From contig NZ_CP028339.1 of the NCBI RefSeq assembly GCF_003030465.1, positions 248,001 to 312,000 on the forward strand: 64,000 nucleotides of DNA, written 5' to 3'. The stretch is from Thauera aromatica K172 (GTDB lineage: Bacteria > Pseudomonadota > Gammaproteobacteria > Burkholderiales > Rhodocyclaceae). A model generated the notes under the pieces. It was not told the origin of the DNA and did no database searches. It saw only the letters and a list, made by a program, of their open reading frames with translations. This document shows, in pieces, positions 1 to 64,000 of this stretch. The position numbers and the translations under genes were made by a program. Within the stretch, counting starts at the first letter, position 1. The number at the start of each line of letters is the position of its first letter.

Positions 1-1121
1 ACAGTTCGTGCAAGAAACTGCGGTTGCCGCTCAGCCGGGTTCCCGGCACGGTTTCCTGCTCTCGTCCAAGTCCGACGGCTTGTGTCCAGGCTTCGCTGCG
101 AAGGAGCGATCCGGAGGCTGTTACCCAGCGACGCCCATCGTCGGTCAGGTTCAAGCCAAGCTTATCGACGATGGAAGGATCTGGTCTAGGCCCAGGATAT
201 TCGAGCTTTTCCCCCCATGGATCGTACTCGTCAATGCCAGTGGACTCGTTCCTGCTGGCTACCCATCCAACCAGCCGGAAAAGGCCCGCCTCCGGTTCAT
301 CTGTATCGTCCTCTGATGGGAAGTAAATGCTTCCGGTATCTGAGGCGGTCTGAACTGCAGCGAGCAGCGCAGCGGCACCAGCTCTGTCGACCAGGGCGCT
401 GTAGACCGCGACGGTTTCTTCGTCGTCGTGGTGACCACTACTCCAGTGTCCCCAGAGTACTTGCAGGCCATCATCGGTGAGCAGCTGCCGATCCAGATAC
501 TCCGCTGTCACGCTCCAACACCACGTTTTGTCACCATAGCTCTGTGGCTTCGGAGGTGATTCGGTGAAGCATGGATCTCGCCGGTCCGCGATCCAACGAC
601 CATCATCGCGAGTCAACAGGCGACCGTCGAGCCACTCCTCGAAATCATCCTTGGGGCCGTCCTCTCTCTTACCGACTTGGTGCGTTCTCAGCAATCTCGC
701 GGCCACAATCATCATCGCATGGTACGAGTGATAGGCGCGAAGATCATCCACACGCGGCTGGGTGCCATGCGAATGGCTAGTGTCGGGGTAGCGGAAGATC
801 TTCCGCTTATAGCGAGCATCGTCCTGAGCGTAGTTGAACTGGACGCCCATCCGCTCGCGCAGTGCCTGTCTCGCGCGAAGCTCGACCGAATTCTGATCGA
901 TGCCGAAGGCCCTCCCAAGTGGTGCGAACCAGTAGGGACCGATGTCGATGCCGAAGTAATACTTCTTGTGGTCCGTGGGCGTTGAATCATCCGAAGCTTC
1001 ATTTTCCCGCGAGTCGCCACGCCATCCTGAATACACAGCAACGGGGAGCTGACTGACGTTGACCGCATCCAAGCCGGCAATGACTTCGGCCGGCACTACC
1101 CCGGCTACATGAAGCTCCTTC
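1..1121 (-). pseudogene. Avs-like STAND NTPase gene, fragment 4 (C-terminal part, continues past window start)
   Basis: This is the 3' part of the interrupted Avs-like gene. Reading leftward in the frame whose codons begin at positions equal to 1 modulo 3, I translated every codon from 1121 to 2 and found no stop, so the frame is intact and runs off the window. It has no start codon of its own and is separated from fragment 3 by the IS66 element. Deleting that element with one copy of its 8-bp duplication restores an unbroken frame (…TLKE|LHVAGVVPAEV…). The protein is rich in aromatic and charged residues, with YYFGIDIGPYWFAPLGRAFG and a WGHWSSGHHDDEE stretch. In Avs proteins the C-terminal half senses phage proteins; that role here is inference from the family. 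I do not recognise a named domain. Confidence 0.8.
1114..1121. repeat. Target-site duplication of the IS66 element, left copy
   Basis: GCTCCTTC lies directly outside the left end of the IS66 element and recurs at 3551-3558 outside the right end. An exact 8-bp direct repeat is the standard target duplication of the IS66 family. Confidence 0.95.
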
Positions 1122-1148
1122 GTAAGCGTCCGCCGCACCCACGGCCTC

Positions 1149-2714
1149 TTACGCTTGCGCAGCCGCTTGCTTTCTGATCGGCAGCAGTTCGTCGATGCGG
1201 CTATTGGGCCAGGTCGGTAGCTTCTCGAGCGTATCGGCAAGCCAGGTCAGCGGTTCGAAGCCATTGGCGCGCGCCGTGGCGAGCAGGGATTGAACCACGG
1301 CGGCACGCTTGCCGGCGGCTTCGGAGCCCGCAAACATCCAATTCTTCTTGCCCAGGGCGATCGGCCGGATGGCGTTCTCGATCGGGTTATTGTCGATCGG
1401 CCAATCGCCGCGACTCGCATAGCGCGCGAGCGCCGGCCAGCGCTTCAAGCTGTAGTCGATGGCGCGGGCGAGCGCCGCACCGTCGGCCACGGTCTTGCGG
1501 GTCTGCACCAGCCACAGGTACATCGCCTCCAGGCGCGGCTGCGCGTACTGCAGTCGCAGTTCGGCGCGCACCTTGACCGAAACGTCGCGGGCCTGCTCTT
1601 CGAGCGCGTACAACTCGCCGATGCGCGCGAGTGCCTCGGCCGCGACCGGGCTCTTGTTCGCCTGGTGAAGCTCGAAGTACTTGCGTCGTGCGTGCGCCAG
1701 ACAGGCAAGCTCTCCGATGTCGCCACCGAACAGGGCCTTATAGCCCCCGTAGTCATCGACCATGAGCATGCCCTTCCAGCCTTTCAGGAAGGCCTGGGGG
1801 TATTGCCCGCCGCGACCGGGCTGGTAATCGAAGATGACGATGGGCGGGTCGGCATCGAGTGTGTTGCTGCGGTAGGCCCACAGATACGCCCGCTTGGTCT
1901 TGCCGCGCCCCGGATCAAGTTGTTCGACCGGGGTTTCGTCGGCATGCAACACGTTGCCTTCGCGCAGGCGCTCGATCAGGCGATCGCACAGCGGCGCGAG
2001 CGCCACCCCGATCCGCCCGACCCACTCGGCCTGCGTCGAGCGCGGTAGCGGCACCTCGCTGCGCGCGGCGATCTGCTCGATCCGGTACAGGGGCAAATGA
2101 TCGACGAACTTGCTCACCGTCACCCACGCCAGCAGCCGCGGCGCAGCCATCCCGCCGTCGATGATCGCCGCCGGCACGGGCGCGGCCGACACCGTCTCGC
2201 AGCGCCGGCACGCGTACTGCGGGCGGATGTGGCGATGGACGAAGAATTTGGCCGGGATGATGTCGAGCTGCTCGGAGACGTCCTCGCCGATCTTGACCAG
2301 ATCCTGCCCGCACTGACCACAGGTGCACGATTCAGGTTCGTGGCGATGTTCGATGCGCTCGAGGTGTGCCGGCAGCGCAGGCCGTCCGGCACGCGGGCGC
2401 CTCGGGCTCGCCGGCGGCGCCTCGGGCGGAGTCTCGCGCAGCGCTTCGAGGCGGGCTTCGCAGGCGGCCAGATCGGCCGCGAGCGTCTCGTCGAACAGAT
2501 CCTTCATATCCGCCGCCCGGGCCTCACTGCTGGCGCCGAAACGCAGGCGCTTGAGCACGGCGATCTCATGGACCAGCGCTTCGATCTTGATCTTGCTCAG
2601 CTTGAGTTCGGCTTCGAGGCGGGTCACATCAGCCGCCTGCGCGACCCACCTCTGAACCTGCTGCACGAGCTCGGGCGGCAGGTCGAAAGCAGTCAGTTGC
2701 GCAGCGGAATCCAT
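1149..2714 (-). CDS. tnpC: IS66 family transposase TnpC
   Basis: The 521-residue DDE transposase of the IS66 element. The N-terminal part contains a coiled coil with a KIKIEALVHEIAVLK stretch. It is followed by the IS66 zinc finger (CTCGQCGQ) and the catalytic core: LHADETPVEQ supplies the first Asp, MVDDYGGYKALF the second and the IDNNPIENAIRP segment the Glu. I place the start at the ATG at 2714 (MDSAAQL), because that is where TnpC homologues begin; an upstream in-frame start at 2753 would add 13 residues of unlikely sequence. Length is normal for the family. Confidence 0.95.
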   Translation of the reverse strand: MDSAAQLTAFDLPPELVQQVQRWVAQAADVTRLEAELKLSKIKIEALVHEIAVLKRLRFGASSEARAADMKDLFDETLAADLAACEARLEALRETPPEAPPASPRRPRAGRPALPAHLERIEHRHEPESCTCGQCGQDLVKIGEDVSEQLDIIPAKFFVHRHIRPQYACRRCETVSAAPVPAAIIDGGMAAPRLLAWVTVSKFVDHLPLYRIEQIAARSEVPLPRSTQAEWVGRIGVALAPLCDRLIERLREGNVLHADETPVEQLDPGRGKTKRAYLWAYRSNTLDADPPIVIFDYQPGRGGQYPQAFLKGWKGMLMVDDYGGYKALFGGDIGELACLAHARRKYFELHQANKSPVAAEALARIGELYALEEQARDVSVKVRAELRLQYAQPRLEAMYLWLVQTRKTVADGAALARAIDYSLKRWPALARYASRGDWPIDNNPIENAIRPIALGKKNWMFAGSEAAGKRAAVVQSLLATARANGFEPLTWLADTLEKLPTWPNSRIDELLPIRKQAAAQA

Positions 2715-2810
2715 GCCGGAATTATACCCGAATAACGCGCTACATCCCAGCATCTACAAGGGTTTCAGGCTCTTTTGCGCAGCGGATCGTGGATGGTTTC
2801 GGCGCACCGA

Positions 2811-3149
2811 TCACACCTGCCAGTGGGCCGGTGCCGCGGCGCTCAGGCGCTGCCACTCGACCCCCGCCACGAGCCACTGCCATTGCTCGGCCGACAGCGC
2901 AAACACCGCGTTGTCGGCACGGGGCCAGCTGAAGCTGCCCCGATGCAGGCGACGCTGACTCAACCACACCCCGGTGCCGTCCCACACCAGCACCTTCAGG
3001 CGCGTGCGCGCCCGGTTGATGAAGGCGTAGGCACTGCCGTCGCACGGGGCGCGCCCCAGGCTGTTCTGCAACCGTGCCGACAGGCCGTCGATGCCCAGAC
3101 GCATGTCGATCGGCTCGACCGCCAGCCAGATCTGATCGGGCGAGATCAT
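2811..3149 (-). CDS. tnpB: IS66 family accessory protein TnpB
   Basis: A 112-residue protein beginning MISPDQIWLAVEPIDMRLGI and containing the family signature of a short beta-rich protein with LKVLVWDGTGVWL. It is the IS66 'Orf2 like' protein needed for transposition, of unknown biochemical role. Its ATG overlaps the tnpA stop (ATGA at 3147-3151 on the reverse strand), which implies translational coupling. The longer in-frame extension to 3218 overlaps tnpA and is not needed. Confidence 0.93.
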   Translation of the reverse strand: MISPDQIWLAVEPIDMRLGIDGLSARLQNSLGRAPCDGSAYAFINRARTRLKVLVWDGTGVWLSQRRLHRGSFSWPRADNAVFALSAEQWQWLVAGVEWQRLSAAAPAHWQV

Positions 3150-3475
3150 CACGGCGCCTGGTGCGCGAGCACTTCGGACAGCCACGACGCCGACGGCAGC
3201 GTAGCGAACTCCAGGCACCAGCCAGACGGGCTACGCAGCGACAGGACCCCCGCCGCCTGCAGCGGCGAGGTGACGCCGACAGGGCGGGCCGCCACCAAGG
3301 TCAGGAACGCGTCCGATTTGCGCGCGGCCACCGCCCGTCCCTGGCGCACCCAGTACCCCAGCGACTTCTTGTTCAACCCATGCTCGGCGCTATACGCCGC
3401 CTGCGTCTGACCGCTGCGCCGCCACTGCTCCACATGCGCACGCCAGCGCGCAGCGCGCTCGGAATGATGGCTCAT
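3149..3475 (-). CDS. tnpA: IS66 family accessory protein TnpA
   Basis: A 108-residue helix-turn-helix protein (MSHHSERAARWRAHVEQW… QTQAAYSAEHGLNKKSLGYW), the usual first gene of IS66 elements. It probably binds the element ends. The ATG at 3475 is preceded by a purine-rich AGGAGGTCGTG, a good ribosome-binding site. The gene lies just inside the right inverted repeat and overlaps tnpB by its stop codon. Confidence 0.92.
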   Translation of the reverse strand: MSHHSERAARWRAHVEQWRRSGQTQAAYSAEHGLNKKSLGYWVRQGRAVAARKSDAFLTLVAARPVGVTSPLQAAGVLSLRSPSGWCLEFATLPSASWLSEVLAHQAP

Positions 3476-3550
3476 CACGACCTCCTGCAAAAAACCAGGA
3501 GTGTCCGCAAACCACCTCCGCAATCACAGGTGGGCGCGCCGGACGCTTAC

Positions 3551-3558
3551 GCTCCTTC
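3551..3558. repeat. Target-site duplication of the IS66 element, right copy
   Basis: GCTCCTTC directly follows the right inverted repeat of the IS66 element and is identical to 1114-1121. Confidence 0.95.
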
Positions 3559-5807
3559 AAGGTCTGGGCTGCAAAGTGGCGGAGCAGGGCATGCTCTTCG
3601 ATCGCTGATGCCGTTAGGAATGAGACAAATGGCTGGACGGCAGCGGGCTGGTCGAGCGCGCCGCGCGCGAGGCCGATGAGCAACCACTGGCGGGCGTGCC
3701 ATTCGTAGAACACCAGCCCTTGGTCGGCGAACGGCGTAGCGGAACCTGTGGATGCGCGCGCCGCGAGCGCTGACAAGAGGTCCATCCAGCCTAATTCCAC
3801 GCAGGCCCTTACGGCATGTGCGGCCTCCCAGCGTTTGGCCGCGACGGGCGATCCAAGCGCAACCCACAGGTAGCCCGCGAGCGCTTCCCAGCAGGATGAC
3901 GGAGGTGTCAGGCCGTCGTGCCACGGTCCGTCGCCGTCTTCAGGGCGCAGAACATCTTCCAACAGGTCGAGCCCGAAGTTCAGCACGCCGTCGGCTTCGT
4001 CCGTCTTGAGGCAGGAGGCCAAGGGATCCAACAGCAGAAAGAGCTCGCCAGCGTTGAGCGTGGCGACCTGAGCCGTGAACCCCTTCAGGGCGGCGTCCAC
4101 GATTTCCTTGTCGGTCACGATGCTGCCACCAACTAGGCGCTTGTAGGGAAAGATGCTTCCCCAGCCGCAGCGCCGCGCATATTGAGGGTTGTTTCGACAT
4201 GCTGCCAGCGTCACGTCGCGTAGGGCGCGGCGAAGCGAAACCAACCTCAGTCCTGATTCAGGAACGGCATCAAGGAGATACCTCAGCTCGAAGATACCGA
4301 GGTCCGGCCAGGCGGCAATGGCTTGGACAAACTCGGCCACCTTGCCGGGGCCACTGCGCCGGAAGCCCTGCTTGTAGAACTCTTCAAGCTGGTACGGCGG
4401 GTCGAAGGTCCTCAACTCCGCGTAAGCCTGCCTCAGGGCCTCAGAATTCGCGAGATCAACGCCAGCGAACAGCATGTCCCAATCAGGGTCCCTGCGCTGG
4501 ACGGGGCCGCTCGGGGCACACGTTGTCTCAGACTTCGAGTCCTCCACTGCCGCGGTCGCTCGCGCCGCAGCCAGCAGCCTATCGACGTCCGGCAAGTCGG
4601 AACCGTGCGTGCGACCCAGTTCCGAGACACCGGCCCAGGTCTTCTCCGAGTGTGGGTCGACTCGCATGTAGCGATAGCCCACTCGCAGGGCCAGTCGCCG
4701 GCGATCAGGGTCGGTTTCCGCCTCGATGGCTCGCTTGACGTCATCGAGACGGTCCCAATCCGCGTTCAGCGCCGACAGTGCAATTGGCGCAAGGGCTGGG
4801 AGCCGCCCGGCCCGAACGAGGCTGTACACGGCGATTCTGAGAAGCCGTTCGGCGGAGCCAAAGTCCCTGTCGCGCCAGCGGCTCAGGATGGTCAGCGCCG
4901 ACGGAGCGCAAAGGCCGAGAAGCGCTTCGACAGTCCTTCGCCAGTCGAAGTGTTTGTCACGGGCGACGTACTCGTAGGTCAACTCGGCGACCCTGGCTAG
5001 ACGGTACGCGGATTGTGGGCGGGCATGGTTGTCCTCAGCGCTGGCTTCGGCCAAGTGGAGCAGGGCAGACCAGCGATCCAGGTTTTCGTCGCCAATTCGG
5101 CTGGAGATTTCGACCGCTCGATCGAAAAAAACCGCGGCCTCGGATCGACTAACGGGAAAAACGGCGCGAGCCAGGCGTTGGTACGCGTCGGTTCTGGCCT
5201 CCGCGTCTTCCCGTGACTGCTCAAGCGACTCGTAGGCGGCCACCGCGAGTTCGAGCGCAAGCTCTGACAACGCCTTCGTCCGCGCCGCAATCCTGCACAT
5301 GGAAGTCAGGGTGTCGGGCCAGAGAAGACCTTGCTTGCTCGCGAGCCAAGTGCGAAGCGAGCCCACCGAACTATCGTCCGTGGCGGCCGCGTCTCGCAAT
5401 GTGCGTGTCCACTCGATTGCCGCGACCTGTTCGACGTTGAACAGTTTTTGGTAGTCCTGCGACGCAGCGTTTGTGGTTGCCTTGAGCGCGTCCCCAACCG
5501 CTTTGCTCAAGTCCGAGGGAATCCGCCCGCAGGCGATTTCCGCGCCCAGCACAAACCAGGGTAGGACGCCTCCGGTCAACCGCTCGAATGCGACGGTGTC
5601 AGAGTTCCTGCTGTAGGAGCCTTTGCTCTCCAGGTCCTTGCGGACATCCGGTGGGGCTATTGCGAGCAGAGAAAGCGCCTCGCCGCGCAACGCCGCATCG
5701 AGTGCGTAGGCCCTCAGCAATGTCGAGCGGTCCGAACCAAAACGATCCGTGAGGTCTGAAGGTGGCTTGTCCGGCAGATCCCCCTGTGCCAATATGACCT
5801 GCGTCAC
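3551..5807 (-). pseudogene. Avs-like STAND NTPase gene, fragment 3 (helical repeat region)
   Basis: An open frame of about 750 codons between the IS3-family element A and the IS66 element. The sequence is a long run of amphipathic helices rich in Ala, Leu and Arg, for example SALLHLAEASAEDN, RLARVAELTYEYVA and RLALRVGYRYMRVD. This is typical of the TPR-like superhelical middle of STAND/NACHT proteins. No start codon belongs to it: the GTG at 5807 is an internal valine of the ancestral gene. At the lower end the frame enters the IS66 and terminates inside it at 3390. Joined to fragments 2 and 4 it is in frame. A separately translated product is possible but no ribosome-binding site supports it. 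Confidence 0.8.
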
Positions 5808-5842
5808 CTACCCCTGACCATTTAGTGAGCAACGAGGTAGGC

Positions 5843-6352
5843 ATGACGACCACCACTCAACCCACGGCATCGATGCACATTCTGAAGACCTCTGCCGATC
5901 CGCTCGTCTCGGAAGGCGCCCGTAGGGCGACTGAAGAGACGAGCGGATCGGCGGCGCCGACCGCGCAGCCCGGTGCCAACACCGAGGTCGTGCCGCGCGC
6001 CCGACGCCGGCAGTTCTCCAACGCCGACAAGCGGCGGATCCTCGACGCGGCTGACCGTTGCACCCAGCCCGGCGAGATCGGCGCGCTGTTGCGCCGCGAG
6101 GGCGTCTACTCATCGAGCCTGAGCACTTGGCGGCGCCAGCGCGAGGCCGCCGAACTGGCTGCACTGGCACCGCAAAAGCGGGGCCCCAAGCCGGATCCCG
6201 CCGCCGCCGAAGCGCGCCAGATCGCGCAGCTGATGCGCGAGAACGAACGCCTCAAGAGCCAGCTCGACAAGGCGCACCTGATCATCGAGGTCCAAAAAAA
6301 AGTTGCTGCCTTGCTGGGCAGTCCGATCGACGACACGCACGACAAGTCATGA
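5843..6352 (+). CDS. IS3-family transposase OrfA (element A)
   Basis: A 169-residue DNA-binding subunit. The N-terminal 45 residues are low complexity. They are followed by a helix-turn-helix (FSNADKRRILDAADRC… LLRREGVYSSSLSTWRRQ) and a leucine-zipper helix (QIAQLMRENERLKSQLDKA) that ends with VQKKVAALLG. The ATG at 5843 is preceded by GAGGTAGGC, a usable ribosome-binding site. The stop overlaps the orfB start as ATGA. Confidence 0.9.
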   Translation: MTTTTQPTASMHILKTSADPLVSEGARRATEETSGSAAPTAQPGANTEVVPRARRRQFSNADKRRILDAADRCTQPGEIGALLRREGVYSSSLSTWRRQREAAELAALAPQKRGPKPDPAAAEARQIAQLMRENERLKSQLDKAHLIIEVQKKVAALLGSPIDDTHDKS

Positions 6353-7401
6353 TGCGCGGCGCCGAAGAACTTGCCCCGGCCCTTGGCATGGCCGCCGCCT
6401 GCCGGGCCGTGGGCCTCTGGCGCGGTGCGCCGGCCCGGGCGCGCGCACGGGCCCACCGCGAAGCCCTGCATGGACCGCACCCCCGCCGCACGGCACGGCC
6501 CCGTCCGCCGCTGGCGCTCGCCCCCCTCGAGCGCAAGGAATTGCTCGAGGTGCTCAACAGCGAGCGCTTTTGCGACATGGCGCCGGCGGCCATCCATGCC
6601 ACGCTGCTCGACGAGGGGCGCTATCTGGGCTCGGTGCGCACCATGTACCGGGCGCTCGCCGCCAACGGCGCCACGCGCGAACGCCGGCGTCAGCTCACCC
6701 ATCCGGCCTATGCCAAGCCGGAATTGCTGGCCACCGCGCCCAATCAGGTCTGGTCCTGGGACATCACCAAGCTCAAGGGGCCGGCCAAATGGACCTGCTT
6801 CCACCTTTACGTGATCCTCGATATCTTCAGCCGCCACGTCGTGGGCTGGCTGATTGCCGAGCGTGAAAGTGGCGAGCTGGCCGAACAGTTGATCGCCGAG
6901 ACCGTGTCCCGCCACGACATCGCGCCCGGCACCCTCACGCTGCATGCCGATCGCGGGGCCAGCATGCGCTCCAAGCCCGTGGCCGCCTTGCTGGTCGATC
7001 TGGATATCACCAAGAGCCATAGCCGCCCGCACGTCTCGGACGACAACCCCTACTCGGAATCGCAATTCAAGACGATGAAGTACCGTCCAGACTTCCCCGC
7101 ACGCTTCGGCAGCCTCGCCGACGCCCGTGCCCACTGCCAGACCTTCTTCACCTGGTACAACACCGAGCACCGGCACTCGGGCATCGGCTACATGACGCCG
7201 AGCAGCGTCCATTACGGCCAGGCGTATGCCGCGCATCTGCTCCGTCAGGACACTCTCGATGCAGCCTTCCTCGCCAACCCGAAACGTTTCAAGGGGCGCC
7301 GCCCTGAGCCCCCCGCGCTGCCCAGCGCCGTCTGGATCAACCCACCCGCAACGGAGACAAACGACGACCCGAACACCCTGGCTTCCCCAGTAAATTCATG
7401 A
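6349..7401 (+). CDS. IS3-family transposase OrfB (element A)
   Basis: The 350-residue catalytic subunit with an rve integrase core. The DDE residues are visible in WSWDITKLKG, LHADRGASM and DDNPYSESQFK, 35 residues apart for the last two as expected. The start ATGATG at 6349 overlaps the orfA stop, so OrfB is probably made by translational coupling rather than by the -1 frameshift typical of IS3 relatives. The reading frame extends upstream under orfA, but that part does not look like protein. Confidence 0.92.
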   Translation: MMRGAEELAPALGMAAACRAVGLWRGAPARARARAHREALHGPHPRRTARPRPPLALAPLERKELLEVLNSERFCDMAPAAIHATLLDEGRYLGSVRTMYRALAANGATRERRRQLTHPAYAKPELLATAPNQVWSWDITKLKGPAKWTCFHLYVILDIFSRHVVGWLIAERESGELAEQLIAETVSRHDIAPGTLTLHADRGASMRSKPVAALLVDLDITKSHSRPHVSDDNPYSESQFKTMKYRPDFPARFGSLADARAHCQTFFTWYNTEHRHSGIGYMTPSSVHYGQAYAAHLLRQDTLDAAFLANPKRFKGRRPEPPALPSAVWINPPATETNDDPNTLASPVNS

Positions 7402-7405
7402 AGCA

Positions 7406-8914
7406 CGGTGACGCAAAGTCATTGACACGTTCCGGATAGCGACGCAGAATCTCTGCCCAGGCGGCATCCTCACGCGGAAGAACGCGCAGAGCTTCCGATA
7501 TGGCGGCCGTGACAGCGTCTAGCACGTCCCAACGAGAGTCCCATTGAGCCAGCTCCTTGAATTGAACCCGCGGGTCGGCTAAGGCACGCATGAGCCGCGC
7601 TACCGGCTCTGCCGGAAGGGCATGGCCGACCCGACACGCTTCGGCCACCAAGCCCAGCATCAGCCAGGTGTCTTTCGCGCCATGCGTTGCCAGCGCGTCG
7701 AGTTGCTCGTATCGGCCGAGGTCCAGGAGGCGCCGCGCTAGCCGCTTGCTTGCCGGCAGAGCAATGTGCCGTGGCTTCCAGCGACTGAGGAACCTTGCGG
7801 CTTCCTCTGGTCCCCATGCTAGCAGTTGGGCCATTGCAAGTTCAGCTCGATCCGCATCGTCGACCCGCTCGTCCTCGCGCTCCTTCGCAGGCCGCCGTGC
7901 CCACGCAAACAGCCAGTCGAGCGCCATGCGCAGTCGGCTGCGGGCCTCGGCCAAGAACTCGTTGCGGCCCGAGAGCAAGCCGGCGTCGTAAGCATGGTGT
8001 GCGCCCATCCAACTCCCGCCGAACGTGCGCCGCGACACCAGTTCGTCGATCCGGTCAGGGGCAAGTAGGGCGGCCGCGAGGTCAGTGTTGTCTTGGATCA
8101 GGCGCGTCTGGCGCACCTCACCAGCCGACTCGCCGCCCGTCTTCAAGGCCAACTTCGCCGCCGCCGCATACTGTCCTCTCTGCAAGCAGGCTTTGAGCGC
8201 GAAGGTCAGCCGCTGGATTTCCACGTCCCGCCGCTCCAGTGGATTCGAGGTCGGTAGGCCGTCTTCCGACAGCGTCAGTTCGACCAACTCATCTATGAGC
8301 CCGGCCGCAAGGAGCAGTTGCGGCAGGGTCGAGGCAACGTAAGCGCTACTTGCTGCGAGCGGCCTCAAGCGCTGCAGGAATGTCGCCAAGTTCGCCGCGT
8401 TGGGCTTGAACCGTTCACGAAACCATGTCTCGGCCGGTTCATCGAGAAAGTGGAGGCTGCTTCCTTTGACGAGCAGCGGTCGTCCGAGGTCAAACGCAAA
8501 GCTTCGAACGGCGCTCTCGGGCGTGCCGGAGATTTGAGCCAGTACCGAAATGGGTACCAGCGGACGAAGCACTGCCAGTGCTTGGCAGATGAGATCGATC
8601 TGCATCGACTCCACATGGCCGATCCGGTCCTTGAGCCTGTCAATGGCGTTTTGCAGCAACTCCCCGATGGCTCGGTCGACCGTGGACGGTGTCGGGCCGA
8701 GTTCCCGGAGCATCTCGTCGATGGGGCGCTTGCGACTCAGTGCCAAGGCCTGGAGCCGAGGGTTGGAGCTGCTGAGGAACGCGAACTCGGCGGCTTCGGC
8801 GTCGGTTGCCTGTGGATAGAAATGCCGCAAGTGGATCGTCGTTTCTGCCTGGCTAAAGGGGCGCAGTTCGATCTGCTTGGCCTCGGGAGGCGCGTCGAGG
8901 CGCCATCGGCGATG
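7406..8914 (-). pseudogene. Avs-like STAND NTPase gene, fragment 2 (end of NTPase and start of helical repeats)
   Basis: About 502 codons between IS elements A and B. Read from 8911 the frame continues fragment 1 as HRRWRLDAPPEAKQIELRPF, followed by SQAETTIHLRHFYP. The 'L.PF...ET...LR..FP' pattern is a typical downstream helical segment of STAND NTPases. The rest is helical (FALKACLQRGQYAAAAKLAL, DLGRYEQLDALATHGAKDTW). The longest start-to-stop frame begins only at a TTG at 8830 and runs 70 bases into element A, ending at 7337. No independent ribosome-binding site is seen, so I treat it as a broken part of one gene. Confidence 0.8.
8912..8914. repeat. Target-site duplication of IS3-family element B, left copy
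   Basis: ATG immediately outside the left inverted repeat, matched by ATG at 10283-10285. A 3-bp duplication is normal for many IS3 elements, and removing one copy restores the host reading frame. Confidence 0.75.
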
Positions 8915-8964
8915 TGACCCTGTCCCCGTTTGATGGACGCCATCAAGGGCACTGCGGCAGCAAG

Positions 8965-9915
8965 TTATCCACGGGCGCGCGCCTGCGGCGCCTCATACGC
9001 AGGCAGAGCGCGCGGCGGTGGATAACTTGCGATGCTGTCCGGTTGAGTGTTCGGTTGCTGCATTGCCCACCTCCTTTCGAATTGGACCGGACTGTCGTAA
9101 TCAAGTGCGCTGTGCCGACGTTCGGTGTTGTAGTAGCCGATGTACTGGGTTAGATCGTCGATCGCCTGTTGGCGTGTGGCGTAGTGTTCGTCATAGACCC
9201 GTTCGACCTTGAGCGTGCCGTTGGCCGACTCCATCGGTGAGTTGTCGTAGCAGTTCGCGCGCCGGCTCATCGACACCGTGATGCCTTGAGCATCGAGTAC
9301 CTCGCGATAGTCGTGCGCGCAGTACTGGCTGCCGCGATCGGAGTGGTGCAGCAGGCCGGCGGGCGGCCGTCGCATGCCCAGCGCTAGGGCCAGCGCCGCC
9401 ATCGTGAGCTGCGTGTCGATGCGATCGCTCATCGCCCACCCGACCAGCCGGCGACTGAACAAGTCCATCACCAGCGCGACGTACAACCACCCCTCGTCGG
9501 TGCCGACGTAGGTGATGTCGGTCACCCATTTCTGATTCGGCGCACTCGCGCTGAAATCGCGCTCGAGCAGGTTCGGCGCTACCGGCAGGCTGTGGCCCGA
9601 ATCGGTCGTGCGCACAAAACGGCGCCGCCGGCGTGCTTGCAAGCCCTCGCGCAGCATCAGCCGGCGTACCCGCTTGTGATTGACCGGAAAGCCCGCAGCG
9701 CGCAGATCGCGGGTGAGCCGCGGACGCCCGTACTTGCCCCGATGGTGTGCATGGCATGCGTGCAGCATCACCACCAGCTCCTCGTCGCGGCGCACCCGCG
9801 CCGATGGCCCGCGACCCCGCCACGCGTAGAAGCCGCTGCGCGAGACCTCGAGCAGCACACACATGCGCGTCACCGGCCAGCGCACCGACTGTTGCTCAAT
9901 CCACGCGTACTTCAC
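8965..9915 (-). CDS. IS3-family transposase OrfB (element B)
   Basis: The 316-residue catalytic subunit. The HTH_21 segment (LLEVSRSGFYAWRGRGPS… HRGKYGRPRLTRDL) precedes the rve core with WVTDITYVGTDEGW, HHSDRGSQY and DNSPMESANGTLK carrying the DDE triad. The GTG start at 9915 overlaps the orfA stop. An A-AAA-AAG slippery heptamer in orfA (CTAAAAAAG near 9950) suggests that an OrfAB fusion is made by -1 frameshifting. Confidence 0.95.
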   Translation of the reverse strand: MKYAWIEQQSVRWPVTRMCVLLEVSRSGFYAWRGRGPSARVRRDEELVVMLHACHAHHRGKYGRPRLTRDLRAAGFPVNHKRVRRLMLREGLQARRRRRFVRTTDSGHSLPVAPNLLERDFSASAPNQKWVTDITYVGTDEGWLYVALVMDLFSRRLVGWAMSDRIDTQLTMAALALALGMRRPPAGLLHHSDRGSQYCAHDYREVLDAQGITVSMSRRANCYDNSPMESANGTLKVERVYDEHYATRQQAIDDLTQYIGYYNTERRHSALDYDSPVQFERRWAMQQPNTQPDSIASYPPPRALPAYEAPQARARG

Positions 9916-10217
9916 CGCGACTCCCTGGCAAAGTACGCCGCCGCCTTTTTTAGAATCTCGTTGTCGAGCTTGAGTCGCGCGTTTTCTGCCCGCAGCCTAC
10001 TCAACTCGGCTTGTGCGTCATTGACGGGCGCCGCCGCCGCTCGCCTGGCGAGCGGCTTGCCACGCCGCGCCCGGCGCACCCAGTTGCCCAGCGTCTTCGG
10101 CGAAATGTCCAGACTGCACGCCACCTCGCTCGCGCTGCGTCCAGCCTCCATCACCTGACGTACCGCCGCCTCGCGAAATTCCACCGTATAGACCCGCTTC
10201 GGTATCCTCGTTTTCAT
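9912..10217 (-). CDS. IS3-family transposase OrfA (element B)
   Basis: A 101-residue HTH_Tnp_1 protein: MKTRIPKRVYTVEFREAAVR, a helix-turn-helix with EVACSLDISPKTLGNWVRR, then a leucine zipper (LSRLRAENARLKLDNEILKK). The ATG at 10217 follows an AGGAACGTGAG ribosome-binding site; an in-frame ATG at 10232 would add five residues. The poly-A slippery site lies in the ILKK codons. Confidence 0.93.
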   Translation of the reverse strand: MKTRIPKRVYTVEFREAAVRQVMEAGRSASEVACSLDISPKTLGNWVRRARRGKPLARRAAAAPVNDAQAELSRLRAENARLKLDNEILKKAAAYFARESR

Positions 10218-10282
10218 CTCACGTTCCTCCATGAAGCCTTAGAGCCGCACTTCATGGCGTCCGTTTTTCGGGGGCAAGCTCA

Positions 10283-11563
10283 ATGTGTCCTGCAGGTGAA
10301 GACGAGTCTGATGCCGTCAGGGAGGGGTGTGCGGATCAGGTCTCGGACGAAAGCCGTGTCGCCATGCTCTTCTCCGGCCATGTCTGCATTGTCCGCAGCA
10401 TCAATGATGAGGCACAGGCTTGCCTGCGGATGTCTTGCCTGCAGTAACCCGATGGCCTGCCCGAGCCTGCCGCTGAAAGCCCGCATGAAGCGCTTGCCGT
10501 CTGCGTTCGCGGATGGGATCAACGGGTGACACAAACCCTGGGCCGCGAGCTCGTTCGCAATCTGCGGGAGCGCGTCGCGGTGGCGGTGCCTGAAATGAAG
10601 CGTGTTGCGGTAGAGGCCATCACCGAAGCAGTCATAGAGCACCGCGACAGAGCCGATTGGCATTGATTTCGCCAGGCTCAACGCAAGAACCGATTTACCA
10701 ACCCCTCCATCGGCATGCAGTACGATCGGATGCTTCGCTAGGAAAAGCGCCTCGCGGATGTCGGCTTCCTGCTCCCGAGGTAGCATCTCGGAGGGGCCAA
10801 CGATCAGGCAAGGCGCTGGCAGGAGATCTGTCTCCGAGACCTTCAGCGCGCGCAGCACGTCGTGCCGTCGAATCGCAGGATCTTCGGCAAACTCGGATGT
10901 TGCTTTGCATGCAACCAGTTCCTTGAGTTGAACTGGAGTGTCGTAGTCGGCTTCAGCCAGGTAGATGCTGACGTCCTGGGCCAGCAGGTTCCGTTGGGTC
11001 CATAGGCCCGGCTCGCCGCCGTCCGCAGAGAAGATCTGGAAGAAATCCGACGCTTCAGAGCCACCGAGTTCCGTGTATCGAAGCAGGGTGCTCTGGATCT
11101 TCGGATGGCGTGGAGTTCGCGCATTGGCCAGGTCTTCCAGGGCTTGCTGGACCTTTTGATCGATCGGCCGGTTGGTGGTGAAGCTAAACCTGACCTTCTG
11201 CTTAAGGGTCGCTGCCGGAATCTTCCGGCGGAGGCTGACATAACGCTTCGCAAAGCCTCTTAGCGTCTTATCAAAACCGCTTGCCGTCCAGGGTTCCTGG
11301 GGATGCTTGGTCGAGTGTTTTAGCTGGATGTACTGAACGAACCGGGCGTCCTCCAACGTTTCGCTACCGTAGTAGAGGCCGACGTCAATCAGTTCGTCGC
11401 CGTCTTCCTCCGAGGCCGCGCCCTCTGAGGTCGATGCCCCCTCGATCGATACCGCAACGAGGTCGCCCGATCCGGGCAATAGGGCGAGGCAGTGGCGTGC
11501 AGCCCAATGGTAGTGGAACTGATCCCCGTCGCGGCTCGGCCGCACCAACTCATCACTCGCCAT
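10283..11563 (-). pseudogene. Avs-like STAND NTPase gene, fragment 1 (nuclease and P-loop domains)
   Basis: This is the 5' end of an Avs-type antiphage gene, 427 codons up to the IS. Residues about 10-180 resemble the Cap4/DUF4297 PD-(D/E)xK nuclease: SRDGDQFHYHWAARHCLALL at the start, SIEG (Glu41), ELIDVG (Asp60) and YIQLKHS (Gln80, Lys82). Walker A is GGVGKS (286-291) and Walker B is CLIIDAADN (384-392); VFTCRTH is a sensor-like segment. The family senses phage proteins and then cleaves DNA. The inserted IS supplies a TGA directly after …CRTH, so a truncated nuclease-NTPase stub could still be made. Subtype (Avs1 to Avs4) cannot be fixed from sequence reading alone. The ATG at 11563 opens the frame. 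Confidence 0.82.
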
Positions 11564-11955
11564 ATTCTTGGTTGCTCGTCCTCGTGAGTTGGCAAGTTTA
11601 GCGGAACGCTCGCACTCCTCTTGCCGACTGAACCATTGGCGGCTGAACTACCATGCAGAACGGTATGCAGACACCCCTTGTCTTTCCCTGCTTGGCTACA
11701 TCATGCACGCTGGTTGTCCGCATGGAATATCCCAGCGAAGTGAGCCAGCGCCGGATACCCGGCGCAGACCGGATACTGGTCATCATGATTTGAAGTCCTG
11801 CACATAGGGGTCGGAAGGGTAAGTTCAGGGAAAGGAAGTCCTCCCACTCAGCTCGCACCTCGCCCCCGGTTTGAATGGCTGCTGTGCGCTTCACGGCCGC
11901 CGCTCATACAGCGTAAGCCGCTGGCGGCAATGGCCGAGAACCCGCCGCACCCGCC
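11564..11955. other. Intergenic region without a supported gene
   Basis: About 390 bases between the start of the Avs-like gene and the end of the helicase pseudogene. A 98-codon leftward frame is open here (11598-11894), but it has no recognisable protein character and no ribosome-binding site. The promoter of the Avs-like gene should lie in the left part. I see no clear -35/-10 pair. Confidence 0.5.
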
Positions 11956-14516
11956 TCACGTCCGCAACACGCTATACCGCCTGAACAACTCCATCGGCAG
12001 CGCCCGCTCCAGCCGCCAGGTGATCGAGAGTGGCCGATCTCCCTCCCACCGCTCCATGCTCACCGGCCCCAGCGCCCTGTACGCCTGTCCGCGTGCTTCC
12101 CGCACGAAAAGCTGGAACCGCCAGCCGTTGCCCGGCGATTCGCAGTAGCGGCACCCGGCCGGGGTATCGGGTCCGGCGGTGTTCTGCGATTGCCAGTGGA
12201 AGAGATCCGGGCTGATGGCGTAGTCGTGGTAGGCGAGCATCTGGACGCGGCGCTGGGCGGTGCACCGCGCCGGGTGCTGGCGTAGTAGCGCAGTTCCGCG
12301 GTGAGGCGCCGCCAGGTCTGCCGGCTGATCTGGCGCAGGCCGGTGAGTACCTGTTCGCGCGCGACGCGGTCGAACTGGATGTGGCAGCCGGGCGGCAGCG
12401 TGGTGAAGCCGCTTTCCACCGCCTCGATGAGTTGCTGGCGGTTGAGGCCGGTGATGGCGCGATAGAGCACGTCGAAGCGGAAGTCGTTCTGCAGCCGGCC
12501 GACGAAATCCAGCACCAGGCAGCTGTCCTTGCCGTCGGCGAGGCGCAGGCCGCGGCCGAGCTGCTGCTGGAACACCACCGGGCTCTGGGTGGGGCGCAGG
12601 AAGAGCAGGGTGTTGGCTTCCGGGATGTCGACGCCTTCGTTGTAGAGATCGACGGTGCACAGCACTTTCAGCGTGCCGGCGGCGAGTTCTCGCGGGGCGC
12701 GTTCGCGCTCGTCGCGCGGTGTGGCGCTGGTGATCGCGCGCGCCGGCAGGCCGGCGGCGTCGAAGCAGGAGGCCATGAAGTCGGCATGGGCGATGTCGAC
12801 GCAGAAGGCGATCGCGCGCATGGCGGCGTGGTCGGCCACGTATTCGCGCACGGCCTGGGTGACGCGCCGGGCGCGGGCGTCATTGCCGCTGATCACCTTG
12901 GCGAGCTGGCCGAGCTCGCCGGGCTGGTTCCAGCGGATGGCGCTGAGATCGGTGCTGTCGTTGGTGGCGTAGTACTCGAAGGGGGCGAGCAGTTGCTGGT
13001 CGAGCGCGTCCCACAGGCGCAGCTCCACCGCCGGGCTGCCGTCGGGGCGGGCGTCGAAGTAATGCAGCACCGAGCGCCCGTCTGCGCGTTCCGGCGTGGC
13101 GGTGAGGCCGAGCAGGTAGCGCGGGCGGATCTGGTTGGCGAAGGCGTCGAACTGGCTCGCCGGCAGGTGATGGCATTCGTCGATGACCACGGTGTTCCAG
13201 TAGTCCGCGCCGTGGCGCGCGAGCAGTTCGCGGGCGGCGACCGACATGATGGTGGCGAAGAGATGCTCGCTGCCCTCGGGCTCGGCGCCGTCGGCCAGCA
13301 GCTCGCCGAAGGCGGGCGCGCGCAGTACCTGGCGGTAGGTTTCCATGGCCTGGCGCAGCAGTTCGACGCGGTGGGCGACGAAGAGCAACCGCGGCCGGCC
13401 GCCCTGCTGCTCGCACAGGCGCTTGTAGTCGAAGGCCGCGACCACGGTCTTGCCGGTGCCGGTGGCGGCGACCACGAGATTGCGCGCGCGGCCGTGGCGG
13501 CGTTCGGCAGCCAGACGGTCGAGCATCGCCTGCTGGTAGCTCTTGGGCTGCAGGTCGAACCAGGTGGGGGTGGCGATGGTCTCGGCGCCGCCGCCTTTGT
13601 TGCCTTTAGCCTGCTGCAATGCGCGGCGCAGCTTCTGGCTGTGGCTGTCGTCGCGCGGATCGAAGCGCTGAAACTCGGGATCGTTCCACAGGGTTTCGAA
13701 GTGCGCTTCGGCCGCGGCGAAGAGGTCGGCCTGTCCGGCTTGGGTGAACTTCACCGTCCATTCCACGCCGCCGAGCAGCGCCGCAGCCGAGAGGTTGGCG
13801 CTGCCGACGAAGGCGGTGCCGAAGCCGGTGGCGCGGTGGAAGAGCCAGGCCTTGGCGTGCAGGCGGCTGCGCCGGCCGTCGAGTGAGATGCGCAGCTCGA
13901 CGCCGGGCAGGCCGGCGAGTTCTTCGACCGCGCGCGCTTCGGTGGCGCCGGTGTAGGTCGTGGTGATGACGCGCAGCCGGGTGCGCGGCTGGCCGTCGGC
14001 GCCGACTGCGGTGGCGGCGTCGAGCACATCGCGCAGCTTGCGCAGCCCGCTCCAGGTGATGAAGCTGACGACGATGTCGACGCGATCGGCCGAGCCCAGC
14101 TCGGCGCGCAGCTCGGCGAACAGAGACGGGTCGGCGCGGCCGGCGGTGAACAGCCACGGCGCGACCAGGCCGGTCGGTGGGTGCGCCGGGCGGGCGTTGT
14201 TGCGATAGATCGCGCGCAGGGCGAGGACCGGCGCGCTCCAGTCGCTGGCCGGTGTATCGCTGCGCCGCAGATGGGCGAGCAGGCCGTTGATGAGGGCGAG
14301 CTCGCGCTCTTCGCGCGCGCTGTCGTCTTCAGCCTCGGCCGCCTGGTCGAGCAACTCGGGCAGCAGTCGGGTGAGCACTTCGGTGAGGCGTTGTCGCCGT
14401 GCGGTGCCGGTGAGGTGCTCGATATCGGCCTGACCCGCATCGCGCAACTGCAGCGCGAGCGTGCGGATGCGCTCGTCGAGGAGCAGATCGTAGAGCCCGT
14501 TGGGAAGATGGGCCAT
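11956..14516 (-). pseudogene. PLD-nuclease/DEAD helicase of the DUF3427 type, internal deletion and frameshift
   Basis: The first frame (14516 down to about 12265) encodes a phospholipase-D-like domain (HAKAWLF… GSANLS, residues about 225-250), then a superfamily 2 helicase with Walker A AATGTGKTVVAA, DECHH and the C-terminal LLFLRPTQSPVVFQQQLGRG motif. After TAELRYYAST the frame degenerates. The neighbouring frame then supplies the family's C-terminus, MLAYHDYAISPDLFHWQSQN through RYSVLRT, ending at 11956. Full-length relatives have several hundred residues of DUF3427 between these parts, so the break around 12255-12295 is a deletion plus frameshift. Such proteins occur in defence islands. 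The residual 818-residue frame may still be translated. Confidence 0.8.
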
Positions 14517-14782
14517 GGATGCGGGATCGCTACAGCGGTGCGACTACAGTGGGTATCGTCAAAGCATACTTTAGCGGGGCTTGCACGAGCGCCATGGTCT
14601 GGGCCGGACGGCCCGGCATCGATGGGGCTTTGTCGCGTGTGCGTACCATCGTCCGGTGCCGGCGTTCGGGCGGACCATCGCCTCGCTGCCGCGCTATTCC
14701 CTTCAGGCCAGGTGCCAGCGAGTCTTCGGCAATGACGACATTGTGATGTATCCTCGAGCGCCTCACCTCCTAAGGAGTTGTC
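14517..14782. other. Intergenic region between divergent genes
   Basis: Contains the upstream sequences of the helicase pseudogene and of the motility-protein gene. No confident promoter elements or repeats were recognised beyond the ribosome-binding site AAGGAG at 14772-14777, which sets the start of the next gene. Confidence 0.5.
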
Positions 14783-14986
14783 ATGGACGTTGCCGTCAGC
14801 AACCTGGTCAATGTCGCCGTGCAGATGCAGCAGGCGAATGTCGAGCACGAAAAACAGGCCACGATCCTGAAGAAGGCGCTGGACGCACAGTCCTCGGTGA
14901 CGCTGCAGCTGCTGCAGGCCGTCGCTCCGCCTCCCGCACTGGCCACCGAAGGCGTGCAGGGCACGCGGATCAATACCTACGCTTGA
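14783..14986 (+). CDS. YjfB-type putative motility protein
   Basis: A 67-residue protein with the features of the YjfB_motility family: a short N-terminal segment (MDVAVSNLVNVAVQMQQANV), a KKALDAQ motif and a hydrophobic helix (SVTLQLLQAV) ending in RINTYA. Members are often expressed with flagellar genes; their role is unknown. AAGGAG six bases upstream of the ATG is a strong ribosome-binding site. No sigma-28 promoter was seen. It is followed 100 bases later by another small gene in the same direction. Confidence 0.8.
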   Translation: MDVAVSNLVNVAVQMQQANVEHEKQATILKKALDAQSSVTLQLLQAVAPPPALATEGVQGTRINTYA

Positions 14987-15086
14987 GAACGGGGTCGGGA
15001 AAAGAGGCGCTGATTTCCGCCTTTCCCGCTGACTTGGCCGCGCCGGGAGTGCGGGAATTTCCGCCAGACCCTGCCGAAAATCGACC

Positions 15087-15431
15087 ATGTCCTTCGACAA
15101 CACGATCTCCCTGCAAACGCTGATCGACGAGGTGATGCCTCAGCTTGCAGCGGCGGAAACGCTGCTGCACAACACCCTGCGCTCGATCCTCGCCGTTACC
15201 CGCGATCCCGCCCAGCGTGCCCGCTGCGAGCAGCAGCAAGAGGCGCTCGACCTGGAGCTGTTCCGCATCCGTCTCAACTTCGACAGCCTGCTCCGGCGCC
15301 ATGCCGGGGCCGTGGCGGCAATGGCCGGTGGCGGTGCCCGCGATGCCGGCCCGGTGCTGCAGCTGGATTCTGCCGAGGCCGAAGCGGTGCGCAGCGCCCG
15401 CCGGTTGTGCGAAAAGATCAAGGCGCTGTGA
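15087..15431 (+). CDS. Small helical protein of unknown function
   Basis: 114 residues, almost entirely predicted helix, with two pieces of likely coiled coil (LIDEVMPQLAAAETLLHNTL and CEQQQEALDLELFRIRLNFDSLL). There is no signal peptide or membrane segment. Codon use matches its neighbours, so it is likely real. I do not recognise a family. It may form a transcription unit with the YjfB-like gene upstream. Confidence 0.6.
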   Translation: MSFDNTISLQTLIDEVMPQLAAAETLLHNTLRSILAVTRDPAQRARCEQQQEALDLELFRIRLNFDSLLRRHAGAVAAMAGGGARDAGPVLQLDSAEAEAVRSARRLCEKIKAL

Positions 15432-15511
15432 GCGGGCACACCCGACCCCCGATGACCCCCGCCGAGGCGCAGCGCGTGCGCGCCGATTTCGCTAGCTGAA
15501 CGGCGTCGGGC

Positions 15512-15946
15512 TCAGGCCGGCATCCACCTGAGGAGCTTTTCGAGGCGCTGCGGTTCTTGCTGCAGATCGCTGAGGGTGTATTTGCCGAGCACGGCGAGGA
15601 AGGCTTCCTGCGCCTCGAGCATGATGTGGTTCAGCCGGCATGACGGCAGGATCCGGCAGGTCGGCTCGTGGCAGTTGATCGGGGTCAGCGTTTCCTCGAC
15701 GGCTTCGACGACGCTGCGCAGGTTGATTTTGCTTGCCGGGCGGTTGAGGCGGATTCCGCCGCCCTTGCCGCGGATCGTTTCGACATAACCCAGCCGCGCC
15801 AGGTGATTCACGATCTTGACCAGGTTGTTGCGGGGGATGTCGAAATGCTCCGACACGATGGAAATCGTGACGAGTTCGGCCGGCTTCTGCAGTCCGAGAA
15901 AAATCAGCGTGCGAAACGCGTAGTCGGTGTATCGGGTCAGCTGCAT
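15512..15946 (-). CDS. nsrR: Rrf2-family nitric-oxide-sensing repressor NsrR
   Basis: 144 residues with an N-terminal winged helix (MQLTRYTDYAFRTLIFLG) and the iron-sulfur motif Cys92-x4-Cys97-x5-Cys103 (CHEPTCRILPSC), spaced as in NsrR of enteric bacteria. NsrR holds a [4Fe-4S] or [2Fe-2S] cluster; nitric oxide damages it and lifts repression of NO-detoxification genes. The adjacent gene encodes a flavorubredoxin, a usual NsrR target, which supports the assignment. IscR has a different cysteine spacing and is less likely. Confidence 0.92.
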   Translation of the reverse strand: MQLTRYTDYAFRTLIFLGLQKPAELVTISIVSEHFDIPRNNLVKIVNHLARLGYVETIRGKGGGIRLNRPASKINLRSVVEAVEETLTPINCHEPTCRILPSCRLNHIMLEAQEAFLAVLGKYTLSDLQQEPQRLEKLLRWMPA

Positions 15947-16056
15947 CGCGCTCTCTCGGCAGGTCTCAGGGGCTGGTGTCGCCCCGGTTTCCGCTCCTGG
16001 CGGTTCGGCTCATGGGCCGGGTAGCCGGAGTCGCGCGCAAGCGTACCACGGGCGCT

Positions 16057-16072
16057 GAAATAGGTGTATTTC
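16057..16072. promoter_or_regulatory. Inverted repeat upstream of nsrR
   Basis: GAAATA-GGTG-TATTTC is a perfect 6-bp inverted repeat about 110 bases upstream of the nsrR start. Its AT-rich arms resemble half-sites of Rrf2 regulators, so it could be an autoregulatory operator. This is inference only. Confidence 0.35.
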
Positions 16073-16168
16073 GGACCCACCTTTATGCCGCACGCAGGGC
16101 GCGCCGGCTCCGCCTTTGTTGCACCGCCCCCCGCCGGCCGAGTGGATCGACGAGGGGGCGGGCGCGGC

Positions 16169-18820
16169 TCAGAGCAGTGCTGGCAACTGCTGCAGCAGGG
16201 CTGCGCCATTGCTCAGATGGACTCCGGTAACGACGTAGCCGACCAGTTCGCCGTCGCCGTTGTGCGCCTTGCCGGTGAGGCCGCTTTCATCGCCCTCGAC
16301 GGTCCAGCTGAGGCCGTCCGTGACCGTGCGGCCGCCGACCTGGATCGGCAGGGCCGGCGTTTTGACGACGGTCGGCATTGCCGGCAGGCATAGCGGGGTA
16401 GGCTCGCCGGCAAGCGTTTTTGCGAGCGCCTGGGCGGACAGCGCCAGCGGCTGCATGAAGGGCAGCACGAGCCCCTCGATTTCGGCGCAGTCGCCCAGGG
16501 CGTAGATGTGCTCGGCGCTGCTTCTCAGATACGAGTCGACCTGGATGCCCCGGTTGATCCTGAGCCCGGCCGCGCCTGCAAGCGCCGTGCGGGGACGCAG
16601 GCCTGCGGCGGCGATGACGGTGTCGATCTCGACGGTCGTCCCGTCCGAGAGTTGCGCCGTGATTGCGCCGCCGCTCGAGTCGAGGGCGGTGACGCGGTGG
16701 CCGAGGTGGAGGCGGCAACCTTTCTGCGCCAGCGTCGCTTCGAGGTGCCGGCTGACGAATTCGGGCAACAGCTTGGCGAGCGAGTGCGGCGAAGAGTCGG
16801 TCAGCCAGACCTGCTGCCCGCCTTCGGCGAGATCCAGTGCGATCTCGGTGCCGACCAGGCCGGCGCCGATGACCAGCACGCGCTCTCCGGCGCTGACGTG
16901 GCGCAGGTAGTTTTCGTAATCGGCGAGGTTGTTGAGGGTGATCATCCGATCGGTGGCGTTGCCTTCGAGCGGAGGAATCCAGGGGTTGGCGCCGAGGGCC
17001 AGGACGAGATCGCGGTAGGGCAGCGTTTCAGCTCCGATCCGTACCGTTTTCCGCTGCTGGTCGATCGCGTCCACCCGGGTATGGGGCCGGATCGTGATGC
17101 CGAACTCATGGGCCAGCTGTGCCGCCGTGCGCTCGACGAAGTCGGCGGCGCCGAGCTTGCGGCTGAAGCCATGGACCAGCTGCGGTTTGGAATAGTCGGC
17201 GCCGTCGTCGGCGGTGACGACGACCACCGGCGTGTGCGGATCGAGGGCGCGGAACGCGCGCACCAGCTGGTAGGTCGCGCTGCCGCCGCCGACGATCACG
17301 ACGGGGGCGGAGTGCGCTGCCGCGGCGGTGGTCGCGCCGGCGCCGTTGGGCATGCGGTGCAGCGGTTCGAACACGGATTTGCCGAGGAAGCACTCCGGGC
17401 AGAGGAAGGTGTCGGGAAGGTCGGACCACGGGGTGCCGGCGGCGATGCCTTGCGCCGGGCTGCCTTGTGCGGGGTCGTAGGTCCAGCCGCAGACCCGGCA
17501 GCGCATCGCGCTCGCGCTCTGCGGCAGGGTATTCCTGACTGCGGCGGCGGCAGGTTTCGGGGCGGGGCGTGCCGGTGCCGGCTGCGTCGCGGCCGCTGTC
17601 CGCTCGATGACATTCGCCGGCTCCGCGCCGCCGCGCCATTCCTGCGCGATGCGCTGGCCGAAGGCGACGCAGTCGGCGAGGGCGTCCTCGGTCGGCTTCC
17701 ACAGGGCCTTGATGCCGCTGGCGACATTGAAGCCGGCCTCTTCGAGGCGCTCGCCGATGCGGTCGACGGCGCCGCCGTTCCAGCCGTGGCTGCCGAACGG
17801 GGAGGCGTATTTGCCGCGGAAGCGCAGCCCGCGCATTTCCTCGAGCAGCGCCGCCACTTGCGGGAGCATGCCGTTATTGACGGTGGGCGAGCCGATCAGC
17901 ACGCCTTTCGACTTGAACACCTGAGTCAGGACGTCGTTCTTGTCGGAAAGGGCGAGGTTGAACATCTTGACTTCGACCGTCGGGTCGGCGGCGCGGATGC
18001 CGCGGGTGATCGCTTCCGCCATGTGGCGGGTGCCGTTCCACATCGTGTCGTACACCAGGGTGATCTGGTTTTCCTGGTAATCGTCGGCCCACGCCAGGTA
18101 TTGCTCGACGATCTGCGCCGGATTGTCGCGCCAGATGACGCCGTGGGCCGGGCAGATCATGTCGAGCGGCAGGTTGAACGACAGCACTTCCTTGATTTTT
18201 GCCGTCACCAGCGGGCTGAACGGCGTCAGGATATTGGCATAATATTTGAGGCACTCGGCGCGCAGCTCGTCCTGGTCCACGAGGTCGTTGTACATCTTTT
18301 CGCTGGCGTAGTGCTGGCCGAACGCGTCGTTGCTGAACAGCACCGCGTCCCCGCTCAGATACGTCAGCATGCTGTCCGGCCAGTGCAGCATCGGTGCTTC
18401 GACGAATACCAGCTGCTTGCCGTTGCCGAGGTCGAGCGTGTCGCCGGTCTTGACGATGCGGAAGTTCCAGTCCTTGTGGAAGTGCCCTTTGAGCGATTTG
18501 ACGCCATTCTCGGTGCAATAGATCGGGGTGTCGGGAATTCTTGCCAGCAATGCCGGCAGCGCACCGCTGTGGTCGATCTCGGCGTGGTTGGCGATGATGT
18601 AGTCGATCCGGTGGAGATCGATTTCCTTTTCGAGGTTGTCGACGAACTCCTGGGCGTAGAGGCTCCAGACGGTATCGATCAGTGCGACTTTTTCCTCGCG
18701 CACGAGGTAGCTGTTATAGCTCGAGCCTTTGTGCGTCGAGTATTCCGCGCCGTGAAACTCACGCAGCTCCCAATCGAGCTTGCCGACCCAGGTAATGTTG
18801 TTTTTGACCACGAAAGACAT
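16169..18820 (-). CDS. Flavorubredoxin-NADH:rubredoxin reductase fusion (NorV-NorW in one chain)
   Basis: An 883-residue anaerobic NO reductase. Residues 1-250 form the diiron beta-lactamase domain with ligands His79, Glu81, Asp83, His146, Asp165 and His226. Residues about 252-400 are flavodoxin ([25 protein letters not shown]). A Pro/Ala linker leads to rubredoxin with Cys441, Cys444, Cys474 and Cys477. From about 505 there is an FAD/NAD reductase of NorW type ([39 protein letters not shown]). In Escherichia coli NorV and NorW are separate. The start at 18820 follows AAGGAGCATGGA; a 16-residue upstream extension is unlikely. NsrR, encoded next to it, is the probable regulator. Confidence 0.95.
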
Positions 18821-18842
18821 TCCATGCTCCTTATCCGGTGAG

Positions 18843-18875
18843 GACTCTTGCAGGGCCTTTCGCGGCACAAGAGTC
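18843..18875. promoter_or_regulatory. Inverted repeat in the norVW-like leader
   Basis: GACTCTTG (18843-18850) and CAAGAGTC (18868-18875) are perfect 8-bp inverted arms around a 17-base loop, 23 to 55 bases upstream of the flavorubredoxin start. The spot fits an operator or an mRNA hairpin. No T-run follows, so it is not a terminator. Confidence 0.4.
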
Positions 18876-19251
18876 TAGTACATGTATATAAGATGAAACT
18901 TTTATGGCTGTTCTGTGCAGCTTTCCTGCTTTGTCGCGAAACATCGCGCCAAATGGATGGGGTTGGAACGAAGCCTGGAAACCCGCCTAAACCCTGTAAA
19001 CAGTGCATTATCGGTCGATTGTGGCGATCGTGTGCACGCCTTGATGCAAGGGATGAGTCAGTCGGTAACTAGCAGGTAGCCCGGAATCGATGGTTGAAGG
19101 CTAACAGAAGATGCATTTAAAAAGCAACAATAAAATGTTCGATGCTCAACTGTTTGAATGAAAGCGCTGTCCGGTCGCCCTGCCGGAATGTGCTGGCGGT
19201 GCCGAAGCCTCTGCGCCGGGTGCGGCTCCGCCGCCGCGGCATCCATGCTTT
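18876..19251. other. Intergenic region upstream of the flavorubredoxin gene
   Basis: About 375 bases with no coding potential that I can support. It is AT-richer than its surroundings and contains TATATACATGT close to the leader inverted repeat, a possible -10 area, and the NsrR-box candidate at 19108-19130. Confidence 0.5.
19108..19130. promoter_or_regulatory. Candidate NsrR box upstream of the flavorubredoxin gene
   Basis: AAGATGCATTT followed by one base and AAAAGCAACAA. The first half matches the NsrR half-site consensus exactly. The second matches seven of eleven positions of the mirrored half. The 11-1-11 layout is that of NsrR operators. It lies about 290 bases upstream of the flavorubredoxin start, so either the leader is long or the site acts on a promoter not recognised here. 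Confidence 0.5.
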
Positions 19252-20169
19252 TTACGTATCCGCGGCGGAGAAGATGGCGTGCTCTGCGACGTATCGTGAC
19301 AGATGGTCGCGGAACGCCGCGGCGGCAGGCGAGAGCGAGCGGCCGTTGCGGGTGAAGATGTAGAAGCGGCGGAAGACTTCCGGGGCAACGAGCGGGCGCA
19401 TCCTCAGGCCATACAGGCGGACGAGCGAAGCGGCATAGGGAATGCAGATCGTCGCCCCGAGCCCGACCGAAACCATGCTCAGTGCGGTCGACATGAAGGT
19501 CACGGTGGCGTTGGGGTTGAGATCGAGCTCGCGCATCGCGTTGTGAAGATCGGTCGACAGGCGCTCGGTGAACTGGCCCTGCAGGGTGATCAGCGGGTAG
19601 CTGGCGAGTTCGGCCCAGCGCACCGACGCGGCGTTCGCCAGCGGGTGGTCGCGGTGAAAAACCGCATGGAAGGGCAACTCGAAGAGCAGCGCCGCGTCGA
19701 TGTCGGAATTCGGGTCCCGCTCGGGGCCGACGCCCAGGTCCACCTCTCCCGAAAAGACCCGTGAAGTCACGCTCTCGACCGCGCAGTCGATGAGCCGGAT
19801 GGTGATGTCCGGACAGTCGCGCGCAAACGCAGCGATCACGTCCGGCAGCAGCGTGCACGCCATCAACTGGGGGGCCGCGATGCGCACCACGCCCCGTTTC
19901 AGCGCCTTGATGTTTGCAACTTCGTCGAGGGCACCGTCGAGGTCGACGAGGATCTTCTCGATGAGCGGATGGATCCCGCGGCCGACCTCCGACAGCTGGA
20001 TCCGCCGTGTGCTGCGATCGAACAGGCGAACGCCCAGGACCTGCTCCAGTTCCTTGATCAGCCCGCTGAGGGCCGACTGTGTGATGTAGAGGCTCTCGGC
20101 GGCGAGGGTGAAGCTCCCGGTCCGGGTGACGGCAAGGAAGGCACGGAGCTGCCGCAGCGTTACATTCAT
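19252..20169 (-). CDS. LysR-family transcriptional regulator of the aromatic cluster
   Basis: 305 residues: a winged helix-turn-helix (MNVTLRQLRAFLAVTRTGSF… ESLYITQSALSGLIKELE) and a periplasmic-binding-like effector domain (GVVRIAAPQLMACTLLPDVI onward). The start at 20169 matches the usual LysR beginning; the frame is open for 46 further codons upstream without family similarity. It is divergent from the VOC-hydrolase-isomerase-synthetase-P450-TRAP cluster, the classical arrangement of a LysR activator and its targets. The inducer is unknown but should be a substrate or intermediate of that pathway. Confidence 0.9.
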   Translation of the reverse strand: MNVTLRQLRAFLAVTRTGSFTLAAESLYITQSALSGLIKELEQVLGVRLFDRSTRRIQLSEVGRGIHPLIEKILVDLDGALDEVANIKALKRGVVRIAAPQLMACTLLPDVIAAFARDCPDITIRLIDCAVESVTSRVFSGEVDLGVGPERDPNSDIDAALLFELPFHAVFHRDHPLANAASVRWAELASYPLITLQGQFTERLSTDLHNAMRELDLNPNATVTFMSTALSMVSVGLGATICIPYAASLVRLYGLRMRPLVAPEVFRRFYIFTRNGRSLSPAAAAFRDHLSRYVAEHAIFSAADT

Positions 20170-20172
20170 TGG

Positions 20173-20185
20173 CTTATCCGATAAG
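20173..20185. promoter_or_regulatory. Palindrome over the LysR ribosome-binding region
   Basis: CTTATC-C-GATAAG, a perfect inverted repeat of 6-bp arms starting four bases upstream of the LysR start codon. It contains a T-N11-A core and would place a bound dimer over the LysR translation start, as in autoregulation. Inference only. Confidence 0.4.
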
Positions 20186-20195
20186 TAAATATGAA

Positions 20196-20229
20196 AAAGT
20201 CGTTTGAATGATAAAACCGTTTCGACTTT
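20196..20229. promoter_or_regulatory. Candidate LysR activation site
   Basis: AAAGTCG (20196-20202) and CGACTTT (20223-20229) are 7-bp inverted arms 20 bases apart in the divergent intergenic region, 80 to 110 bases upstream of the VOC gene. A further GTCGTGACTT follows at 20236-20245. The position suits activator binding. Confidence 0.4.
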
Positions 20230-20306
20230 AATGGAGTCGTGACTTATGCGGCAATAAACGCAACCTCCCCTTGCCGAGGGGACGTTTACAGAGAGAGGAG
20301 ACTGCA

Positions 20307-20858
20307 ATGACCCCGATCGTGAAAAAGATCCACCACGTGGCCTACCGCTGCACCGACGCGCTCGAGACCGCGCGCTGGTACGAAAAGCATCTCGGCATGA
20401 AGCTGGTGCTGTCGATCGCCGAGGACGCCGTGCCTTCCACCGGCGAGCCCGATCCCTACATGCACATCTTCCTCGACGCCGGCATGGGCAACGTCCTCGC
20501 TTTCTTCGAGCTGCCCACCTGCGCGCCGATGGGGCGCGACCAGAACACCCCGGTGTGGACCCAGCACCTGGCGCTGCAGGTCGAGTCGGTGGAAGTGATG
20601 ATGGCGGCCAAGACCCGCCTCGAGGCCGAAGGCATCGAAGTCGTCGGTCCCACCGACCACGCCCTGTTCCAGTCGATCTACTTCTACGACCCCAACGGCC
20701 ACCGCCTCGAGCTCGCCGCCAACACCGCCTCGCCGAAGATGTACGAGGCCCTCGACCAGGTGAAGTGGGCGATGCTGGAAGAGTGGGCGCAGACGAAGAA
20801 GGCGCCCAAGCATGCCGCCTGGATGCACGACGGCAGCTACAAGGAGATGTTCAAGTGA
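20307..20858 (+). CDS. VOC-superfamily metalloenzyme, candidate ring-cleavage dioxygenase
   Basis: 183 residues with the two beta-alpha-beta-beta-beta modules of the vicinal-oxygen-chelate fold. The likely metal ligands are His in KKIHHVAYRC, His in TQHLALQVE and Glu in GHRLELAAN, i.e. the His-His-Glu set of glyoxalase I and extradiol dioxygenases. It is the first gene of the cluster, after a GAGAGAGGAGACTGCA leader with a good ribosome-binding site, and overlaps the next gene. Because the next two genes act after homogentisate or gentisate ring opening and no cupin dioxygenase is present, it may open the ring. A glyoxalase-like role is the alternative. Confidence 0.7.
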   Translation: MTPIVKKIHHVAYRCTDALETARWYEKHLGMKLVLSIAEDAVPSTGEPDPYMHIFLDAGMGNVLAFFELPTCAPMGRDQNTPVWTQHLALQVESVEVMMAAKTRLEAEGIEVVGPTDHALFQSIYFYDPNGHRLELAANTASPKMYEALDQVKWAMLEEWAQTKKAPKHAAWMHDGSYKEMFK

Positions 20859-21865
20859 AGCTTGCCACCCTCAAGCACGGCGGCCGCGACGGCACCCTGG
20901 TCGTCGTCAGCCGCGACCTCACCCGCTGCCGCGCGGTGCCGGCGATCGCACGCACGCTGCAGGCCGCGCTCGACGACTGGGCGGCGTGCGAGCCGCAGCT
21001 GCGCCAGGTGTACGAGGCAGTCAACAGCGGCGCGGTCAACACCCAGCCCTTCGACCAGGCCGCCTGCGCCTCGCCCCTGCCGCGCGCCTACCAGTGGGCT
21101 GACGGCTCGGCCTACCTCAACCACGTCGAACTGGTGCGCCGCGCGCGCAACGCCGAAGTGCCGGCGAGCTTCTACACCGACCCGCTGATGTACCAGGGCG
21201 GCTCGGACAGCTTCATCGGCCCGCGCGATGCGGTGGTGGCCGCCGAGGCCTGGGGCATCGACTTCGAGGCCGAAGTCACCGTGGTCACCGGCGACGTGGC
21301 GCTGGGGGCGAGCCCGGAAGAGGCGGCGCAGGCGATCCGGCTGGTGATGCTGGTGAACGACGTCAGCCTGCGCAACCTGATTCCGGCCGAGCTGGCGAAG
21401 GGCTTCGGCTTCTTCCAGAGCAAGCCCGCTTCGGCCTTCAGCCCGGTGGCGGTGACGCCCGACGAGCTCGGCGCGGCGTGGAAGGACGCCAAGGTGCACC
21501 TGCCGCTGGTGGTGCATCTGAACGACAAGCTGTTCGGCAAGCCCAACGCCGGCGTGGACATGAGCTTCGACTTTGGCCGGCTGGTCGCCCACGTGGCCAA
21601 GACGCGCGAACTCGAGGCCGGCTCGATCATCGGTTCGGGGACGGTATCGAACAAGCAGGGCGACCTGTGGGGCTCGTCGATCGAGCACGGCGGGGTCGGC
21701 TACTGCTGTCTGGCGGAGCTGCGCACCTACGAGACGATCGAGCAGGGCGAGCCGGCGACCCCGTTCATGCGTGACGGCGATACCGTGCGCATCGAGATGT
21801 TCGATCGCGAGGGCCGCAGCGTGTTCGGCACGATCGAGAACCGGGTGGCGGCGCTCGGGGGCTGA
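20855..21865 (+). CDS. Fumarylacetoacetate hydrolase family protein
   Basis: 336 residues of the FAH superfamily. The N-terminal domain starts MKLATLKHGGRDGTLVVVSR. The catalytic metal site is visible in WGIDFEAEVTVVTGDV (Glu ligands) and the GSGTVSNK segment. It hydrolyses the C-C bond of fumarylacetoacetate, or fumarylpyruvate in gentisate pathways, to fumarate plus acetoacetate or pyruvate. The GTG start at 20855 overlaps the VOC stop codon (GTGA), so the two are translationally coupled. The acetoacetyl-CoA synthetase gene downstream points to acetoacetate as product. Confidence 0.87.
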   Translation: MKLATLKHGGRDGTLVVVSRDLTRCRAVPAIARTLQAALDDWAACEPQLRQVYEAVNSGAVNTQPFDQAACASPLPRAYQWADGSAYLNHVELVRRARNAEVPASFYTDPLMYQGGSDSFIGPRDAVVAAEAWGIDFEAEVTVVTGDVALGASPEEAAQAIRLVMLVNDVSLRNLIPAELAKGFGFFQSKPASAFSPVAVTPDELGAAWKDAKVHLPLVVHLNDKLFGKPNAGVDMSFDFGRLVAHVAKTRELEAGSIIGSGTVSNKQGDLWGSSIEHGGVGYCCLAELRTYETIEQGEPATPFMRDGDTVRIEMFDREGRSVFGTIENRVAALGG

Positions 21866-21869
21866 GGCA

Positions 21870-22514
21870 ATGAAGCTCTACACCTACTTCCGCAGCTCGG
21901 CCGCCTACCGCGTGCGGATCGCCCTCCACCTCAAGGGGCTGGAGTACGAGGCGGTCCCGGTCCACCTGACACGCGACGGCGGGGAACAACGTCGGCCCGA
22001 GTATCTGGCGCTGAATCCGGCTGGCCTGGTGCCCGCGCTGGAGGATGCGGGGCGGGTGCTGACGCAGTCGCTCGCGATCATCGAGTATCTGGACGAGATC
22101 CATCCGCAGGCGCCGCTGTTGCCCGCGCAGGCGCTCGACCGGGCGCGCGTGCGCGAGATCGCCCAGATGATCGGCTGCGACATCCACCCGATCAACAACC
22201 TGCGGGTGCTGCAGTACCTCGGGCGGGAGTTCGCTGCCACCGAAGCGCAGCGCAATGCGTGGTACCGGCATTGGGTGGAGCTCGGCCTCGCCACGGTCGA
22301 GGCCCGCCTCGCCGGCGACGGGCACAGCGGGGCGTTCTGCCATGGCGACCGCCCCGGCCTGGCCGACTGCTGCCTGGTGCCCCAGGTGTTCAACGCCCGG
22401 CGTTTCGACTGCGACCTCTCGGCGATGCCGACGGTGCGCGCAATCGCCGCCCGGTGCGAGGAACTGGAGGCGTTCCGGCGCGCGGCGCCGGCGGCGCAGC
22501 CCGATGCTGAGTGA
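21870..22514 (+). CDS. maiA: Maleylacetoacetate isomerase (zeta-class glutathione transferase)
   Basis: 214 residues. The N-terminal thioredoxin fold carries the zeta motif SSAAYRVR at about residues 9-16, followed by NPAGLVPALED and QSLAIIEYLDE; the all-helical C-terminal domain has IGCDIHPINNLRVLQYL, a signature of maleylacetoacetate and maleylpyruvate isomerases. It uses glutathione to convert the cis ring-fission product to the trans isomer, the substrate of the hydrolase encoded just upstream. The start is four bases after the hydrolase stop. Confidence 0.92.
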   Translation: MKLYTYFRSSAAYRVRIALHLKGLEYEAVPVHLTRDGGEQRRPEYLALNPAGLVPALEDAGRVLTQSLAIIEYLDEIHPQAPLLPAQALDRARVREIAQMIGCDIHPINNLRVLQYLGREFAATEAQRNAWYRHWVELGLATVEARLAGDGHSGAFCHGDRPGLADCCLVPQVFNARRFDCDLSAMPTVRAIAARCEELEAFRRAAPAAQPDAE

Positions 22515-22604
22515 GGCCTGGTCGGGTGGTCCGGTAACGGCCGCGTCCGGCGCGCGCGGGAAGGCGCGCCTCGAATCGGATTCGCATACGAATGAGTTCC
22601 ATGA

Positions 22605-24587
<1,983 letters not shown>

Positions 24588-24659
24588 ATGATCGGGGTGG
24601 ATTGCCAACGCTTCGGGATGATTTGTTTCCTATAACTGAACCTGTCAGGAAGAGACGTC

Positions 24660-26990
24660 GTGACGATCGAGAACTCAACTCAAGCGCAGCCGACCCGGGG
24701 CGGATGCCCTGTCCGTCATTCCGAGGGCGCGTGTCCGGCGTCCGCGCTGGCCGCCGCCTTCGACCCCTTCGAGGGACCGTACCAGGTCGATCCGGCCGAA
24801 GCGCTGCGCTGGTCGCGCGATCAGCTGCCGGTTTTCTACAGTCCCAAACTCGGCTACTGGATCGTCAGCCGCTATGACGACATAAAGTCCGTGTTCCGTG
24901 ACAACGTGCTGTATTCACCGCGCAATGCGCTGGAAAAGATCACCCCGGCGACGCCGGAGGCGATGAAGGTGCTGGCAAGCTACGGCTATGCGATGAACCG
25001 GACGCTGGTCAACGAGGACGAGCCCGCCCACATGGAGCGCCGCCGCGTCCTGCTCGACCACTTCCTGCCCGAGAACCTCGAGGCCAAGCAGGAGATGGTC
25101 CGGCGCCTGACACGGGAGAAGATCGACGGCTTCATCGACCGCGGCCGCGTCGACCTGGTCGAGGAAATGCTGTACGAAGTTCCGCTGACGATCGCGCTCC
25201 ACTTTCTCGGCGTCCCCGAGGACGAGATCGAGCGCATGCGCAGCTTCGCGGTCGCACATGCGGTCAACACCTGGGGGCGGCCGACGCCGGAGCAGCAGGT
25301 CGAGGTCGCCCATGCGGTGGGCCGTTTCTGGCAATACGCCGGCGAAGTGATCGAAAAGATGCGCGCCGATCCGGACGGTGAGGGCTGGATGCACTACACC
25401 ATCCGCAAGAACGCCGAGATTCCCGAGATCGTCACCGACAGCTATGTCCATTCGATGATGATGGCGATCATCGTCGCGGCGCACGAGACCACTTCGCTGG
25501 CCTCGACCAACATGTTCAAGACGCTGCTGACCCATCGTGACGCCTGGGAGGATGTCTGCGCCGATCCGTCGCTGATCCCCAACGCGGTCGAGGAATGCCT
25601 GCGCTACGCCGGCTCGATGGTCGCCTGGCGGCGCGAAACCACCGCTGCCGCGCAGCTGGGCGGCGTCGAGCTGCCCGCAGGGGCGAAGCTGCTGATCGTC
25701 CAGGCCTCGGGCAATCAGGACGAGCGCCACTTCGAAGACGGCGACCGGTTCGATATCTACCGCGACAACGCGGTCGAGCATCTGACTTTCGGCTATGGCA
25801 GCCACCAGTGCCTGGGCAAGAACATCGGCCGCCTGGAGATGCGCATCTTCCTCGAAGAGATGAGCCGCCGCCTGCCCCACCTCCGCCTCGCCGAGCAGGA
25901 GTTCACCTACCTGCCGAATACGTCGTTCCGCGGCCCCAACAACCTGTGGGTGGAATGGGACCCCGAGCACAATCCCGAGCGTGCCAACCCGGCGCTGCGC
26001 CGCGGAAGCGTCCATTTTCCCGTCGGCGCGCCGCTGCGCAAGGAGATCGCACGCAAGGTCCGGGTGAGCGCGGTCCGGCAGGAGGCTGGCGGTGTGCTCG
26101 GGCTGACCCTGGAAGATGTCAGGGGGCGTCCGCTGCCGCGCTGGAGCGCCGGAGCGCATGGCGAACTCTGCCTGGGCGAGTATGAGCGCAAGTATTCGCT
26201 GTGCGGGCGGCCCGACGCGCCCGGCTACGACGTCGCGATCCTTCTCGAAGAGCAGGGACGCGGCGGTTCCCGTCATATCCATGAAGTCGTGCGCCCGGGT
26301 ACGGAACTGAAGTTGCGGGGGCCGAACAACTTGTTCCGTCTCGATGAAAGCGCCCGCAGCTACGTGCTGATTGCGGGCGGAATCGGGATTACGCCGATCC
26401 TGGCGATGGCGGACCGGCTGAAAATGCTCGGACGCGATTACGTGATCCATTACGCCGGTCGATCGCGCGCCTCGATGGCATTCCTCGCCCGGCTCGAATC
26501 CGATCACGGCGGCCGTGTCCGGATCTATTCAAAACAAGAGGGTGAGCGCGCCGATCTGCCCGCCATCGTCGATTCATTGGCCGAAGGCGCGCAGATCTAT
26601 GCCTGCGGGCCGGCGCGGATGATCCGTGCGCTGGAAGACCTTTGCGCCGAATTGCCCGGCAATACGCTCCATTTCGAACATTTCTCCGCGCAAGGTTCCG
26701 GCCTCGATCCGGAAAAGGAGAGCGCCTTCGAGGTGGAATTGATGGATTCCGGCCTGACCGTAGCGGTTGCCGCCGATACGACGCTGCTCGAAGCGATCCG
26801 GGCGGTCGGCATCGACCTCGCCAGCGATTGCTGCGAGGGGCTGTGCGGAAGCTGCGAGGTGAGCGTGCTGGAGGGCGAGATCGATCACCGCGATCTGGTC
26901 CTGACCCGTGCCGAGCGGGCTGAAAACCGGCGCATGATGGCGTGTTGTTCCCGCGCCAAGAGTGGAGGGCGGATCAAGCTGGCGCTGTGA
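24660..26990 (+). CDS. Self-sufficient cytochrome P450 of CYP116B type (P450-reductase-ferredoxin fusion)
   Basis: 776 residues. The P450 domain (1 to about 450) has the I-helix AAHETT (273-278), ExxR at 312-315 and the haem loop [10 protein letters not shown] with Cys384. It is followed by a phthalate-dioxygenase-reductase-like module with the FMN motif RKYSLC and the NAD(P)H-binding [13 protein letters not shown]. The C-terminal plant-type [2Fe-2S] domain has CCEGLCGSC and a distal Cys in MMACCSR. Such fusions hydroxylate or dealkylate aromatic compounds with NAD(P)H alone. Here it probably makes the hydroquinone-type ring substrate. The GTG start at 24660 follows AGGAAGAGACGTC. Confidence 0.95.
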
Positions 26991-27032
26991 TCCCGCGAGT
27001 CGTAGCACAGAAGTTCAAACAGGAGAGACAAA

Positions 27033-28067
27033 ATGAAATCGAAGCGTAATGCACTCATCGGTGCCGCACTGTCGGCGGTGATGGCGCTGGGCATCGCCAG
27101 CGACGCCGAAGCCCGGACCAAGTTGAAGCTCAGCCACTATCTGCCTTCGGTGCACGGCATCCATACCGATTTCATCGTGCCGTGGACCAAGCAGGTCGCG
27201 GAGTGCTCCGGCGGCGAAGTCGAGTTCGAGGTGTTTCCGGCCGGTACCCAGCTGGGGAACGTCGCCCGCCAGCAGGAGCAGGTCGTTGCCGGCGTGGTCG
27301 ATATCGCCCACGGCCTGCACGGCATTCCGCGCGGCCGCTTTCCGCGGACCTCGCTGATCGACATGCCCTTCCTCACCGATGACGCCGGCGCCGCGACGCA
27401 TGCGCTGTGGCAGCTGCTGCCCGGGGTATTGGCCGAAGAGTACAAGGGGCTGAAGGTCCTGGCGCTCCATGCGCATAACGGCGGCCTGCTCCACACCCGC
27501 GGGAAGAAGGTCGAGACCATGGAGGACATGAAGGGGCTGCGCATCCGCACGCCGAGCCCGGCGGTTTCGGACATGCTGTCTTTCCTCGGTGCGACGCCGC
27601 AGGGTCTGCCGCCCGGCGAAGTCTACGAGAACCTCCAGCGCGGTGTACTGGACGGCACCGTATTCCCCTGGGATCCGGTCAAGTCCTTCGGCCTGAACGA
27701 GGTGCTGAGTAACCACCTCGATCTCGGCGCCTACACCGTGTCGTTCTTCTTCGTCATGAACGAGCGTTCGTATGCGCGGCTCAGCCCCAAGGCGCGCGCC
27801 TGCATCGACCAGTACTCCGGGGACGCGCTGGTCGCCAAGTTCGACGCCTGGTGGGACGCCTGGGACAAGCCGGGCCGCGACGAAGCGGTTGCCGCCGGCC
27901 ATGTGATCACCGAGCTGTCGGATGCCGAACGTGAGCGCTGGCGCAAGGCGCTGCAGCCGATGATCGATGCCTACGTCCAGAAAGTGAAGAACGAAGGCGT
28001 GGCCAATGCGGAGGAGATCTACCGGCTGATGCAGGAAAAGATCGCTGCGTACAAGGCGGCGAAGTAA
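27033..28067 (+). CDS. TRAP transporter substrate-binding protein (DctP family)
   Basis: 344 residues with a Sec signal peptide (KRNALIGAALSAVMALGIASDAEA) and a DctP fold. The conserved arginine that binds the substrate carboxylate is in KGLRIRTPSPAVSD; NLQRGVLDGTVFPWD is also family-typical. It captures an organic acid in the periplasm for the membrane genes dctQ and dctM that follow. The location after the P450 suggests an aromatic acid. An AGGAGAGACAAA ribosome-binding site precedes the ATG. Confidence 0.93.
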   Translation: MKSKRNALIGAALSAVMALGIASDAEARTKLKLSHYLPSVHGIHTDFIVPWTKQVAECSGGEVEFEVFPAGTQLGNVARQQEQVVAGVVDIAHGLHGIPRGRFPRTSLIDMPFLTDDAGAATHALWQLLPGVLAEEYKGLKVLALHAHNGGLLHTRGKKVETMEDMKGLRIRTPSPAVSDMLSFLGATPQGLPPGEVYENLQRGVLDGTVFPWDPVKSFGLNEVLSNHLDLGAYTVSFFFVMNERSYARLSPKARACIDQYSGDALVAKFDAWWDAWDKPGRDEAVAAGHVITELSDAERERWRKALQPMIDAYVQKVKNEGVANAEEIYRLMQEKIAAYKAAK

Positions 28068-28152
28068 CCAGGGCCTTGAAGCCCTGGCCCGGACCGGCCC
28101 GCGTGGCAGCCATGCCAGGGCCGGTCACTCACCTCTGATAGGAGACAAACCG

Positions 28153-28641
28153 GTGACTCGAGTGCATAGCCTCGCACGTTCCCTCGTGTCGGCCCTGGCC
28201 GCCTTGGGCGTCGCCGCATACGGCGGTGCCGCGCTGGTGACGGTGGCCGATGTGATTGGACGGAACTTCGACCTGCCCGTGCAAGGGGTGGTCGATCTGG
28301 TGCAGCTGCTCGTCGTCACCGGCGCCTGGCTGGTGATGCCATTCGCGTTCATGAGCGGCGCCCATGTCGGCGTGGACTTCGTGGTCAAGGCCCTGCCGGG
28401 CGCGCTCAGGGTTCCACTGCAGCTTGGCGCTGCGGGGGTCGCGTTGGCGCTGGTGGGCTTGATGCTTTGGTACGGCTTCGAGACCTTCGACGTCCGCTCG
28501 GCTTACGGCGACCGCTCGCAGCAGCTCGGCATTCCGGTGGCGTGGTACTGGTATCCGCTGCTCGTGGGGCTCACCCTGTCGCTGCTCGGGGTTGTGCTGG
28601 AGGTGCTTGCCACCTTACCGAAGGGGACCGGCAATGAGTGA
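28153..28641 (+). CDS. TRAP transporter small permease (DctQ family)
   Basis: 162 residues with four hydrophobic segments (about 10-32, 46-66, 88-112 and 127-150) and the DctQ signature GAWLVMPFAFMSGAHVGVDF. It forms the small membrane subunit that bridges the binding protein and DctM. The GTG start at 28153 follows AGGAGACAAACC. It overlaps the dctM start by 8 bases. Confidence 0.9.
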   Translation: MTRVHSLARSLVSALAALGVAAYGGAALVTVADVIGRNFDLPVQGVVDLVQLLVVTGAWLVMPFAFMSGAHVGVDFVVKALPGALRVPLQLGAAGVALALVGLMLWYGFETFDVRSAYGDRSQQLGIPVAWYWYPLLVGLTLSLLGVVLEVLATLPKGTGNE

Positions 28642-29935
28642 TGGATTTCTCGGCTTCGCAGGTTTCGTCGCCGCGCTTGGATTGATCGCGCTCGGCATGC
28701 CGGTCGCCGTCGCCATGGGAATCATCGGCGTACTCGGCTACTGGTGGCTGAACGGCTGGGCGGGCACCGCCTATATCCTCGGTTCGAGCCCCTTCGAGTC
28801 GATCTTTCCTTATTCCTTCAGCGTCATTCCGCTGTTCGTGATGATGGGTGTCTTTGCCTCCCATGCAGGTTTGTCGCGCTCGCTGTTCAACGCGATCAAC
28901 AGCTTCGTCGGCCATCGACGGGGCGGGCTGGCGGTGACTACGGTCGGCGCCTGCGCCTTTTTCGGGGCGATCTGCGGCAGCTCGCTGGCCACGGTGGCGA
29001 CCATCGGCCGGGTCGCATTGCCCGAGATGAAACGCGCCGGTTACGACGACTCCCTGGCCACGGCCACGGTTGCCGCCGGCGGCACGCTGGGCGTGCTCAT
29101 TCCGCCGTCGGTATTGCTGGTGATCTACGGCCTGCTGACGCAGAGTTCGATCGGGCAGCTGTTCATTGCCGCGCTGATTCCGGGAATCCTCGGTGCGGTT
29201 CTGTATGCGCTCGCGATCGTGGTCCGGGTGAGGCAGCGTCCCGATCTCGCCCCGTCCTCGCCACGCACGGGGTGGACCGACCGCATCCGTTATCTCGGGC
29301 AGATCTGGCCGGTGGTGGTGCTGTTCGTGACGGTGATCGGGGGCATCTATGTGGGGCTGTTCACGCCGACCGAAGCGGCTGCCGTGGGTGCGGTCGGCGC
29401 GTTCCTGCTGGCTCTGAGCTCGGGCAAGCTGAGCGCTCGGGCACTGCGTGAGTCGGTCGCCGAGACGGCTGCCTTGACCGGGATGATCTTCTTCATCCTG
29501 ATCGGCGCGGCGCTGTTCAATTTCTTTCTCGAGAACACCGGGCTGCCCCAGTTTCTGATCGGCCAGATCGAGGCCTCCGGCCTCAGCCCGCTGGCCGTGA
29601 TGGTGCTGATCCTGGTCTTTTACCTGATCCTGGGCTGCTTCATGGACTCCATGTCGATGATCCTGCTGACCGTGCCGCTGCTGGCGCCGGTCGCGCTGCA
29701 ACTCGATTACAGCCTGATCTGGTTCGGGATCGTGGTCGTCACGGTGGCCGAGATCGGTCTGATCACCCCGCCGATCGGCATGAACCTTTTCGTCGTCCAG
29801 GCGGCGACGCGCGGCGTATCGTCCGGGACGGTGGTGCGTGGGATCCTGCCCTTCATCGTCGCGGACCTGTTGCGGCTGGTGCTGCTGCTCGCTTTCCCGG
29901 TCCTGGTCCTGTGGTTGCCGGGGGCAATGTCGTGA
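28634..29935 (+). CDS. TRAP transporter large permease (DctM family)
   Basis: 433 residues with at least 11 hydrophobic segments. Family motifs: GASGA-like FFGAICGSSLATVATIG, GVLIPPSVLLVIYGLLT, LGCFMDSMSMILLTVPLLAP and EIGLITPPIGMNLFV. It catalyses sodium-driven uptake of the substrate delivered by DctP. The ATG at 28634 lies inside the end of dctQ. Third gene of the transporter operon. Confidence 0.94.
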   Translation: MSDGFLGFAGFVAALGLIALGMPVAVAMGIIGVLGYWWLNGWAGTAYILGSSPFESIFPYSFSVIPLFVMMGVFASHAGLSRSLFNAINSFVGHRRGGLAVTTVGACAFFGAICGSSLATVATIGRVALPEMKRAGYDDSLATATVAAGGTLGVLIPPSVLLVIYGLLTQSSIGQLFIAALIPGILGAVLYALAIVVRVRQRPDLAPSSPRTGWTDRIRYLGQIWPVVVLFVTVIGGIYVGLFTPTEAAAVGAVGAFLLALSSGKLSARALRESVAETAALTGMIFFILIGAALFNFFLENTGLPQFLIGQIEASGLSPLAVMVLILVFYLILGCFMDSMSMILLTVPLLAPVALQLDYSLIWFGIVVVTVAEIGLITPPIGMNLFVVQAATRGVSSGTVVRGILPFIVADLLRLVLLLAFPVLVLWLPGAMS

Positions 29936-29995
29936 GCGGGCGATTGCGGTCGGATGCGTACCCGAAAGCTGTCAAGAATAGAAAGGATGCCAACC

Positions 29996-30538
29996 GTGAG
30001 TGAAAAGAGTTCCGCCGGAGGGGGCGAGACCCCCATCTCCGATTTCTCCAAGTGCCATATGGGGATTCTCAAAGAGCTGGAGGCCTTCTCCGAACTGCCG
30101 GCGCTTTTGTCTGCGGCCGAGCGTGCCAGGCGGGTCGCGCAGCGGGTGGTGGAGATGTTCGGTCAGGCCGTGATCGAGCACCATGCCGAGGAGGAGGAGG
30201 AGCTCTTCCCCGCGGTGCTGGCGAGTGCCTTGCCCGGCGAGGAGCTTGAACTCGTCAAGCAGCTCGTCGGCCGGCTGGTACGGGAGCATCGCGAAGCGGA
30301 AGCGATCTGGAAGCGTCTCGCCCCCGCGGTCAAGAAAGCGGCCAAGGGCCAGAGCGTCCACATCGATTTCGCCGAAGTCGAGCACCTGATGCGCAAATAT
30401 GCCGAGCATGCCTCCTTCGAGGAGGCGGAATTCCTCCCCCTGTCGGAGCGGATCCTCCGGCGCAATGCGAACCACATGGCTGCGCTGGGCCTCTCGCTGC
30501 ACATGCGTCACCTGCCCTTACACACCCGCAACATCTGA
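29996..30538 (+). CDS. Hemerythrin-like (HHE domain) protein
   Basis: 180 residues, a four-helix bundle with spaced histidines and acidic residues: CHMGILKELEAF, EHHAEEEEELFP, EHREAEAIW and YAEHASFEEAEFLPL. Such proteins bind a diiron site and sense or scavenge O2, NO or iron. I choose the GTG at 29996, which follows AGAAAGG at a proper distance; earlier ATG codons at 29954 and 29987 have none. It is 60 bases after dctM on the same strand and may belong to the cluster. The context of NsrR and flavorubredoxin makes an NO or redox role plausible. Confidence 0.8.
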   Translation: MSEKSSAGGGETPISDFSKCHMGILKELEAFSELPALLSAAERARRVAQRVVEMFGQAVIEHHAEEEEELFPAVLASALPGEELELVKQLVGRLVREHREAEAIWKRLAPAVKKAAKGQSVHIDFAEVEHLMRKYAEHASFEEAEFLPLSERILRRNANHMAALGLSLHMRHLPLHTRNI

Positions 30539-30563
30539 CCGGCGCGCTTCGGCGCGCGCACGC

Positions 30564-31112
30564 CTACACCCAGCCGAGCGCGCCTGCGAGCGCGCCGACG
30601 GCGATCATCCACATCGGTGCGAGGCGGGTTTTGAGCGTGACCAGGGCGGTGGCGCCGATCAGGGCAAGGGCGCCGAGGCGGTGTTCCGGCTCGCCGACGA
30701 AGGGCAGGGCGAGCAGCCAGCCGGTGGCGAACACCAGGCCGACCGTCACCGGCGCCAGCCCGGCGGTGAAGGCGCGCACGCCGGGGGTGTTGCGGCGGCT
30801 GGCGCCCCAGCGGCTGACGCCGAGCGAGAGCAGGGTCGACGGCAGCAGGATGCCGACCAGCGCGGCGGCAGCGCCGATCACGCCGGCGACCTGGAAGCCC
30901 AGCACCGGCACGAACAGCACGTTCGGCCCCGGTGCGGCCTGGGCGAGGGCGATTGCGGTGGTGAAGTCGGCGTCGGCCAGCCAGCCGCGCTCGGCGACGA
31001 AATAGCGGTGCATCTCCGGCGCGGTCGACATCGCGCCGCCGATCGACAGCAGCGACAGCATCAGGAAATGCAGGAACAGGTCGGTGAGATCGGCCGCGGG
31101 CAGCGCGCTCAT
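30564..31112 (-). CDS. Chromate transporter family protein, second half
   Basis: 182 residues of the CHR (ChrA) family, with FLMLSLLSIGGAMSTAPEM and AIALAQAAPGPNVLFVPVLGFQVAG, the conserved PGPN motif, and five or six hydrophobic segments. The ATG at 31112 overlaps the stop codon of the first-half gene (ATGA). Two half-length CHR proteins usually work together as a heterodimer to export chromate. True substrate unproven. Confidence 0.88.
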   Translation of the reverse strand: MSALPAADLTDLFLHFLMLSLLSIGGAMSTAPEMHRYFVAERGWLADADFTTAIALAQAAPGPNVLFVPVLGFQVAGVIGAAAALVGILLPSTLLSLGVSRWGASRRNTPGVRAFTAGLAPVTVGLVFATGWLLALPFVGEPEHRLGALALIGATALVTLKTRLAPMWMIAVGALAGALGWV

Positions 31113-31834
31113 TGCTCGGCCTCGGGCGAGGAACGGCGATGCGCAGCGCCTGCGGTCGCCGTCCCTGTCCCCGGGCGCTCCGCTCCGGCTCCGGGCGAGG
31201 CTGCCGCGTTGGCGGGTTGTGCTGCCGGGCGTCCGCTTTGGCGCATGATGCAGACACGCGCCAGGCTCCAGCCGGCGAGGCCGAGGCCGATCACGATCCA
31301 TGCCAGCGGCGCGCGGAACACGACCACCGCGATCAGCGCGGTGAGCCCGAGCAGGGCGCACAGCCACGGCCCCATCAGGTTCTTGCGCAGGGTCAGCAGC
31401 ATCTTGCACGCCATCGCCAGGATCAGCCCCGCAGCCACCGCACCCATGCCGCGCAGCGCGCCCGCCACCGCCGGATAGCCCGCCAGCTGCTGGTAGCCGG
31501 CGGCGGCGGCGAGCACCAGCGCGAGCGGCGCGAGGAGCATCCCGGAGATGGCGGCGAGTGCGCCGCGCCAGCCGAAGAAGCGGTCGCCGACCATCAGCGA
31601 CAGGTTGACGACGTTGGGCCCGGGCAGCAGCTGGGCGAGTGAATAGGCTTCGATGAACTCGTCGCGGCTGAGCCAGCCGCGGCGGTCGACGAGCTCGCGC
31701 TGCGCCACCGCGAGCACGCCGCCGAAGCCCTGCAGGGCGAGGAGGGTGAAAGCGACGAAGAGCGCTCCTGGCGAACGCGGATGGCTGCGGGCGGCGGAGG
31801 CGGGCGGTGGCGTGACGCGGGGGACGGAAGTCAA
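31109..31834 (-). CDS. Chromate transporter family protein, first half
   Basis: 241 residues of the CHR family, with FTLLALQGFGGVLAVAQRELV and AYSLAQLLPGPNVVNLSLMVGDRFFGW, the PGPN motif and a membrane domain to about residue 195. The C-terminal tail (Ala, Gly and Pro rich, residues about 200-241) is not part of the fold. First gene of a two-gene operon with the second-half gene. In full-length ChrA both halves are fused in one chain. Confidence 0.88.
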   Translation of the reverse strand: MTSVPRVTPPPASAARSHPRSPGALFVAFTLLALQGFGGVLAVAQRELVDRRGWLSRDEFIEAYSLAQLLPGPNVVNLSLMVGDRFFGWRGALAAISGMLLAPLALVLAAAAGYQQLAGYPAVAGALRGMGAVAAGLILAMACKMLLTLRKNLMGPWLCALLGLTALIAVVVFRAPLAWIVIGLGLAGWSLARVCIMRQSGRPAAQPANAAASPGAGAERPGTGTATAGAAHRRSSPEAEQ

Positions 31835-32063
31835 GGCGGGCTCGGACGGGCTGGCGGAAAGAACGGCGGCACAAAAGGATGAGGTCGCGGATGCGCTCGT
31901 GCGCGGCGGTGGCCGGGCGCAGGCCCGCAGACGACAGCAGAGGCGCCGATTATAAGCGCTGCTCCGGCGCAGGCCAGGGGCCGTCTGCCGTGTGCGGCGG
32001 GTACGGCCGCCGCGCGGAGGCTAGAATGAAGGCAGGATCCTTACTGCTGTCTTCCACTTTCGT
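31835..32063. other. Divergent intergenic region, CHR genes and hydrolase
   Basis: About 230 bases of GC-rich sequence between divergent genes. I recognise no conserved operator, repeat or promoter. Confidence 0.4.
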
Positions 32064-32945
32064 ATGCGCCACACCATCTCCACCACCGAACAACTCGATA
32101 TCCGCGGCCTGCAGTACACCGTCCGGCGCTGGGGCGCGGCCGATGCGCCGCGGCTGTTCCTGCTCCATGGCTGGATGGATTCGTCGGCGACCTTCCAGTT
32201 CGTGGTCGAGGCCCTGCGCCACGACTGGCAGGTGATCGCACACGACTGGCGCGGCTTCGGCGGCAGCACCTGGCTCGGGCGGCCGTACTGGTTTCCCGAC
32301 TACTATGCCGACCTCGACGCGCTGCTGGCGCACTACGCGCCCGGCGAGCCGGTTCGCCTGGCCGGGCACAGCATGGGCGGCAACGTCGCCGGCATCTACG
32401 CCGGCCTGTACCCGGAACGGGTGAGCCAGGTGGCGATGCTCGATTTCCTCGGCCTCAGGCGCCCGCCCGACGCCGAAGCGCCGGTGTTGCTGCAGAACTG
32501 GATCGCGTCGCAGGCCGAGCCGCCGCGGCTGCGCGTCTATCCCGACCATGCCGCGCTCGCCCGCCGGCTGTGCGCGGCCAATGCACGGCTGACGCCGGAG
32601 CGGGCGGATTTCCTCGCCCGCCACGTCGGCCGCGTGCGCGCTGACGGCCAGGTCGAGATGGGCTGCGATCCGTGGCACAAGCTGCCTTCGCCCTTTCCCT
32701 ACCGGGTCGAGGACGCGATGGCGTGCTGGCGTCGGGTGCGTGCACCGGTGCTGTTGCTGATCGGCGACGAAGGCTTCGTGGTGGAACGCTTCGGTGACGA
32801 TCCGGCCGAACTGCAGCGGCGCGCGGCGTGTTTTGCCGACGTGCGCCAGGTCACGATCTCCGGCGCCGGGCACAACGTCCAGCACGACCAGCCCGAGCAG
32901 GTCGCGGCCGCGCTGGAGTCCTTCTTCCTCCGGGAGCCGACATGA
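32064..32945 (+). CDS. Alpha/beta-hydrolase
   Basis: 293 residues with the alpha/beta-hydrolase fold. The oxyanion region is FLLHGWMDSS, the nucleophile elbow GHSMGG holds the catalytic serine at about residue 110, an acidic residue follows in LLLIGDEGF, and the histidine is in ISGAGHNVQHDQPEQ. It is cytoplasmic, without a signal peptide. The substrate is unknown. It overlaps the FIST gene (ATGA), so the two are probably co-translated. Confidence 0.88.
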   Translation: MRHTISTTEQLDIRGLQYTVRRWGAADAPRLFLLHGWMDSSATFQFVVEALRHDWQVIAHDWRGFGGSTWLGRPYWFPDYYADLDALLAHYAPGEPVRLAGHSMGGNVAGIYAGLYPERVSQVAMLDFLGLRRPPDAEAPVLLQNWIASQAEPPRLRVYPDHAALARRLCAANARLTPERADFLARHVGRVRADGQVEMGCDPWHKLPSPFPYRVEDAMACWRRVRAPVLLLIGDEGFVVERFGDDPAELQRRAACFADVRQVTISGAGHNVQHDQPEQVAAALESFFLREPT

Positions 32946-34144
32946 TCCGCGCCCGCTTCGCTTCCGCCCACGCTGCGAACCCCGACTGGCACGTCGCCCT
33001 GGCCGAGGCGTTCGAGGCGCTGATGCACGATCTCCATGGCGCCATCGTCCATGCCATTGACATCGAATACACGCTCGGCCTGTGCTACTTCACCGACCAC
33101 TACGCCGCCGACGCCGAGGAACTGCTCGCCGAACTGCAGCGCCGCCTGCCCGGCGTCCATTGGGTGGGCACGGTCGGCGTCGGTGTCGCCGCCAGCGGTG
33201 CCGAGCACTTCGACGAGCCGGCGCTGGTGCTGATGCTGGCGCCGCTGCCGCGCAACAGCTTCCGGGTGTTTTCCGGGCGCCAGCCGCTGCGCATGGACAG
33301 CGAAGGCTTCCATGCCCACACCGCGCTGGTCCACGCCGACGGGCGTACGCCCGACCTCCAGGAGCTGCTCCCCGAACTGGCCGCGCGCACCGCTTCCGGC
33401 TATCTGTTCGGCGGCCTGTCGGCCTCGCGCCGGCGCGCGGTGCAGATCGCCGACGCGGTGTTCGACGGTGGCGGCCTGTCGGGCGCGGCATTCGCCGAAG
33501 AGATCACGGTGATCTCGCGCGTCACCCAGGGTTGCCAGCCGATCGGCCCGCGCCGGCGGGTGTCGCGCGCGCAGGACAACCTCGTCGTCACCCTCGACGG
33601 CCGTCCCGCGCTTGCCTGCGCCCTGGAAGACCTCGACCTGCCGCAGGACATGGCCGCCGAGCCGATCGCGCGTGCCCTGTCGAGCACCTTGGTCGGCCTC
33701 CACCGCCGCGCCGACGACGACATCGTCGCTCCGGCGGCGTTCGGCGCCGACATGCTGGTACGCAACATCGTCGGCATGGACCCGCGTGCCCGCGTGCTGG
33801 CGATCGCCGACGAGCTCGAGACCGGCACCTGGCTTGCCTTCTGTCGCCGCGATCCGCAGGCGGCGATGGCCGATCTGCGCCGCGCCGCGCGCGAGATCCG
33901 CGACCAGCTGCTCGACTGCGAGCAACTCGCCGCCGGTGCCGTGTATGTCAGCTGCTCGGGGCGCGGCGGCCCGCACTTCGGTGCCCCGGCGGCCGAACTG
34001 CTGGCGATCCGCGACGTGCTCGGCAACGTGCCGCTGGCGGGATTCTTCGCCGCCGGGGAAATCGCCCACAGCCGGCTCTACGGCTACACCGGGGTGCTGA
34101 CGGTGTTCGCGATGGCGCGCGCGCCGGGCCAGTTCCCGCGCTGA
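32942..34144 (+). CDS. FIST domain protein (FIST N and FIST C)
   Basis: 400 residues. The N-terminal FIST domain (about 30-200) includes GVHWVGTVGVGVAASG and SGYLFGGLSASRR; the C-terminal FIST_C domain includes GAVYVSCSGRGGPHFG and VPLAGFFAAGEIAHSRLYGYTGVLTVF. FIST proteins are predicted sensors of small ligands, often linked to signal transduction. Here it is a stand-alone soluble protein coupled to the hydrolase upstream. Ligand unknown. Confidence 0.9.
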   Translation: MIRARFASAHAANPDWHVALAEAFEALMHDLHGAIVHAIDIEYTLGLCYFTDHYAADAEELLAELQRRLPGVHWVGTVGVGVAASGAEHFDEPALVLMLAPLPRNSFRVFSGRQPLRMDSEGFHAHTALVHADGRTPDLQELLPELAARTASGYLFGGLSASRRRAVQIADAVFDGGGLSGAAFAEEITVISRVTQGCQPIGPRRRVSRAQDNLVVTLDGRPALACALEDLDLPQDMAAEPIARALSSTLVGLHRRADDDIVAPAAFGADMLVRNIVGMDPRARVLAIADELETGTWLAFCRRDPQAAMADLRRAAREIRDQLLDCEQLAAGAVYVSCSGRGGPHFGAPAAELLAIRDVLGNVPLAGFFAAGEIAHSRLYGYTGVLTVFAMARAPGQFPR

Positions 34145-34217
34145 GCGCGAGGGGCGGTCGCGGGCTCGCAGCGGCGATGGCAGAATGCGACGCTCGACCA
34201 CGGAACGGACCGCCTCC

Positions 34218-34832
34218 ATGCCCGGAACCCTCTTCATCGTCACCGCGCCTTCGGGCGCGGGCAAGACCACCCTGGTGCACGGACTGCTGCAGCGCGATCC
34301 GCGCGTGCAGTTGTCGATCTCCTTCACCACCCGCGCGCCGCGCCCCGGCGAACAGGATGGGCGCGAGTACCGCTTCGTCGATGTGCCCACGTTCCGCGCG
34401 TTGCGCGACCGCGGCGAATTCCTCGAGTGGGCGGAAGTGCATGGCAACTACTACGGCACCTCGAAGGCCTGGCTCAGGGAACAGATCGCCGCCGGCCGCG
34501 ACACCTTGCTCGAAATCGACTGGCAGGGCGCGCAGCAGGTGCGCAAGGCCTTTCCCGGTTCGATCGGGGTGTTCGTGCTGCCGCCGTCGGTGGAGGCGCT
34601 CGAGGCGCGCCTGCGCGGACGCGGCACCGACAGCGACGAAGTGATCAGCCGCCGCCTGCTCGGCGCGCGCGGGGAAATGCGCCATGTGGGCGAATTCGAC
34701 TACGTTATAATCAACGATGAAATCGATGCCGCGCTCGATGACCTCATCGCCGTGGTGCGTGCCTCGCGCCTGCGCTACGAGTGCCAGCACCAGCGGCATC
34801 CGCAATATTTCAATTTTCTCGAACAGGACTGA
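34218..34832 (+). CDS. gmk: Guanylate kinase
   Basis: 204 residues. It phosphorylates GMP to GDP with ATP. The P-loop is [31 protein letters not shown] and [15 protein letters not shown] bind GMP. The start is set at MPGTLFIV (34218), as in homologues. It is followed at once by rpoZ and spoT, the conserved gmk-rpoZ-spoT order of proteobacteria. Confidence 0.98.
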
Positions 34833-34834
34833 AC

Positions 34835-35050
34835 ATGGCCCGCATCACCGTCGAAGACTGCCTCAAGCGCATCCCGAACCGCTTCCAGCTCACCCTGGCG
34901 GCCACTTATCGTGCCCGTCAGCTGACCGTCGGCAGCACGCCGCAGATCGAACTCGACCCCAACGACAAGGACAAGCCGACCGTGATCGCGTTGCGCGAAG
35001 TGGCGGCGGGCAAGGTCGGACTCGAGATGCTCAATCGCGGGCAGGCCTGA
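34835..35050 (+). CDS. rpoZ: RNA polymerase omega subunit
   Basis: 71 residues beginning [20 protein letters not shown] with the conserved [11 protein letters not shown] segment and the [10 protein letters not shown] helix. It binds the beta' subunit and contributes to the ppGpp site. It starts two bases after the gmk stop. Length is at the short end of the family but complete. Confidence 0.97.
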
Positions 35051-35070
35051 CCCGCAGGGCGGGGGCGAGC

Positions 35071-37278
35071 ATGGCGAGCAGCGACGTCGGCGTCCCCCCG
35101 CCCCCTTTCCGGCCGCCGGCCTCGAGCGTCCTCGCGCTCGATTTCCAGCAGCTCAAAACCAAGCTGCTCGGCTACCTCAAGGCCGAAGACGTTGGCCGCA
35201 TCGAAGCCGCCTACCATTTCGCCGCCAACGCCCATGCCGGGCAGTTCCGCATCAGCGGCGAACCTTACGTCACCCACCCGGTGGCGGTCGCCTCGCTGGT
35301 CGCCGACTGGCGCCTCGACCCCCAGGCGCTGATCGCGGCGCTCCTCCACGACGTGATGGAGGACACCCACATCACCAAGGCGGAGATCGCCGAGCGCTTC
35401 GGCAAGGTCGCCGCCGAACTGGTCGACGGCCTGTCCAAGCTCGACAAGATCGAATTCCGCTCGCAGGAAGAGGCCCAGGCCGAGAACTTCCGCAAGATGC
35501 TGCTGGCGATGGCGAGCGATCTGCGCGTGATCCTGATCAAGCTCGCCGACCGCCTGCACAACATGCGCACGCTGGACCACGTCCGTGCCGCCAAGCGCCG
35601 CCGCATCGCCAGCGAGACGCTGGAGATCTACGCTCCGATCGCCAACCGCCTCGGCCTCAACGACCTCTACCGCGAGCTGCAGGAGCTGGCCTTCCGCAAC
35701 AAGTATCCGCTGCGCTACGCGGTGCTGGCGAAAGCGATCCGCGCCGCGCGCGGCAACCGCCGCGAGGTCGTCGGCCGCATCCGCCACAGCATCGAGGAGC
35801 GCCTGCCGCAGTGGGGCATCTCGGCCGAGGTGCAGGGGCGCGAAAAGCACCTCTACGGCATCTACCGCAAGATGGTCGAGAAGCACCTGAGCTTCTCGCA
35901 GGTGCTCGACATCTACGGCTTTCGCGTCATCGTCCGCGACGTCCCCAGCTGCTACCTCGCCCTCGGCGCGCTGCACGCGCTGTTCAAGCCGGTGCCGGGC
36001 AAGTTCAAGGACTACCTGTCGATTCCCAAGGCCAACGGCTACCAGAGCCTGCACACCACCCTGATCGGCCCCTTCGGCATGCCGGTGGAAGTGCAGGTGC
36101 GCACGCGCGAGATGCACCACATCGCCGAGAGCGGCGTCGCCTCGCACTGGCTGTACAAGGAAGACGAGAAGACCCTCACCGAGCTGCAGCAGCGCACCCA
36201 CTCCTGGCTCCAGTCGCTGCTCGAGCTGCAGTCCACCTCGGGCGAAGCCACCGAGTTCCTCGAGCACGTCAAGATCGACCTGTTCCCGGGCGAGGTCTAC
36301 GTGTTCTCGCCCAAGGGCACGATCTTCTCGATGCCGAAGGGGTCGACGCCGGTCGACTTCGCCTATGCGGTGCATACCGACATCGGCAACCGCTGCGTTG
36401 CCTGCCGCATCAACGGCGACCTGATGCCGCTGCGCAGCGAACTGCGCAACGGCGACCAGATCGAGATCATCACCGCCGCCCACGCCAACCCCAACCCGGC
36501 CTGGCTGTCGTACGCGCGCACCGGCAAGGCGCGCTCGCAGATCCGCCATTTCATGAAGAACGCCCAGCAGGACGAGTCGATCGCGCTCGGCGAGCGCCTG
36601 CTCAACCAGGCCCTGCGCCCGCACGGGCTCACCCTCGGTCAGGTGTCGAGCTTCGCCTGGGACCGTTTCCTGCGCGATCGCGGCGTGCGCTACAAGAAGG
36701 AAATCTTCGCCGATCTCGGACTCGGCAAGCGCCTGCCGGCGATCGTCGCCCGCCGCCTTGCCGAAGTGCAGGATCTGGAGTCCGGCCGCCCCGACGTGAT
36801 CAAGCCCAAGCCCGCGGGGGCGATCACCATCCGCGGCTCGGAGGGCATCGCGGTGCAGCTGGCGCGCTGCTGCCGGCCGATTCCGGGGGACCCGATCATC
36901 GGCACCCTGCGCAAGGGCCAGGGCCTCGAAGTCCACACCCACGACTGCCCCAACGTCGCCAAGCTGCGCGGCGACCGCGGGCGCTGGGTGGACGTGGACT
37001 GGGAGCACGGCAGCGACGAGCGTCTGTTCGATGTCGCCATCCGCGTCCTCAGCCGCAATTCGCGCGGCGTCCTCGCCCGCGTCGCGAGCGCGATCGCGGA
37101 AGAGGACTGCAACATCCAGAGCGTCAGCATGGACAGCGAGCAGGGCACCTACACTGCGCTCCACTTCATCCTCCAGGTGCGCGACCGCATGCACCTGGCG
37201 AAGGTGATGCGGGCGGTGCGCCGCCAGCCCGAGGTGGTGCGCATCGGCCGCGTCAAGGGCGATGGCCGCGTGGGCTGA
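35071..37278 (+). CDS. spoT: Bifunctional (p)ppGpp synthetase/hydrolase of SpoT type
   Basis: 735 residues. HD hydrolase (about 55-200) with LLHDVMEDTHI and the ED pair; synthetase domain (about 245-360) with GREKHLYGIYRKM, DIYGFRVIV and NGYQSLHTTL; TGS domain (VFSPKGTIFSMPKGSTPVDF); zinc-finger-like helical segment; C-terminal ACT domain (LFDVAIRVLSRNSRGVLARV). An intact HD motif separates it from RelA. I start at ATG 35071 (MASSDVG). It makes and degrades the stringent-response alarmone. Confidence 0.96.
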   Translation: MASSDVGVPPPPFRPPASSVLALDFQQLKTKLLGYLKAEDVGRIEAAYHFAANAHAGQFRISGEPYVTHPVAVASLVADWRLDPQALIAALLHDVMEDTHITKAEIAERFGKVAAELVDGLSKLDKIEFRSQEEAQAENFRKMLLAMASDLRVILIKLADRLHNMRTLDHVRAAKRRRIASETLEIYAPIANRLGLNDLYRELQELAFRNKYPLRYAVLAKAIRAARGNRREVVGRIRHSIEERLPQWGISAEVQGREKHLYGIYRKMVEKHLSFSQVLDIYGFRVIVRDVPSCYLALGALHALFKPVPGKFKDYLSIPKANGYQSLHTTLIGPFGMPVEVQVRTREMHHIAESGVASHWLYKEDEKTLTELQQRTHSWLQSLLELQSTSGEATEFLEHVKIDLFPGEVYVFSPKGTIFSMPKGSTPVDFAYAVHTDIGNRCVACRINGDLMPLRSELRNGDQIEIITAAHANPNPAWLSYARTGKARSQIRHFMKNAQQDESIALGERLLNQALRPHGLTLGQVSSFAWDRFLRDRGVRYKKEIFADLGLGKRLPAIVARRLAEVQDLESGRPDVIKPKPAGAITIRGSEGIAVQLARCCRPIPGDPIIGTLRKGQGLEVHTHDCPNVAKLRGDRGRWVDVDWEHGSDERLFDVAIRVLSRNSRGVLARVASAIAEEDCNIQSVSMDSEQGTYTALHFILQVRDRMHLAKVMRAVRRQPEVVRIGRVKGDGRVG

Positions 37279-37337
37279 ACGCCGGCAGCGCTGGTAGAAT
37301 GCGCCCCCTGTACCGATGACCCGTGGAGCGAGCCGAA

Positions 37338-37526
37338 ATGGCGATGTACGAATCCGAACACACCCGATTCATGCGCGAATGGATGGAAAAGCACCCCGAG
37401 CAGCGCGAGGAGCAGCAGAAAGGGCGCGCGCTGTGGTGGGACAAACCGCAGGACCTCACCGAGCAGCAGCGCCTGGCGCAGGCGCGGGTCCCGGTCAAGC
37501 CCTACTACTACGACGTCGGCCATTGA
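37338..37526 (+). CDS. DUF3460 family protein
   Basis: 62 residues, MAMYESEHTRFMREWMEKHP, with EEQQKGRALWWDK and a Pro-Tyr-rich end (KPYYYDVGH). This small family is restricted to betaproteobacteria and has unknown function. The start is the ATG after GAGCGAGCCGAA. Being downstream of spoT it may be expressed with it. Confidence 0.85.
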   Translation: MAMYESEHTRFMREWMEKHPEQREEQQKGRALWWDKPQDLTEQQRLAQARVPVKPYYYDVGH

Positions 37527-37608
37527 GTGCTGACCGGCGGCGGTTCCCCCGCGGCGCGGGCGGCTGCCCGGGGCGGGGCGGTGCCCCTGCGCTGACGGGC
37601 GCGCGCCG

Positions 37609-39030
37609 ATGAGCCTGCCGCGCCGCCTCGCCTTCATCGACGTCGAGAGCACCGGCGCCCACCCGGTGCGCGATCGCATCACCGAGATCGCCATCCTCCG
37701 CGTCGAGGACGGCGAGGTCGTTGCGCGCTGGGACAGCCTGGTCGACCCCGGTCGGCCGATTCCCGCCCTGATCCAGGGCGTGACCGGCATCAGCGATGAC
37801 ATGGTCGCGGGCGCGCCCGCGTTCGAGGCCGTCGCCGACACGGTCGCCGGCCTCCTCGAGGGCTGCGTCTTCGTCGCCCACAACGCCCGTTTCGACTACG
37901 GCTTCATCAAGAACGCCTTCGCCCGCAGCGGGCGCGAATTCGACGCCCCGGTGCTGTGCACGGTCAAGCTCTCGCGCGCGCTCTATCCCGAGCATCACCG
38001 CCACGGCCTCGATGCCTTGATCGAGCGTCACAGCTTGGTGTGTACCGCACGCCACCGGGCGATGGGCGACGCCGAAGTGCTGTGGCAGTTCGTTCAGCTC
38101 GCCCGTGCGGGCTTTGCCGCCGAAGTGCTCGAGCAGGCGGTGGCGCGGGCGATGAAGGCGCCGCAGACCCCGCCCGGCCTGCCCGAGGGCCTGCTCGAAG
38201 CGCTCCCCGACGTGCCCGGCGTGTACCTGTTGCACGCCGAGGCCGAGGCGCCGCCGCCCGGGCGCAGCGACCGTCCGCTCTACATCGGCCGCGCGGCGAG
38301 CCTGCGGGCGCGGGTCAAGGAGCATTTTTCCGGCGCCGCGCGCAAGGGCCGCGATGCCAGCCTGGCGGCGCAGGTGCAGCGCGTGGAGTGGCGCGAGACG
38401 GCCGGCGAGCTGGGCGCGCAGCTGCTCGAGCACGCGCTGTTGTGCGCCTTGCGCCCGAGCGCCAACCGTGCCCCCGAGAGCGGCGCGGAGGCTTTCGCCC
38501 TGCGCCTGCTGGAAAACCGCCGGCGCCCGCCGATCTGGCAGCGGGTGAAGATCGCCGGTAGCGACCCCGGCAGCTGGGACGGGCTGTACGGCGCGTTCCG
38601 CACGCCGCGCGAAGCCGACAACCTGCTGCGCGAGCTGGCCCTGCTGTACCGCCTGTGTCCGCGCCGCCTCGGCCTCGAGGCGGGCGCTACCGGCGCCTGC
38701 AGCGCCCATGCCGCCCGGCGCTGCGCCGGAGTGTGCGCCGGCCGGGAAACCCCGGCCGAGCACGACGCGCGCCTGGCCGCCGCGCTCGAGGCGGTGCGTG
38801 TCAAACCCTGGCCGTGGCCAGGTGCGGTGGTCGTCGGCGAGCGCCACGCCGACAGCGGGCGCGAGGCCTTCCACCTGTTCGCGCGCTGGTGCCACCTCGC
38901 CAGCGCGGACTCCGTCGATGCGCTGGCGGCGGCCGCGGAGCGGACTCCGGCGTTCGATCTCGACATCTGGCGGATCTTCAGCCGCTGGCTCGCGGTGCCG
39001 GGCAATCCGGACCGCGTGCGGCTGCTGTGA
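37609..39030 (+). CDS. DnaQ-like exonuclease with UvrC-type GIY-YIG domain
   Basis: 473 residues. The DEDDh 3'-5' exonuclease (1-165) shows FIDVESTG (first Asp and Glu), FVAHNARFDYGF and HRAMGDAEV. From about 198 there is a GIY-YIG nuclease domain (PDVPGVYLLHAE…LYIGRAASLRARVKEHF) as in UvrC and Cho. A Cys-containing region (LCPRRLGLEAGATGACSAH… CAGVC) follows. Such fusions are known in proteobacteria and may act in excision repair with UvrAB. Full length for that group. Confidence 0.92.
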   Translation: MSLPRRLAFIDVESTGAHPVRDRITEIAILRVEDGEVVARWDSLVDPGRPIPALIQGVTGISDDMVAGAPAFEAVADTVAGLLEGCVFVAHNARFDYGFIKNAFARSGREFDAPVLCTVKLSRALYPEHHRHGLDALIERHSLVCTARHRAMGDAEVLWQFVQLARAGFAAEVLEQAVARAMKAPQTPPGLPEGLLEALPDVPGVYLLHAEAEAPPPGRSDRPLYIGRAASLRARVKEHFSGAARKGRDASLAAQVQRVEWRETAGELGAQLLEHALLCALRPSANRAPESGAEAFALRLLENRRRPPIWQRVKIAGSDPGSWDGLYGAFRTPREADNLLRELALLYRLCPRRLGLEAGATGACSAHAARRCAGVCAGRETPAEHDARLAAALEAVRVKPWPWPGAVVVGERHADSGREAFHLFARWCHLASADSVDALAAAAERTPAFDLDIWRIFSRWLAVPGNPDRVRLL

Positions 39031-39058
39031 GCCTGCGCCGGCGCCCGCCGCGGGCGCG

Positions 39059-39748
39059 CTAGTGCGCGGCGCAGGTACGCAGCTGCGACAGCTTGTTGAG
39101 GACCATGCCGCGCCGGCCGCGGGGCCGGATCAGGCCTTCGCGGACGAAGTGCGCCAGCACCCGCGACAGCGTCTCCGGAGTCAGGTTGAGCTGGGCGGCG
39201 ATGGTCTGCTTGTCGGTTTCGAGGTGAATTTCCCAATGTTCGGCATCTTCCGGCGCCAGCCGGGTCAGATAGTGGGCGACCCGCTGCGTGCTGCTCAGCT
39301 GCAGCTGCAGCTGCAGCGTCGACATCAGGTCGTGGCTGGCGGCGGCCAGGCGCAGGCCCATCGCCGTACAGAAGCGGTGGGAGGCGTCCATCGCGCCCCG
39401 CAGCGCCGCGGTCGGCACCAGCAGCAGCTCGCAGGCGCGCATGGCCTGCGCATTGACGACGTGGGGACGATCGAGGAGGGCGGCGTCTTCGCCGAAGAAG
39501 GCGCCGCTGGTGGCGATGCGGATGATTTTCTCGCTGCCCGAAGGGGACAGCACGAAACACTTCACGTCGCCGTCGACGACGAGGTGGACGCCGCGCGGGC
39601 GGTCGTCGCGCTGCACCAGCAGCTCACCGCGCGCGGCGTGGATCGGGCGGACACTGGCGCTGACGCGTTCGAGCGTGGGGGGATCGAGGAGGTCGAAGGG
39701 GGCGAAGTCGGAAAGAGGGGGGGGCGGGCATTGTCGTTTGGTTTTCAT
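39059..39748 (-). CDS. Crp/Fnr-family regulator, Dnr-like
   Basis: 229 residues with a cyclic-nucleotide-binding-like beta barrel (about 35-140, GVHLVVDGDVKCFVLSPSG), a dimerisation helix and a winged helix (TIAAQLNLTPETLSRVLAHF). The recognition helix has the ExxSR pattern of FNR/DNR proteins, which bind TTGAT-N4-ATCAA sites. It has no four-Cys cluster, so it is not FNR; Dnr-type NO or redox sensing is the likely role. The start at 39748 follows GGAGTACAAC; an ATG at 39760 is an alternative. It is divergent from narXL. Confidence 0.85.
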   Translation of the reverse strand: MKTKRQCPPPPLSDFAPFDLLDPPTLERVSASVRPIHAARGELLVQRDDRPRGVHLVVDGDVKCFVLSPSGSEKIIRIATSGAFFGEDAALLDRPHVVNAQAMRACELLLVPTAALRGAMDASHRFCTAMGLRLAAASHDLMSTLQLQLQLSSTQRVAHYLTRLAPEDAEHWEIHLETDKQTIAAQLNLTPETLSRVLAHFVREGLIRPRGRRGMVLNKLSQLRTCAAH

Positions 39749-40007
39749 GTTGTACTCCATGGCCAGCCGCAGCAGGCTGTGGCGGGTTTGTACACTAGCC
39801 TTCCCGGCCGGGTCACCGATCTCCGGGGATGGCGGATGCGTGGGTGGGATTCCTGCCATGTACCTCCAAGGAGGTATGGAATCGTTCCCGTGATCCGATG
39901 GAGGATGCTGAATCTATGGAGTTTTCACCGACCGACGGCGCGCTTGCGGGGAAAAATGGATATGTCCACGTTGTTGCCGGCAGTGCCGGCGTGACGGGGG
40001 CGTGCGG
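39749..40007. other. Divergent promoter region of the Crp/Fnr regulator and narXL
   Basis: About 260 bases that contain the NarL-type palindrome at 39861-39876 and an upstream open reading frame next to narX at 39898-40011. No FNR or Dnr box (TTGAT-N4-ATCAA) is visible. Confidence 0.6.
39861..39876. promoter_or_regulatory. Candidate NarL 7-2-7 binding site
   Basis: TACCTCC-AA-GGAGGTA is a perfect inverted repeat of two heptamers spaced by two bases. NarL and NarP sites are TACYYMT heptamers in the same 7-2-7 layout. Each heptamer here matches six of seven positions. It lies between the Crp/Fnr gene and narXL, so NarL may control both. The right half also reads as a Shine-Dalgarno sequence (AAGGAGGT), but no start codon follows at a usable distance. 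Confidence 0.55.
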
Positions 40008-40011
40008 ATGA
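39898..40011 (+). CDS. Possible 37-codon upstream open reading frame before narX
   Basis: ATG at 39898 to TGA at 40009-40011 (MEDAESMEFSPTDGALAGKN…). Its stop overlaps the narX start as ATGA, an arrangement that suggests translational coupling. There is no good ribosome-binding site close to the ATG, and the peptide has no recognisable feature. It could be a leader peptide or chance. Confidence 0.25.
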   Translation: MEDAESMEFSPTDGALAGKNGYVHVVAGSAGVTGACG

Positions 40012-41903
40012 ACATGCAGCTCCCGCCGCCGGTGCTGCGGCGCTCGATCATGCTGCTGGTGACGGTGGCGATGCTGACGCTGGCGCTGATCGGTCTCGCC
40101 GGAATGAGCGCCTCGGTGCTGGTCGTCGAGCGCGCGCGCAGCAGCACCGAGGCGATCAAGGTCGCCGGCAGCCTCCGCCGCTATGCGCAACGCATTCCGA
40201 GCCTGGCCGCGGTAGACAGCCTTGGAGGACGTGGCTTGTCGGCGCGCGGGCTGGCGGTGATCGGCGACTTCGAGCGCCAGCTCGAACACCCGGCGCTGGC
40301 ACAGGCGATCGCGCGTGCGCCGCAGGCGTCGTTCGCCGTGGCCTACCGCGGCGTGCACGCGGCGTGGCGTTCGAGCCTGAAGCCGCGGTTCGAGGCCCTG
40401 TCCGGGGCGGGCGCGCTGTCGGCGGGCGGAATCGAGCGGCTGCTGACCGAGGTCGATGCCTTCGTCGAACAGATCGATGCGCTAGTGGCGGGGCTCGAGC
40501 ACGACAACGAGACCCGCATCCACGGCCTGCACCAGACTCTGGCGCTGGCGATGGGGCTGACCCTGATCGTCGCCGTGATCGCGCTCGGTCTGCTCTACCG
40601 CGCCTTGCTGCGCCCGCTCGGCGGCCTCCTCGAGGCGGCGCGACGCATCGCCGGGGGTGACTTCAGCGTGCGCGTGGGCAACACCGGGGAAGACGAAATC
40701 GGCCGCGTCGGCACCTCGTTCAACCTGATGGCGGGCGAACTGGAGAAGCTGTACGGCAACCTCGAGCGCCATGTCGCCGAGAAGACCGCCGAACTGCAGC
40801 GCAGCAACCGCGCGCTGGAACTGCTCTACCACGCGATCACCCGTCTTTATCACAGCCCGACCGCGCCCGAAGCCTATGAGGCCACGCTGCGCGACATCGA
40901 CCGGGTCGCCGGGTTGAGCGGCAGCTTCGTGTGCATCGAGCCGCAGGCCGAGGCCGCAGCGGCGGTGATCGCGTCGACGTTCGGCGCCTGCCCCGAACGC
41001 ATCGCCCGCGGCGGGGACGCGTGCGCCGACTGCCGCACCAGCATGGTTCCCGGCGACGGCGACCTGCTGCGCTTTCCGCTGCGCGACCGCGAGCATCACT
41101 ACGGCATGTTGCGTCTGGCGCTGCCGCCGGGAGCGGGCCTGGAGGACTGGCAGCGCCAGCTCGTCGAGGCCTTGTCGCGCCACATCGGCATGGCGCTGGG
41201 CGCGGCGCGGCGCGGCGAGCAGGAGCGCCTGCTCGCACTGCAGGATGAACGTTCGGTGATCGCGCGCGAACTGCACGACTCGCTCGCGCAGGCGCTGTCG
41301 TACATGAAGATCCAGGCCAGCCTGCTGCAGCGCGTGGCCGGCGATCCGGCGCGCGCGGCCGAAGCCGGGCCGATCCTGGTCGACCTGCGCGCGGGGATCA
41401 ATGCCGCCTACCGCCAGTTGCGCGAGTTGCTGGTGTCGTTCCGCCTCGGTCTGTCCGGCGACCTCGACCGCCTGCTCGGCGACGCGGCGCGGGAGTACGG
41501 CGCGCGCGGCAAGCTCGAGGTGGCGCTCGAGTTGCGCCTGGGCGACTGTGTCCTCAGTCCGAACCAGGAAGTGCATGTCCTGCAGATCGTGCGCGAAGCC
41601 TTGTCGAACATGGTGCGCCACGCCGGTGCGCGCCGGGCCCGGGTGGCCGTGCTCGGCAATGCCGGCGGCGAAGTCGGGATCGAAGTCGAGGATGACGGCG
41701 TCGGCCTCGGCGCCCCGCCCGAGGATGCGCGCAACCACCACGGACTGTCGATCATGCGTGAGCGCGCCCACAGCCTCGGCGGCGAGATCGAAATCGGCAA
41801 CCGTGCGGAAGGCGGCACCCGCGTCGGGGTGCGCTTCGCGGCGGCGCGGGTGCTGGCTGGCGGCGCTTTCGGCGGCAAGGTCGCACGCACCGCGACCGAC
41901 TGA
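40008..41903 (+). CDS. narX: Nitrate/nitrite sensor histidine kinase NarX-like
   Basis: 631 residues. Transmembrane segment at about 15-37, then a periplasmic sensor with a P-box-like VAGSLRRYAQRIPSLA carrying the nitrate-binding arginine. A second membrane helix lies at about 178-200, followed by HAMP (LLRPLGGLLEAARRIAGGDF), a GAF-like region with CADC, the HisKA_3 dimerisation helix with phosphoacceptor His in ARELHDSLAQALSYMK, and a HATPase (EDDGVGLG). Start at 40008 with an SD-like GGGGGCG. The partner is the response regulator immediately downstream. It senses nitrate and controls denitrification genes. Confidence 0.93.
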   Translation: MNMQLPPPVLRRSIMLLVTVAMLTLALIGLAGMSASVLVVERARSSTEAIKVAGSLRRYAQRIPSLAAVDSLGGRGLSARGLAVIGDFERQLEHPALAQAIARAPQASFAVAYRGVHAAWRSSLKPRFEALSGAGALSAGGIERLLTEVDAFVEQIDALVAGLEHDNETRIHGLHQTLALAMGLTLIVAVIALGLLYRALLRPLGGLLEAARRIAGGDFSVRVGNTGEDEIGRVGTSFNLMAGELEKLYGNLERHVAEKTAELQRSNRALELLYHAITRLYHSPTAPEAYEATLRDIDRVAGLSGSFVCIEPQAEAAAAVIASTFGACPERIARGGDACADCRTSMVPGDGDLLRFPLRDREHHYGMLRLALPPGAGLEDWQRQLVEALSRHIGMALGAARRGEQERLLALQDERSVIARELHDSLAQALSYMKIQASLLQRVAGDPARAAEAGPILVDLRAGINAAYRQLRELLVSFRLGLSGDLDRLLGDAAREYGARGKLEVALELRLGDCVLSPNQEVHVLQIVREALSNMVRHAGARRARVAVLGNAGGEVGIEVEDDGVGLGAPPEDARNHHGLSIMRERAHSLGGEIEIGNRAEGGTRVGVRFAAARVLAGGAFGGKVARTATD

Positions 41904-41986
41904 CGACAGGCGGGCAGGCCCCGAGCGCCCGCCGCACCGAACCCGACCGCCCCTGGGCGGAATTTGAAGCCGGAGCTGCCTTGACG

Positions 41987-42631
41987 ATGAACGAAACGCA
42001 ATTGGTCCTGATCGTGGACGACCATCCGCTTTTCCGCAAAGGGCTGGCGCAGCTGCTGCGGACGATCGACGGCTTCCGGCTGGTCGGCGAGGCCGCCAGC
42101 GGCGAGGAAGGGCTCGCCATGGCGCGCGCGCTGCAGCCCGATCTGGTCCTGCTCGACCTGAACATGCGCGACATGAGCGGGCTGGACGTGTTGCGCAGCC
42201 TGCGCGGTACGCGCATCGGCGCACGCGTGGTGATGGTGACGGTGTCGGACCAGGGTGAGGACGTGGTCGCGGCGCTGCGCGGCGGCGCCGACGCCTACCT
42301 GCTCAAGGACATGGAGCCGGAAGAGATGCTCGGCGCCCTCGCCGAAGTCGCCGCCGGCCGGGTCGTGATCCCGCCGCAGCTCAACCACCTGCTCGCCGCC
42401 GCGCTGCGCAGCGAGGCCCGGCCGCAGTCGGTCGCCGCCGCCGGGCTCACCGAGCAGGAAGTCCGCATCCTCGAAAGGATCGCCGCCGGGCTGTCGAACA
42501 AGCATATCGGACGCGAATTCGACATCGCCGAAGGCACGGTGAAGGTCCACGTCAAGCACATCCTGCGCAAGCTCGACCTGCGCTCGCGGGTCGAAGCCGC
42601 GGTCTGGGCGGTCGAGCACATGCGCGGCTGA
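41987..42631 (+). CDS. narL: Response regulator NarL-like
   Basis: 214 residues. Receiver domain with the acid pocket VDDHPLFRKG, phosphoacceptor Asp in VLLDLNMRDMSG and Lys in YLLKDMEPEE; LuxR-type DNA-binding domain with GLTEQEVRILERIAAGLSN and GTVKVHVKHILRKL. It binds TACYYMT heptamers when phosphorylated by NarX. ATG at 41987 chosen over an upstream TTG at 41981. It lies 83 bases downstream of narX, on the same strand as the ccm genes. Confidence 0.94.
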   Translation: MNETQLVLIVDDHPLFRKGLAQLLRTIDGFRLVGEAASGEEGLAMARALQPDLVLLDLNMRDMSGLDVLRSLRGTRIGARVVMVTVSDQGEDVVAALRGGADAYLLKDMEPEEMLGALAEVAAGRVVIPPQLNHLLAAALRSEARPQSVAAAGLTEQEVRILERIAAGLSNKHIGREFDIAEGTVKVHVKHILRKLDLRSRVEAAVWAVEHMRG

Positions 42632-42680
42632 GTCCTGCGCTGCCGCCCGCGACCGCCTTCGCCGCGGTCGGGATGGCGCA

Positions 42681-43337
42681 ATGCAGCATGCTGTGGTTCA
42701 ATCCTTCCCCATGCTTGAAGCCCGAGATCTCGCCTGCCTGAAGGGCGACCGCCTGCTGTTCCACGGCCTCGCCTTCCGCCTGCAGGCGGGCGGCCTGCTG
42801 CGCGTGGCCGGACCCAACGGCGTGGGCAAGACCAGCCTGCTGCGCCTGGTCACCGGGCTGGCCCTGCCCGAGGCCGGGGAGCTGCGCTGGCGCGACCGCT
42901 CCACCCGCCGCGAGCGCGAGGCCTTCCATGCCGAGCTGCTCTACCTCGGCCATGCGCCGGCGCTCAACGATCTGCTGAGCCCGCTGGAGAACCTGCGCTT
43001 CGCTTGCGCCGCCGCCGGCGACGAGGTCGACGAGGAGGCCTGCATCCGGGCCCTGGAGCGGATCGGTCTCGCCCGTCAGCTCGATCTGCCGGCGCGGGTA
43101 CTGTCCCAGGGCCAGCGCCGGCGCGTCGGCCTGGCGCGCCTGTTCCTGTCCGCCGCGCGGCCGCTGTGGGTGCTCGACGAGCCGTTTACCGCGCTCGACG
43201 TCCATGCCGTGGCCGATCTTGCCGCCACCTTGTCGGCGCACTGTGCCGGCGGCGGCATGGTGATGCTGACCACCCACCAGGATGCGCCGTTCGCGACGCC
43301 GCCGGCGGTGCTCGACGTCGGAGCCTTCGCGTGCTGA
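42681..43337 (+). CDS. ccmA: Cytochrome c biogenesis ATP-binding protein CcmA
   Basis: 218 residues, ABC ATPase with Walker A GPNGVGKTSLLRL, signature LSQGQRRRVGLARL, Walker B PLWVLDEPFTALD and H-loop TTHQD. With CcmB, CcmC and CcmD it frees haem-loaded CcmE. The start may instead be the ATG at 42711 (MLEARDLAC), where homologues usually begin; 42681 is preceded by GGGATGGCGCA. First gene of a nine-gene operon. Confidence 0.95.
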   Translation: MQHAVVQSFPMLEARDLACLKGDRLLFHGLAFRLQAGGLLRVAGPNGVGKTSLLRLVTGLALPEAGELRWRDRSTRREREAFHAELLYLGHAPALNDLLSPLENLRFACAAAGDEVDEEACIRALERIGLARQLDLPARVLSQGQRRRVGLARLFLSAARPLWVLDEPFTALDVHAVADLAATLSAHCAGGGMVMLTTHQDAPFATPPAVLDVGAFAC

Positions 43338-43999
43338 GCACTTTCCTGGCCGTGCTGCGCCGCGATCTGCTGCTCGCCTGGCGCGGCCGCGCCGACGTGC
43401 TGGTCACGCTCGCCTTCTTCATCATCGTGGTCTGCCTGTTCCCGTTCGGCGTCGGTGCCGAACCCAACCAGCTGCGTGCGATCGCCCCCGGCGTGCTGTG
43501 GGTGGCGGCGCTGCTCGCCTGCCTGCTGTCGCTGCACCGCCTGTTCGCCCAGGACTACGTCGATGGAACCTTGGAGCAGCTTCTCCTGTCTAGGGAGCCG
43601 GCTGCGTTGTGGGTGACGGCAAAAGTGCTCGCGTTCTGGCTCAGCACCGGCCTGCCGGTGGTCGCGGTGGCGCCGGCGATGGCCTTGCTGCTTGACCTGG
43701 AGCAAGGTGGTCTGGCGGTGCTGGTACTAAGTTTGACGCTCGGCACGCCGATCCTGGCCCTGCTCGGAGCGGTGGGCGCGGCGCTGACCCTGGGCCTGCG
43801 CGGGGGCGGCATGTTGCTGGCGCTGCTGGTGCTGCCGCTGTTCGTGCCGGTGCTGATCTTCGGCGCCGGCGCGGTGGAGGCGGAGCTGTCCGGCTCCGGC
43901 GCGGCGGCCCATCTGCTGCTGCTGGGGGGTGGGCTGGCCGGCGCGCTCGCGCTCGCTCCGATGGCGTGCGCGGCGGCGCTGAGAATTTCGACCGATTGA
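43331..43999 (+). CDS. ccmB: Haem exporter protein CcmB
   Basis: 222 residues with six hydrophobic segments, for example TLAFFIIVVCLFPF and LLALLVLPLFVPVLIFGAGAV, and the CcmB signature LLSREPAALWVTAKVLAFWL. Membrane subunit of the CcmAB transporter. The GTG start overlaps the end of ccmA. Confidence 0.95.
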   Translation: MLSTFLAVLRRDLLLAWRGRADVLVTLAFFIIVVCLFPFGVGAEPNQLRAIAPGVLWVAALLACLLSLHRLFAQDYVDGTLEQLLLSREPAALWVTAKVLAFWLSTGLPVVAVAPAMALLLDLEQGGLAVLVLSLTLGTPILALLGAVGAALTLGLRGGGMLLALLVLPLFVPVLIFGAGAVEAELSGSGAAAHLLLLGGGLAGALALAPMACAAALRISTD

Positions 44000-44063
44000 T
44001 GACAACCTTGCGGACGCTTTCCCGAAGAGGGCTCTGCCAACCTGTACAGCGACTTTTCAGCGC

Positions 44064-44840
44064 ATGAACAAACCCGAACGCGCTCGCAGCCTGTTCCGCT
44101 TCGCCGCCCCGCAGAACTTCTATCCTCTTGCCGGCCGGCTCGCGCCCCGGTTCGCGGCGGTGGCCGCGGTGCTCGGTGTGGCCGGCCTGTGGCTGGGCTT
44201 TTTCGTCGCCCCCACCGACGCCACCCAGGGCGAGGTCTACCGGGTGATCTTCATCCACGTGCCGGCAGCCTGGATGTCGATGTTCATCTACCTGGTGATG
44301 GCGTTCTGGTCGGCGGTCGGCCTGGTCATGAACACCCGCCTGTCCTTCCTCATGAGCCAGGCGCTGGCCCCGACCGGGGCGCTGTTCTGCGTCGTCGCGT
44401 TGTGGACTGGCGCGCTGTGGGGCAAGCCGACCTGGGGGGCGTACTGGGTGTGGGATGCGCGCCTGACCTCGCAGCTGCTGCTGCTGTTCCTGTATTTCGG
44501 TTTCATCGCCCTCACCCGCGCGATCGAGGATCCGCGCCGTGCCGACCGTGCCGGGGCGATCATCGCCCTGGTCGGCGCGGTGAACGTGCCGATCATCTAT
44601 TTCTCGGTGCAGTGGTGGAACACCTTACACCAGGGCGCCTCGGTGAGTCTGACCAAGGCGCCGTCGATGGCCGCGACCATGCTCGCCGGGATGCTGGTGA
44701 TGGCGCTCGCGTCCTGGGCCTACACCCTGGCGGTGGTCCTGTGGCGGGTGCGGCCGATGATCCTCGAGCGCGAACGCCATACCGAGTGGGTGGGGGTGGT
44801 GCTCGAACAAGAACTGCGAACCGGCGGAGGGCGTGCCTGA
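44064..44840 (+). CDS. ccmC: Haem transporter CcmC
   Basis: 258 residues, six membrane helices and the WWD-type haem-handling motif GKPTWGAYWVWDARLTS, flanked by the conserved histidines in FIHVPAAWMS and TLHQGASVS. It presents haem to CcmE together with CcmD. It starts 64 bases after ccmB and overlaps ccmD (TGATG). Confidence 0.96.
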   Translation: MNKPERARSLFRFAAPQNFYPLAGRLAPRFAAVAAVLGVAGLWLGFFVAPTDATQGEVYRVIFIHVPAAWMSMFIYLVMAFWSAVGLVMNTRLSFLMSQALAPTGALFCVVALWTGALWGKPTWGAYWVWDARLTSQLLLLFLYFGFIALTRAIEDPRRADRAGAIIALVGAVNVPIIYFSVQWWNTLHQGASVSLTKAPSMAATMLAGMLVMALASWAYTLAVVLWRVRPMILERERHTEWVGVVLEQELRTGGGRA

Positions 44841-45067
44841 TGTCGTGGGAAAGCTGGTCCGCGTTCTGGGACATGGGGGGCGCGGCCTTTTACGTGTGGG
44901 GTAGCTACGGCCTCGCCCTCGTCCTGGTGGCGCTCGAGCTGATGCTCGTGCTCCAGCGCCGGAAAGACACTACGCGCCGCCTGCTGCGTTGGCGGCGCGC
45001 GCTCGGCAAGGATGCCGGCAGGCAAAACGGCGGTGAGCCCGAACCCGCCACGGAGTCCGAAAGATGA
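44840..45067 (+). CDS. ccmD: Haem exporter protein CcmD
   Basis: 75 residues with one membrane helix (VWGSYGLALVLVALELMLVL) and a basic tail (RRKDTTRRLLRWRR), the usual CcmD layout. Its ATG overlaps the ccmC stop codon and its stop overlaps the ccmE start. Small subunit that stabilises CcmC-CcmE. Confidence 0.93.
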   Translation: MSWESWSAFWDMGGAAFYVWGSYGLALVLVALELMLVLQRRKDTTRRLLRWRRALGKDAGRQNGGEPEPATESER

Positions 45068-45507
45068 AAGCCCGCAACAAACGTCTGATCCTCGTCGGCA
45101 GCGGCGTCGCCCTGCTGGTGGCCGCGGTGGCCCTGGTGCTGAGCGCGTTCCAGCAGAACCTGGTGTTCTTCCATACGCCGTCCGAAGTGGCCGCAGGCAA
45201 GGCGCCGACCGGCAAGACCTTCCGCATCGGTGGAATGGTCGAGGAAGGTTCGATCGCGCGCGAGGCCGACGGCCTGACCGTGCGCTTCGCGATCACCGAC
45301 ACCGCGAAGATCATTCCCGTGACCTATCGCGGCACGCTTCCCGACCTGTTCAAGGAAGGCAAGGGCGCGGTGGTGCAGGGCCGCCTCGAAGGCGGCGTGT
45401 TCCGCGCCACCGAAGTGCTCGCCAAGCACGACGAGAACTACATGCCGCCCGAAGCCGCGCATGCCGTGGAGCAGGCGCAGAAGGCCGCGCAGACGGTGAG
45501 CCAGTGA
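45064..45507 (+). CDS. ccmE: Cytochrome c maturation haem chaperone CcmE
   Basis: 147 residues with one N-terminal membrane anchor (LILVGSGVALLVAAVALVLS) and an OB-fold. The haem-attachment motif HDENY carries His122, which binds haem covalently, and Tyr126. Periplasmic haem carrier between CcmC and CcmF/H. Confidence 0.97.
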   Translation: MKARNKRLILVGSGVALLVAAVALVLSAFQQNLVFFHTPSEVAAGKAPTGKTFRIGGMVEEGSIAREADGLTVRFAITDTAKIIPVTYRGTLPDLFKEGKGAVVQGRLEGGVFRATEVLAKHDENYMPPEAAHAVEQAQKAAQTVSQ

Positions 45508-45508
45508 C

Positions 45509-47491
45509 ATGATTCCCGAACTCGGACATTTCGCCCTGATCCTCGCCCTGGTGCTGTCCCTGGTGCAGGCGGTAGTGCCGCTCGTGGGCGCCCGCCGCAA
45601 CAGCCTGGCGCTGATGGAGGTCGGCCGCCCCGCGGCGCAGGGACAGTTCCTCTTCATCCTGGTCAGCTACCTGTGCCTGACCTGGGCCTTTGTCAGCAGC
45701 GACTTCTCGGTGCAGCTGGCGGCGTCGAACTCGCACAGCGCGACTCCGATCTTCTACAAGATCACCGGCGTGTGGGGCAACCACGAAGGCTCGCTCTTGC
45801 TGTGGGCGATGTCGCTGGCGCTGTGGACGGTGGCGGTGACGGTGTTCTCGCGCCATCTGCCCGAAGCCTTCCTCGCCCGCGTGCTCGGGGTGCTGGGCTG
45901 GGTCAGCGCCGGCTTCATCTCGTTCATGCTGGTCACCTCCAACCCCTTCGACCGCCTGCTGCCGGCCGTGGCCGACGGGCGCGACCTGAACCCGCTGCTG
46001 CAGGATCCGGGAATGATCATCCACCCGCCGCTGCTCTACATGGGCTACGTCGGCTTCTCGGTGGCGTTCGCCTTCGCCATCGCCGCGCTGCTGTCGGGGC
46101 GCATGGACGCGGCCTGGGCGCGCTGGTCGCGGCCGTGGACGACGGTGGCGTGGGTGTTCCTCACCGCCGGCATTGCGGTCGGTTCGGGCTGGGCCTACTA
46201 CGAGCTGGGCTGGGGCGGCTGGTGGTTCTGGGATCCGGTGGAGAACGCCTCCTTCATGCCCTGGCTGCTGGGTACTGCGCTGATGCATTCGCTCGCCGTC
46301 ACCGAGAAGCGCGGCGCCTTCCGCAGCTGGACGGTGCTGCTGGCGATCGGCGCGTTCTCGCTGTCGCTGCTGGGGACCTTCCTCGTGCGTTCGGGCGTCA
46401 TCACCAGCGTCCATGCCTTTGCCACCGATCCCAAGCGCGGCCTCTACATCCTTGCCCTGCTGGTGGTGGTGATCGGCTTCTCGCTGCTGCTGTACGCGGT
46501 GCGTGCACCGAAGCTGGCCGGTGGCGGCAGCTTCGGCTTCGTCTCGCGCGAGACCACGCTGCTCGGCAACAACGTGCTGCTCACCGTGGCGTCGGCTTCG
46601 GTGCTGCTCGGCACGCTGTACCCGCTGTTTCTCGACGCCCTCGGCCTGGGCAAGATCTCCGTCGGCCCGCCCTACTTCGAAGCGGTGTTCGTGCCGCTGA
46701 TGACGCCGGTGGTGGTGCTGATGATGTTCGGCCCCTTCCTGCGCTGGAAGGACGACGACCTTGCCGCGGCGCTGCGCAAGGTGGCGCCGGCCTTCATCGC
46801 CAGCGTTGCGATCGGGGTCGGGGTCGCCTTCGCTGTCGATCACCTGACCTGGCGCACCGCGCTCGGCCTGGCGCTCGCGGCCTGGGTCGGGCTGGCCAGC
46901 CTGCAACTGCTCCATGGCCGGCTGCGGGAGCGCGCCGGGGCGTCCATCGCCTCGCGCCTGCGCGCGATCACCGCGTCGTGGTGGGGCATGTGGTTCGCCC
47001 ACCTCGGCGTCGGCGTGTTCATCACCGGGGTGACTCTGGTCGGCAGCCTGGACCAGCATCTCGACGTCCGGATGCAGCCCGGGCAGCATGCCGAGCTGGC
47101 CGGCTACAGCTTCACTTTCCGCGGTGCGGTCGAGGCCGACGGCCCCAACTACGACGCCGAGCGCGGCATCGTCGACGTCGCCCGCGACGGTCGCGCGATC
47201 GCTACCCTGACTCCGGAAAAGCGCCTGTACTGGGCGCAGGGCATGCCGATGACCGAAGCCGCGATCGACATCGGCCCGTTCCGCGACGTCTATGTGTCGC
47301 TCGGCGAGCAGCTCGAGGACGGCGCCTGGATCGTCAGCCTGTACTACAAGCCCTTCATCAGCTGGGTCTGGCTCGGCTGCCTGCTGATGGGGCTGGGCGG
47401 GCTGTTCGCCGTTGCCGATCGCCGCTACCGCCGCCTGGCCGCGCGTGACGCCGCCGTTGGCGCCGGCCAGCGCATGCCGGCCCCGGTCTGA
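45509..47491 (+). CDS. ccmF: Cytochrome c haem lyase subunit CcmF
   Basis: 660 residues, about 14 hydrophobic segments, with the WWD-domain motif GGWWFWDPVENASFMPW and conserved periplasmic histidines in GVWGNHEGSLLLW and FLVRSGVITSVHAFATDP. It ligates haem from CcmE to apocytochrome together with CcmH. Starts one base after the ccmE stop. Confidence 0.97.
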   Translation: MIPELGHFALILALVLSLVQAVVPLVGARRNSLALMEVGRPAAQGQFLFILVSYLCLTWAFVSSDFSVQLAASNSHSATPIFYKITGVWGNHEGSLLLWAMSLALWTVAVTVFSRHLPEAFLARVLGVLGWVSAGFISFMLVTSNPFDRLLPAVADGRDLNPLLQDPGMIIHPPLLYMGYVGFSVAFAFAIAALLSGRMDAAWARWSRPWTTVAWVFLTAGIAVGSGWAYYELGWGGWWFWDPVENASFMPWLLGTALMHSLAVTEKRGAFRSWTVLLAIGAFSLSLLGTFLVRSGVITSVHAFATDPKRGLYILALLVVVIGFSLLLYAVRAPKLAGGGSFGFVSRETTLLGNNVLLTVASASVLLGTLYPLFLDALGLGKISVGPPYFEAVFVPLMTPVVVLMMFGPFLRWKDDDLAAALRKVAPAFIASVAIGVGVAFAVDHLTWRTALGLALAAWVGLASLQLLHGRLRERAGASIASRLRAITASWWGMWFAHLGVGVFITGVTLVGSLDQHLDVRMQPGQHAELAGYSFTFRGAVEADGPNYDAERGIVDVARDGRAIATLTPEKRLYWAQGMPMTEAAIDIGPFRDVYVSLGEQLEDGAWIVSLYYKPFISWVWLGCLLMGLGGLFAVADRRYRRLAARDAAVGAGQRMPAPV

Positions 47492-47511
47492 GCGGAGCAT
47501 CGAGGATTTCC

Positions 47512-48105
47512 ATGAAAGCCAAGTTTCTCGTTCCCCTCGCGTTGTTCTTCGGTCTGGCGGGATTCCTCGCCTTCGGCCTGACCCTCAACCCGCGCGAAGT
47601 GCCTTCGCCGCTGATCGACAAGCCGGCGCCCGGTTTCAGCCTCGCCCGCCTCGACCAGCCCGAGCAGCGCTTCGCCCTCGAGGAGATGCGCGGCGAAGTG
47701 TGGCTGCTCAACGTCTGGGCGTCGTGGTGCGTGGCCTGCCGCCAGGAGCACCCGGTGCTGGTGCGGATGGCGCAGCAGAAGCTGGTGCCGATCGTCGGCC
47801 TCAACTACAAGGAAGTGCGCGGCGACGGTGCGATCAACATCCGCGGCATGGCGCCCGAAGCCGAGACCGGGCTGGCGATCGAGCGTGCCCGGCGCTGGCT
47901 CACCGATCACGGCGACCCCTACGCCTTGTCGGTGCTCGACATCGACGGCCGGGTCGGGATCGACTTCGGCGTCTATGGCGTGCCCGAAACTTTCCTCATC
48001 GACCGCGAAGGCCGGATCCGCTACAAGCACATCGGCCCGATCACCCCGGACAGCCTGCAGAACGAGCTGCTGCCCCGGATCGAGGAGGTCCGCCGTGCCG
48101 GTTGA
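47512..48105 (+). CDS. ccmG: Thiol:disulfide interchange protein CcmG (DsbE)
   Basis: 197 residues, N-terminal membrane anchor (FLVPLALFFGLAGFLAFGL) and thioredoxin fold with the active site WASWCVACRQEHP and the cis-Pro loop GVPETFLIDREG. It keeps the apocytochrome CxxCH cysteines reduced for haem attachment. Confidence 0.97.
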   Translation: MKAKFLVPLALFFGLAGFLAFGLTLNPREVPSPLIDKPAPGFSLARLDQPEQRFALEEMRGEVWLLNVWASWCVACRQEHPVLVRMAQQKLVPIVGLNYKEVRGDGAINIRGMAPEAETGLAIERARRWLTDHGDPYALSVLDIDGRVGIDFGVYGVPETFLIDREGRIRYKHIGPITPDSLQNELLPRIEEVRRAG

Positions 48106-48673
48106 ACGCTTGTCCGCCGCGCCCGGGCGGCGCTTGTCCGGCGCCTTCGGCATGCTCGTCCTCGTCGGCGTGCTGGGGCTGGCGCCGGCCGCGCAGGCAG
48201 CTGACGCGCCGGCGGCGGCGGTCGATCCCGGCGTGGCGCCGGCGGTGGTCGCCGACCCCGCGCTCGAGGCCGACGTCATGGCCTTGGCGCACAAGCTGCG
48301 CTGCCTCGTGTGCCAGAACCAGTCGATCGCCGAATCCAACGCGCCGCTCGCGGTGGACTTGCGCAACCAGGTCCGCGAGCAGCTCGCCGCCGGCAACAGC
48401 AAGGGCGAAGTGATCGATTATCTGGTCGCCCGTTATGGCGACTTCGTCCTCTACGAGCCGCCGTTCAAGGCCACCACCGCCCTGTTGTGGAGCGGACCGC
48501 TGCTGCTGCTGCTCGGCGGCGCCGGCTGGCTGGCTTACCGCCTGCGCCGGCGCCAGGCCGAAACCGCCGCCGAAGGTGCGCTGAGCACGGCCGAACGCGC
48601 CCGCGCCCGTGCCCTGCTGGCCGGCGGTGAAGCGCCCGCCGCCCCCCCTGAATCCCCGGAGTCCCGCTCGTGA
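48095..48673 (+). CDS. ccmH: Cytochrome c biogenesis protein CcmH
   Basis: 192 residues: signal-like N-terminal helix, the redox motif LRCLVCQNQSIAESNAPLA (family pattern LRCxxCQNQ), and a C-terminal membrane helix (ALLWSGPLLLLLGGAGWLAY). The GTG start at 48095 follows GAGGAGGTCC and overlaps ccmG by 11 bases. The C-terminal tail is cytoplasmic and overlaps the ccmI start. Confidence 0.94.
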   Translation: MPVERLSAAPGRRLSGAFGMLVLVGVLGLAPAAQAADAPAAAVDPGVAPAVVADPALEADVMALAHKLRCLVCQNQSIAESNAPLAVDLRNQVREQLAAGNSKGEVIDYLVARYGDFVLYEPPFKATTALLWSGPLLLLLGGAGWLAYRLRRRQAETAAEGALSTAERARARALLAGGEAPAAPPESPESRS

Positions 48674-49890
48674 CCGTCTTCGTCTTGTTTGTCTGCCTGC
48701 TGCTGGCGGGCGCACTGCTGTTGATCCTGCCGCCGCTGCTGGGGGCGGGAGCGCGGCAGCGGCGGGCGCAGGCCCGGCAGGAGGCGCTGGCGCTGGCCGT
48801 CCTGCGCGAGCAACTGGTCGAGCTCGATACTGAGCTGGCCGCCGGCCACATCGACTCCGCCAGCCACGCCCAAAGCCGCGAGGAACTCGAGCGCCGCGCC
48901 CTGGAAGAGGGCGAGGCCGCAGTGGAAGCGACCGGAGCGGCCGATTCCCGCCCCCGTCGCGCCTGGGCGCTGGGACTCGCGCTGGGCGTGCCGGCGCTGG
49001 CGGTGGCCGGCTATCTGGCGCTCGGTGAGCCCGAGGCCCTCGATCCGCAGAACGTTGCCGGCCAGCAGGGCTTCACCCAGGCTCAGGTGGCGGAGATGGT
49101 CGGTGCCCTCGAAGCGCGCCTGGCGCAGGAGCCCGACAGTGTCGAAGGCTGGAGGATGCTTTCCCGCACCTATCTGGTGCTGCAGGACTACGCCAAGGCC
49201 GAGGCGGCCTACGCGCGCCTGGGGAAACTGGTGCCGAACGACCCCGATGTGCTTTCCGACTGGGCCGACGTCGTCGCCATCCAGCGCGGTACGGTCACCG
49301 GCGACGCCGAAGCGCTGGCGCAGCAGGCGCTGGACGTGGCGCCGACGCACCCGAAGGCGCTCGCGCTGGCCGGCACGGCGGCCTACCAGCGCGCCGACTA
49401 CGCGGCTGCCGCAGGCTACTGGGAGCGCATCCTGGCGCAGATTCCTCCCGGCGAGGAGGTCGCCAAGGGCGTGCGCGCCAGCGTCGATGAGGCTCGCGCC
49501 AAAGCCGGCCTCGCTCCGCTCGCCGCCGATGCGGGCAGCGCGGCGCCGGGGGCGACGCTGGCGCTGAGCGGCCGTCTGGAAGTCGATGGCGCGCTCGGCG
49601 CGCAGGTCGCGCCCGAGGACGTGGTGTTCGTCTTCGTGCGCGGCGGTGACGGCGGTCCGCCGCTGGCGGCGCTGCGCTTCAAGGGCAGCGAGCTGCCGGT
49701 GGATTTCCGCTTCGACGGGGCACCGATGATGGGGGCGGAGGTTCCGGTGCCCGCGCGCGTGGTGGTGGCGGCGCGCGTTGCCAAAGGCGGCGACGCCACG
49801 CCGCGCAGCGGCGATCTCGAAGGCGCGAGCGCGCCGGTGGCCGCCGACGCGCACGGAGTGAAGGTGGTGATCGACCGCGTGCGCGACTGA
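48670..49890 (+). CDS. ccmI: Cytochrome c biogenesis TPR protein CcmI
   Basis: 406 residues: two N-terminal membrane helices (about 3-25 and 98-116), then TPR repeats (EGWRMLSRTYLVLQDYAKAEAAYARLG; HPKALALAGTAAYQRADYAAAAGYW) and a C-terminal beta-rich extension from about 295. It holds apocytochrome c for the haem lyase. The GTG start overlaps the ccmH stop (GTGA). Last gene of the operon. Confidence 0.94.
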   Translation: MTVFVLFVCLLLAGALLLILPPLLGAGARQRRAQARQEALALAVLREQLVELDTELAAGHIDSASHAQSREELERRALEEGEAAVEATGAADSRPRRAWALGLALGVPALAVAGYLALGEPEALDPQNVAGQQGFTQAQVAEMVGALEARLAQEPDSVEGWRMLSRTYLVLQDYAKAEAAYARLGKLVPNDPDVLSDWADVVAIQRGTVTGDAEALAQQALDVAPTHPKALALAGTAAYQRADYAAAAGYWERILAQIPPGEEVAKGVRASVDEARAKAGLAPLAADAGSAAPGATLALSGRLEVDGALGAQVAPEDVVFVFVRGGDGGPPLAALRFKGSELPVDFRFDGAPMMGAEVPVPARVVVAARVAKGGDATPRSGDLEGASAPVAADAHGVKVVIDRVRD

Positions 49891-49919
49891 GCCGCCGAGG
49901 CGGGGCCCGCCGCCGCGGT

Positions 49920-50981
49920 TCAGCCGCAATACTCGAAGCGCACCCGCTTGACGTTGCACAGCAGCTCGTAGGCGATCGTTCCGGCGGCCTGTGCGACCCG
50001 GTTCACCGCGATTTCCTTCCCCCACAGCTCGACCCGGCTGCCGATCCCGGCACCAGGCAGCGCGCTCAGGTCCACGGTCAGCATGTCCATCGACACCCGG
50101 CCGATCAAGCGGGCAGGGGCGCCGTCGATGCTCACCGGGGTGCCGTCGGGCACCGTCCGCGGATAGCCGTCGGCATAGCCCAGCGCGACCAGGCCGACCC
50201 GGGTCGGGCGCTCGGCGACGAAGCGCCCGCCGTAGCCGAGCGCCTCGCCCGGCGCGATCTCGCGCACCGCCATCACCGCGCTTTCCAGCGTCATCACCGG
50301 CTGCAGGCCGTCGTCGGCGGCGGCGAGGGGGGAGGCGCCGTAGAGCAGGATGCCGGGGCGGGCCCAGTCACGGCGGGCCTGCGGCCAGCCGAGAATGGCG
50401 CCGGAGTTGGCCAGGCTGCGGGCGCCGTGCAGGCGCGCGGTGGCGGCGTCGAAACGGGCGATCTGCTCGGCGGTGGTGATGACCTGCGGCTCGTCGGCAC
50501 GGGCGAAATGGGTCATCAGGGCGATTTCGCCGACCTTGCCGCAGGCGCGCAGGCGCCGCCAGGCGGCTTCGACCGCGTCGGGCAGGAAGCCGGCGCGGTT
50601 CATGCCGGTGTTGATCTTCAGCCAGACGTCGACCGGCGCGGCGAGCGGCGTCGTCTCCAGCATGCGCAACTGGGCCTCGTGGTGCACGACCAGCCACAGG
50701 CCGTGGGTGGCGGCCGCGTCCAGTTCGGGCGCTTCGAACACGCCCTCGAGCAGCAGGATCGGGCCGACGATGCCGCCCGCGCGCAACTCCAGCGCTTCTT
50801 CCAGGAACGCGACGGCGAAGCCGTCGGCTTCGCCGGCGAGCGCCCGGGCGCAGCGCACCGCGCCGTGGCCGTAGGCGTTCGCCTTGACCACCGCGAGCGC
50901 CCGGCTGCCGTGGCGCCGGCGGGCGAGGCGGTAGTTGTGGCGGAGGGCGTCGAGGTCGATCAGGGCGCGGGCGGGGCGCAT
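49920..50981 (-). CDS. alr: Alanine racemase
   Basis: 353 residues. PLP lysine is Lys33 in AVVKANAYGHGAV; the catalytic tyrosine lies in the C-terminal domain (GLVALGYADGYPR); SIDGAPARLIGRVSMD is also family-typical. It supplies D-alanine for peptidoglycan. The start at 50981 (MRPARALIDLDALRHNY) matches homologues; the frame remains open far upstream without similarity. Convergent with ccmI. Confidence 0.96.
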   Translation of the reverse strand: MRPARALIDLDALRHNYRLARRRHGSRALAVVKANAYGHGAVRCARALAGEADGFAVAFLEEALELRAGGIVGPILLLEGVFEAPELDAAATHGLWLVVHHEAQLRMLETTPLAAPVDVWLKINTGMNRAGFLPDAVEAAWRRLRACGKVGEIALMTHFARADEPQVITTAEQIARFDAATARLHGARSLANSGAILGWPQARRDWARPGILLYGASPLAAADDGLQPVMTLESAVMAVREIAPGEALGYGGRFVAERPTRVGLVALGYADGYPRTVPDGTPVSIDGAPARLIGRVSMDMLTVDLSALPGAGIGSRVELWGKEIAVNRVAQAAGTIAYELLCNVKRVRFEYCG

Positions 50982-51177
50982 GGCGGGATACGAGAGCGGC
51001 AAACAGGCATGGTGGAGTGAAACCGGGAGGATCGCAATATGCGCGGGCGGTACCGTGCCACGACCCGTACCTGACTGGCCCCGCCTCCTGCTGCGGGCTA
51101 AGCTGTAAGCGGAAGCGTAGCGCCCACCGGAGAGGCGGGCGGACACCCGCACTGTGAGTTCTGCCGGGGAGACATGC
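50982..51177. other. Divergent intergenic region, alr and small gene
   Basis: About 200 bases with the upstream sequences of alr and of the 90-codon gene. No clear regulatory site was recognised. Confidence 0.4.
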
Positions 51178-51450
51178 ATGAGCACTGAATCGGAGCACGG
51201 GCAAAAAAATGCCTCCACGCTGAGTCTGCGGGAGGCGGCGCAGTTGCTGAGTGCCGAGGGGCTTGGAGTGCACGAGGGCGAGACGCTGCTGGCAAGCGCC
51301 ATCCAGCGCGGTGAACTGCACGCCGACGTGATGCGTTGGGCAACCGAGCAGTGGGACGGCCGGCATCTTCCGGGCAACATCAACGCTCGCCAGACCCGAA
51401 TCGAACGTGCCGATTTCGACGTCTGGCGGAGCCGCCGGGCGGCGGGTTGA
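51178..51450 (+). CDS. Small protein of unknown function
   Basis: 90 residues (MSTESEHGQKNASTLSLREA…). A helix-turn-helix-like part (STLSLREAAQLLSAEGLGVH) is followed by a tryptophan-containing segment (MRWATEQWDGRHLPGNINAR) and a basic end. The LREAAQLLS pattern hints at an excisionase-like or DNA-binding role, but I cannot name a family. ATG after GGGGAGACATGC. It is the last gene before the AbiE and conjugative-element region. Confidence 0.55.
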   Translation: MSTESEHGQKNASTLSLREAAQLLSAEGLGVHEGETLLASAIQRGELHADVMRWATEQWDGRHLPGNINARQTRIERADFDVWRSRRAAG

Positions 51451-51551
51451 AGAGGCGGTATACCCCCGGAAAGCAAAAGGCTGCAGCAGATCAGGCGTTG
51501 CGCTACTTTTCCTACTCGTTCTTGCGATAGCTGGCAGGGTTGATTGGATTC

Positions 51552-51587
51552 CGTGATATTTTTAAAGTATGGATATAAATTCACGGC
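51552..51587. promoter_or_regulatory. Candidate AbiEi operator over the abiEi start codon
   Basis: CCGTGA-T-ATTT on the left and AAAT-TCACGG on the right are inverted arms (10 bp with a one-base bulge) that straddle the abiEi ATG at 51569. AbiEi antitoxins repress their own operon by binding inverted repeats, so this is a likely autoregulatory site. No Shine-Dalgarno sequence precedes the ATG. Confidence 0.45.
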
Positions 51588-52327
51588 ATAAGGTAATCAA
51601 GCGACTGCAGGCGGGACTCCCCCGCGGGGCGCCGTTCGACCTTGCCACCCTGAGCCAGTTCGGGGTGTCGCCCCAGCTCGCCGCCCACTATGCCGACGGC
51701 GGGTGGCTCGTGCGCCTGGCCCATGGCGTCTATGCCTTCCCGAACGATGAGTTCGGGGTCTACGGTGCGCTGAAGTTCCTGCAACAGCGCGTGCCCGGCC
51801 TGCACGTCGGCGGCAAGAGCGCCCTGGCCCTGCAGGGGGTGCAGCACAACCTGGGCAGCCGGGAGGCGCTGGTGCTGTGGGGCGACGGTCGTTTCGCGTT
51901 GCCGGCCTGGTTCACCTCGCGCTTTCCGGCCCGCTACGTCCACGCCCGCCTGTTCGACTGGCCGGACACGGCGCTGGCCAGCAAGACCCTGACCACGCCG
52001 CCTGGCCTGCCCGAGGATCTGCGGGTGGCTGCCTCCGAGCGTGCCGTTCTGGAGCTGCTGTACGAAGCCGGCGTCAAGCAGAGCCTCGAAGAGGCCCGCA
52101 ACGTCTTTGATGGACTGCGTTCCCCCCGCAAGGACTTGCTCGGGCAACTGCTGTCCTGCTGCGCCAGCGTGAAGGCCGTGCGCCTGTTCCTGACCTGGGC
52201 GCGCGAGACCAGCCTCGTGGATGTCGATGCCCTGCTGGAGCAGTACCCGGTTCGCACCGGCAGCAACACGCGCTGGATGAGCCGGCTCGATGATGGCACC
52301 TTGCTGAGCCTGAGACCTCATGGATAA
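51569..52327 (+). CDS. abiEi: Type IV antitoxin AbiEi family
   Basis: 252 residues. N-terminal winged helix (FDLATLSQFGVSPQLAAHYA DGGWLVRLAHGVY, family pattern for AbiEi_3) and a C-terminal antitoxin domain (GLHVGGKSALALQGVQHNL, ASERAVLELLYEAG). It represses the operon and blocks the AbiEii nucleotidyltransferase toxin. Its stop overlaps the abiEii start. Original AbiE systems cause abortive infection of phage-infected cells. Confidence 0.9.
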   Translation: MDINSRHKVIKRLQAGLPRGAPFDLATLSQFGVSPQLAAHYADGGWLVRLAHGVYAFPNDEFGVYGALKFLQQRVPGLHVGGKSALALQGVQHNLGSREALVLWGDGRFALPAWFTSRFPARYVHARLFDWPDTALASKTLTTPPGLPEDLRVAASERAVLELLYEAGVKQSLEEARNVFDGLRSPRKDLLGQLLSCCASVKAVRLFLTWARETSLVDVDALLEQYPVRTGSNTRWMSRLDDGTLLSLRPHG

Positions 52328-53222
52328 GACCTACGCGGATACCGTTCGCCTGCTGCTGGCCGTCGCGCCCGACGTGTTCGCCAACGACATCTTCGCCATG
52401 AAGGGTGGCACGGCCATCAACCTCTTCGTGCGGGACATGCCGCGCCTGTCGGTGGATATCGACGTGGTGTACCTCCCGTGGCAGACGCCACGCGACGAAG
52501 CGCTGCAAACCATCAACCAGGAGCTGGCCGCCATCGCCACGCGTGTTGCGCCACTGGGCGTGCAGACACGCCTGGTTCGCGCCAAGGACCTGGGCGACAC
52601 CAAGCTGATCGTCGAGAACGACGCCAGCCAGGTGAAGATCGAGGTCAATGTCGTGTTCCGCGGCAGCGTGCTGCCCGTCGAGCGGCGGCCGCTGAGCGCC
52701 AGGACCAGCGATCTGTTCGGCGTCGAGTTCGATCTGCCGGTTCTGGCACCGGACGAGCTGTACGCCAGCAAGCTGGTGGCCGCGCTGGATCGGCAGCACC
52801 CCCGCGACCTGTTCGACGTGTGGCAGCTCTTTGAGTCGGGCGACATCAGCGACGGCATGGTCGAGTGCTTCGTGGTCTATTTGGCGGGTCACAACCGGCC
52901 ACCCCACGAAGTGCTGTTCGGCAACGACAAGGACATCGCCGGCGAGTACGAGCGGGCCTTTGTCGGCATGACCGAAGTGAGCTGTTCCCTGGAGACACTG
53001 CTCGACGCTCGCGCCAGGCTGCAGCGCAATCCGCCGCCCTCGACACCGGCTTGGGCCAGAGCTGACGAACATCCCGCAGCGCCCCACTTGCCGGGATTGC
53101 CCCATGCCGCATTCATCGTGGCATCCACGAAGCAGCGGCCCTATACCCAAAGGCTTCGGACAAAGGCCAAAGGGCTGGGAAGGGGCAAAGGAAGGGCGCC
53201 AAGGGGAAAGGCCCTGTCTTGA
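52320..53222 (+). CDS. abiEii: AbiEii-type nucleotidyltransferase toxin with replaced C-terminus
   Basis: 300 residues. The nucleotidyltransferase core is intact: MKGGTAINLFVRDMPRLSVD followed by IDVVYLP, giving the GG..N and S.D.D motifs that bind GTP. From about residue 274 (TKQRPYTQRLRTKAKG) the protein is encoded by an inverted copy of the relaxase leader (53142 onward) and not by AbiEii sequence; residues just before (PAWARADEHPAAPHLPGLP) also look odd. So the normal helical C-terminal end seems lost. Toxicity may be impaired. Confidence 0.85.
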   Translation: MDKTYADTVRLLLAVAPDVFANDIFAMKGGTAINLFVRDMPRLSVDIDVVYLPWQTPRDEALQTINQELAAIATRVAPLGVQTRLVRAKDLGDTKLIVENDASQVKIEVNVVFRGSVLPVERRPLSARTSDLFGVEFDLPVLAPDELYASKLVAALDRQHPRDLFDVWQLFESGDISDGMVECFVVYLAGHNRPPHEVLFGNDKDIAGEYERAFVGMTEVSCSLETLLDARARLQRNPPPSTPAWARADEHPAAPHLPGLPHAAFIVASTKQRPYTQRLRTKAKGLGRGKGRAPRGKALS

Positions 53223-53294
53223 AAAGGCCAAGGCACCGCTGAGCAGCCCATCATCCGATGGTTCGCCATGCTCTCGCTGTTCCAGCGCAAACGC
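53142..53294 (+). repeat. Inverted repeat, copy A of the relaxase leader
   Basis: About 153 bases that match, at roughly four of five positions by eye, the reverse complement of 56849-57000. The shared segment runs from TATACCCAAAGGCTTC through a G-rich tract (53172-53206) to ATGCTCTCGCTGTTCCAGCG. It contains the relaxase start codon and its first nine codons. Copy A overlaps the 3' end of abiEii. Confidence 0.88.
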
Positions 53295-53321
53295 CTTGGC
53301 CTGCCGAAAGGCCAGGTCTGA
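53268..53321 (+). pseudogene. Relaxase N-terminus relic
   Basis: Seventeen codons beginning MLSLFQRKR, identical to the first nine residues of the relaxase encoded at 56873. The frame then diverges (LGLPKGQV) and stops at 53321. It is a truncated copy of the relaxase 5' end within repeat copy A. Confidence 0.75.
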
Positions 53322-53425
53322 GAGTGCCATGCTCTTGCTCCTGAACATGGGTCAGGAACCAGATGCTGGTCACGTCGACCTCGCCCCTCCATCAACAATC
53401 CGGAATCAGGCGCGCCCGCAAAAAT

Positions 53426-53560
53426 GGACTTGTTTGTGGACTTAAAAGTCCCGCCTGTGGGCGGATCGCAGTGGATCGCGGCAGAACGTCAAAGAGAGGA
53501 AAAGTCCTTGTGCGGAAAGGACTTGCAGACTCTCTTGGACTTCTGCGGAAGTCCGCAGAA
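53426..53560. repeat. Cluster of GGACTT/AAGTCC hairpins, oriT- or operator-like
   Basis: GGACTT or its complement occurs seven times in about 130 bases: 53426, 53438, 53446, 53502, 53519, 53537 and 53549. They pair as GGACTT-AA-AAGTCC (53438-53451), AAGTCC…GGACTT (53502-53524) and GGACTT…AAGTCC (53537-53554). The last one contains a perfect palindrome, TTCTGCGGA-AG-TCCGCAGAA (53541-53560). Iterated hairpins without a coding frame near a relaxase gene suggest an origin of transfer or a regulator-binding array. Confidence 0.55.
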
Positions 53561-53643
53561 TGATGCGTGGAGCGGGTGAAGGAATCAGAAGATTGAGGCC
53601 AACTTATTGATTCACAAATACTTTTCCCGCATGGCTTACAGCC

Positions 53644-54011
53644 ATGGTGCCGCATTATGTACCACCTCCGCTCACCAGGCAATACTGCGCACAGCACCGG
53701 TCCCGCCGGTGGATCAGCTACGAGATCAAGGCGGGCAATCTGCTCGCACTGAACCTCGGCAACCGTGGCCAGCGCGTGCCGGATTGGCACCTCGATCCGG
53801 TCAAGCATGCCCTGATTCAGGCTGTCCTCAAGCTGAGCAGGGACGCGGACCCCTGGCAGATCTACCACGCGCTCTGCAACCCCGCGCGATGCTGCGCGGC
53901 CGCTCAGCCCTGGAAAGCGCCACCGCCGCCAACCTCGACAAGCTCATCATGGCGGTGAGCACGACCGCGAAGGAAAGCGAGTGGTCCCCGCAGTTGTTGA
54001 GTTTCGCGTAA
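53644..54011 (+). pseudogene. Frameshifted remnant of a conjugative-element gene
   Basis: Two frames together read as one protein: WISYEIKAGNLLALNLGNRG, then QRVPDWHLDPVKHALIQAVL and DADPWQIYHAL in the first, and QPRAMLRGRSALESATAANL and DKLIMAVSTT in the second. The switch is at about 53876 (GCGCTCTGCAACC; removing two bases restores ALQPRAML). The pattern recalls DUF2384/MbcA-like proteins, but I am not certain. The 5' end is also missing. Confidence 0.65.
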
Positions 54012-54045
54012 CGGCAGGCGCTGGCTGGTGCGAGGTGCCATGGTG

Positions 54046-54672
54046 TCAGGACACGGATCGGGCGCGGCGCGCAAACCTCGCTTGGGGTTCGGTCAATGAC
54101 GCATGGGGGCGCAGCAGGTAAGCCATCACGACGGTCGGCGCGCCCGCCAGCGGCCGCACAGCGATGCCTCGGCGCTGGTAGCCGGTCAGCCGCACGGCCG
54201 GCGCGACGGCGATGCCATATCCCGCAGAGACGAGCGTCATCGCCATGTCGAAGGTGCTGACCGTCTGCTCGCGATCCTGAAGCGCATCCTCGAATAGACG
54301 TTGTACCACCGCGCGCCATGGCTCGTCGGCCGTTGACTGTGCGCAGATCAAGGGCTGTTTGAGCACTTCGCAGCAAGGCACTTCGCGGTAAGCCAGCAAG
54401 TGCGAGCGCTTGGCCACTGCGACCGCCAGCGTGTCATGCCACAGCGCCTCGCATACCCAGCCCGGCCACTGCCAAGCAGCCGTGGACAGGGCGAAGTCGA
54501 AGCCTTCGCCCGGCTGCTGTGTGGCCCGGTCATCGGCCGTGCAATCGACGAGAGCCGCTGCGGTCTCGGGCTCTTCGGCGCGCTGCAGTGCGAGCACATC
54601 GGCAAGCTGGGGCGGCACCCATTCGCCAAGGACGGCCACTCGAATTTCGGTGGAGGCATCGCTCGGCTTCAC
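54046..54672 (-). CDS. LysR-type substrate-binding domain protein without HTH
   Basis: 208 residues that correspond only to the effector domain of LysR proteins (EIRVAVLGEWVPPQLADVLA… EQTVSTFDMAMTLVSAGYGI AVAPAVRL). No helix-turn-helix is encoded; upstream is a divergent XRE gene instead. Either it is a truncated LysR gene or a stand-alone effector module. GTG start at 54672. Confidence 0.75.
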   Translation of the reverse strand: MKPSDASTEIRVAVLGEWVPPQLADVLALQRAEEPETAAALVDCTADDRATQQPGEGFDFALSTAAWQWPGWVCEALWHDTLAVAVAKRSHLLAYREVPCCEVLKQPLICAQSTADEPWRAVVQRLFEDALQDREQTVSTFDMAMTLVSAGYGIAVAPAVRLTGYQRRGIAVRPLAGAPTVVMAYLLRPHASLTEPQARFARRARSVS

Positions 54673-54720
54673 GTCCAGATACCCCCAGGCAGTGGATTCG
54701 CGGCGACGCCGCTGGATTGA

Positions 54721-54742
54721 GTTAAGTTTAACGTGGTTTAAA
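54721..54742. promoter_or_regulatory. Candidate XRE operator between divergent regulators
   Basis: GTTAA-GT-TTAAC at 54721-54732 is a perfect palindrome, followed by GTGGTTTAAATC. Such AT-rich inverted repeats in front of an XRE gene are typical operator sites. It lies 38 bases upstream of the XRE start and 49 bases upstream of the LysR-domain gene. Confidence 0.45.
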
Positions 54743-54769
54743 TCTTGACTGTATTCGACGCTTTTGACA

Positions 54770-55066
54770 ATGCAAAAGCGATCGATTCAACGAGGCCGGC
54801 CCACCGGCACCACCACCTACGAAGCGGAACCCGCCATCGCGTTCGGGGCGTCCGTGCGCGAAGAAAGAACGAACCAGGGCATCGCCCAGGAGACGCTGGC
54901 CCATCTGGCCGGGATCGAGCGCTCGCACATGGGCAAGATCGAGCGGGGTGAACACGTTCCCACGCTCCCCCTGATCCTCAAGATCGCCCGTGCGCTGAAA
55001 TGCAGTTCTGCCCATCTGATGGCACTCACCGAGGACAAGCTGGCATCGCCCAAGTCCTCGGACTGA
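54770..55066 (+). CDS. XRE-family transcriptional regulator
   Basis: 98 residues. HTH_3 motif IAFGASVREERTNQGIAQET followed by LAHLAGIERSHMGKIERGEH, with recognition-helix residues in GIERSHMGKIER. No effector domain. It probably controls itself and the divergent LysR-domain gene, and may regulate conjugative functions. ATG at 54770. Confidence 0.87.
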   Translation: MQKRSIQRGRPTGTTTYEAEPAIAFGASVREERTNQGIAQETLAHLAGIERSHMGKIERGEHVPTLPLILKIARALKCSSAHLMALTEDKLASPKSSD

Positions 55067-55127
55067 AGCCGGCCTGCATTGCGGCGGCTGGTCTATCCTT
55101 GCTCGTCGTCGTTCCTGCCCCCAAGGC

Positions 55128-56873
55128 TCAATCTTCGCGCTTTGCGGTTTCGTCGGCGAGACGCAGGTACGGGTTGTTCGGAGGCACCTCCTGGAACAGC
55201 GTCTGGGGATCGGTCAACAGGTAGCCGTGCAGCCGCCGCGACTTGCGCGGCCCGGTGACTTCACAGGTCCAGATGTTCAGCCCGCTGGCCTGTTTGCGGT
55301 GCAGGCCCAGCTTCTCGAAGCCCTTCTGCACCCACTGCCATCCCTCCAGCTTTTCCGGCTTGGCCAGCGCGGCGACCAGCAGGTGTTCCTGCGCATAGCG
55401 CTGAAAGATACCAGGGCTGACCAGGTAGGCCGTTCCATCGACGGTGTGCACCAGCGCCTTGGCATCGTTGATGATGAGTTTGCGCGACTGGATGCCTTGG
55501 CGCAGCCAGGCCATGAAGTGGGTGCCGGAAGGCTTGTCCCCGGACTCGGATGCGATCGGTAGCGTCGATGGTGTGGGCGTGACGTCCAGCAGATCGAGCA
55601 GCGCCGCCACGTCGTTGTCCGCGGTCATGGGTGCGGCCGGCATGACCGCTGGAGCCGCCGCCGCGCGTTCCACGCGATGGGCTTCAGGCTCAACGGGCGT
55701 CTGCGGCACCGGCTCGTCCTGTTCCTCCTGATCGACCAACACACGGCCCGCGAAGGAAGCCGGCCGGTCGGCGGGTTCCCAGATCGCCGCGGGCGACAGC
55801 TTCAGGAAGGTGAAGCTGTGCGACCAGCCGGCGTCGCTTGTGACGGTGGCCTTCCAGATCGCCTTGCCGTCCGGCGTGGCCAAGGCAATGCCATGGTCCT
55901 GCAGCACGTTGAACACGGCCGTGTTGCTCGACGGAATGCCGTCGATGCCCTGCGACAGCAGGTGCGCGCGCAACTTGTCGGAGACGGTCTTGCTGACCAG
56001 CCAGAGGGCGTCCTGGGTCAGCCAGCCATCCGAGGCCTGGGGTTGGTTCAGCTTGAATTCTTCCTTGAGCAGATAGCGCAGGCCGTCCAGCAGTTTGCGT
56101 TGCAGCGCGTGCCGGGGCGCAGCCAGCACTTTGCCGGGATCGCCGCCGAGTTCCTGGGCCACCGATGCCTGGTCGGCCTGCGCCACCAGCTCGCCGAGCG
56201 TGCCGGCGTGCTCGTACTGGCCGGCGAGGGCGTAGAGCAAGGCTGCCCAGAGGTCGGGGTAGCCGCTCAGCCAGTCGAAGATGTCGCGATCAAGCAGGCG
56301 GGCATAGAGCAGCCCGGTGGCGGCGCTGTGCAGCCGGTACTCGCGGTCCTTGCGGTAGCGGAATCGGTACGGTCGCCGCAGCGGCCCATGCCAGGGGTGC
56401 CAGACCGTGCCGTCGTCGTACTCCACATGCAGGTCGACGGCGATCTTGCCGATGTCGTGCAGCAGCGCCGCGTAGGTGGTGCCGGCGGTCCAGGCCTCGG
56501 CCTGGGCGGCCTGCGCTTCCGGTGTGGCGCCGGCGGGCAGCAGGTGCGACTGCCGCAGCTTGAGCACATAGGCGACGATCTCCAGGCCGTGGTCCAGCAT
56601 GCCGCCCGGATAGGCATGGTGGTGGCTTTCGGAAGCTGGGAACTGCTGGACCAGCTCGGCGTAGCGTTCCAGCGGGGCGAGGTACAGCGTGGCGAACTGC
56701 CGGCGCGACAGTGAGGTGCGCTGCCAGATGTGCTCCAGCAGCTTCTGCCGGCGGGGCGTCGCCAGCAGCGATGCGGCCGAAGCCGGCCGCATCAGCCCTT
56801 TGGGTGGCTCGGTGGGTGTGGGTGGCGCGCCGGTGGCGGGTGGCACCCGTTTGCGTTGGAACAGCGAGAGCAT
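55128..56873 (-). CDS. traI: MobH-family relaxase (TraI_2/TraI of ICEclc type)
   Basis: 581 residues. N-terminal TraI_2 domain with an HD-type metal site: SHHHAYPGGMLDHGLEI and YAALLHDIGKIAVDLHVEYD (His-Asp pair, about residues 140-160), the three-His relaxase signature of MobH. A Pro/Ala-rich linker (about 370-430) leads to a C-terminal winged-helix domain (FMAWLRQGIQSRKLIINDAK). It nicks oriT and pilots the strand through the conjugation pore. The start at 56873 (MLSLFQRKR) is confirmed by the duplicated copy at 53268. Confidence 0.92.
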   Translation of the reverse strand: MLSLFQRKRVPPATGAPPTPTEPPKGLMRPASAASLLATPRRQKLLEHIWQRTSLSRRQFATLYLAPLERYAELVQQFPASESHHHAYPGGMLDHGLEIVAYVLKLRQSHLLPAGATPEAQAAQAEAWTAGTTYAALLHDIGKIAVDLHVEYDDGTVWHPWHGPLRRPYRFRYRKDREYRLHSAATGLLYARLLDRDIFDWLSGYPDLWAALLYALAGQYEHAGTLGELVAQADQASVAQELGGDPGKVLAAPRHALQRKLLDGLRYLLKEEFKLNQPQASDGWLTQDALWLVSKTVSDKLRAHLLSQGIDGIPSSNTAVFNVLQDHGIALATPDGKAIWKATVTSDAGWSHSFTFLKLSPAAIWEPADRPASFAGRVLVDQEEQDEPVPQTPVEPEAHRVERAAAAPAVMPAAPMTADNDVAALLDLLDVTPTPSTLPIASESGDKPSGTHFMAWLRQGIQSRKLIINDAKALVHTVDGTAYLVSPGIFQRYAQEHLLVAALAKPEKLEGWQWVQKGFEKLGLHRKQASGLNIWTCEVTGPRKSRRLHGYLLTDPQTLFQEVPPNNPYLRLADETAKRED

Positions 56874-57000
56874 GGTGAACCCCGGATGACAGGGCCGGTC
56901 GGGAGCCTTTTGGCCTTTTCGGGTAGGGCCTTTCCCCTTGGCCCCGTTCCCTTGCCCCTTCCCAGCCCTTTGACCTTTACGGAAGAAGCCTTTGGATATA
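56849..57000 (-). repeat. Inverted repeat, copy B, leader and start of the relaxase gene
   Basis: The reverse complement of this segment matches 53142-53294. It covers the relaxase leader and first codons. On the coding strand the leader has six G-tracts of three or four bases in 35 bases (56934-56968), about 60 bases before the ATG, which fits a G-quadruplex pattern. Confidence 0.88.
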
Positions 57001-57132
57001 GAGCAACGAGGCCTGCCGAGCCACTGCCAATACGGGATTGGCTCAAGTCGGATTGAGGCGGGAAGGCAGGCGGTGCCGCCCCTACGATGGAGCCGTTTCA
57101 TCGACCGGGACGGAGCACCATGCGCCCTCACA

Positions 57133-57163
57133 TTGACATGGCAAGGAACTTTCCTTACCATGT
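57133..57163. promoter_or_regulatory. prlF-yhaV promoter and overlapping palindromic operator
   Basis: TTGACA (57133-57138) and TACCAT (57156-57161) are 17 bases apart, a good -35/-10 pair. Overlapping them is a near-perfect palindrome: ACATGGCAAGGAA (57136-57148), two bases, TTCCTTACCATGT (57151-57163), with one mismatch. PrlF antitoxins repress their own operon, so this is the likely operator. Confidence 0.6.
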
Positions 57164-57188
57164 AGGCATTGCCATCAGGAGTGCCGCC

Positions 57189-57506
57189 ATGCCCGAAATC
57201 CACGAAGTCGCGACGCTGACCTCCAAGGGTCAGATCACGCTGCCCAGGTCCATCCGGCAGGTGCTGGGCGTGGACACCGGCGGCAAGGTGGCGTTCGACC
57301 TGCGCGGCGGCGAAGTGGTCGTGACCCGTGCTGACGCCGAGCATGAAGACCCCGCCATTGCCGCGTTCCTGACCCTGCTGGCTCGCGACATCGAGGCAGG
57401 CCGGAACATCCGCGGTCTGCCCGAAGATCTGGCTCGCACGATGCTGGAGCATGCAGGCCACAAGGTCGTCTTGGGCGATGACTTCGATGAGGACGTGGAA
57501 ATCTGA
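57189..57506 (+). CDS. prlF: PrlF (SohA) antitoxin
   Basis: 105 residues of the swapped-hairpin AbrB fold: MPEIHEVATLTSKGQITLPR followed by SIRQVLGVDTGGKVAF, the classic 'TSKGQITLP..IR' start. The acidic C-terminus (GDDFDEDVEI) should wrap the toxin. It neutralises YhaV and represses the operon. The ATG at 57189 follows CAGGAGTGCCGCC; its stop overlaps the yhaV start. Confidence 0.93.
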   Translation: MPEIHEVATLTSKGQITLPRSIRQVLGVDTGGKVAFDLRGGEVVVTRADAEHEDPAIAAFLTLLARDIEAGRNIRGLPEDLARTMLEHAGHKVVLGDDFDEDVEI

Positions 57507-57970
57507 TGCGGCAGCATGGCTGGACGCTGCTGTTTCACGACAACCTGATCGAGCAGTTGACGAAGCTGCGCGCGGCCGTGCTGCGTGCGCAAGAGAACGA
57601 CCCGGAGGGCTTTGCGTCCAACGCCAATGTCAAGTTCTTCCGGGCTTTGGTCCAGTTGATGCAAGACGTGGTGCCGGGCGATCCAGCGCGTGACGAGTAT
57701 CGTCAGGGCAACACCATGGGGCCGGCTTATCGCCACTGGCGGCGGGCCAAGCTCGGAAGACGGTACCGGCTGTTCTTCCGGTACGACTCGAAAGCGAAGG
57801 TCATCGTGTACGCCTGGGTCAACGACGAGCAGACCTTGCGATCGGCGGGCAGCAAGTCCGACCCCTATGCCGTGTTCGAGAAGATGCTGGGACGCGGCAA
57901 CCCGCCGGACGATTGGGCCGCGCTGGTGGCAGCGAGCAAAGCCGACTGGCAGAACGAGCGCAAAGGCTGA
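57506..57970 (+). CDS. yhaV: YhaV toxin (RelE-like ribonuclease)
   Basis: 154 residues of the YhaV family: MRQHGWTLLFHDNLIEQLTK, then KFFRALVQLMQDVVPGDPAR, LGRRYRLFFRYDSKAKVIVYAWVND and a conserved Asp/Glu-rich end. It is a ribosome-dependent mRNA interferase. It overlaps prlF (TGATG). Pairs like this stabilise mobile elements. Confidence 0.93.
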   Translation: MRQHGWTLLFHDNLIEQLTKLRAAVLRAQENDPEGFASNANVKFFRALVQLMQDVVPGDPARDEYRQGNTMGPAYRHWRRAKLGRRYRLFFRYDSKAKVIVYAWVNDEQTLRSAGSKSDPYAVFEKMLGRGNPPDDWAALVAASKADWQNERKG

Positions 57971-58090
57971 TGCGCTGCCTTCCATCGTGTTTAGCGTGAT
58001 TAGATTCTGCACAGAATTTAGACCATGAGTTGATAACTCATGCGGGATTCAAACGAACAAGAAACAGGATGACCATGAGGTAGCCCCACC

Positions 58091-58462
58091 ATGAAGACCG
58101 CTGCACAGACCACCTTCGCACAATATCTCGGCCGCACGCTGGGTCGGGCGTGGCGAAACTGTGTGCGTCTGGATCGACGGGCGCATGGTCGGTTGCTCAC
58201 ACGCGGATGGGCACCAGGCGCTGCCAAGACCGTGTTGCTGGTGGTCAAACTCGCTGCGATCGGCATACTGCTCTACACCGCGTTCTGGCTGGCGCTGCTG
58301 CTCGTGTTTGCGCTAGCAGGTGCCTGGATACTCCTCAATGACAATGGAAGCTACGACGAAGAGCAAAAGACAGAGTGGCGGTACGGCCCTGCCGGATATG
58401 GTCTCTACACGTCCAACGATCAGCGGATTGATCCACACGATCCCGACGACGACCAGGCTTAA
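58091..58462 (+). CDS. DUF3742 family protein of conjugative elements
   Basis: 123 residues with two hydrophobic segments (TVLLVVKLAAIGILLYTAFW, LALLLVFALAGAWILL) and the family ending DEEQKTEWRYGPAGYGLYT followed by DPHDPDDD. DUF3742 genes are found next to TraG-like genes in ICEclc-type elements. Function unknown. It is convergent with the TraG-like gene, ending one base before it. Confidence 0.85.
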   Translation: MKTAAQTTFAQYLGRTLGRAWRNCVRLDRRAHGRLLTRGWAPGAAKTVLLVVKLAAIGILLYTAFWLALLLVFALAGAWILLNDNGSYDEEQKTEWRYGPAGYGLYTSNDQRIDPHDPDDDQA

Positions 58463-59980
58463 CTACTTCACAGCCTTCAGCGCCACCCCAGCACCTTTGC
58501 CTCCTGCCGCTTGCGCATCGCGTGTTCCAGCGGCCAATCCCTGAATCGCGGTTCCGGCACGCACACCGACCCAGCCGAGCGCGGCCACCCAAAAGGTTGG
58601 CAGCACGACAAACATCGTCGCCATGACGAAGTTCAACAGCATGTCCCCGAATGCATTGTTCAGGCCGATCAAGGGATCGAAGTTGCTGTGCGGCCGATTC
58701 GCACCGAATCCCCAGCCGTAGAGCGCATCAAGGATCGTGCTGTCGAGCCAGCGCGCGAGCTGGAACCAGAAGTCCACGAAGAACAGCGCGAACTGCACGC
58801 AGCTCACTGCGACCAAGGCCTTCAGCTCGTAGGTTCCGGACAGCAGCACCAGCGGGGTGCAGATGACGAGCGCCATCTTGAGCAGCGACAGCACCATCGG
58901 CAGCGCCTGGCGTACCACATCCATGGCCGGGAAGAAGCCCAGCGAGCCAACGGTCATCCCGAGGTCACCGGCACCGCGCGTCACGATGTTGGGCAGCGTC
59001 TTCTCGATCTGGCCGCCGTAGTCGGTATAGACCGCGCCCTGGTTCATCTTCTGCTGCCGGGGCGAGACGACGGCGCGGATCACCGAGTCATTGACCTCGT
59101 TTTGCGAGAGAAACCCCGCCCAGCGTCCGACACGGGAGAGCAGATCGGGATCGACCTGGGCCAGCAGGCGCGCACGCAGCCCGCTGCTGCCGTCCGCCCA
59201 CCACTGCCGACAAGTTGGATAGCCGCCGCCGCTGTCGATCTGGGCGAGCCCCGCGTCGCGGGTCGCGTCATAGGGCCAGGCCGTGCGCGGCGTGCCCGAG
59301 TGATAGGTGTCGTAGAAGCCGGACGTGTCGAGGAAGTAGCTCGAACCGATCCAGGTCACGTCGTTCATTTGCTCGTCGGAGAGCGTCGGCCGGCTCATGA
59401 ACAGCTTGGCGCGCGATGGCCCGTAGCAGTCATGCACAAAGTCTCCGACTTCCTGCGCGAGGACCGGATCGTCAATCCGCGCGGCATCGACATCCATGCG
59501 CATCTGCCGCAGATCGGTCCCACAGGGGATCGCCGCTACCGCGGCGCCGGTGACGGCCTTCGAGATGGCGTGTATGAAGAACCACCACACCGGCACCAGC
59601 GCGCTCTGGTTGTTGAGCGTGGTGTAGGCGTTGGACCAGCCCGTATCCGCCGGCTGAGGAACGCTGACCTGGCACTGCGCGGAGCGGCTCGTATCGAAGC
59701 GAATAGTGTTCAGTTCCACCGGAATGAAGGGGATGCCGGCAAACATGATGACCACGATCGCCACCCAGACGCGGTTCTCGATGCGCATCGAGGACAGCAC
59801 GCCCTTGTTGCCCTCGTCCGCGCCTTCCGCCCGCGCCCGGAGCCATTCCTGGATGACGATGGCGACGAACGGCAGCGCGAACACGCCGCTGGCCACGAGG
59901 GTGCTCCAGATGCCATTGTTGACCAGCCAACCCACCAGGGTCAGGTAATACTCCAGGTAGTCCGTCGTGTAGAGGGTCAT
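58463..59980 (-). CDS. TraG N-terminal-domain conjugal transfer protein
   Basis: 505 residues with several membrane helices: residues about 25-45 and 70-90, then a central cluster from about 355 to 480. Typical segments are YLEYYLTLVGWLVNNGIWST and ANRPHSNFDPLIGLNNAFGD. It belongs to the inner-membrane mating-pair-stabilisation proteins of ICEclc-type secretion systems. C-terminal end is Gly/Ala-rich and basic. Leftward, with the three secretion genes upstream. Confidence 0.87.
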   Translation of the reverse strand: MTLYTTDYLEYYLTLVGWLVNNGIWSTLVASGVFALPFVAIVIQEWLRARAEGADEGNKGVLSSMRIENRVWVAIVVIMFAGIPFIPVELNTIRFDTSRSAQCQVSVPQPADTGWSNAYTTLNNQSALVPVWWFFIHAISKAVTGAAVAAIPCGTDLRQMRMDVDAARIDDPVLAQEVGDFVHDCYGPSRAKLFMSRPTLSDEQMNDVTWIGSSYFLDTSGFYDTYHSGTPRTAWPYDATRDAGLAQIDSGGGYPTCRQWWADGSSGLRARLLAQVDPDLLSRVGRWAGFLSQNEVNDSVIRAVVSPRQQKMNQGAVYTDYGGQIEKTLPNIVTRGAGDLGMTVGSLGFFPAMDVVRQALPMVLSLLKMALVICTPLVLLSGTYELKALVAVSCVQFALFFVDFWFQLARWLDSTILDALYGWGFGANRPHSNFDPLIGLNNAFGDMLLNFVMATMFVVLPTFWVAALGWVGVRAGTAIQGLAAGTRDAQAAGGKGAGVALKAVK

Positions 59981-59995
59981 GACGTCCTCCTCGCG

Positions 59996-60349
59996 TCAAC
60001 CGTTGCGCAGCCATTGGCTGCCTTCGAGCAACACGACGGTGACCACGGCCGCGATCTCGACCCGCAGCAAGCGTTGATGCGTCTCGGCCATCGGCTCGCG
60101 TTGCCGCAGGCGCTGCCGCATCCACCACCAGCCATAGGCCGTCACCGCGTAGAGAGCGAGGCGCCAGGCCAGGAAGTGGGCCGAGTGCGCGTGCAGCCAA
60201 CGCTCCCAGCCGTCGATGCTGCCGACGACATGGATGCCTGCGACGTTCACGGTCACCGAAACGCCGAAGATCAGCAGCGCCCACAGCAGCGCGATGCCCG
60301 CGCGGCGGTTGAACAACCACGACGGCCGCAGCCAAGTCGGCCAGGTCAT
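59996..60349 (-). CDS. Small membrane protein of the conjugative element
   Basis: 117 residues with two to three membrane helices (GIALLWALLIFGVSVTVNVA, HFLAWRLALYAVTAYGWWW) and a cluster of tryptophans. The ATG overlaps the stop of the PFL_4711-like gene (ATGA), so it is translated with the secretion operon. Homologues sit at this position in ICEclc-type elements; function unknown. Confidence 0.75.
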   Translation of the reverse strand: MTWPTWLRPSWLFNRRAGIALLWALLIFGVSVTVNVAGIHVVGSIDGWERWLHAHSAHFLAWRLALYAVTAYGWWWMRQRLRQREPMAETHQRLLRVEIAAVVTVVLLEGSQWLRNG

Positions 60350-61752
60350 GGCGTACTCCGGGGCTTCTGCACTTCATTGAGCCGATCGCGCGTGGTGTCG
60401 CCCTCGAAGATGCCGCGCGAGTCACCGGCGCGCGTGCCGTGGCGCTGGATGATCGCCATCGCGGAATTGCCGGCCAGCGTGCGCCGCAGTTCCAGTTCGG
60501 TCTTGAGGTTGTTGATCTCCTGCTCCAGCGCGCTGTTTTCCTGGTCGACCGCCTTGACGGCCAGTTCGTTGGCCGCGACGTTCGGCTCCTTCTTGCCGGT
60601 CAGCAGCGTGCGCTGCAACAGCAATGCCTTCTCCAGCACGCTGGACAGCGCCGCCTCCGAGGCCAGGCGCTTGCCCAGCAGATCCTGGTCGGGCTCGTCG
60701 CGCAGGGCCTCGATCACGCCGCGGGTGATCGGCAGTGAGTTGCTGCCCGCCGCGTCGAGGTTGGTCACCGTGGTCGGCTTTGCCCCCGTCACCAACTCCT
60801 GCAAAGCCTGCAGCTTGGTCTCGTACTCCTCCTGGATCACCGGCGTGAGGCCGACGCCCGGCGTGGTCTGGGTCTTGGTGCAGCTTTCGCAGGTGCGCTG
60901 CTCGCGCTCGCCCAGCACGCGGGTTGCCCAGGCTGCAGCCGCCGCAGGAGAGGACCAGGTTTGGCAGGTCAGCCGGTTGCCACAACTGGCATGGGCGATC
61001 GACGAGGTATCGGTGACGCTGCGCCCGTTGAGAAGGTTGTAGCCCGCGCGTGTCACATCGCCTACCACCTTGATCGAACTCTGACCCGAGCCACCAGCGT
61101 TACTGCCACCGACCCAGGGCACGCCGTTGTTGCCCTTGTTCGACTCGGCCTGCTCGATGGCCGAGACGGCATCGGTGCTGCTGACCGCATCGCGCAGCGC
61201 CATGCCCTCGGCGAGCTGGTCCCAGCCGGCCTGCCCGCCGGCCATGTCCGCCATCCGATTGGCGATGGCCCGACAACTCATCTTCGAGCGATCGAAATCC
61301 AGGCGGGCTTGCAGGACGCCGTTGGTGAGCAGGTTGTAGAGACCCGGATCGGCGCGCTGGATGATCAGCGCCGGCAGCGACGCTACTGCACTGGTGGCGT
61401 TCTGGATCACGGTGCTCATGATCGCCTGGAAGCCGTTGGTGATGCCGTTGAGCTGGTTCTGCAGCGTCGTCGTGATGCTCATGTTTCCGCAGATCAGGTT
61501 GCTGTTCCAGCCGATCCCGACGCCGATGCTCTGCATGTTCCCGGCGCCGCCCATGGACACGGCCCGACCGCCACCGATGCTGTAGAGCACGTCGTCGCCG
61601 ATGACGCTGCCGCTCACGCTGACGCCGCTGGGGTCGATGCGGGTCTGGGCCCAGGCGACACCGGCCGCTGCCATTGTTACCGTGCAGACGAGCGCGACGG
61701 CCAGGGCGTCGGGCTTGGCCCGCTGAGAGAAACGGGATAAGGACGCTTTCAT
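60346..61752 (-). CDS. Integrating conjugative element protein, PFL_4711 family
   Basis: 468 residues with a Sec signal peptide (ALAVALVCTVTMAAAGVAWA), secreted part with CGN and TCESC cysteines and two coiled coils, including NEIAVKAVDQENSALEQEIN-like helix near 420-460. Matches the TIGR03755-type protein of ICE secretion systems (TraH-like location). Start at 61752, after an AGGTGTTTCCG leader. Confidence 0.85.
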   Translation of the reverse strand: MKASLSRFSQRAKPDALAVALVCTVTMAAAGVAWAQTRIDPSGVSVSGSVIGDDVLYSIGGGRAVSMGGAGNMQSIGVGIGWNSNLICGNMSITTTLQNQLNGITNGFQAIMSTVIQNATSAVASLPALIIQRADPGLYNLLTNGVLQARLDFDRSKMSCRAIANRMADMAGGQAGWDQLAEGMALRDAVSSTDAVSAIEQAESNKGNNGVPWVGGSNAGGSGQSSIKVVGDVTRAGYNLLNGRSVTDTSSIAHASCGNRLTCQTWSSPAAAAAWATRVLGEREQRTCESCTKTQTTPGVGLTPVIQEEYETKLQALQELVTGAKPTTVTNLDAAGSNSLPITRGVIEALRDEPDQDLLGKRLASEAALSSVLEKALLLQRTLLTGKKEPNVAANELAVKAVDQENSALEQEINNLKTELELRRTLAGNSAMAIIQRHGTRAGDSRGIFEGDTTRDRLNEVQKPRSTP

Positions 61753-61762
61753 CGGAAACACC

Positions 61763-62713
61763 TCACTGAAAATCGACGCTACCGAGGAAGACCTGCCCCC
61801 GGCGCTGACAGCAGGCATACGGCCGCCACAGCGCCCAGGCGTAATCGCCCTGCTGAGCCTGCACCCGTGGGTTGCCATGCGGGAAGACCGCGCAGGTGGT
61901 CGAGAGCGTCGGCGTCAGCTCCTGCCACTTGCCGGTCGATGCGTCGGTCTCCACAAGCGCGCCGGCGGGCCAGTAGCCATCGCGCGCGGTCGCGAGCAGC
62001 GGCTGATAGACGTGCGGCTGGGCGCGGCGGGTGACGATGTCGCCTGCGCGCTGCGCGACTACGGCGCCGCTCTTGTAGTCGTCGGTCTGGTGCAGGAAGC
62101 CGCCGCGCGGATAGACGTTGCCCCACAGGTTCAGCGTCGTGCGGCCACCGATTTCACGCATGCCGGGGATCAACGCTTCCGGGTACACCATCTCGGGGAC
62201 GTTGTAGCGCCAGGCCAACGTGTCGAGCGTGCTCAGCAGATACGGCATGAAGGCCGTGCCCGCGCCCCGGCAGGTATAGCCGGATGCGCTGGCGAACTGG
62301 CTGAACACCGAGCCAGCGGGATGCCCGATCACGTCGGCGTTCTTGAACTTGGCGAGGTTGTTCTCGTTGTCGTGGTTCGTGGTGCCGTCGCCGCCAGCTT
62401 TGGCCGTGGGGTTGGGCATGCTCATGGCGCGCACTTCCACCCATGGGTTCTCGCCGGTGTTGGAGTAGCTCGACACCACGGCGTCGGGGATGTAGTGCCG
62501 CACCTTCACCGAGGTGCGCACCGAGCAGCCGAACATGGTGCAGAACAACCAGTAGCAGATGCCGACGACGCGGTACTCGAGGCAATTCGGCGACACGGCC
62601 GAGGAAACGATGGTCGCTGTGTTCAGGGCGAAGGATGACGTTGCACCGCTCAACAGTAGCGAAGCAATAGTGATCCGCAGGCGCTGGGAAGGTGCGGTCA
62701 ACAGGGGGTTCAT
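61763..62713 (-). CDS. TraU-family integrating conjugative element protein, PFL_4710 family
   Basis: 316 residues with a signal peptide (LRITIASLLLSGATSSFA) and many cysteines (NCLEYRVVGICYWLFCTMFG, CCQRRG), as in TraU of F-like systems. It should form part of the periplasmic mating-pair complex. Ends ten bases before the next gene. ATG at 62713 overlaps the upstream stop. Confidence 0.87.
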   Translation of the reverse strand: MNPLLTAPSQRLRITIASLLLSGATSSFALNTATIVSSAVSPNCLEYRVVGICYWLFCTMFGCSVRTSVKVRHYIPDAVVSSYSNTGENPWVEVRAMSMPNPTAKAGGDGTTNHDNENNLAKFKNADVIGHPAGSVFSQFASASGYTCRGAGTAFMPYLLSTLDTLAWRYNVPEMVYPEALIPGMREIGGRTTLNLWGNVYPRGGFLHQTDDYKSGAVVAQRAGDIVTRRAQPHVYQPLLATARDGYWPAGALVETDASTGKWQELTPTLSTTCAVFPHGNPRVQAQQGDYAWALWRPYACCQRRGQVFLGSVDFQ

Positions 62714-63141
62714 GGCTGCGCCCTCCGGTACTGCTCGACTCGGGCGACGGCGCGGGCCACGTTCGTCTCGCCGTAGACCACGTAGCTGCGATCCACCACG
62801 ACTGCCGGGATATTGGTGATGCCCAGGCGCCAGGCATCGGCCACGCCCTGATAGGCCGTTCCGAGGCGGCGCTGCAGGTCGGTACCGCCTTGCTTCAGGC
62901 GTTGCTGCACGACGGCGGCGGCCCGGCCGGGGTCGGGTGGCAGTCCGGCGGCGAGTTCGGCTTCGATCTGTGCGGGGGCGTCGAGCAGGATGCGCCGGTC
63001 CGCATCACCCGCGACGGGATGTGCCTGGTCGGTGATGACCCAGATTTCTGCGGCCGAGACGCTCGCGGAGAAGATTGCCGCAGTGGCGGAAGTAGCAAGC
63101 AGAAGCTGCCGGGCGAAAACGAGGGAAGGAAGACAGTGCAC
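62710..63141 (-). CDS. Integrating conjugative element protein, PFL_4709 family (TrbC/TraW-like)
   Basis: 143 residues with a signal peptide (FARQLLLATSATAAIFSASVSA) and a thioredoxin-like end (GITNIPAVVVDRSYVVYGET). The order 4709-4710-4711 is characteristic of ICEclc-type elements. First gene of this leftward operon. Confidence 0.87.
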   Translation of the reverse strand: MHCLPSLVFARQLLLATSATAAIFSASVSAAEIWVITDQAHPVAGDADRRILLDAPAQIEAELAAGLPPDPGRAAAVVQQRLKQGGTDLQRRLGTAYQGVADAWRLGITNIPAVVVDRSYVVYGETNVARAVARVEQYRRAQP

Positions 63142-63314
63142 GACGCGCCACCTCGGAGTTCATGACTCCGGTAGTGCAGCGCATGCGGTACACGGTTGCG
63201 ACAAGGAATCGGAAACGGGGGCTGTCCGGATTGGACGGCTACGCTGAACGATTCGTCAGTGCCTGACTTTCCCGCGCTATCCGGGCTTCCCCAAGCGCGG
63301 GACTTCGCAGGTAT
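63142..63314. other. Intergenic region upstream of the secretion genes
   Basis: About 170 bases between the PFL_4709-like gene and the end of the MocR-type gene. No repeat or terminator was recognised. Confidence 0.4.
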
Positions 63315-64000
63315 TCACCGCGCCAATGCGCGAAGCACATCCGCGAGCTTCTTGACCGCGACCTCCAGTTCCGTCGGGGTATAGGCGGCAAAACCCATGA
63401 GGAAACCGGCCCGCTGTTCTTTCGACGCGTGTTCGTTCGACGCATGCAGCGCCGTCAGCCCCAGGAGATCAATGCCGGCGCGGCGCGCGGTATCGATGGC
63501 CTCGCGCTCGGGAATGTCGCGGATGAAGACGCAGGGCATCTGCATCCCGCCGACCGGCACCCTCGGTTCAACGAAATCGGCCAGGTGCTTGCGCACCAGC
63601 CGCACCAGGACGTCGAGCCGCTCGGCATAGACGCCGCGCATGGCACGCACGTGCGCGCCGAAATGTCCGCCTTCGATGAAGCGCGCCAGCGTCAGTTGCG
63701 GGATCGGCGCGCTGTGCCCGTCCAGCAGGGTTCGTGCCACCGTCATGGGCGCCACGAGTTGGGGCGGCAGCACCATGTAGCCGATGCGCAGCCCCGGAAA
63801 CAAGGACTTGGTGAAGGTGCCGATGTAGAGGGTCCGGTCATGCGCGTCGAGCCCCTGCACGCAGGCGGTCGGCTTGCCGGCATAGTGGAACTCGCTGTCG
63901 TAGTCGTCCTCGATGATCCAGGTTTGATGCTGCCGCGCCCACTCGATGACCGCGAGTCGCCGGTCCAGCGCCAATGTCGCCCCGGTCGGGAATTGATGCG
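63315..64000 (-). CDS. MocR-type GntR regulator with aminotransferase-like domain (partial)
   Basis: The last 228 residues of a MocR/PdxR-type protein; the gene starts beyond the window end. It contains HQFPTGATLALDRRLAVIEW, IIEDDYDSEFHYAG and YIGTFTKSLFPGLRIGYM, where the lysine binds PLP. MocR proteins join a GntR DNA-binding domain to a fold type I aminotransferase and control PLP or amino-acid genes. The DNA-binding part is outside the window. It may be cargo of the conjugative element. Confidence 0.9.
   Translation of the reverse strand, partial: HQFPTGATLALDRRLAVIEWARQHQTWIIEDDYDSEFHYAGKPTACVQGLDAHDRTLYIGTFTKSLFPGLRIGYMVLPPQLVAPMTVARTLLDGHSAPIPQLTLARFIEGGHFGAHVRAMRGVYAERLDVLVRLVRKHLADFVEPRVPVGGMQMPCVFIRDIPEREAIDTARRAGIDLLGLTALHASNEHASKEQRAGFLMGFAAYTPTELEVAVKKLADVLRALAR

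What the first reader, a model, noticed from the sequence alone, without database searches (positions are those of the whole stretch)
20307..29935. Possible undescribed aromatic pathway: VOC enzyme, hydrolase, isomerase, acetoacetyl-CoA synthetase, CYP116B and TRAP transporter
The genes are co-oriented and divergent from a LysR gene. The isomerase and hydrolase act after ring opening of homogentisate or gentisate, and the synthetase handles acetoacetate, which points to a homogentisate-like skeleton. No cupin dioxygenase is present; the VOC protein has the His-His-Glu metal set, overlaps the hydrolase gene and may be the ring-opening enzyme. The self-sufficient P450 could make the hydroquinone from an acid imported by the TRAP system.
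Basis: partly seen in the sequence, partly recalled or inferred. Interest (0 to 1): 0.75.

Follow-up and report, generated by a model that had tools for sequence, protein, structure and literature searches.

The report
Homogentisate operon with unusual ring-opening enzyme
This bacterial gene cluster most likely imports and eats 2-hydroxyphenylacetate by turning it into homogentisate and then breaking the ring with a small glyoxalase-fold enzyme in place of the textbook one, an overlooked substitute that seems common in related bacteria and is still labelled only 'VOC family protein'.

Summary
The genes are real: a divergent LysR gene, then VOC–FAH–MAI–AACS–CYP116B–DctPQM on one strand. (1) Its best PDB match (59% identical) is 9u42, deposited as 'Homogentisate 1,2-Dioxygenase from Acinetobacter'. 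(2) The cupin enzyme HmgA was not found in this 99.95% complete genome. (3) Of 31 family genomes with 4-hydroxyphenylpyruvate dioxygenase (HPPD), which makes homogentisate, 24 carry VOC (1 of them HmgA too), 6 carry HmgA or a divergent HmgA-like cupin, 1 neither; HPPD lies right beside VOC at 9 of 53 places. (4) CYP116B enzymes are published makers of homogentisate from 2-hydroxyphenylacetate, the likely substrate. Not new: the CYP116B role (2021–2025) and the VOC-type dioxygenase as a PDB entry (2025). New as far as my searches go: both joined in one operon with AACS and a TRAP transporter, and evidence that VOC widely stands in for HmgA. Main counter-evidence: VOC and HmgA share a cluster at 3 of 80 loci, and 6 of 28 order-level genomes with HPPD and VOC also have HmgA. 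No activity was measured.

The parts
19252..20169 (-). LysR-family regulator, divergent from the operon
   Evidence: Pfam HTH_1 and LysR_substrate; LysR relatives of 56-80% identity sit divergent beside VOC at other loci, e.g. L040, L042, L087, L089, L091, L093
20307..20858 (+). VOC (glyoxalase-fold) single-domain protein, best read as homogentisate 1,2-dioxygenase
   Evidence: PDB 9u42 E 1.1e-89 and 59% identity; metal and second-shell residues identical in 113 of 113; genome complementarity with HmgA
20855..21865 (+). fumarylacetoacetate hydrolase family protein (FAA_hydro_N_2 type), GTG start
   Evidence: Pfam FAA_hydrolase 130 bits, FAA_hydro_N_2 99 bits; PDB 3lzk E 6.7e-141
21870..22514 (+). 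maleylacetoacetate isomerase (MaiA/HmgC)
   Evidence: TIGR01262 303.5 bits over cut-off 171
22605..24587 (+). acetoacetate-CoA ligase (AACS)
   Evidence: TIGR01217 962 bits over cut-off 521
24660..26990 (+). CYP116B-type self-sufficient P450; likely 2-hydroxyphenylacetate 5-hydroxylase
   Evidence: full-length match to 6kbh and 6laa; published role of CYP116B enzymes
27033..28067 (+). TRAP transporter solute-binding protein DctP
   Evidence: Pfam DctP 164 bits
28153..28641 (+). TRAP small permease DctQ
   Evidence: Pfam DctQ 72.5 bits
28634..29935 (+). TRAP large permease DctM
   Evidence: TIGR00786 345 bits over cut-off 268
29954..30538 (+). hemerythrin-domain protein, possible last gene of the operon
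   Evidence: Pfam Hemerythrin 49.6 bits; relatives within about 8.3 kb of VOC in L069, L098, L193; membership of the operon is inferred

Best explanation
The operon is a complete homogentisate-type catabolic unit. DctPQM imports an ortho-hydroxylated phenylacetate, most likely 2-hydroxyphenylacetate (inferred). The CYP116B enzyme hydroxylates it at C5 to homogentisate (inferred from published CYP116B enzymes). The VOC protein, a single-domain metal-dependent (probably Fe(II)) p-hydroquinone dioxygenase with H10, H87 and E135 as likely metal ligands, opens the ring between C1 and C2 to maleylacetoacetate (inferred; a homologue is named so in the PDB, genome evidence shown here). MaiA isomerises this to fumarylacetoacetate, FAH splits it to fumarate and acetoacetate, and AACS activates acetoacetate to acetoacetyl-CoA (inferred from family membership). 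The LysR protein presumably activates the operon. VOC replaces the cupin HmgA, which was not found in this genome.
For: Homologue 9u42 'Homogentisate 1,2-Dioxygenase from Acinetobacter'; the Acinetobacter gene (L173, 58% identical) sits in fahA-maiA-VOC-iclR, with hppD just beyond on the other strand. HmgA: no match in the genome to PF04209 or TIGR01015. Family level: VOC in 50 of 150 genomes at >=59% identity (two further genomes match at 38-39% and are not counted), HmgA over cut-off in 2 of 150, HPPD over cut-off in 31 of 150. Of the 31, 24 have VOC, 7 have HmgA or HmgA-like, 1 of these both, 1 neither; of the 119 without HPPD, 26 have VOC, this genome among them. Order level, 300 genomes: of 87 with HPPD 81 have HmgA, HmgA-like or VOC; of the 28 without any HmgA, 22 have VOC, against 9 of 213 genomes without HPPD. 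HPPD lies beside VOC, same strand, match ends 17-53 bases apart, at 9 of 53 family VOC places (coordinates; count of places). At 80 named loci 62 have a FAH gene on the same strand within 6 kb; at 53 of the 80 it is within 250 bases. Of 12 order-sample genomes with full-length CYP116B, 7 have HmgA, 4 have VOC without HmgA, 1 neither. CYP116B makes homogentisate from 2-hydroxyphenylacetate (PMC8449657, PMC11889516).
Against: No activity measured. VOC and HmgA lie in the same cluster at 3 of 80 named loci (L083, L158, L161), and 6 of 28 order-sample genomes with HPPD and VOC also have HmgA, so VOC could do a neighbouring reaction there. Six HPPD genomes have neither HmgA nor this VOC, only a more distant VOC group. 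Two remote members at the base of the VOC group (L174, L178; 47-49% identity) have an alpha/beta hydrolase gene as neighbour, so not every member need act on homogentisate. CYP116B was seen beside VOC in none of 102 other places (107 loci, 5 fetched twice; 70 of 107 hold 6 kb on both sides), and in 1 of 150 family genomes at all, this one, so the exact operon is seen once. 9u42 was solved with Zn, and I saw only its title and sequence match; the model's Foldseek overlay on it is poor (TM 0.42, rmsd 17.3). [quoted passage not shown] The CYP substrate rests on homology; the TRAP ligand on nothing but position.
Confidence: 0.82

Rival explanations
1. The VOC protein opens a different p-hydroquinone, such as methylhydroquinone from a cresol made by the P450; MAI and FAH then act on maleylacetone-type products, and AACS serves acetoacetate formed via acetone carboxylation.
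For: VOC p-hydroquinone dioxygenases exist (PDB 4huz, 2,6-dichloro-p-hydroquinone 1,2-dioxygenase, Z 10.8 over 157 residues). In the sister VOC group several members sit with an alpha/beta hydrolase or a FAD hydroxylase, as does L174 at the base of the main group, so the wider family probably takes several ring substrates.
Against: HPPD, which makes homogentisate itself, lies beside VOC at 9 of 53 family places; the nearest solved relative is named a homogentisate dioxygenase; no acetone carboxylase lies in the operon (the rest of the genome was not searched for one).
Confidence: 0.08
2. VOC is an accessory enzyme (detoxification or isomerisation of a reactive by-product), and ring opening is done by an unrecognised enzyme elsewhere in the genome.
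For: VOC and HmgA share a cluster at 3 of 80 loci and a genome in 6 of 28 HPPD+VOC cases.
Against: No HmgA found in this genome; near-exclusive distribution of VOC and HmgA among 87 HPPD genomes (6 with both, 22 VOC only, 53 HmgA or HmgA-like without VOC, 6 neither); residues expected of an extradiol active site (H10, H87, H118, Y125, E135; roles recalled) are identical in 113 of 113.
Confidence: 0.07
3. The cluster serves another acid (for example 3- or 4-hydroxyphenylacetate or phenylacetate) and CYP116B has a different natural substrate here.
For: VOC clusters elsewhere often carry a FAD hydroxylase (44 of 80) and none of the 80 carries CYP116B; this genome holds such a hydroxylase (80% identical) in a separate IclR-MBL-hydroxylase cluster at 3.22 Mb; CYP116B enzymes accept many substrates in vitro (recalled).
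Against: Three CYP116B enzymes are reported to use or prefer 2-hydroxyphenylacetate and make homogentisate (the third, CYP116B46, seen only as cited there).
Confidence: 0.15

Closest known systems
ohp genes of Cupriavidus pinatubonensis JMP134 (OhpA, a CYP116B; PMC8449657)
   Same: CYP116B converts 2-hydroxyphenylacetate to homogentisate, followed by HmgA/HmgC/HmgB; a solute-binding protein gene (ohpT) in the ohpA operon
   Different: There the dioxygenase is HmgA and the hmg genes are spread over two chromosomes; the main text has no occurrence of LysR, TRAP or glyoxalase (figures and supplements not seen). Here one operon holds VOC, FAH, MAI, AACS, CYP116B and a full TRAP system.
PDB 9u42, 'Homogentisate 1,2-Dioxygenase from Acinetobacter' (released 2025-07-23)
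   Same: single-domain glyoxalase fold, 59% identity, same conserved motifs; an Acinetobacter gene of this kind lies beside fahA and maiA
   Different: the Acinetobacter cluster has hppD beside it, pointing to tyrosine; no CYP116B, AACS or TRAP gene among the 12 features shown. No paper on it was found in the held library.
hmgABC homogentisate pathway (HmgA cupin dioxygenase)
   Same: same intermediates and downstream enzymes
   Different: the dioxygenase is of an unrelated fold; the HmgA models give no match in this genome
PcpA/LinE-type (chloro)hydroquinone 1,2-dioxygenases (names recalled)
   Same: VOC-fold ring cleavage of p-hydroquinones (4huz Z 10.8)
   Different: 4huz has 317 residues in the chain and acts on dichlorohydroquinone (title); this protein has one domain of 183 residues

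Membership tests
VOC-type homogentisate 1,2-dioxygenase (as PDB 9u42) | close sequence relation over full length | tested here: met
   profile match E 1.1e-89 over positions 2-174; 59% identity; the window and the Acinetobacter genes lie in one group (111 rows, SH-aLRT 97), parted from the sister group by a branch of 99
VOC-type homogentisate 1,2-dioxygenase (as PDB 9u42) | His-His-Glu metal site and extradiol-like His/Tyr | tested here: met
   H10, H87, E135, H118, Y125 identical in 113 of 113; the roles are recalled from extradiol enzymes
VOC-type homogentisate 1,2-dioxygenase (as PDB 9u42) | turns homogentisate into maleylacetoacetate | not testable with these tools
   needs an assay
Cupin homogentisate 1,2-dioxygenase (HmgA) | match to TIGR01015 / PF04209 | tested here: not met
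   VOC matches neither model at E<=0.001, and the genome has no match
CYP116B self-sufficient P450 | P450 haem domain fused to a 2Fe-2S phthalate-oxygenase-type reductase, high identity to CYP116B | tested here: met
   full-length alignment to 6kbh and 6laa, haem motif [10 protein letters not shown]; the assignment of those entries to CYP116B5/CYP116B46 is recalled
CYP116B self-sufficient P450 | 2-hydroxyphenylacetate 5-hydroxylase activity | not testable with these tools
   inferred from relatives
Homogentisate catabolic cluster | dioxygenase + MAI + FAH together | tested here: met
   VOC, FAH and MAI consecutive at 20307-22514
Gentisate pathway cluster | cupin gentisate dioxygenase within the cluster | tested here: not met
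   no cupin among the operon's proteins; a gentisate-dioxygenase-like cupin (254.6 bits, cut-off 442.1) lies elsewhere

The most novel reading that the evidence does not exclude
A single-domain VOC enzyme is a second, independently evolved homogentisate 1,2-dioxygenase that has displaced the cupin HmgA across much of this bacterium's family and in parts of its order and Acinetobacter. It closes the tyrosine, hydroxyphenylacetate and 2-hydroxyphenylacetate routes in genomes now scored as lacking the pathway. In this operon it has been joined to CYP116B, AACS and a TRAP transporter to make a one-locus pathway from 2-hydroxyphenylacetate to acetoacetyl-CoA.
Probability: 0.78. Interest if true: 0.6.

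Novelty: new variant of a known kind. Interest (0 to 1): 0.52.

Why it matters
Homogentisate cleavage is a central step in tyrosine catabolism, and its bacterial enzyme is normally found by looking for the cupin HmgA. If a VOC protein does the job, many bacteria now read as lacking the pathway have it, and genes labelled only 'VOC family protein' gain a function. It would be a clear case of one ring-cleavage reaction solved by two unrelated folds. It also gives CYP116B enzymes, much used in biocatalysis, another natural setting.

Tried and rejected
Gentisate as the VOC substrate: judged unlikely, because the genome has a separate gentisate-type cupin beside a FAD hydroxylase and AACS fits acetoacetate, not pyruvate.

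Treating the order-level distant VOC hits (E 4e-51 to 1e-42) as homogentisate dioxygenases, which would have made 87 of 87 HPPD genomes complete: rejected. Of the seven such loci read in the six genomes concerned (L179-L185), none shows FAH or MAI to my references, three have a FAD hydroxylase, one an alpha/beta hydrolase, three neither. They fall in a sister clade and differ at E39, Q86 and H132. One member of that clade, L199, does precede a fumarylacetoacetase gene, so the line is not sharp. Weaker VOC matches (E 1e-33 or weaker) were also left out of the counts. One HmgA fragment (G340, 510.4 bits against a cut-off of 510.75) was counted as HmgA; it has no HPPD. G378 was dropped from the CYP116B count (40% identity, P450 part only, one stop); G252's CYP116B match, which was kept, shows one stop inside.

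Loci L066-L072 were fetched because HPPD lies beside VOC, so the 9 of 27 HPPD neighbours printed for family loci is biased; I use 9 of 53 from coordinates instead. The first alignment A1 mixed strands and was discarded; A2 replaces it. In one search one reference (HmgAlike) was read on the wrong strand; it was corrected, and for positions of HmgA-like genes I rely. One search lost many VOC ORFs to the greedy ORF filter; counts come. For some searches, 128 of 139 loci gave a usable VOC sequence, with the window 129, 124 distinct. The tree is a quick one with some long branches (L174, L178, L200, L181).

VIA-align lists methylmalonyl-CoA epimerases, HPPD and extradiol enzymes at Z 10-12.5 in its top rows; 9u42 is not among the 50 shown. 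A shared VOC fold shows no function.

Literature: ten searches were run. Judged by the titles and abstract beginnings listed, none is a paper on a VOC-type homogentisate dioxygenase or on 9u42; four listings were capped (20 of 297, 20 of 47, 20 of 46 and 25 of 200 papers), and subscription journals are mostly not held. PMC9431530 (passages only) reports an A. baumannii 'hmgA' whose disruption goes with pyomelanin and whose expression abolishes it; whether that gene is the VOC gene could not be checked, so it is not used as evidence. PMC11945678 and PMC5343134 (passages) added nothing on the VOC gene.
Full report
What is there. The genome is 3.71 Mb in 2 contigs, 99.95% complete. Its genus is probably Thauera: G048, of the same genus, carries its VOC gene on a contig of the same length and at the same position as Thauera aminoaromatica S2 in the named collection. 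'Family' and 'order' below are the tool's groups, probably GTDB Rhodocyclaceae and Burkholderiales (my inference).

Downstream half. MAI and AACS pass curated equivalog cut-offs. FAH belongs to FAA_hydrolase with the FAA_hydro_N_2 domain. Together they would convert maleylacetoacetate to fumarate and acetoacetyl-CoA, which fits homogentisate and not gentisate (established pathway chemistry).

Upstream half. The P450 is a full-length relative of self-sufficient CYP116B enzymes. PMC8449657 (abstract, passages and one section read) shows by mutants, expression and assays that OhpA of C. pinatubonensis turns 2-hydroxyphenylacetate into homogentisate, and that presence of ohpA matched growth on this acid in the strains it tested.

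The ring-opening enzyme. HmgA was not found in the genome by either model. The VOC protein's best PDB match by sequence is 9u42_A (E 1.1e-89, molecule name 'Glyoxalase'), and Foldseek gives the entry's title as 'Crystal Structure of Homogentisate 1,2-Dioxygenase from Acinetobacter in Complex with Zn ion' (59% identity). I saw the title and the alignment, not a paper. In an A. baumannii record the gene lies in fahA-maiA-VOC-iclR with hppD just beyond on the other strand, and is annotated 'VOC family protein'. A 2020 paper (passages) noticed a type I ring-cleaving dioxygenase gene between hmgC and hmgR in A. baumannii, found no hmgA, and supposed the gene inactive; that it is the same gene is my reading of its position.

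Genome tests done here. In 150 genomes of the family, VOC (>=59% identity) is in 50, HmgA over cut-off in 2, HPPD over cut-off in 31. Of the 31, 24 have VOC, 7 have HmgA or a divergent HmgA-like cupin, 1 of these (G124) has both and 1 genome (G091) neither; 26 of the 119 without HPPD also have VOC. At 9 of 53 full-length VOC places HPPD lies beside it on the same strand, match ends 17-53 bases apart. In 300 genomes of the order, of 87 with HPPD: 38 HmgA only, 13 HmgA-like only, 22 VOC only, 6 VOC with HmgA, 2 HmgA with a distant VOC, 6 a distant VOC only. Among the 28 HPPD genomes without any HmgA, 22 have VOC, against 9 of 213 genomes without HPPD (Fisher p 7e-19, uncorrected for relatedness). 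Groups were set at gaps in the E-values after seeing them, and the VOC search scored at most 11 first-look candidates a genome.

Neighbourhoods. Only 46 of the 80 hold 6 kb on both sides, so absences are weak. A frequent plan is IclR(-), MBL-fold, FAD hydroxylase, VOC, FAH, MAI. In genome G004 (L074) the MBL and FAD-hydroxylase genes are followed on the same strand by an HmgA-like cupin instead of VOC, so the two kinds of dioxygenase can stand in the same place. Another kind has LysR(-), VOC, FAH and TRAP genes, like this window (L040, L042, L087, L093). CYP116B was beside VOC in none of 102 other places (107 loci, 5 fetched twice).

CYP116B genomes. Of 12 genomes in the order sample with full-length CYP116B, 7 have HmgA, 4 have VOC and no HmgA (G000, G252, G278, G315), and 1 (G273) has only the distant VOC. 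In G252, G278 and G315 the CYP116B and VOC genes lie on different contigs.

Residues and tree. H10, H87, E135, H118 and Y125 are identical in 113 of 113 proteins of this group, and in 11 of 11 of the sister group; E39, Q86 and H132 are identical in the 113 and different in all 11, so they are candidates for substrate choice. A branch with SH-aLRT 99 parts the two groups; Acinetobacter lies within the first. Several sister-group members lie with alpha/beta hydrolases or FAD hydroxylases, though one (L199) precedes fumarylacetoacetase. Two remote members at the base of the main group also have an alpha/beta hydrolase neighbour: L174 and L178, which has maiA on its other side.

Other sources of homogentisate in this genome. 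No HPPD was found (E<=1e-30). A FAD hydroxylase 80% identical to the one in the common cluster lies at 3.22 Mb beside its IclR and MBL genes, without VOC, FAH or MAI in the 17 kb read, so the window's VOC-FAH-MAI may serve that branch too (inference; that this hydroxylase makes homogentisate is itself an inference).

Against. No assay. VOC and HmgA occur together in some clusters and genomes. The operon as a whole is seen once. The TRAP ligand is a guess. The Foldseek overlay of the model (pLDDT 83.6) on 9u42 is poor (TM 0.42), perhaps because the two halves are arranged differently; I rely on sequence.

Verdict. A new variant of a known kind: a 2-hydroxyphenylacetate/homogentisate operon with a VOC-type dioxygenase. 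Its wider point, that this enzyme commonly stands in for HmgA, was not found in the ten literature searches listed under Tried and rejected (capped listings, open-licence papers only), but a PDB title anticipates the enzyme's function.

Noticed in passing
29954-30538: A hemerythrin-domain ORF follows the TRAP genes; relatives (48-53% identity) lie within about 8.3 kb of VOC in L069, L098 and L193. It may buffer oxygen for the oxygenases (guess).
   Followed up: partly
L208 (own genome 3.212-3.229 Mb) 7851-11583: IclR, MBL-fold and FAD hydroxylase genes (77-90% identical to the common VOC cluster) stand without VOC, FAH or MAI in the 17 kb read: half of a frequent cluster, separated from the window operon.
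   Followed up: partly
L073, L074, L075, L076, L080: A divergent HmgA-like cupin (53-95 bits against TIGR01015's cut-off of 511) lies with FAH in all five loci, MAI in four and HPPD in three: a possible third type of homogentisate dioxygenase.
   Followed up: partly
L175, L180-L183, L200, L201, and L174 at the base of the main group: Distant VOC relatives lie with alpha/beta hydrolases or FAD hydroxylases, pointing to another p-hydroquinone-type ring-cleavage pathway.
   Followed up: partly
L209 (own genome 1.159-1.177 Mb) 6763-10929: A gentisate-dioxygenase-like cupin with a FAD hydroxylase and a divergent LysR gene (last two named from sequence): probably a separate 3-hydroxybenzoate/gentisate route.
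   Followed up: partly
16169-18868: A flavodiiron protein fused to rubredoxin and an FAD reductase domain (named from the sequence by recall, no family search), near an Rrf2-like regulator gene at 15512-15946.
   Followed up: no
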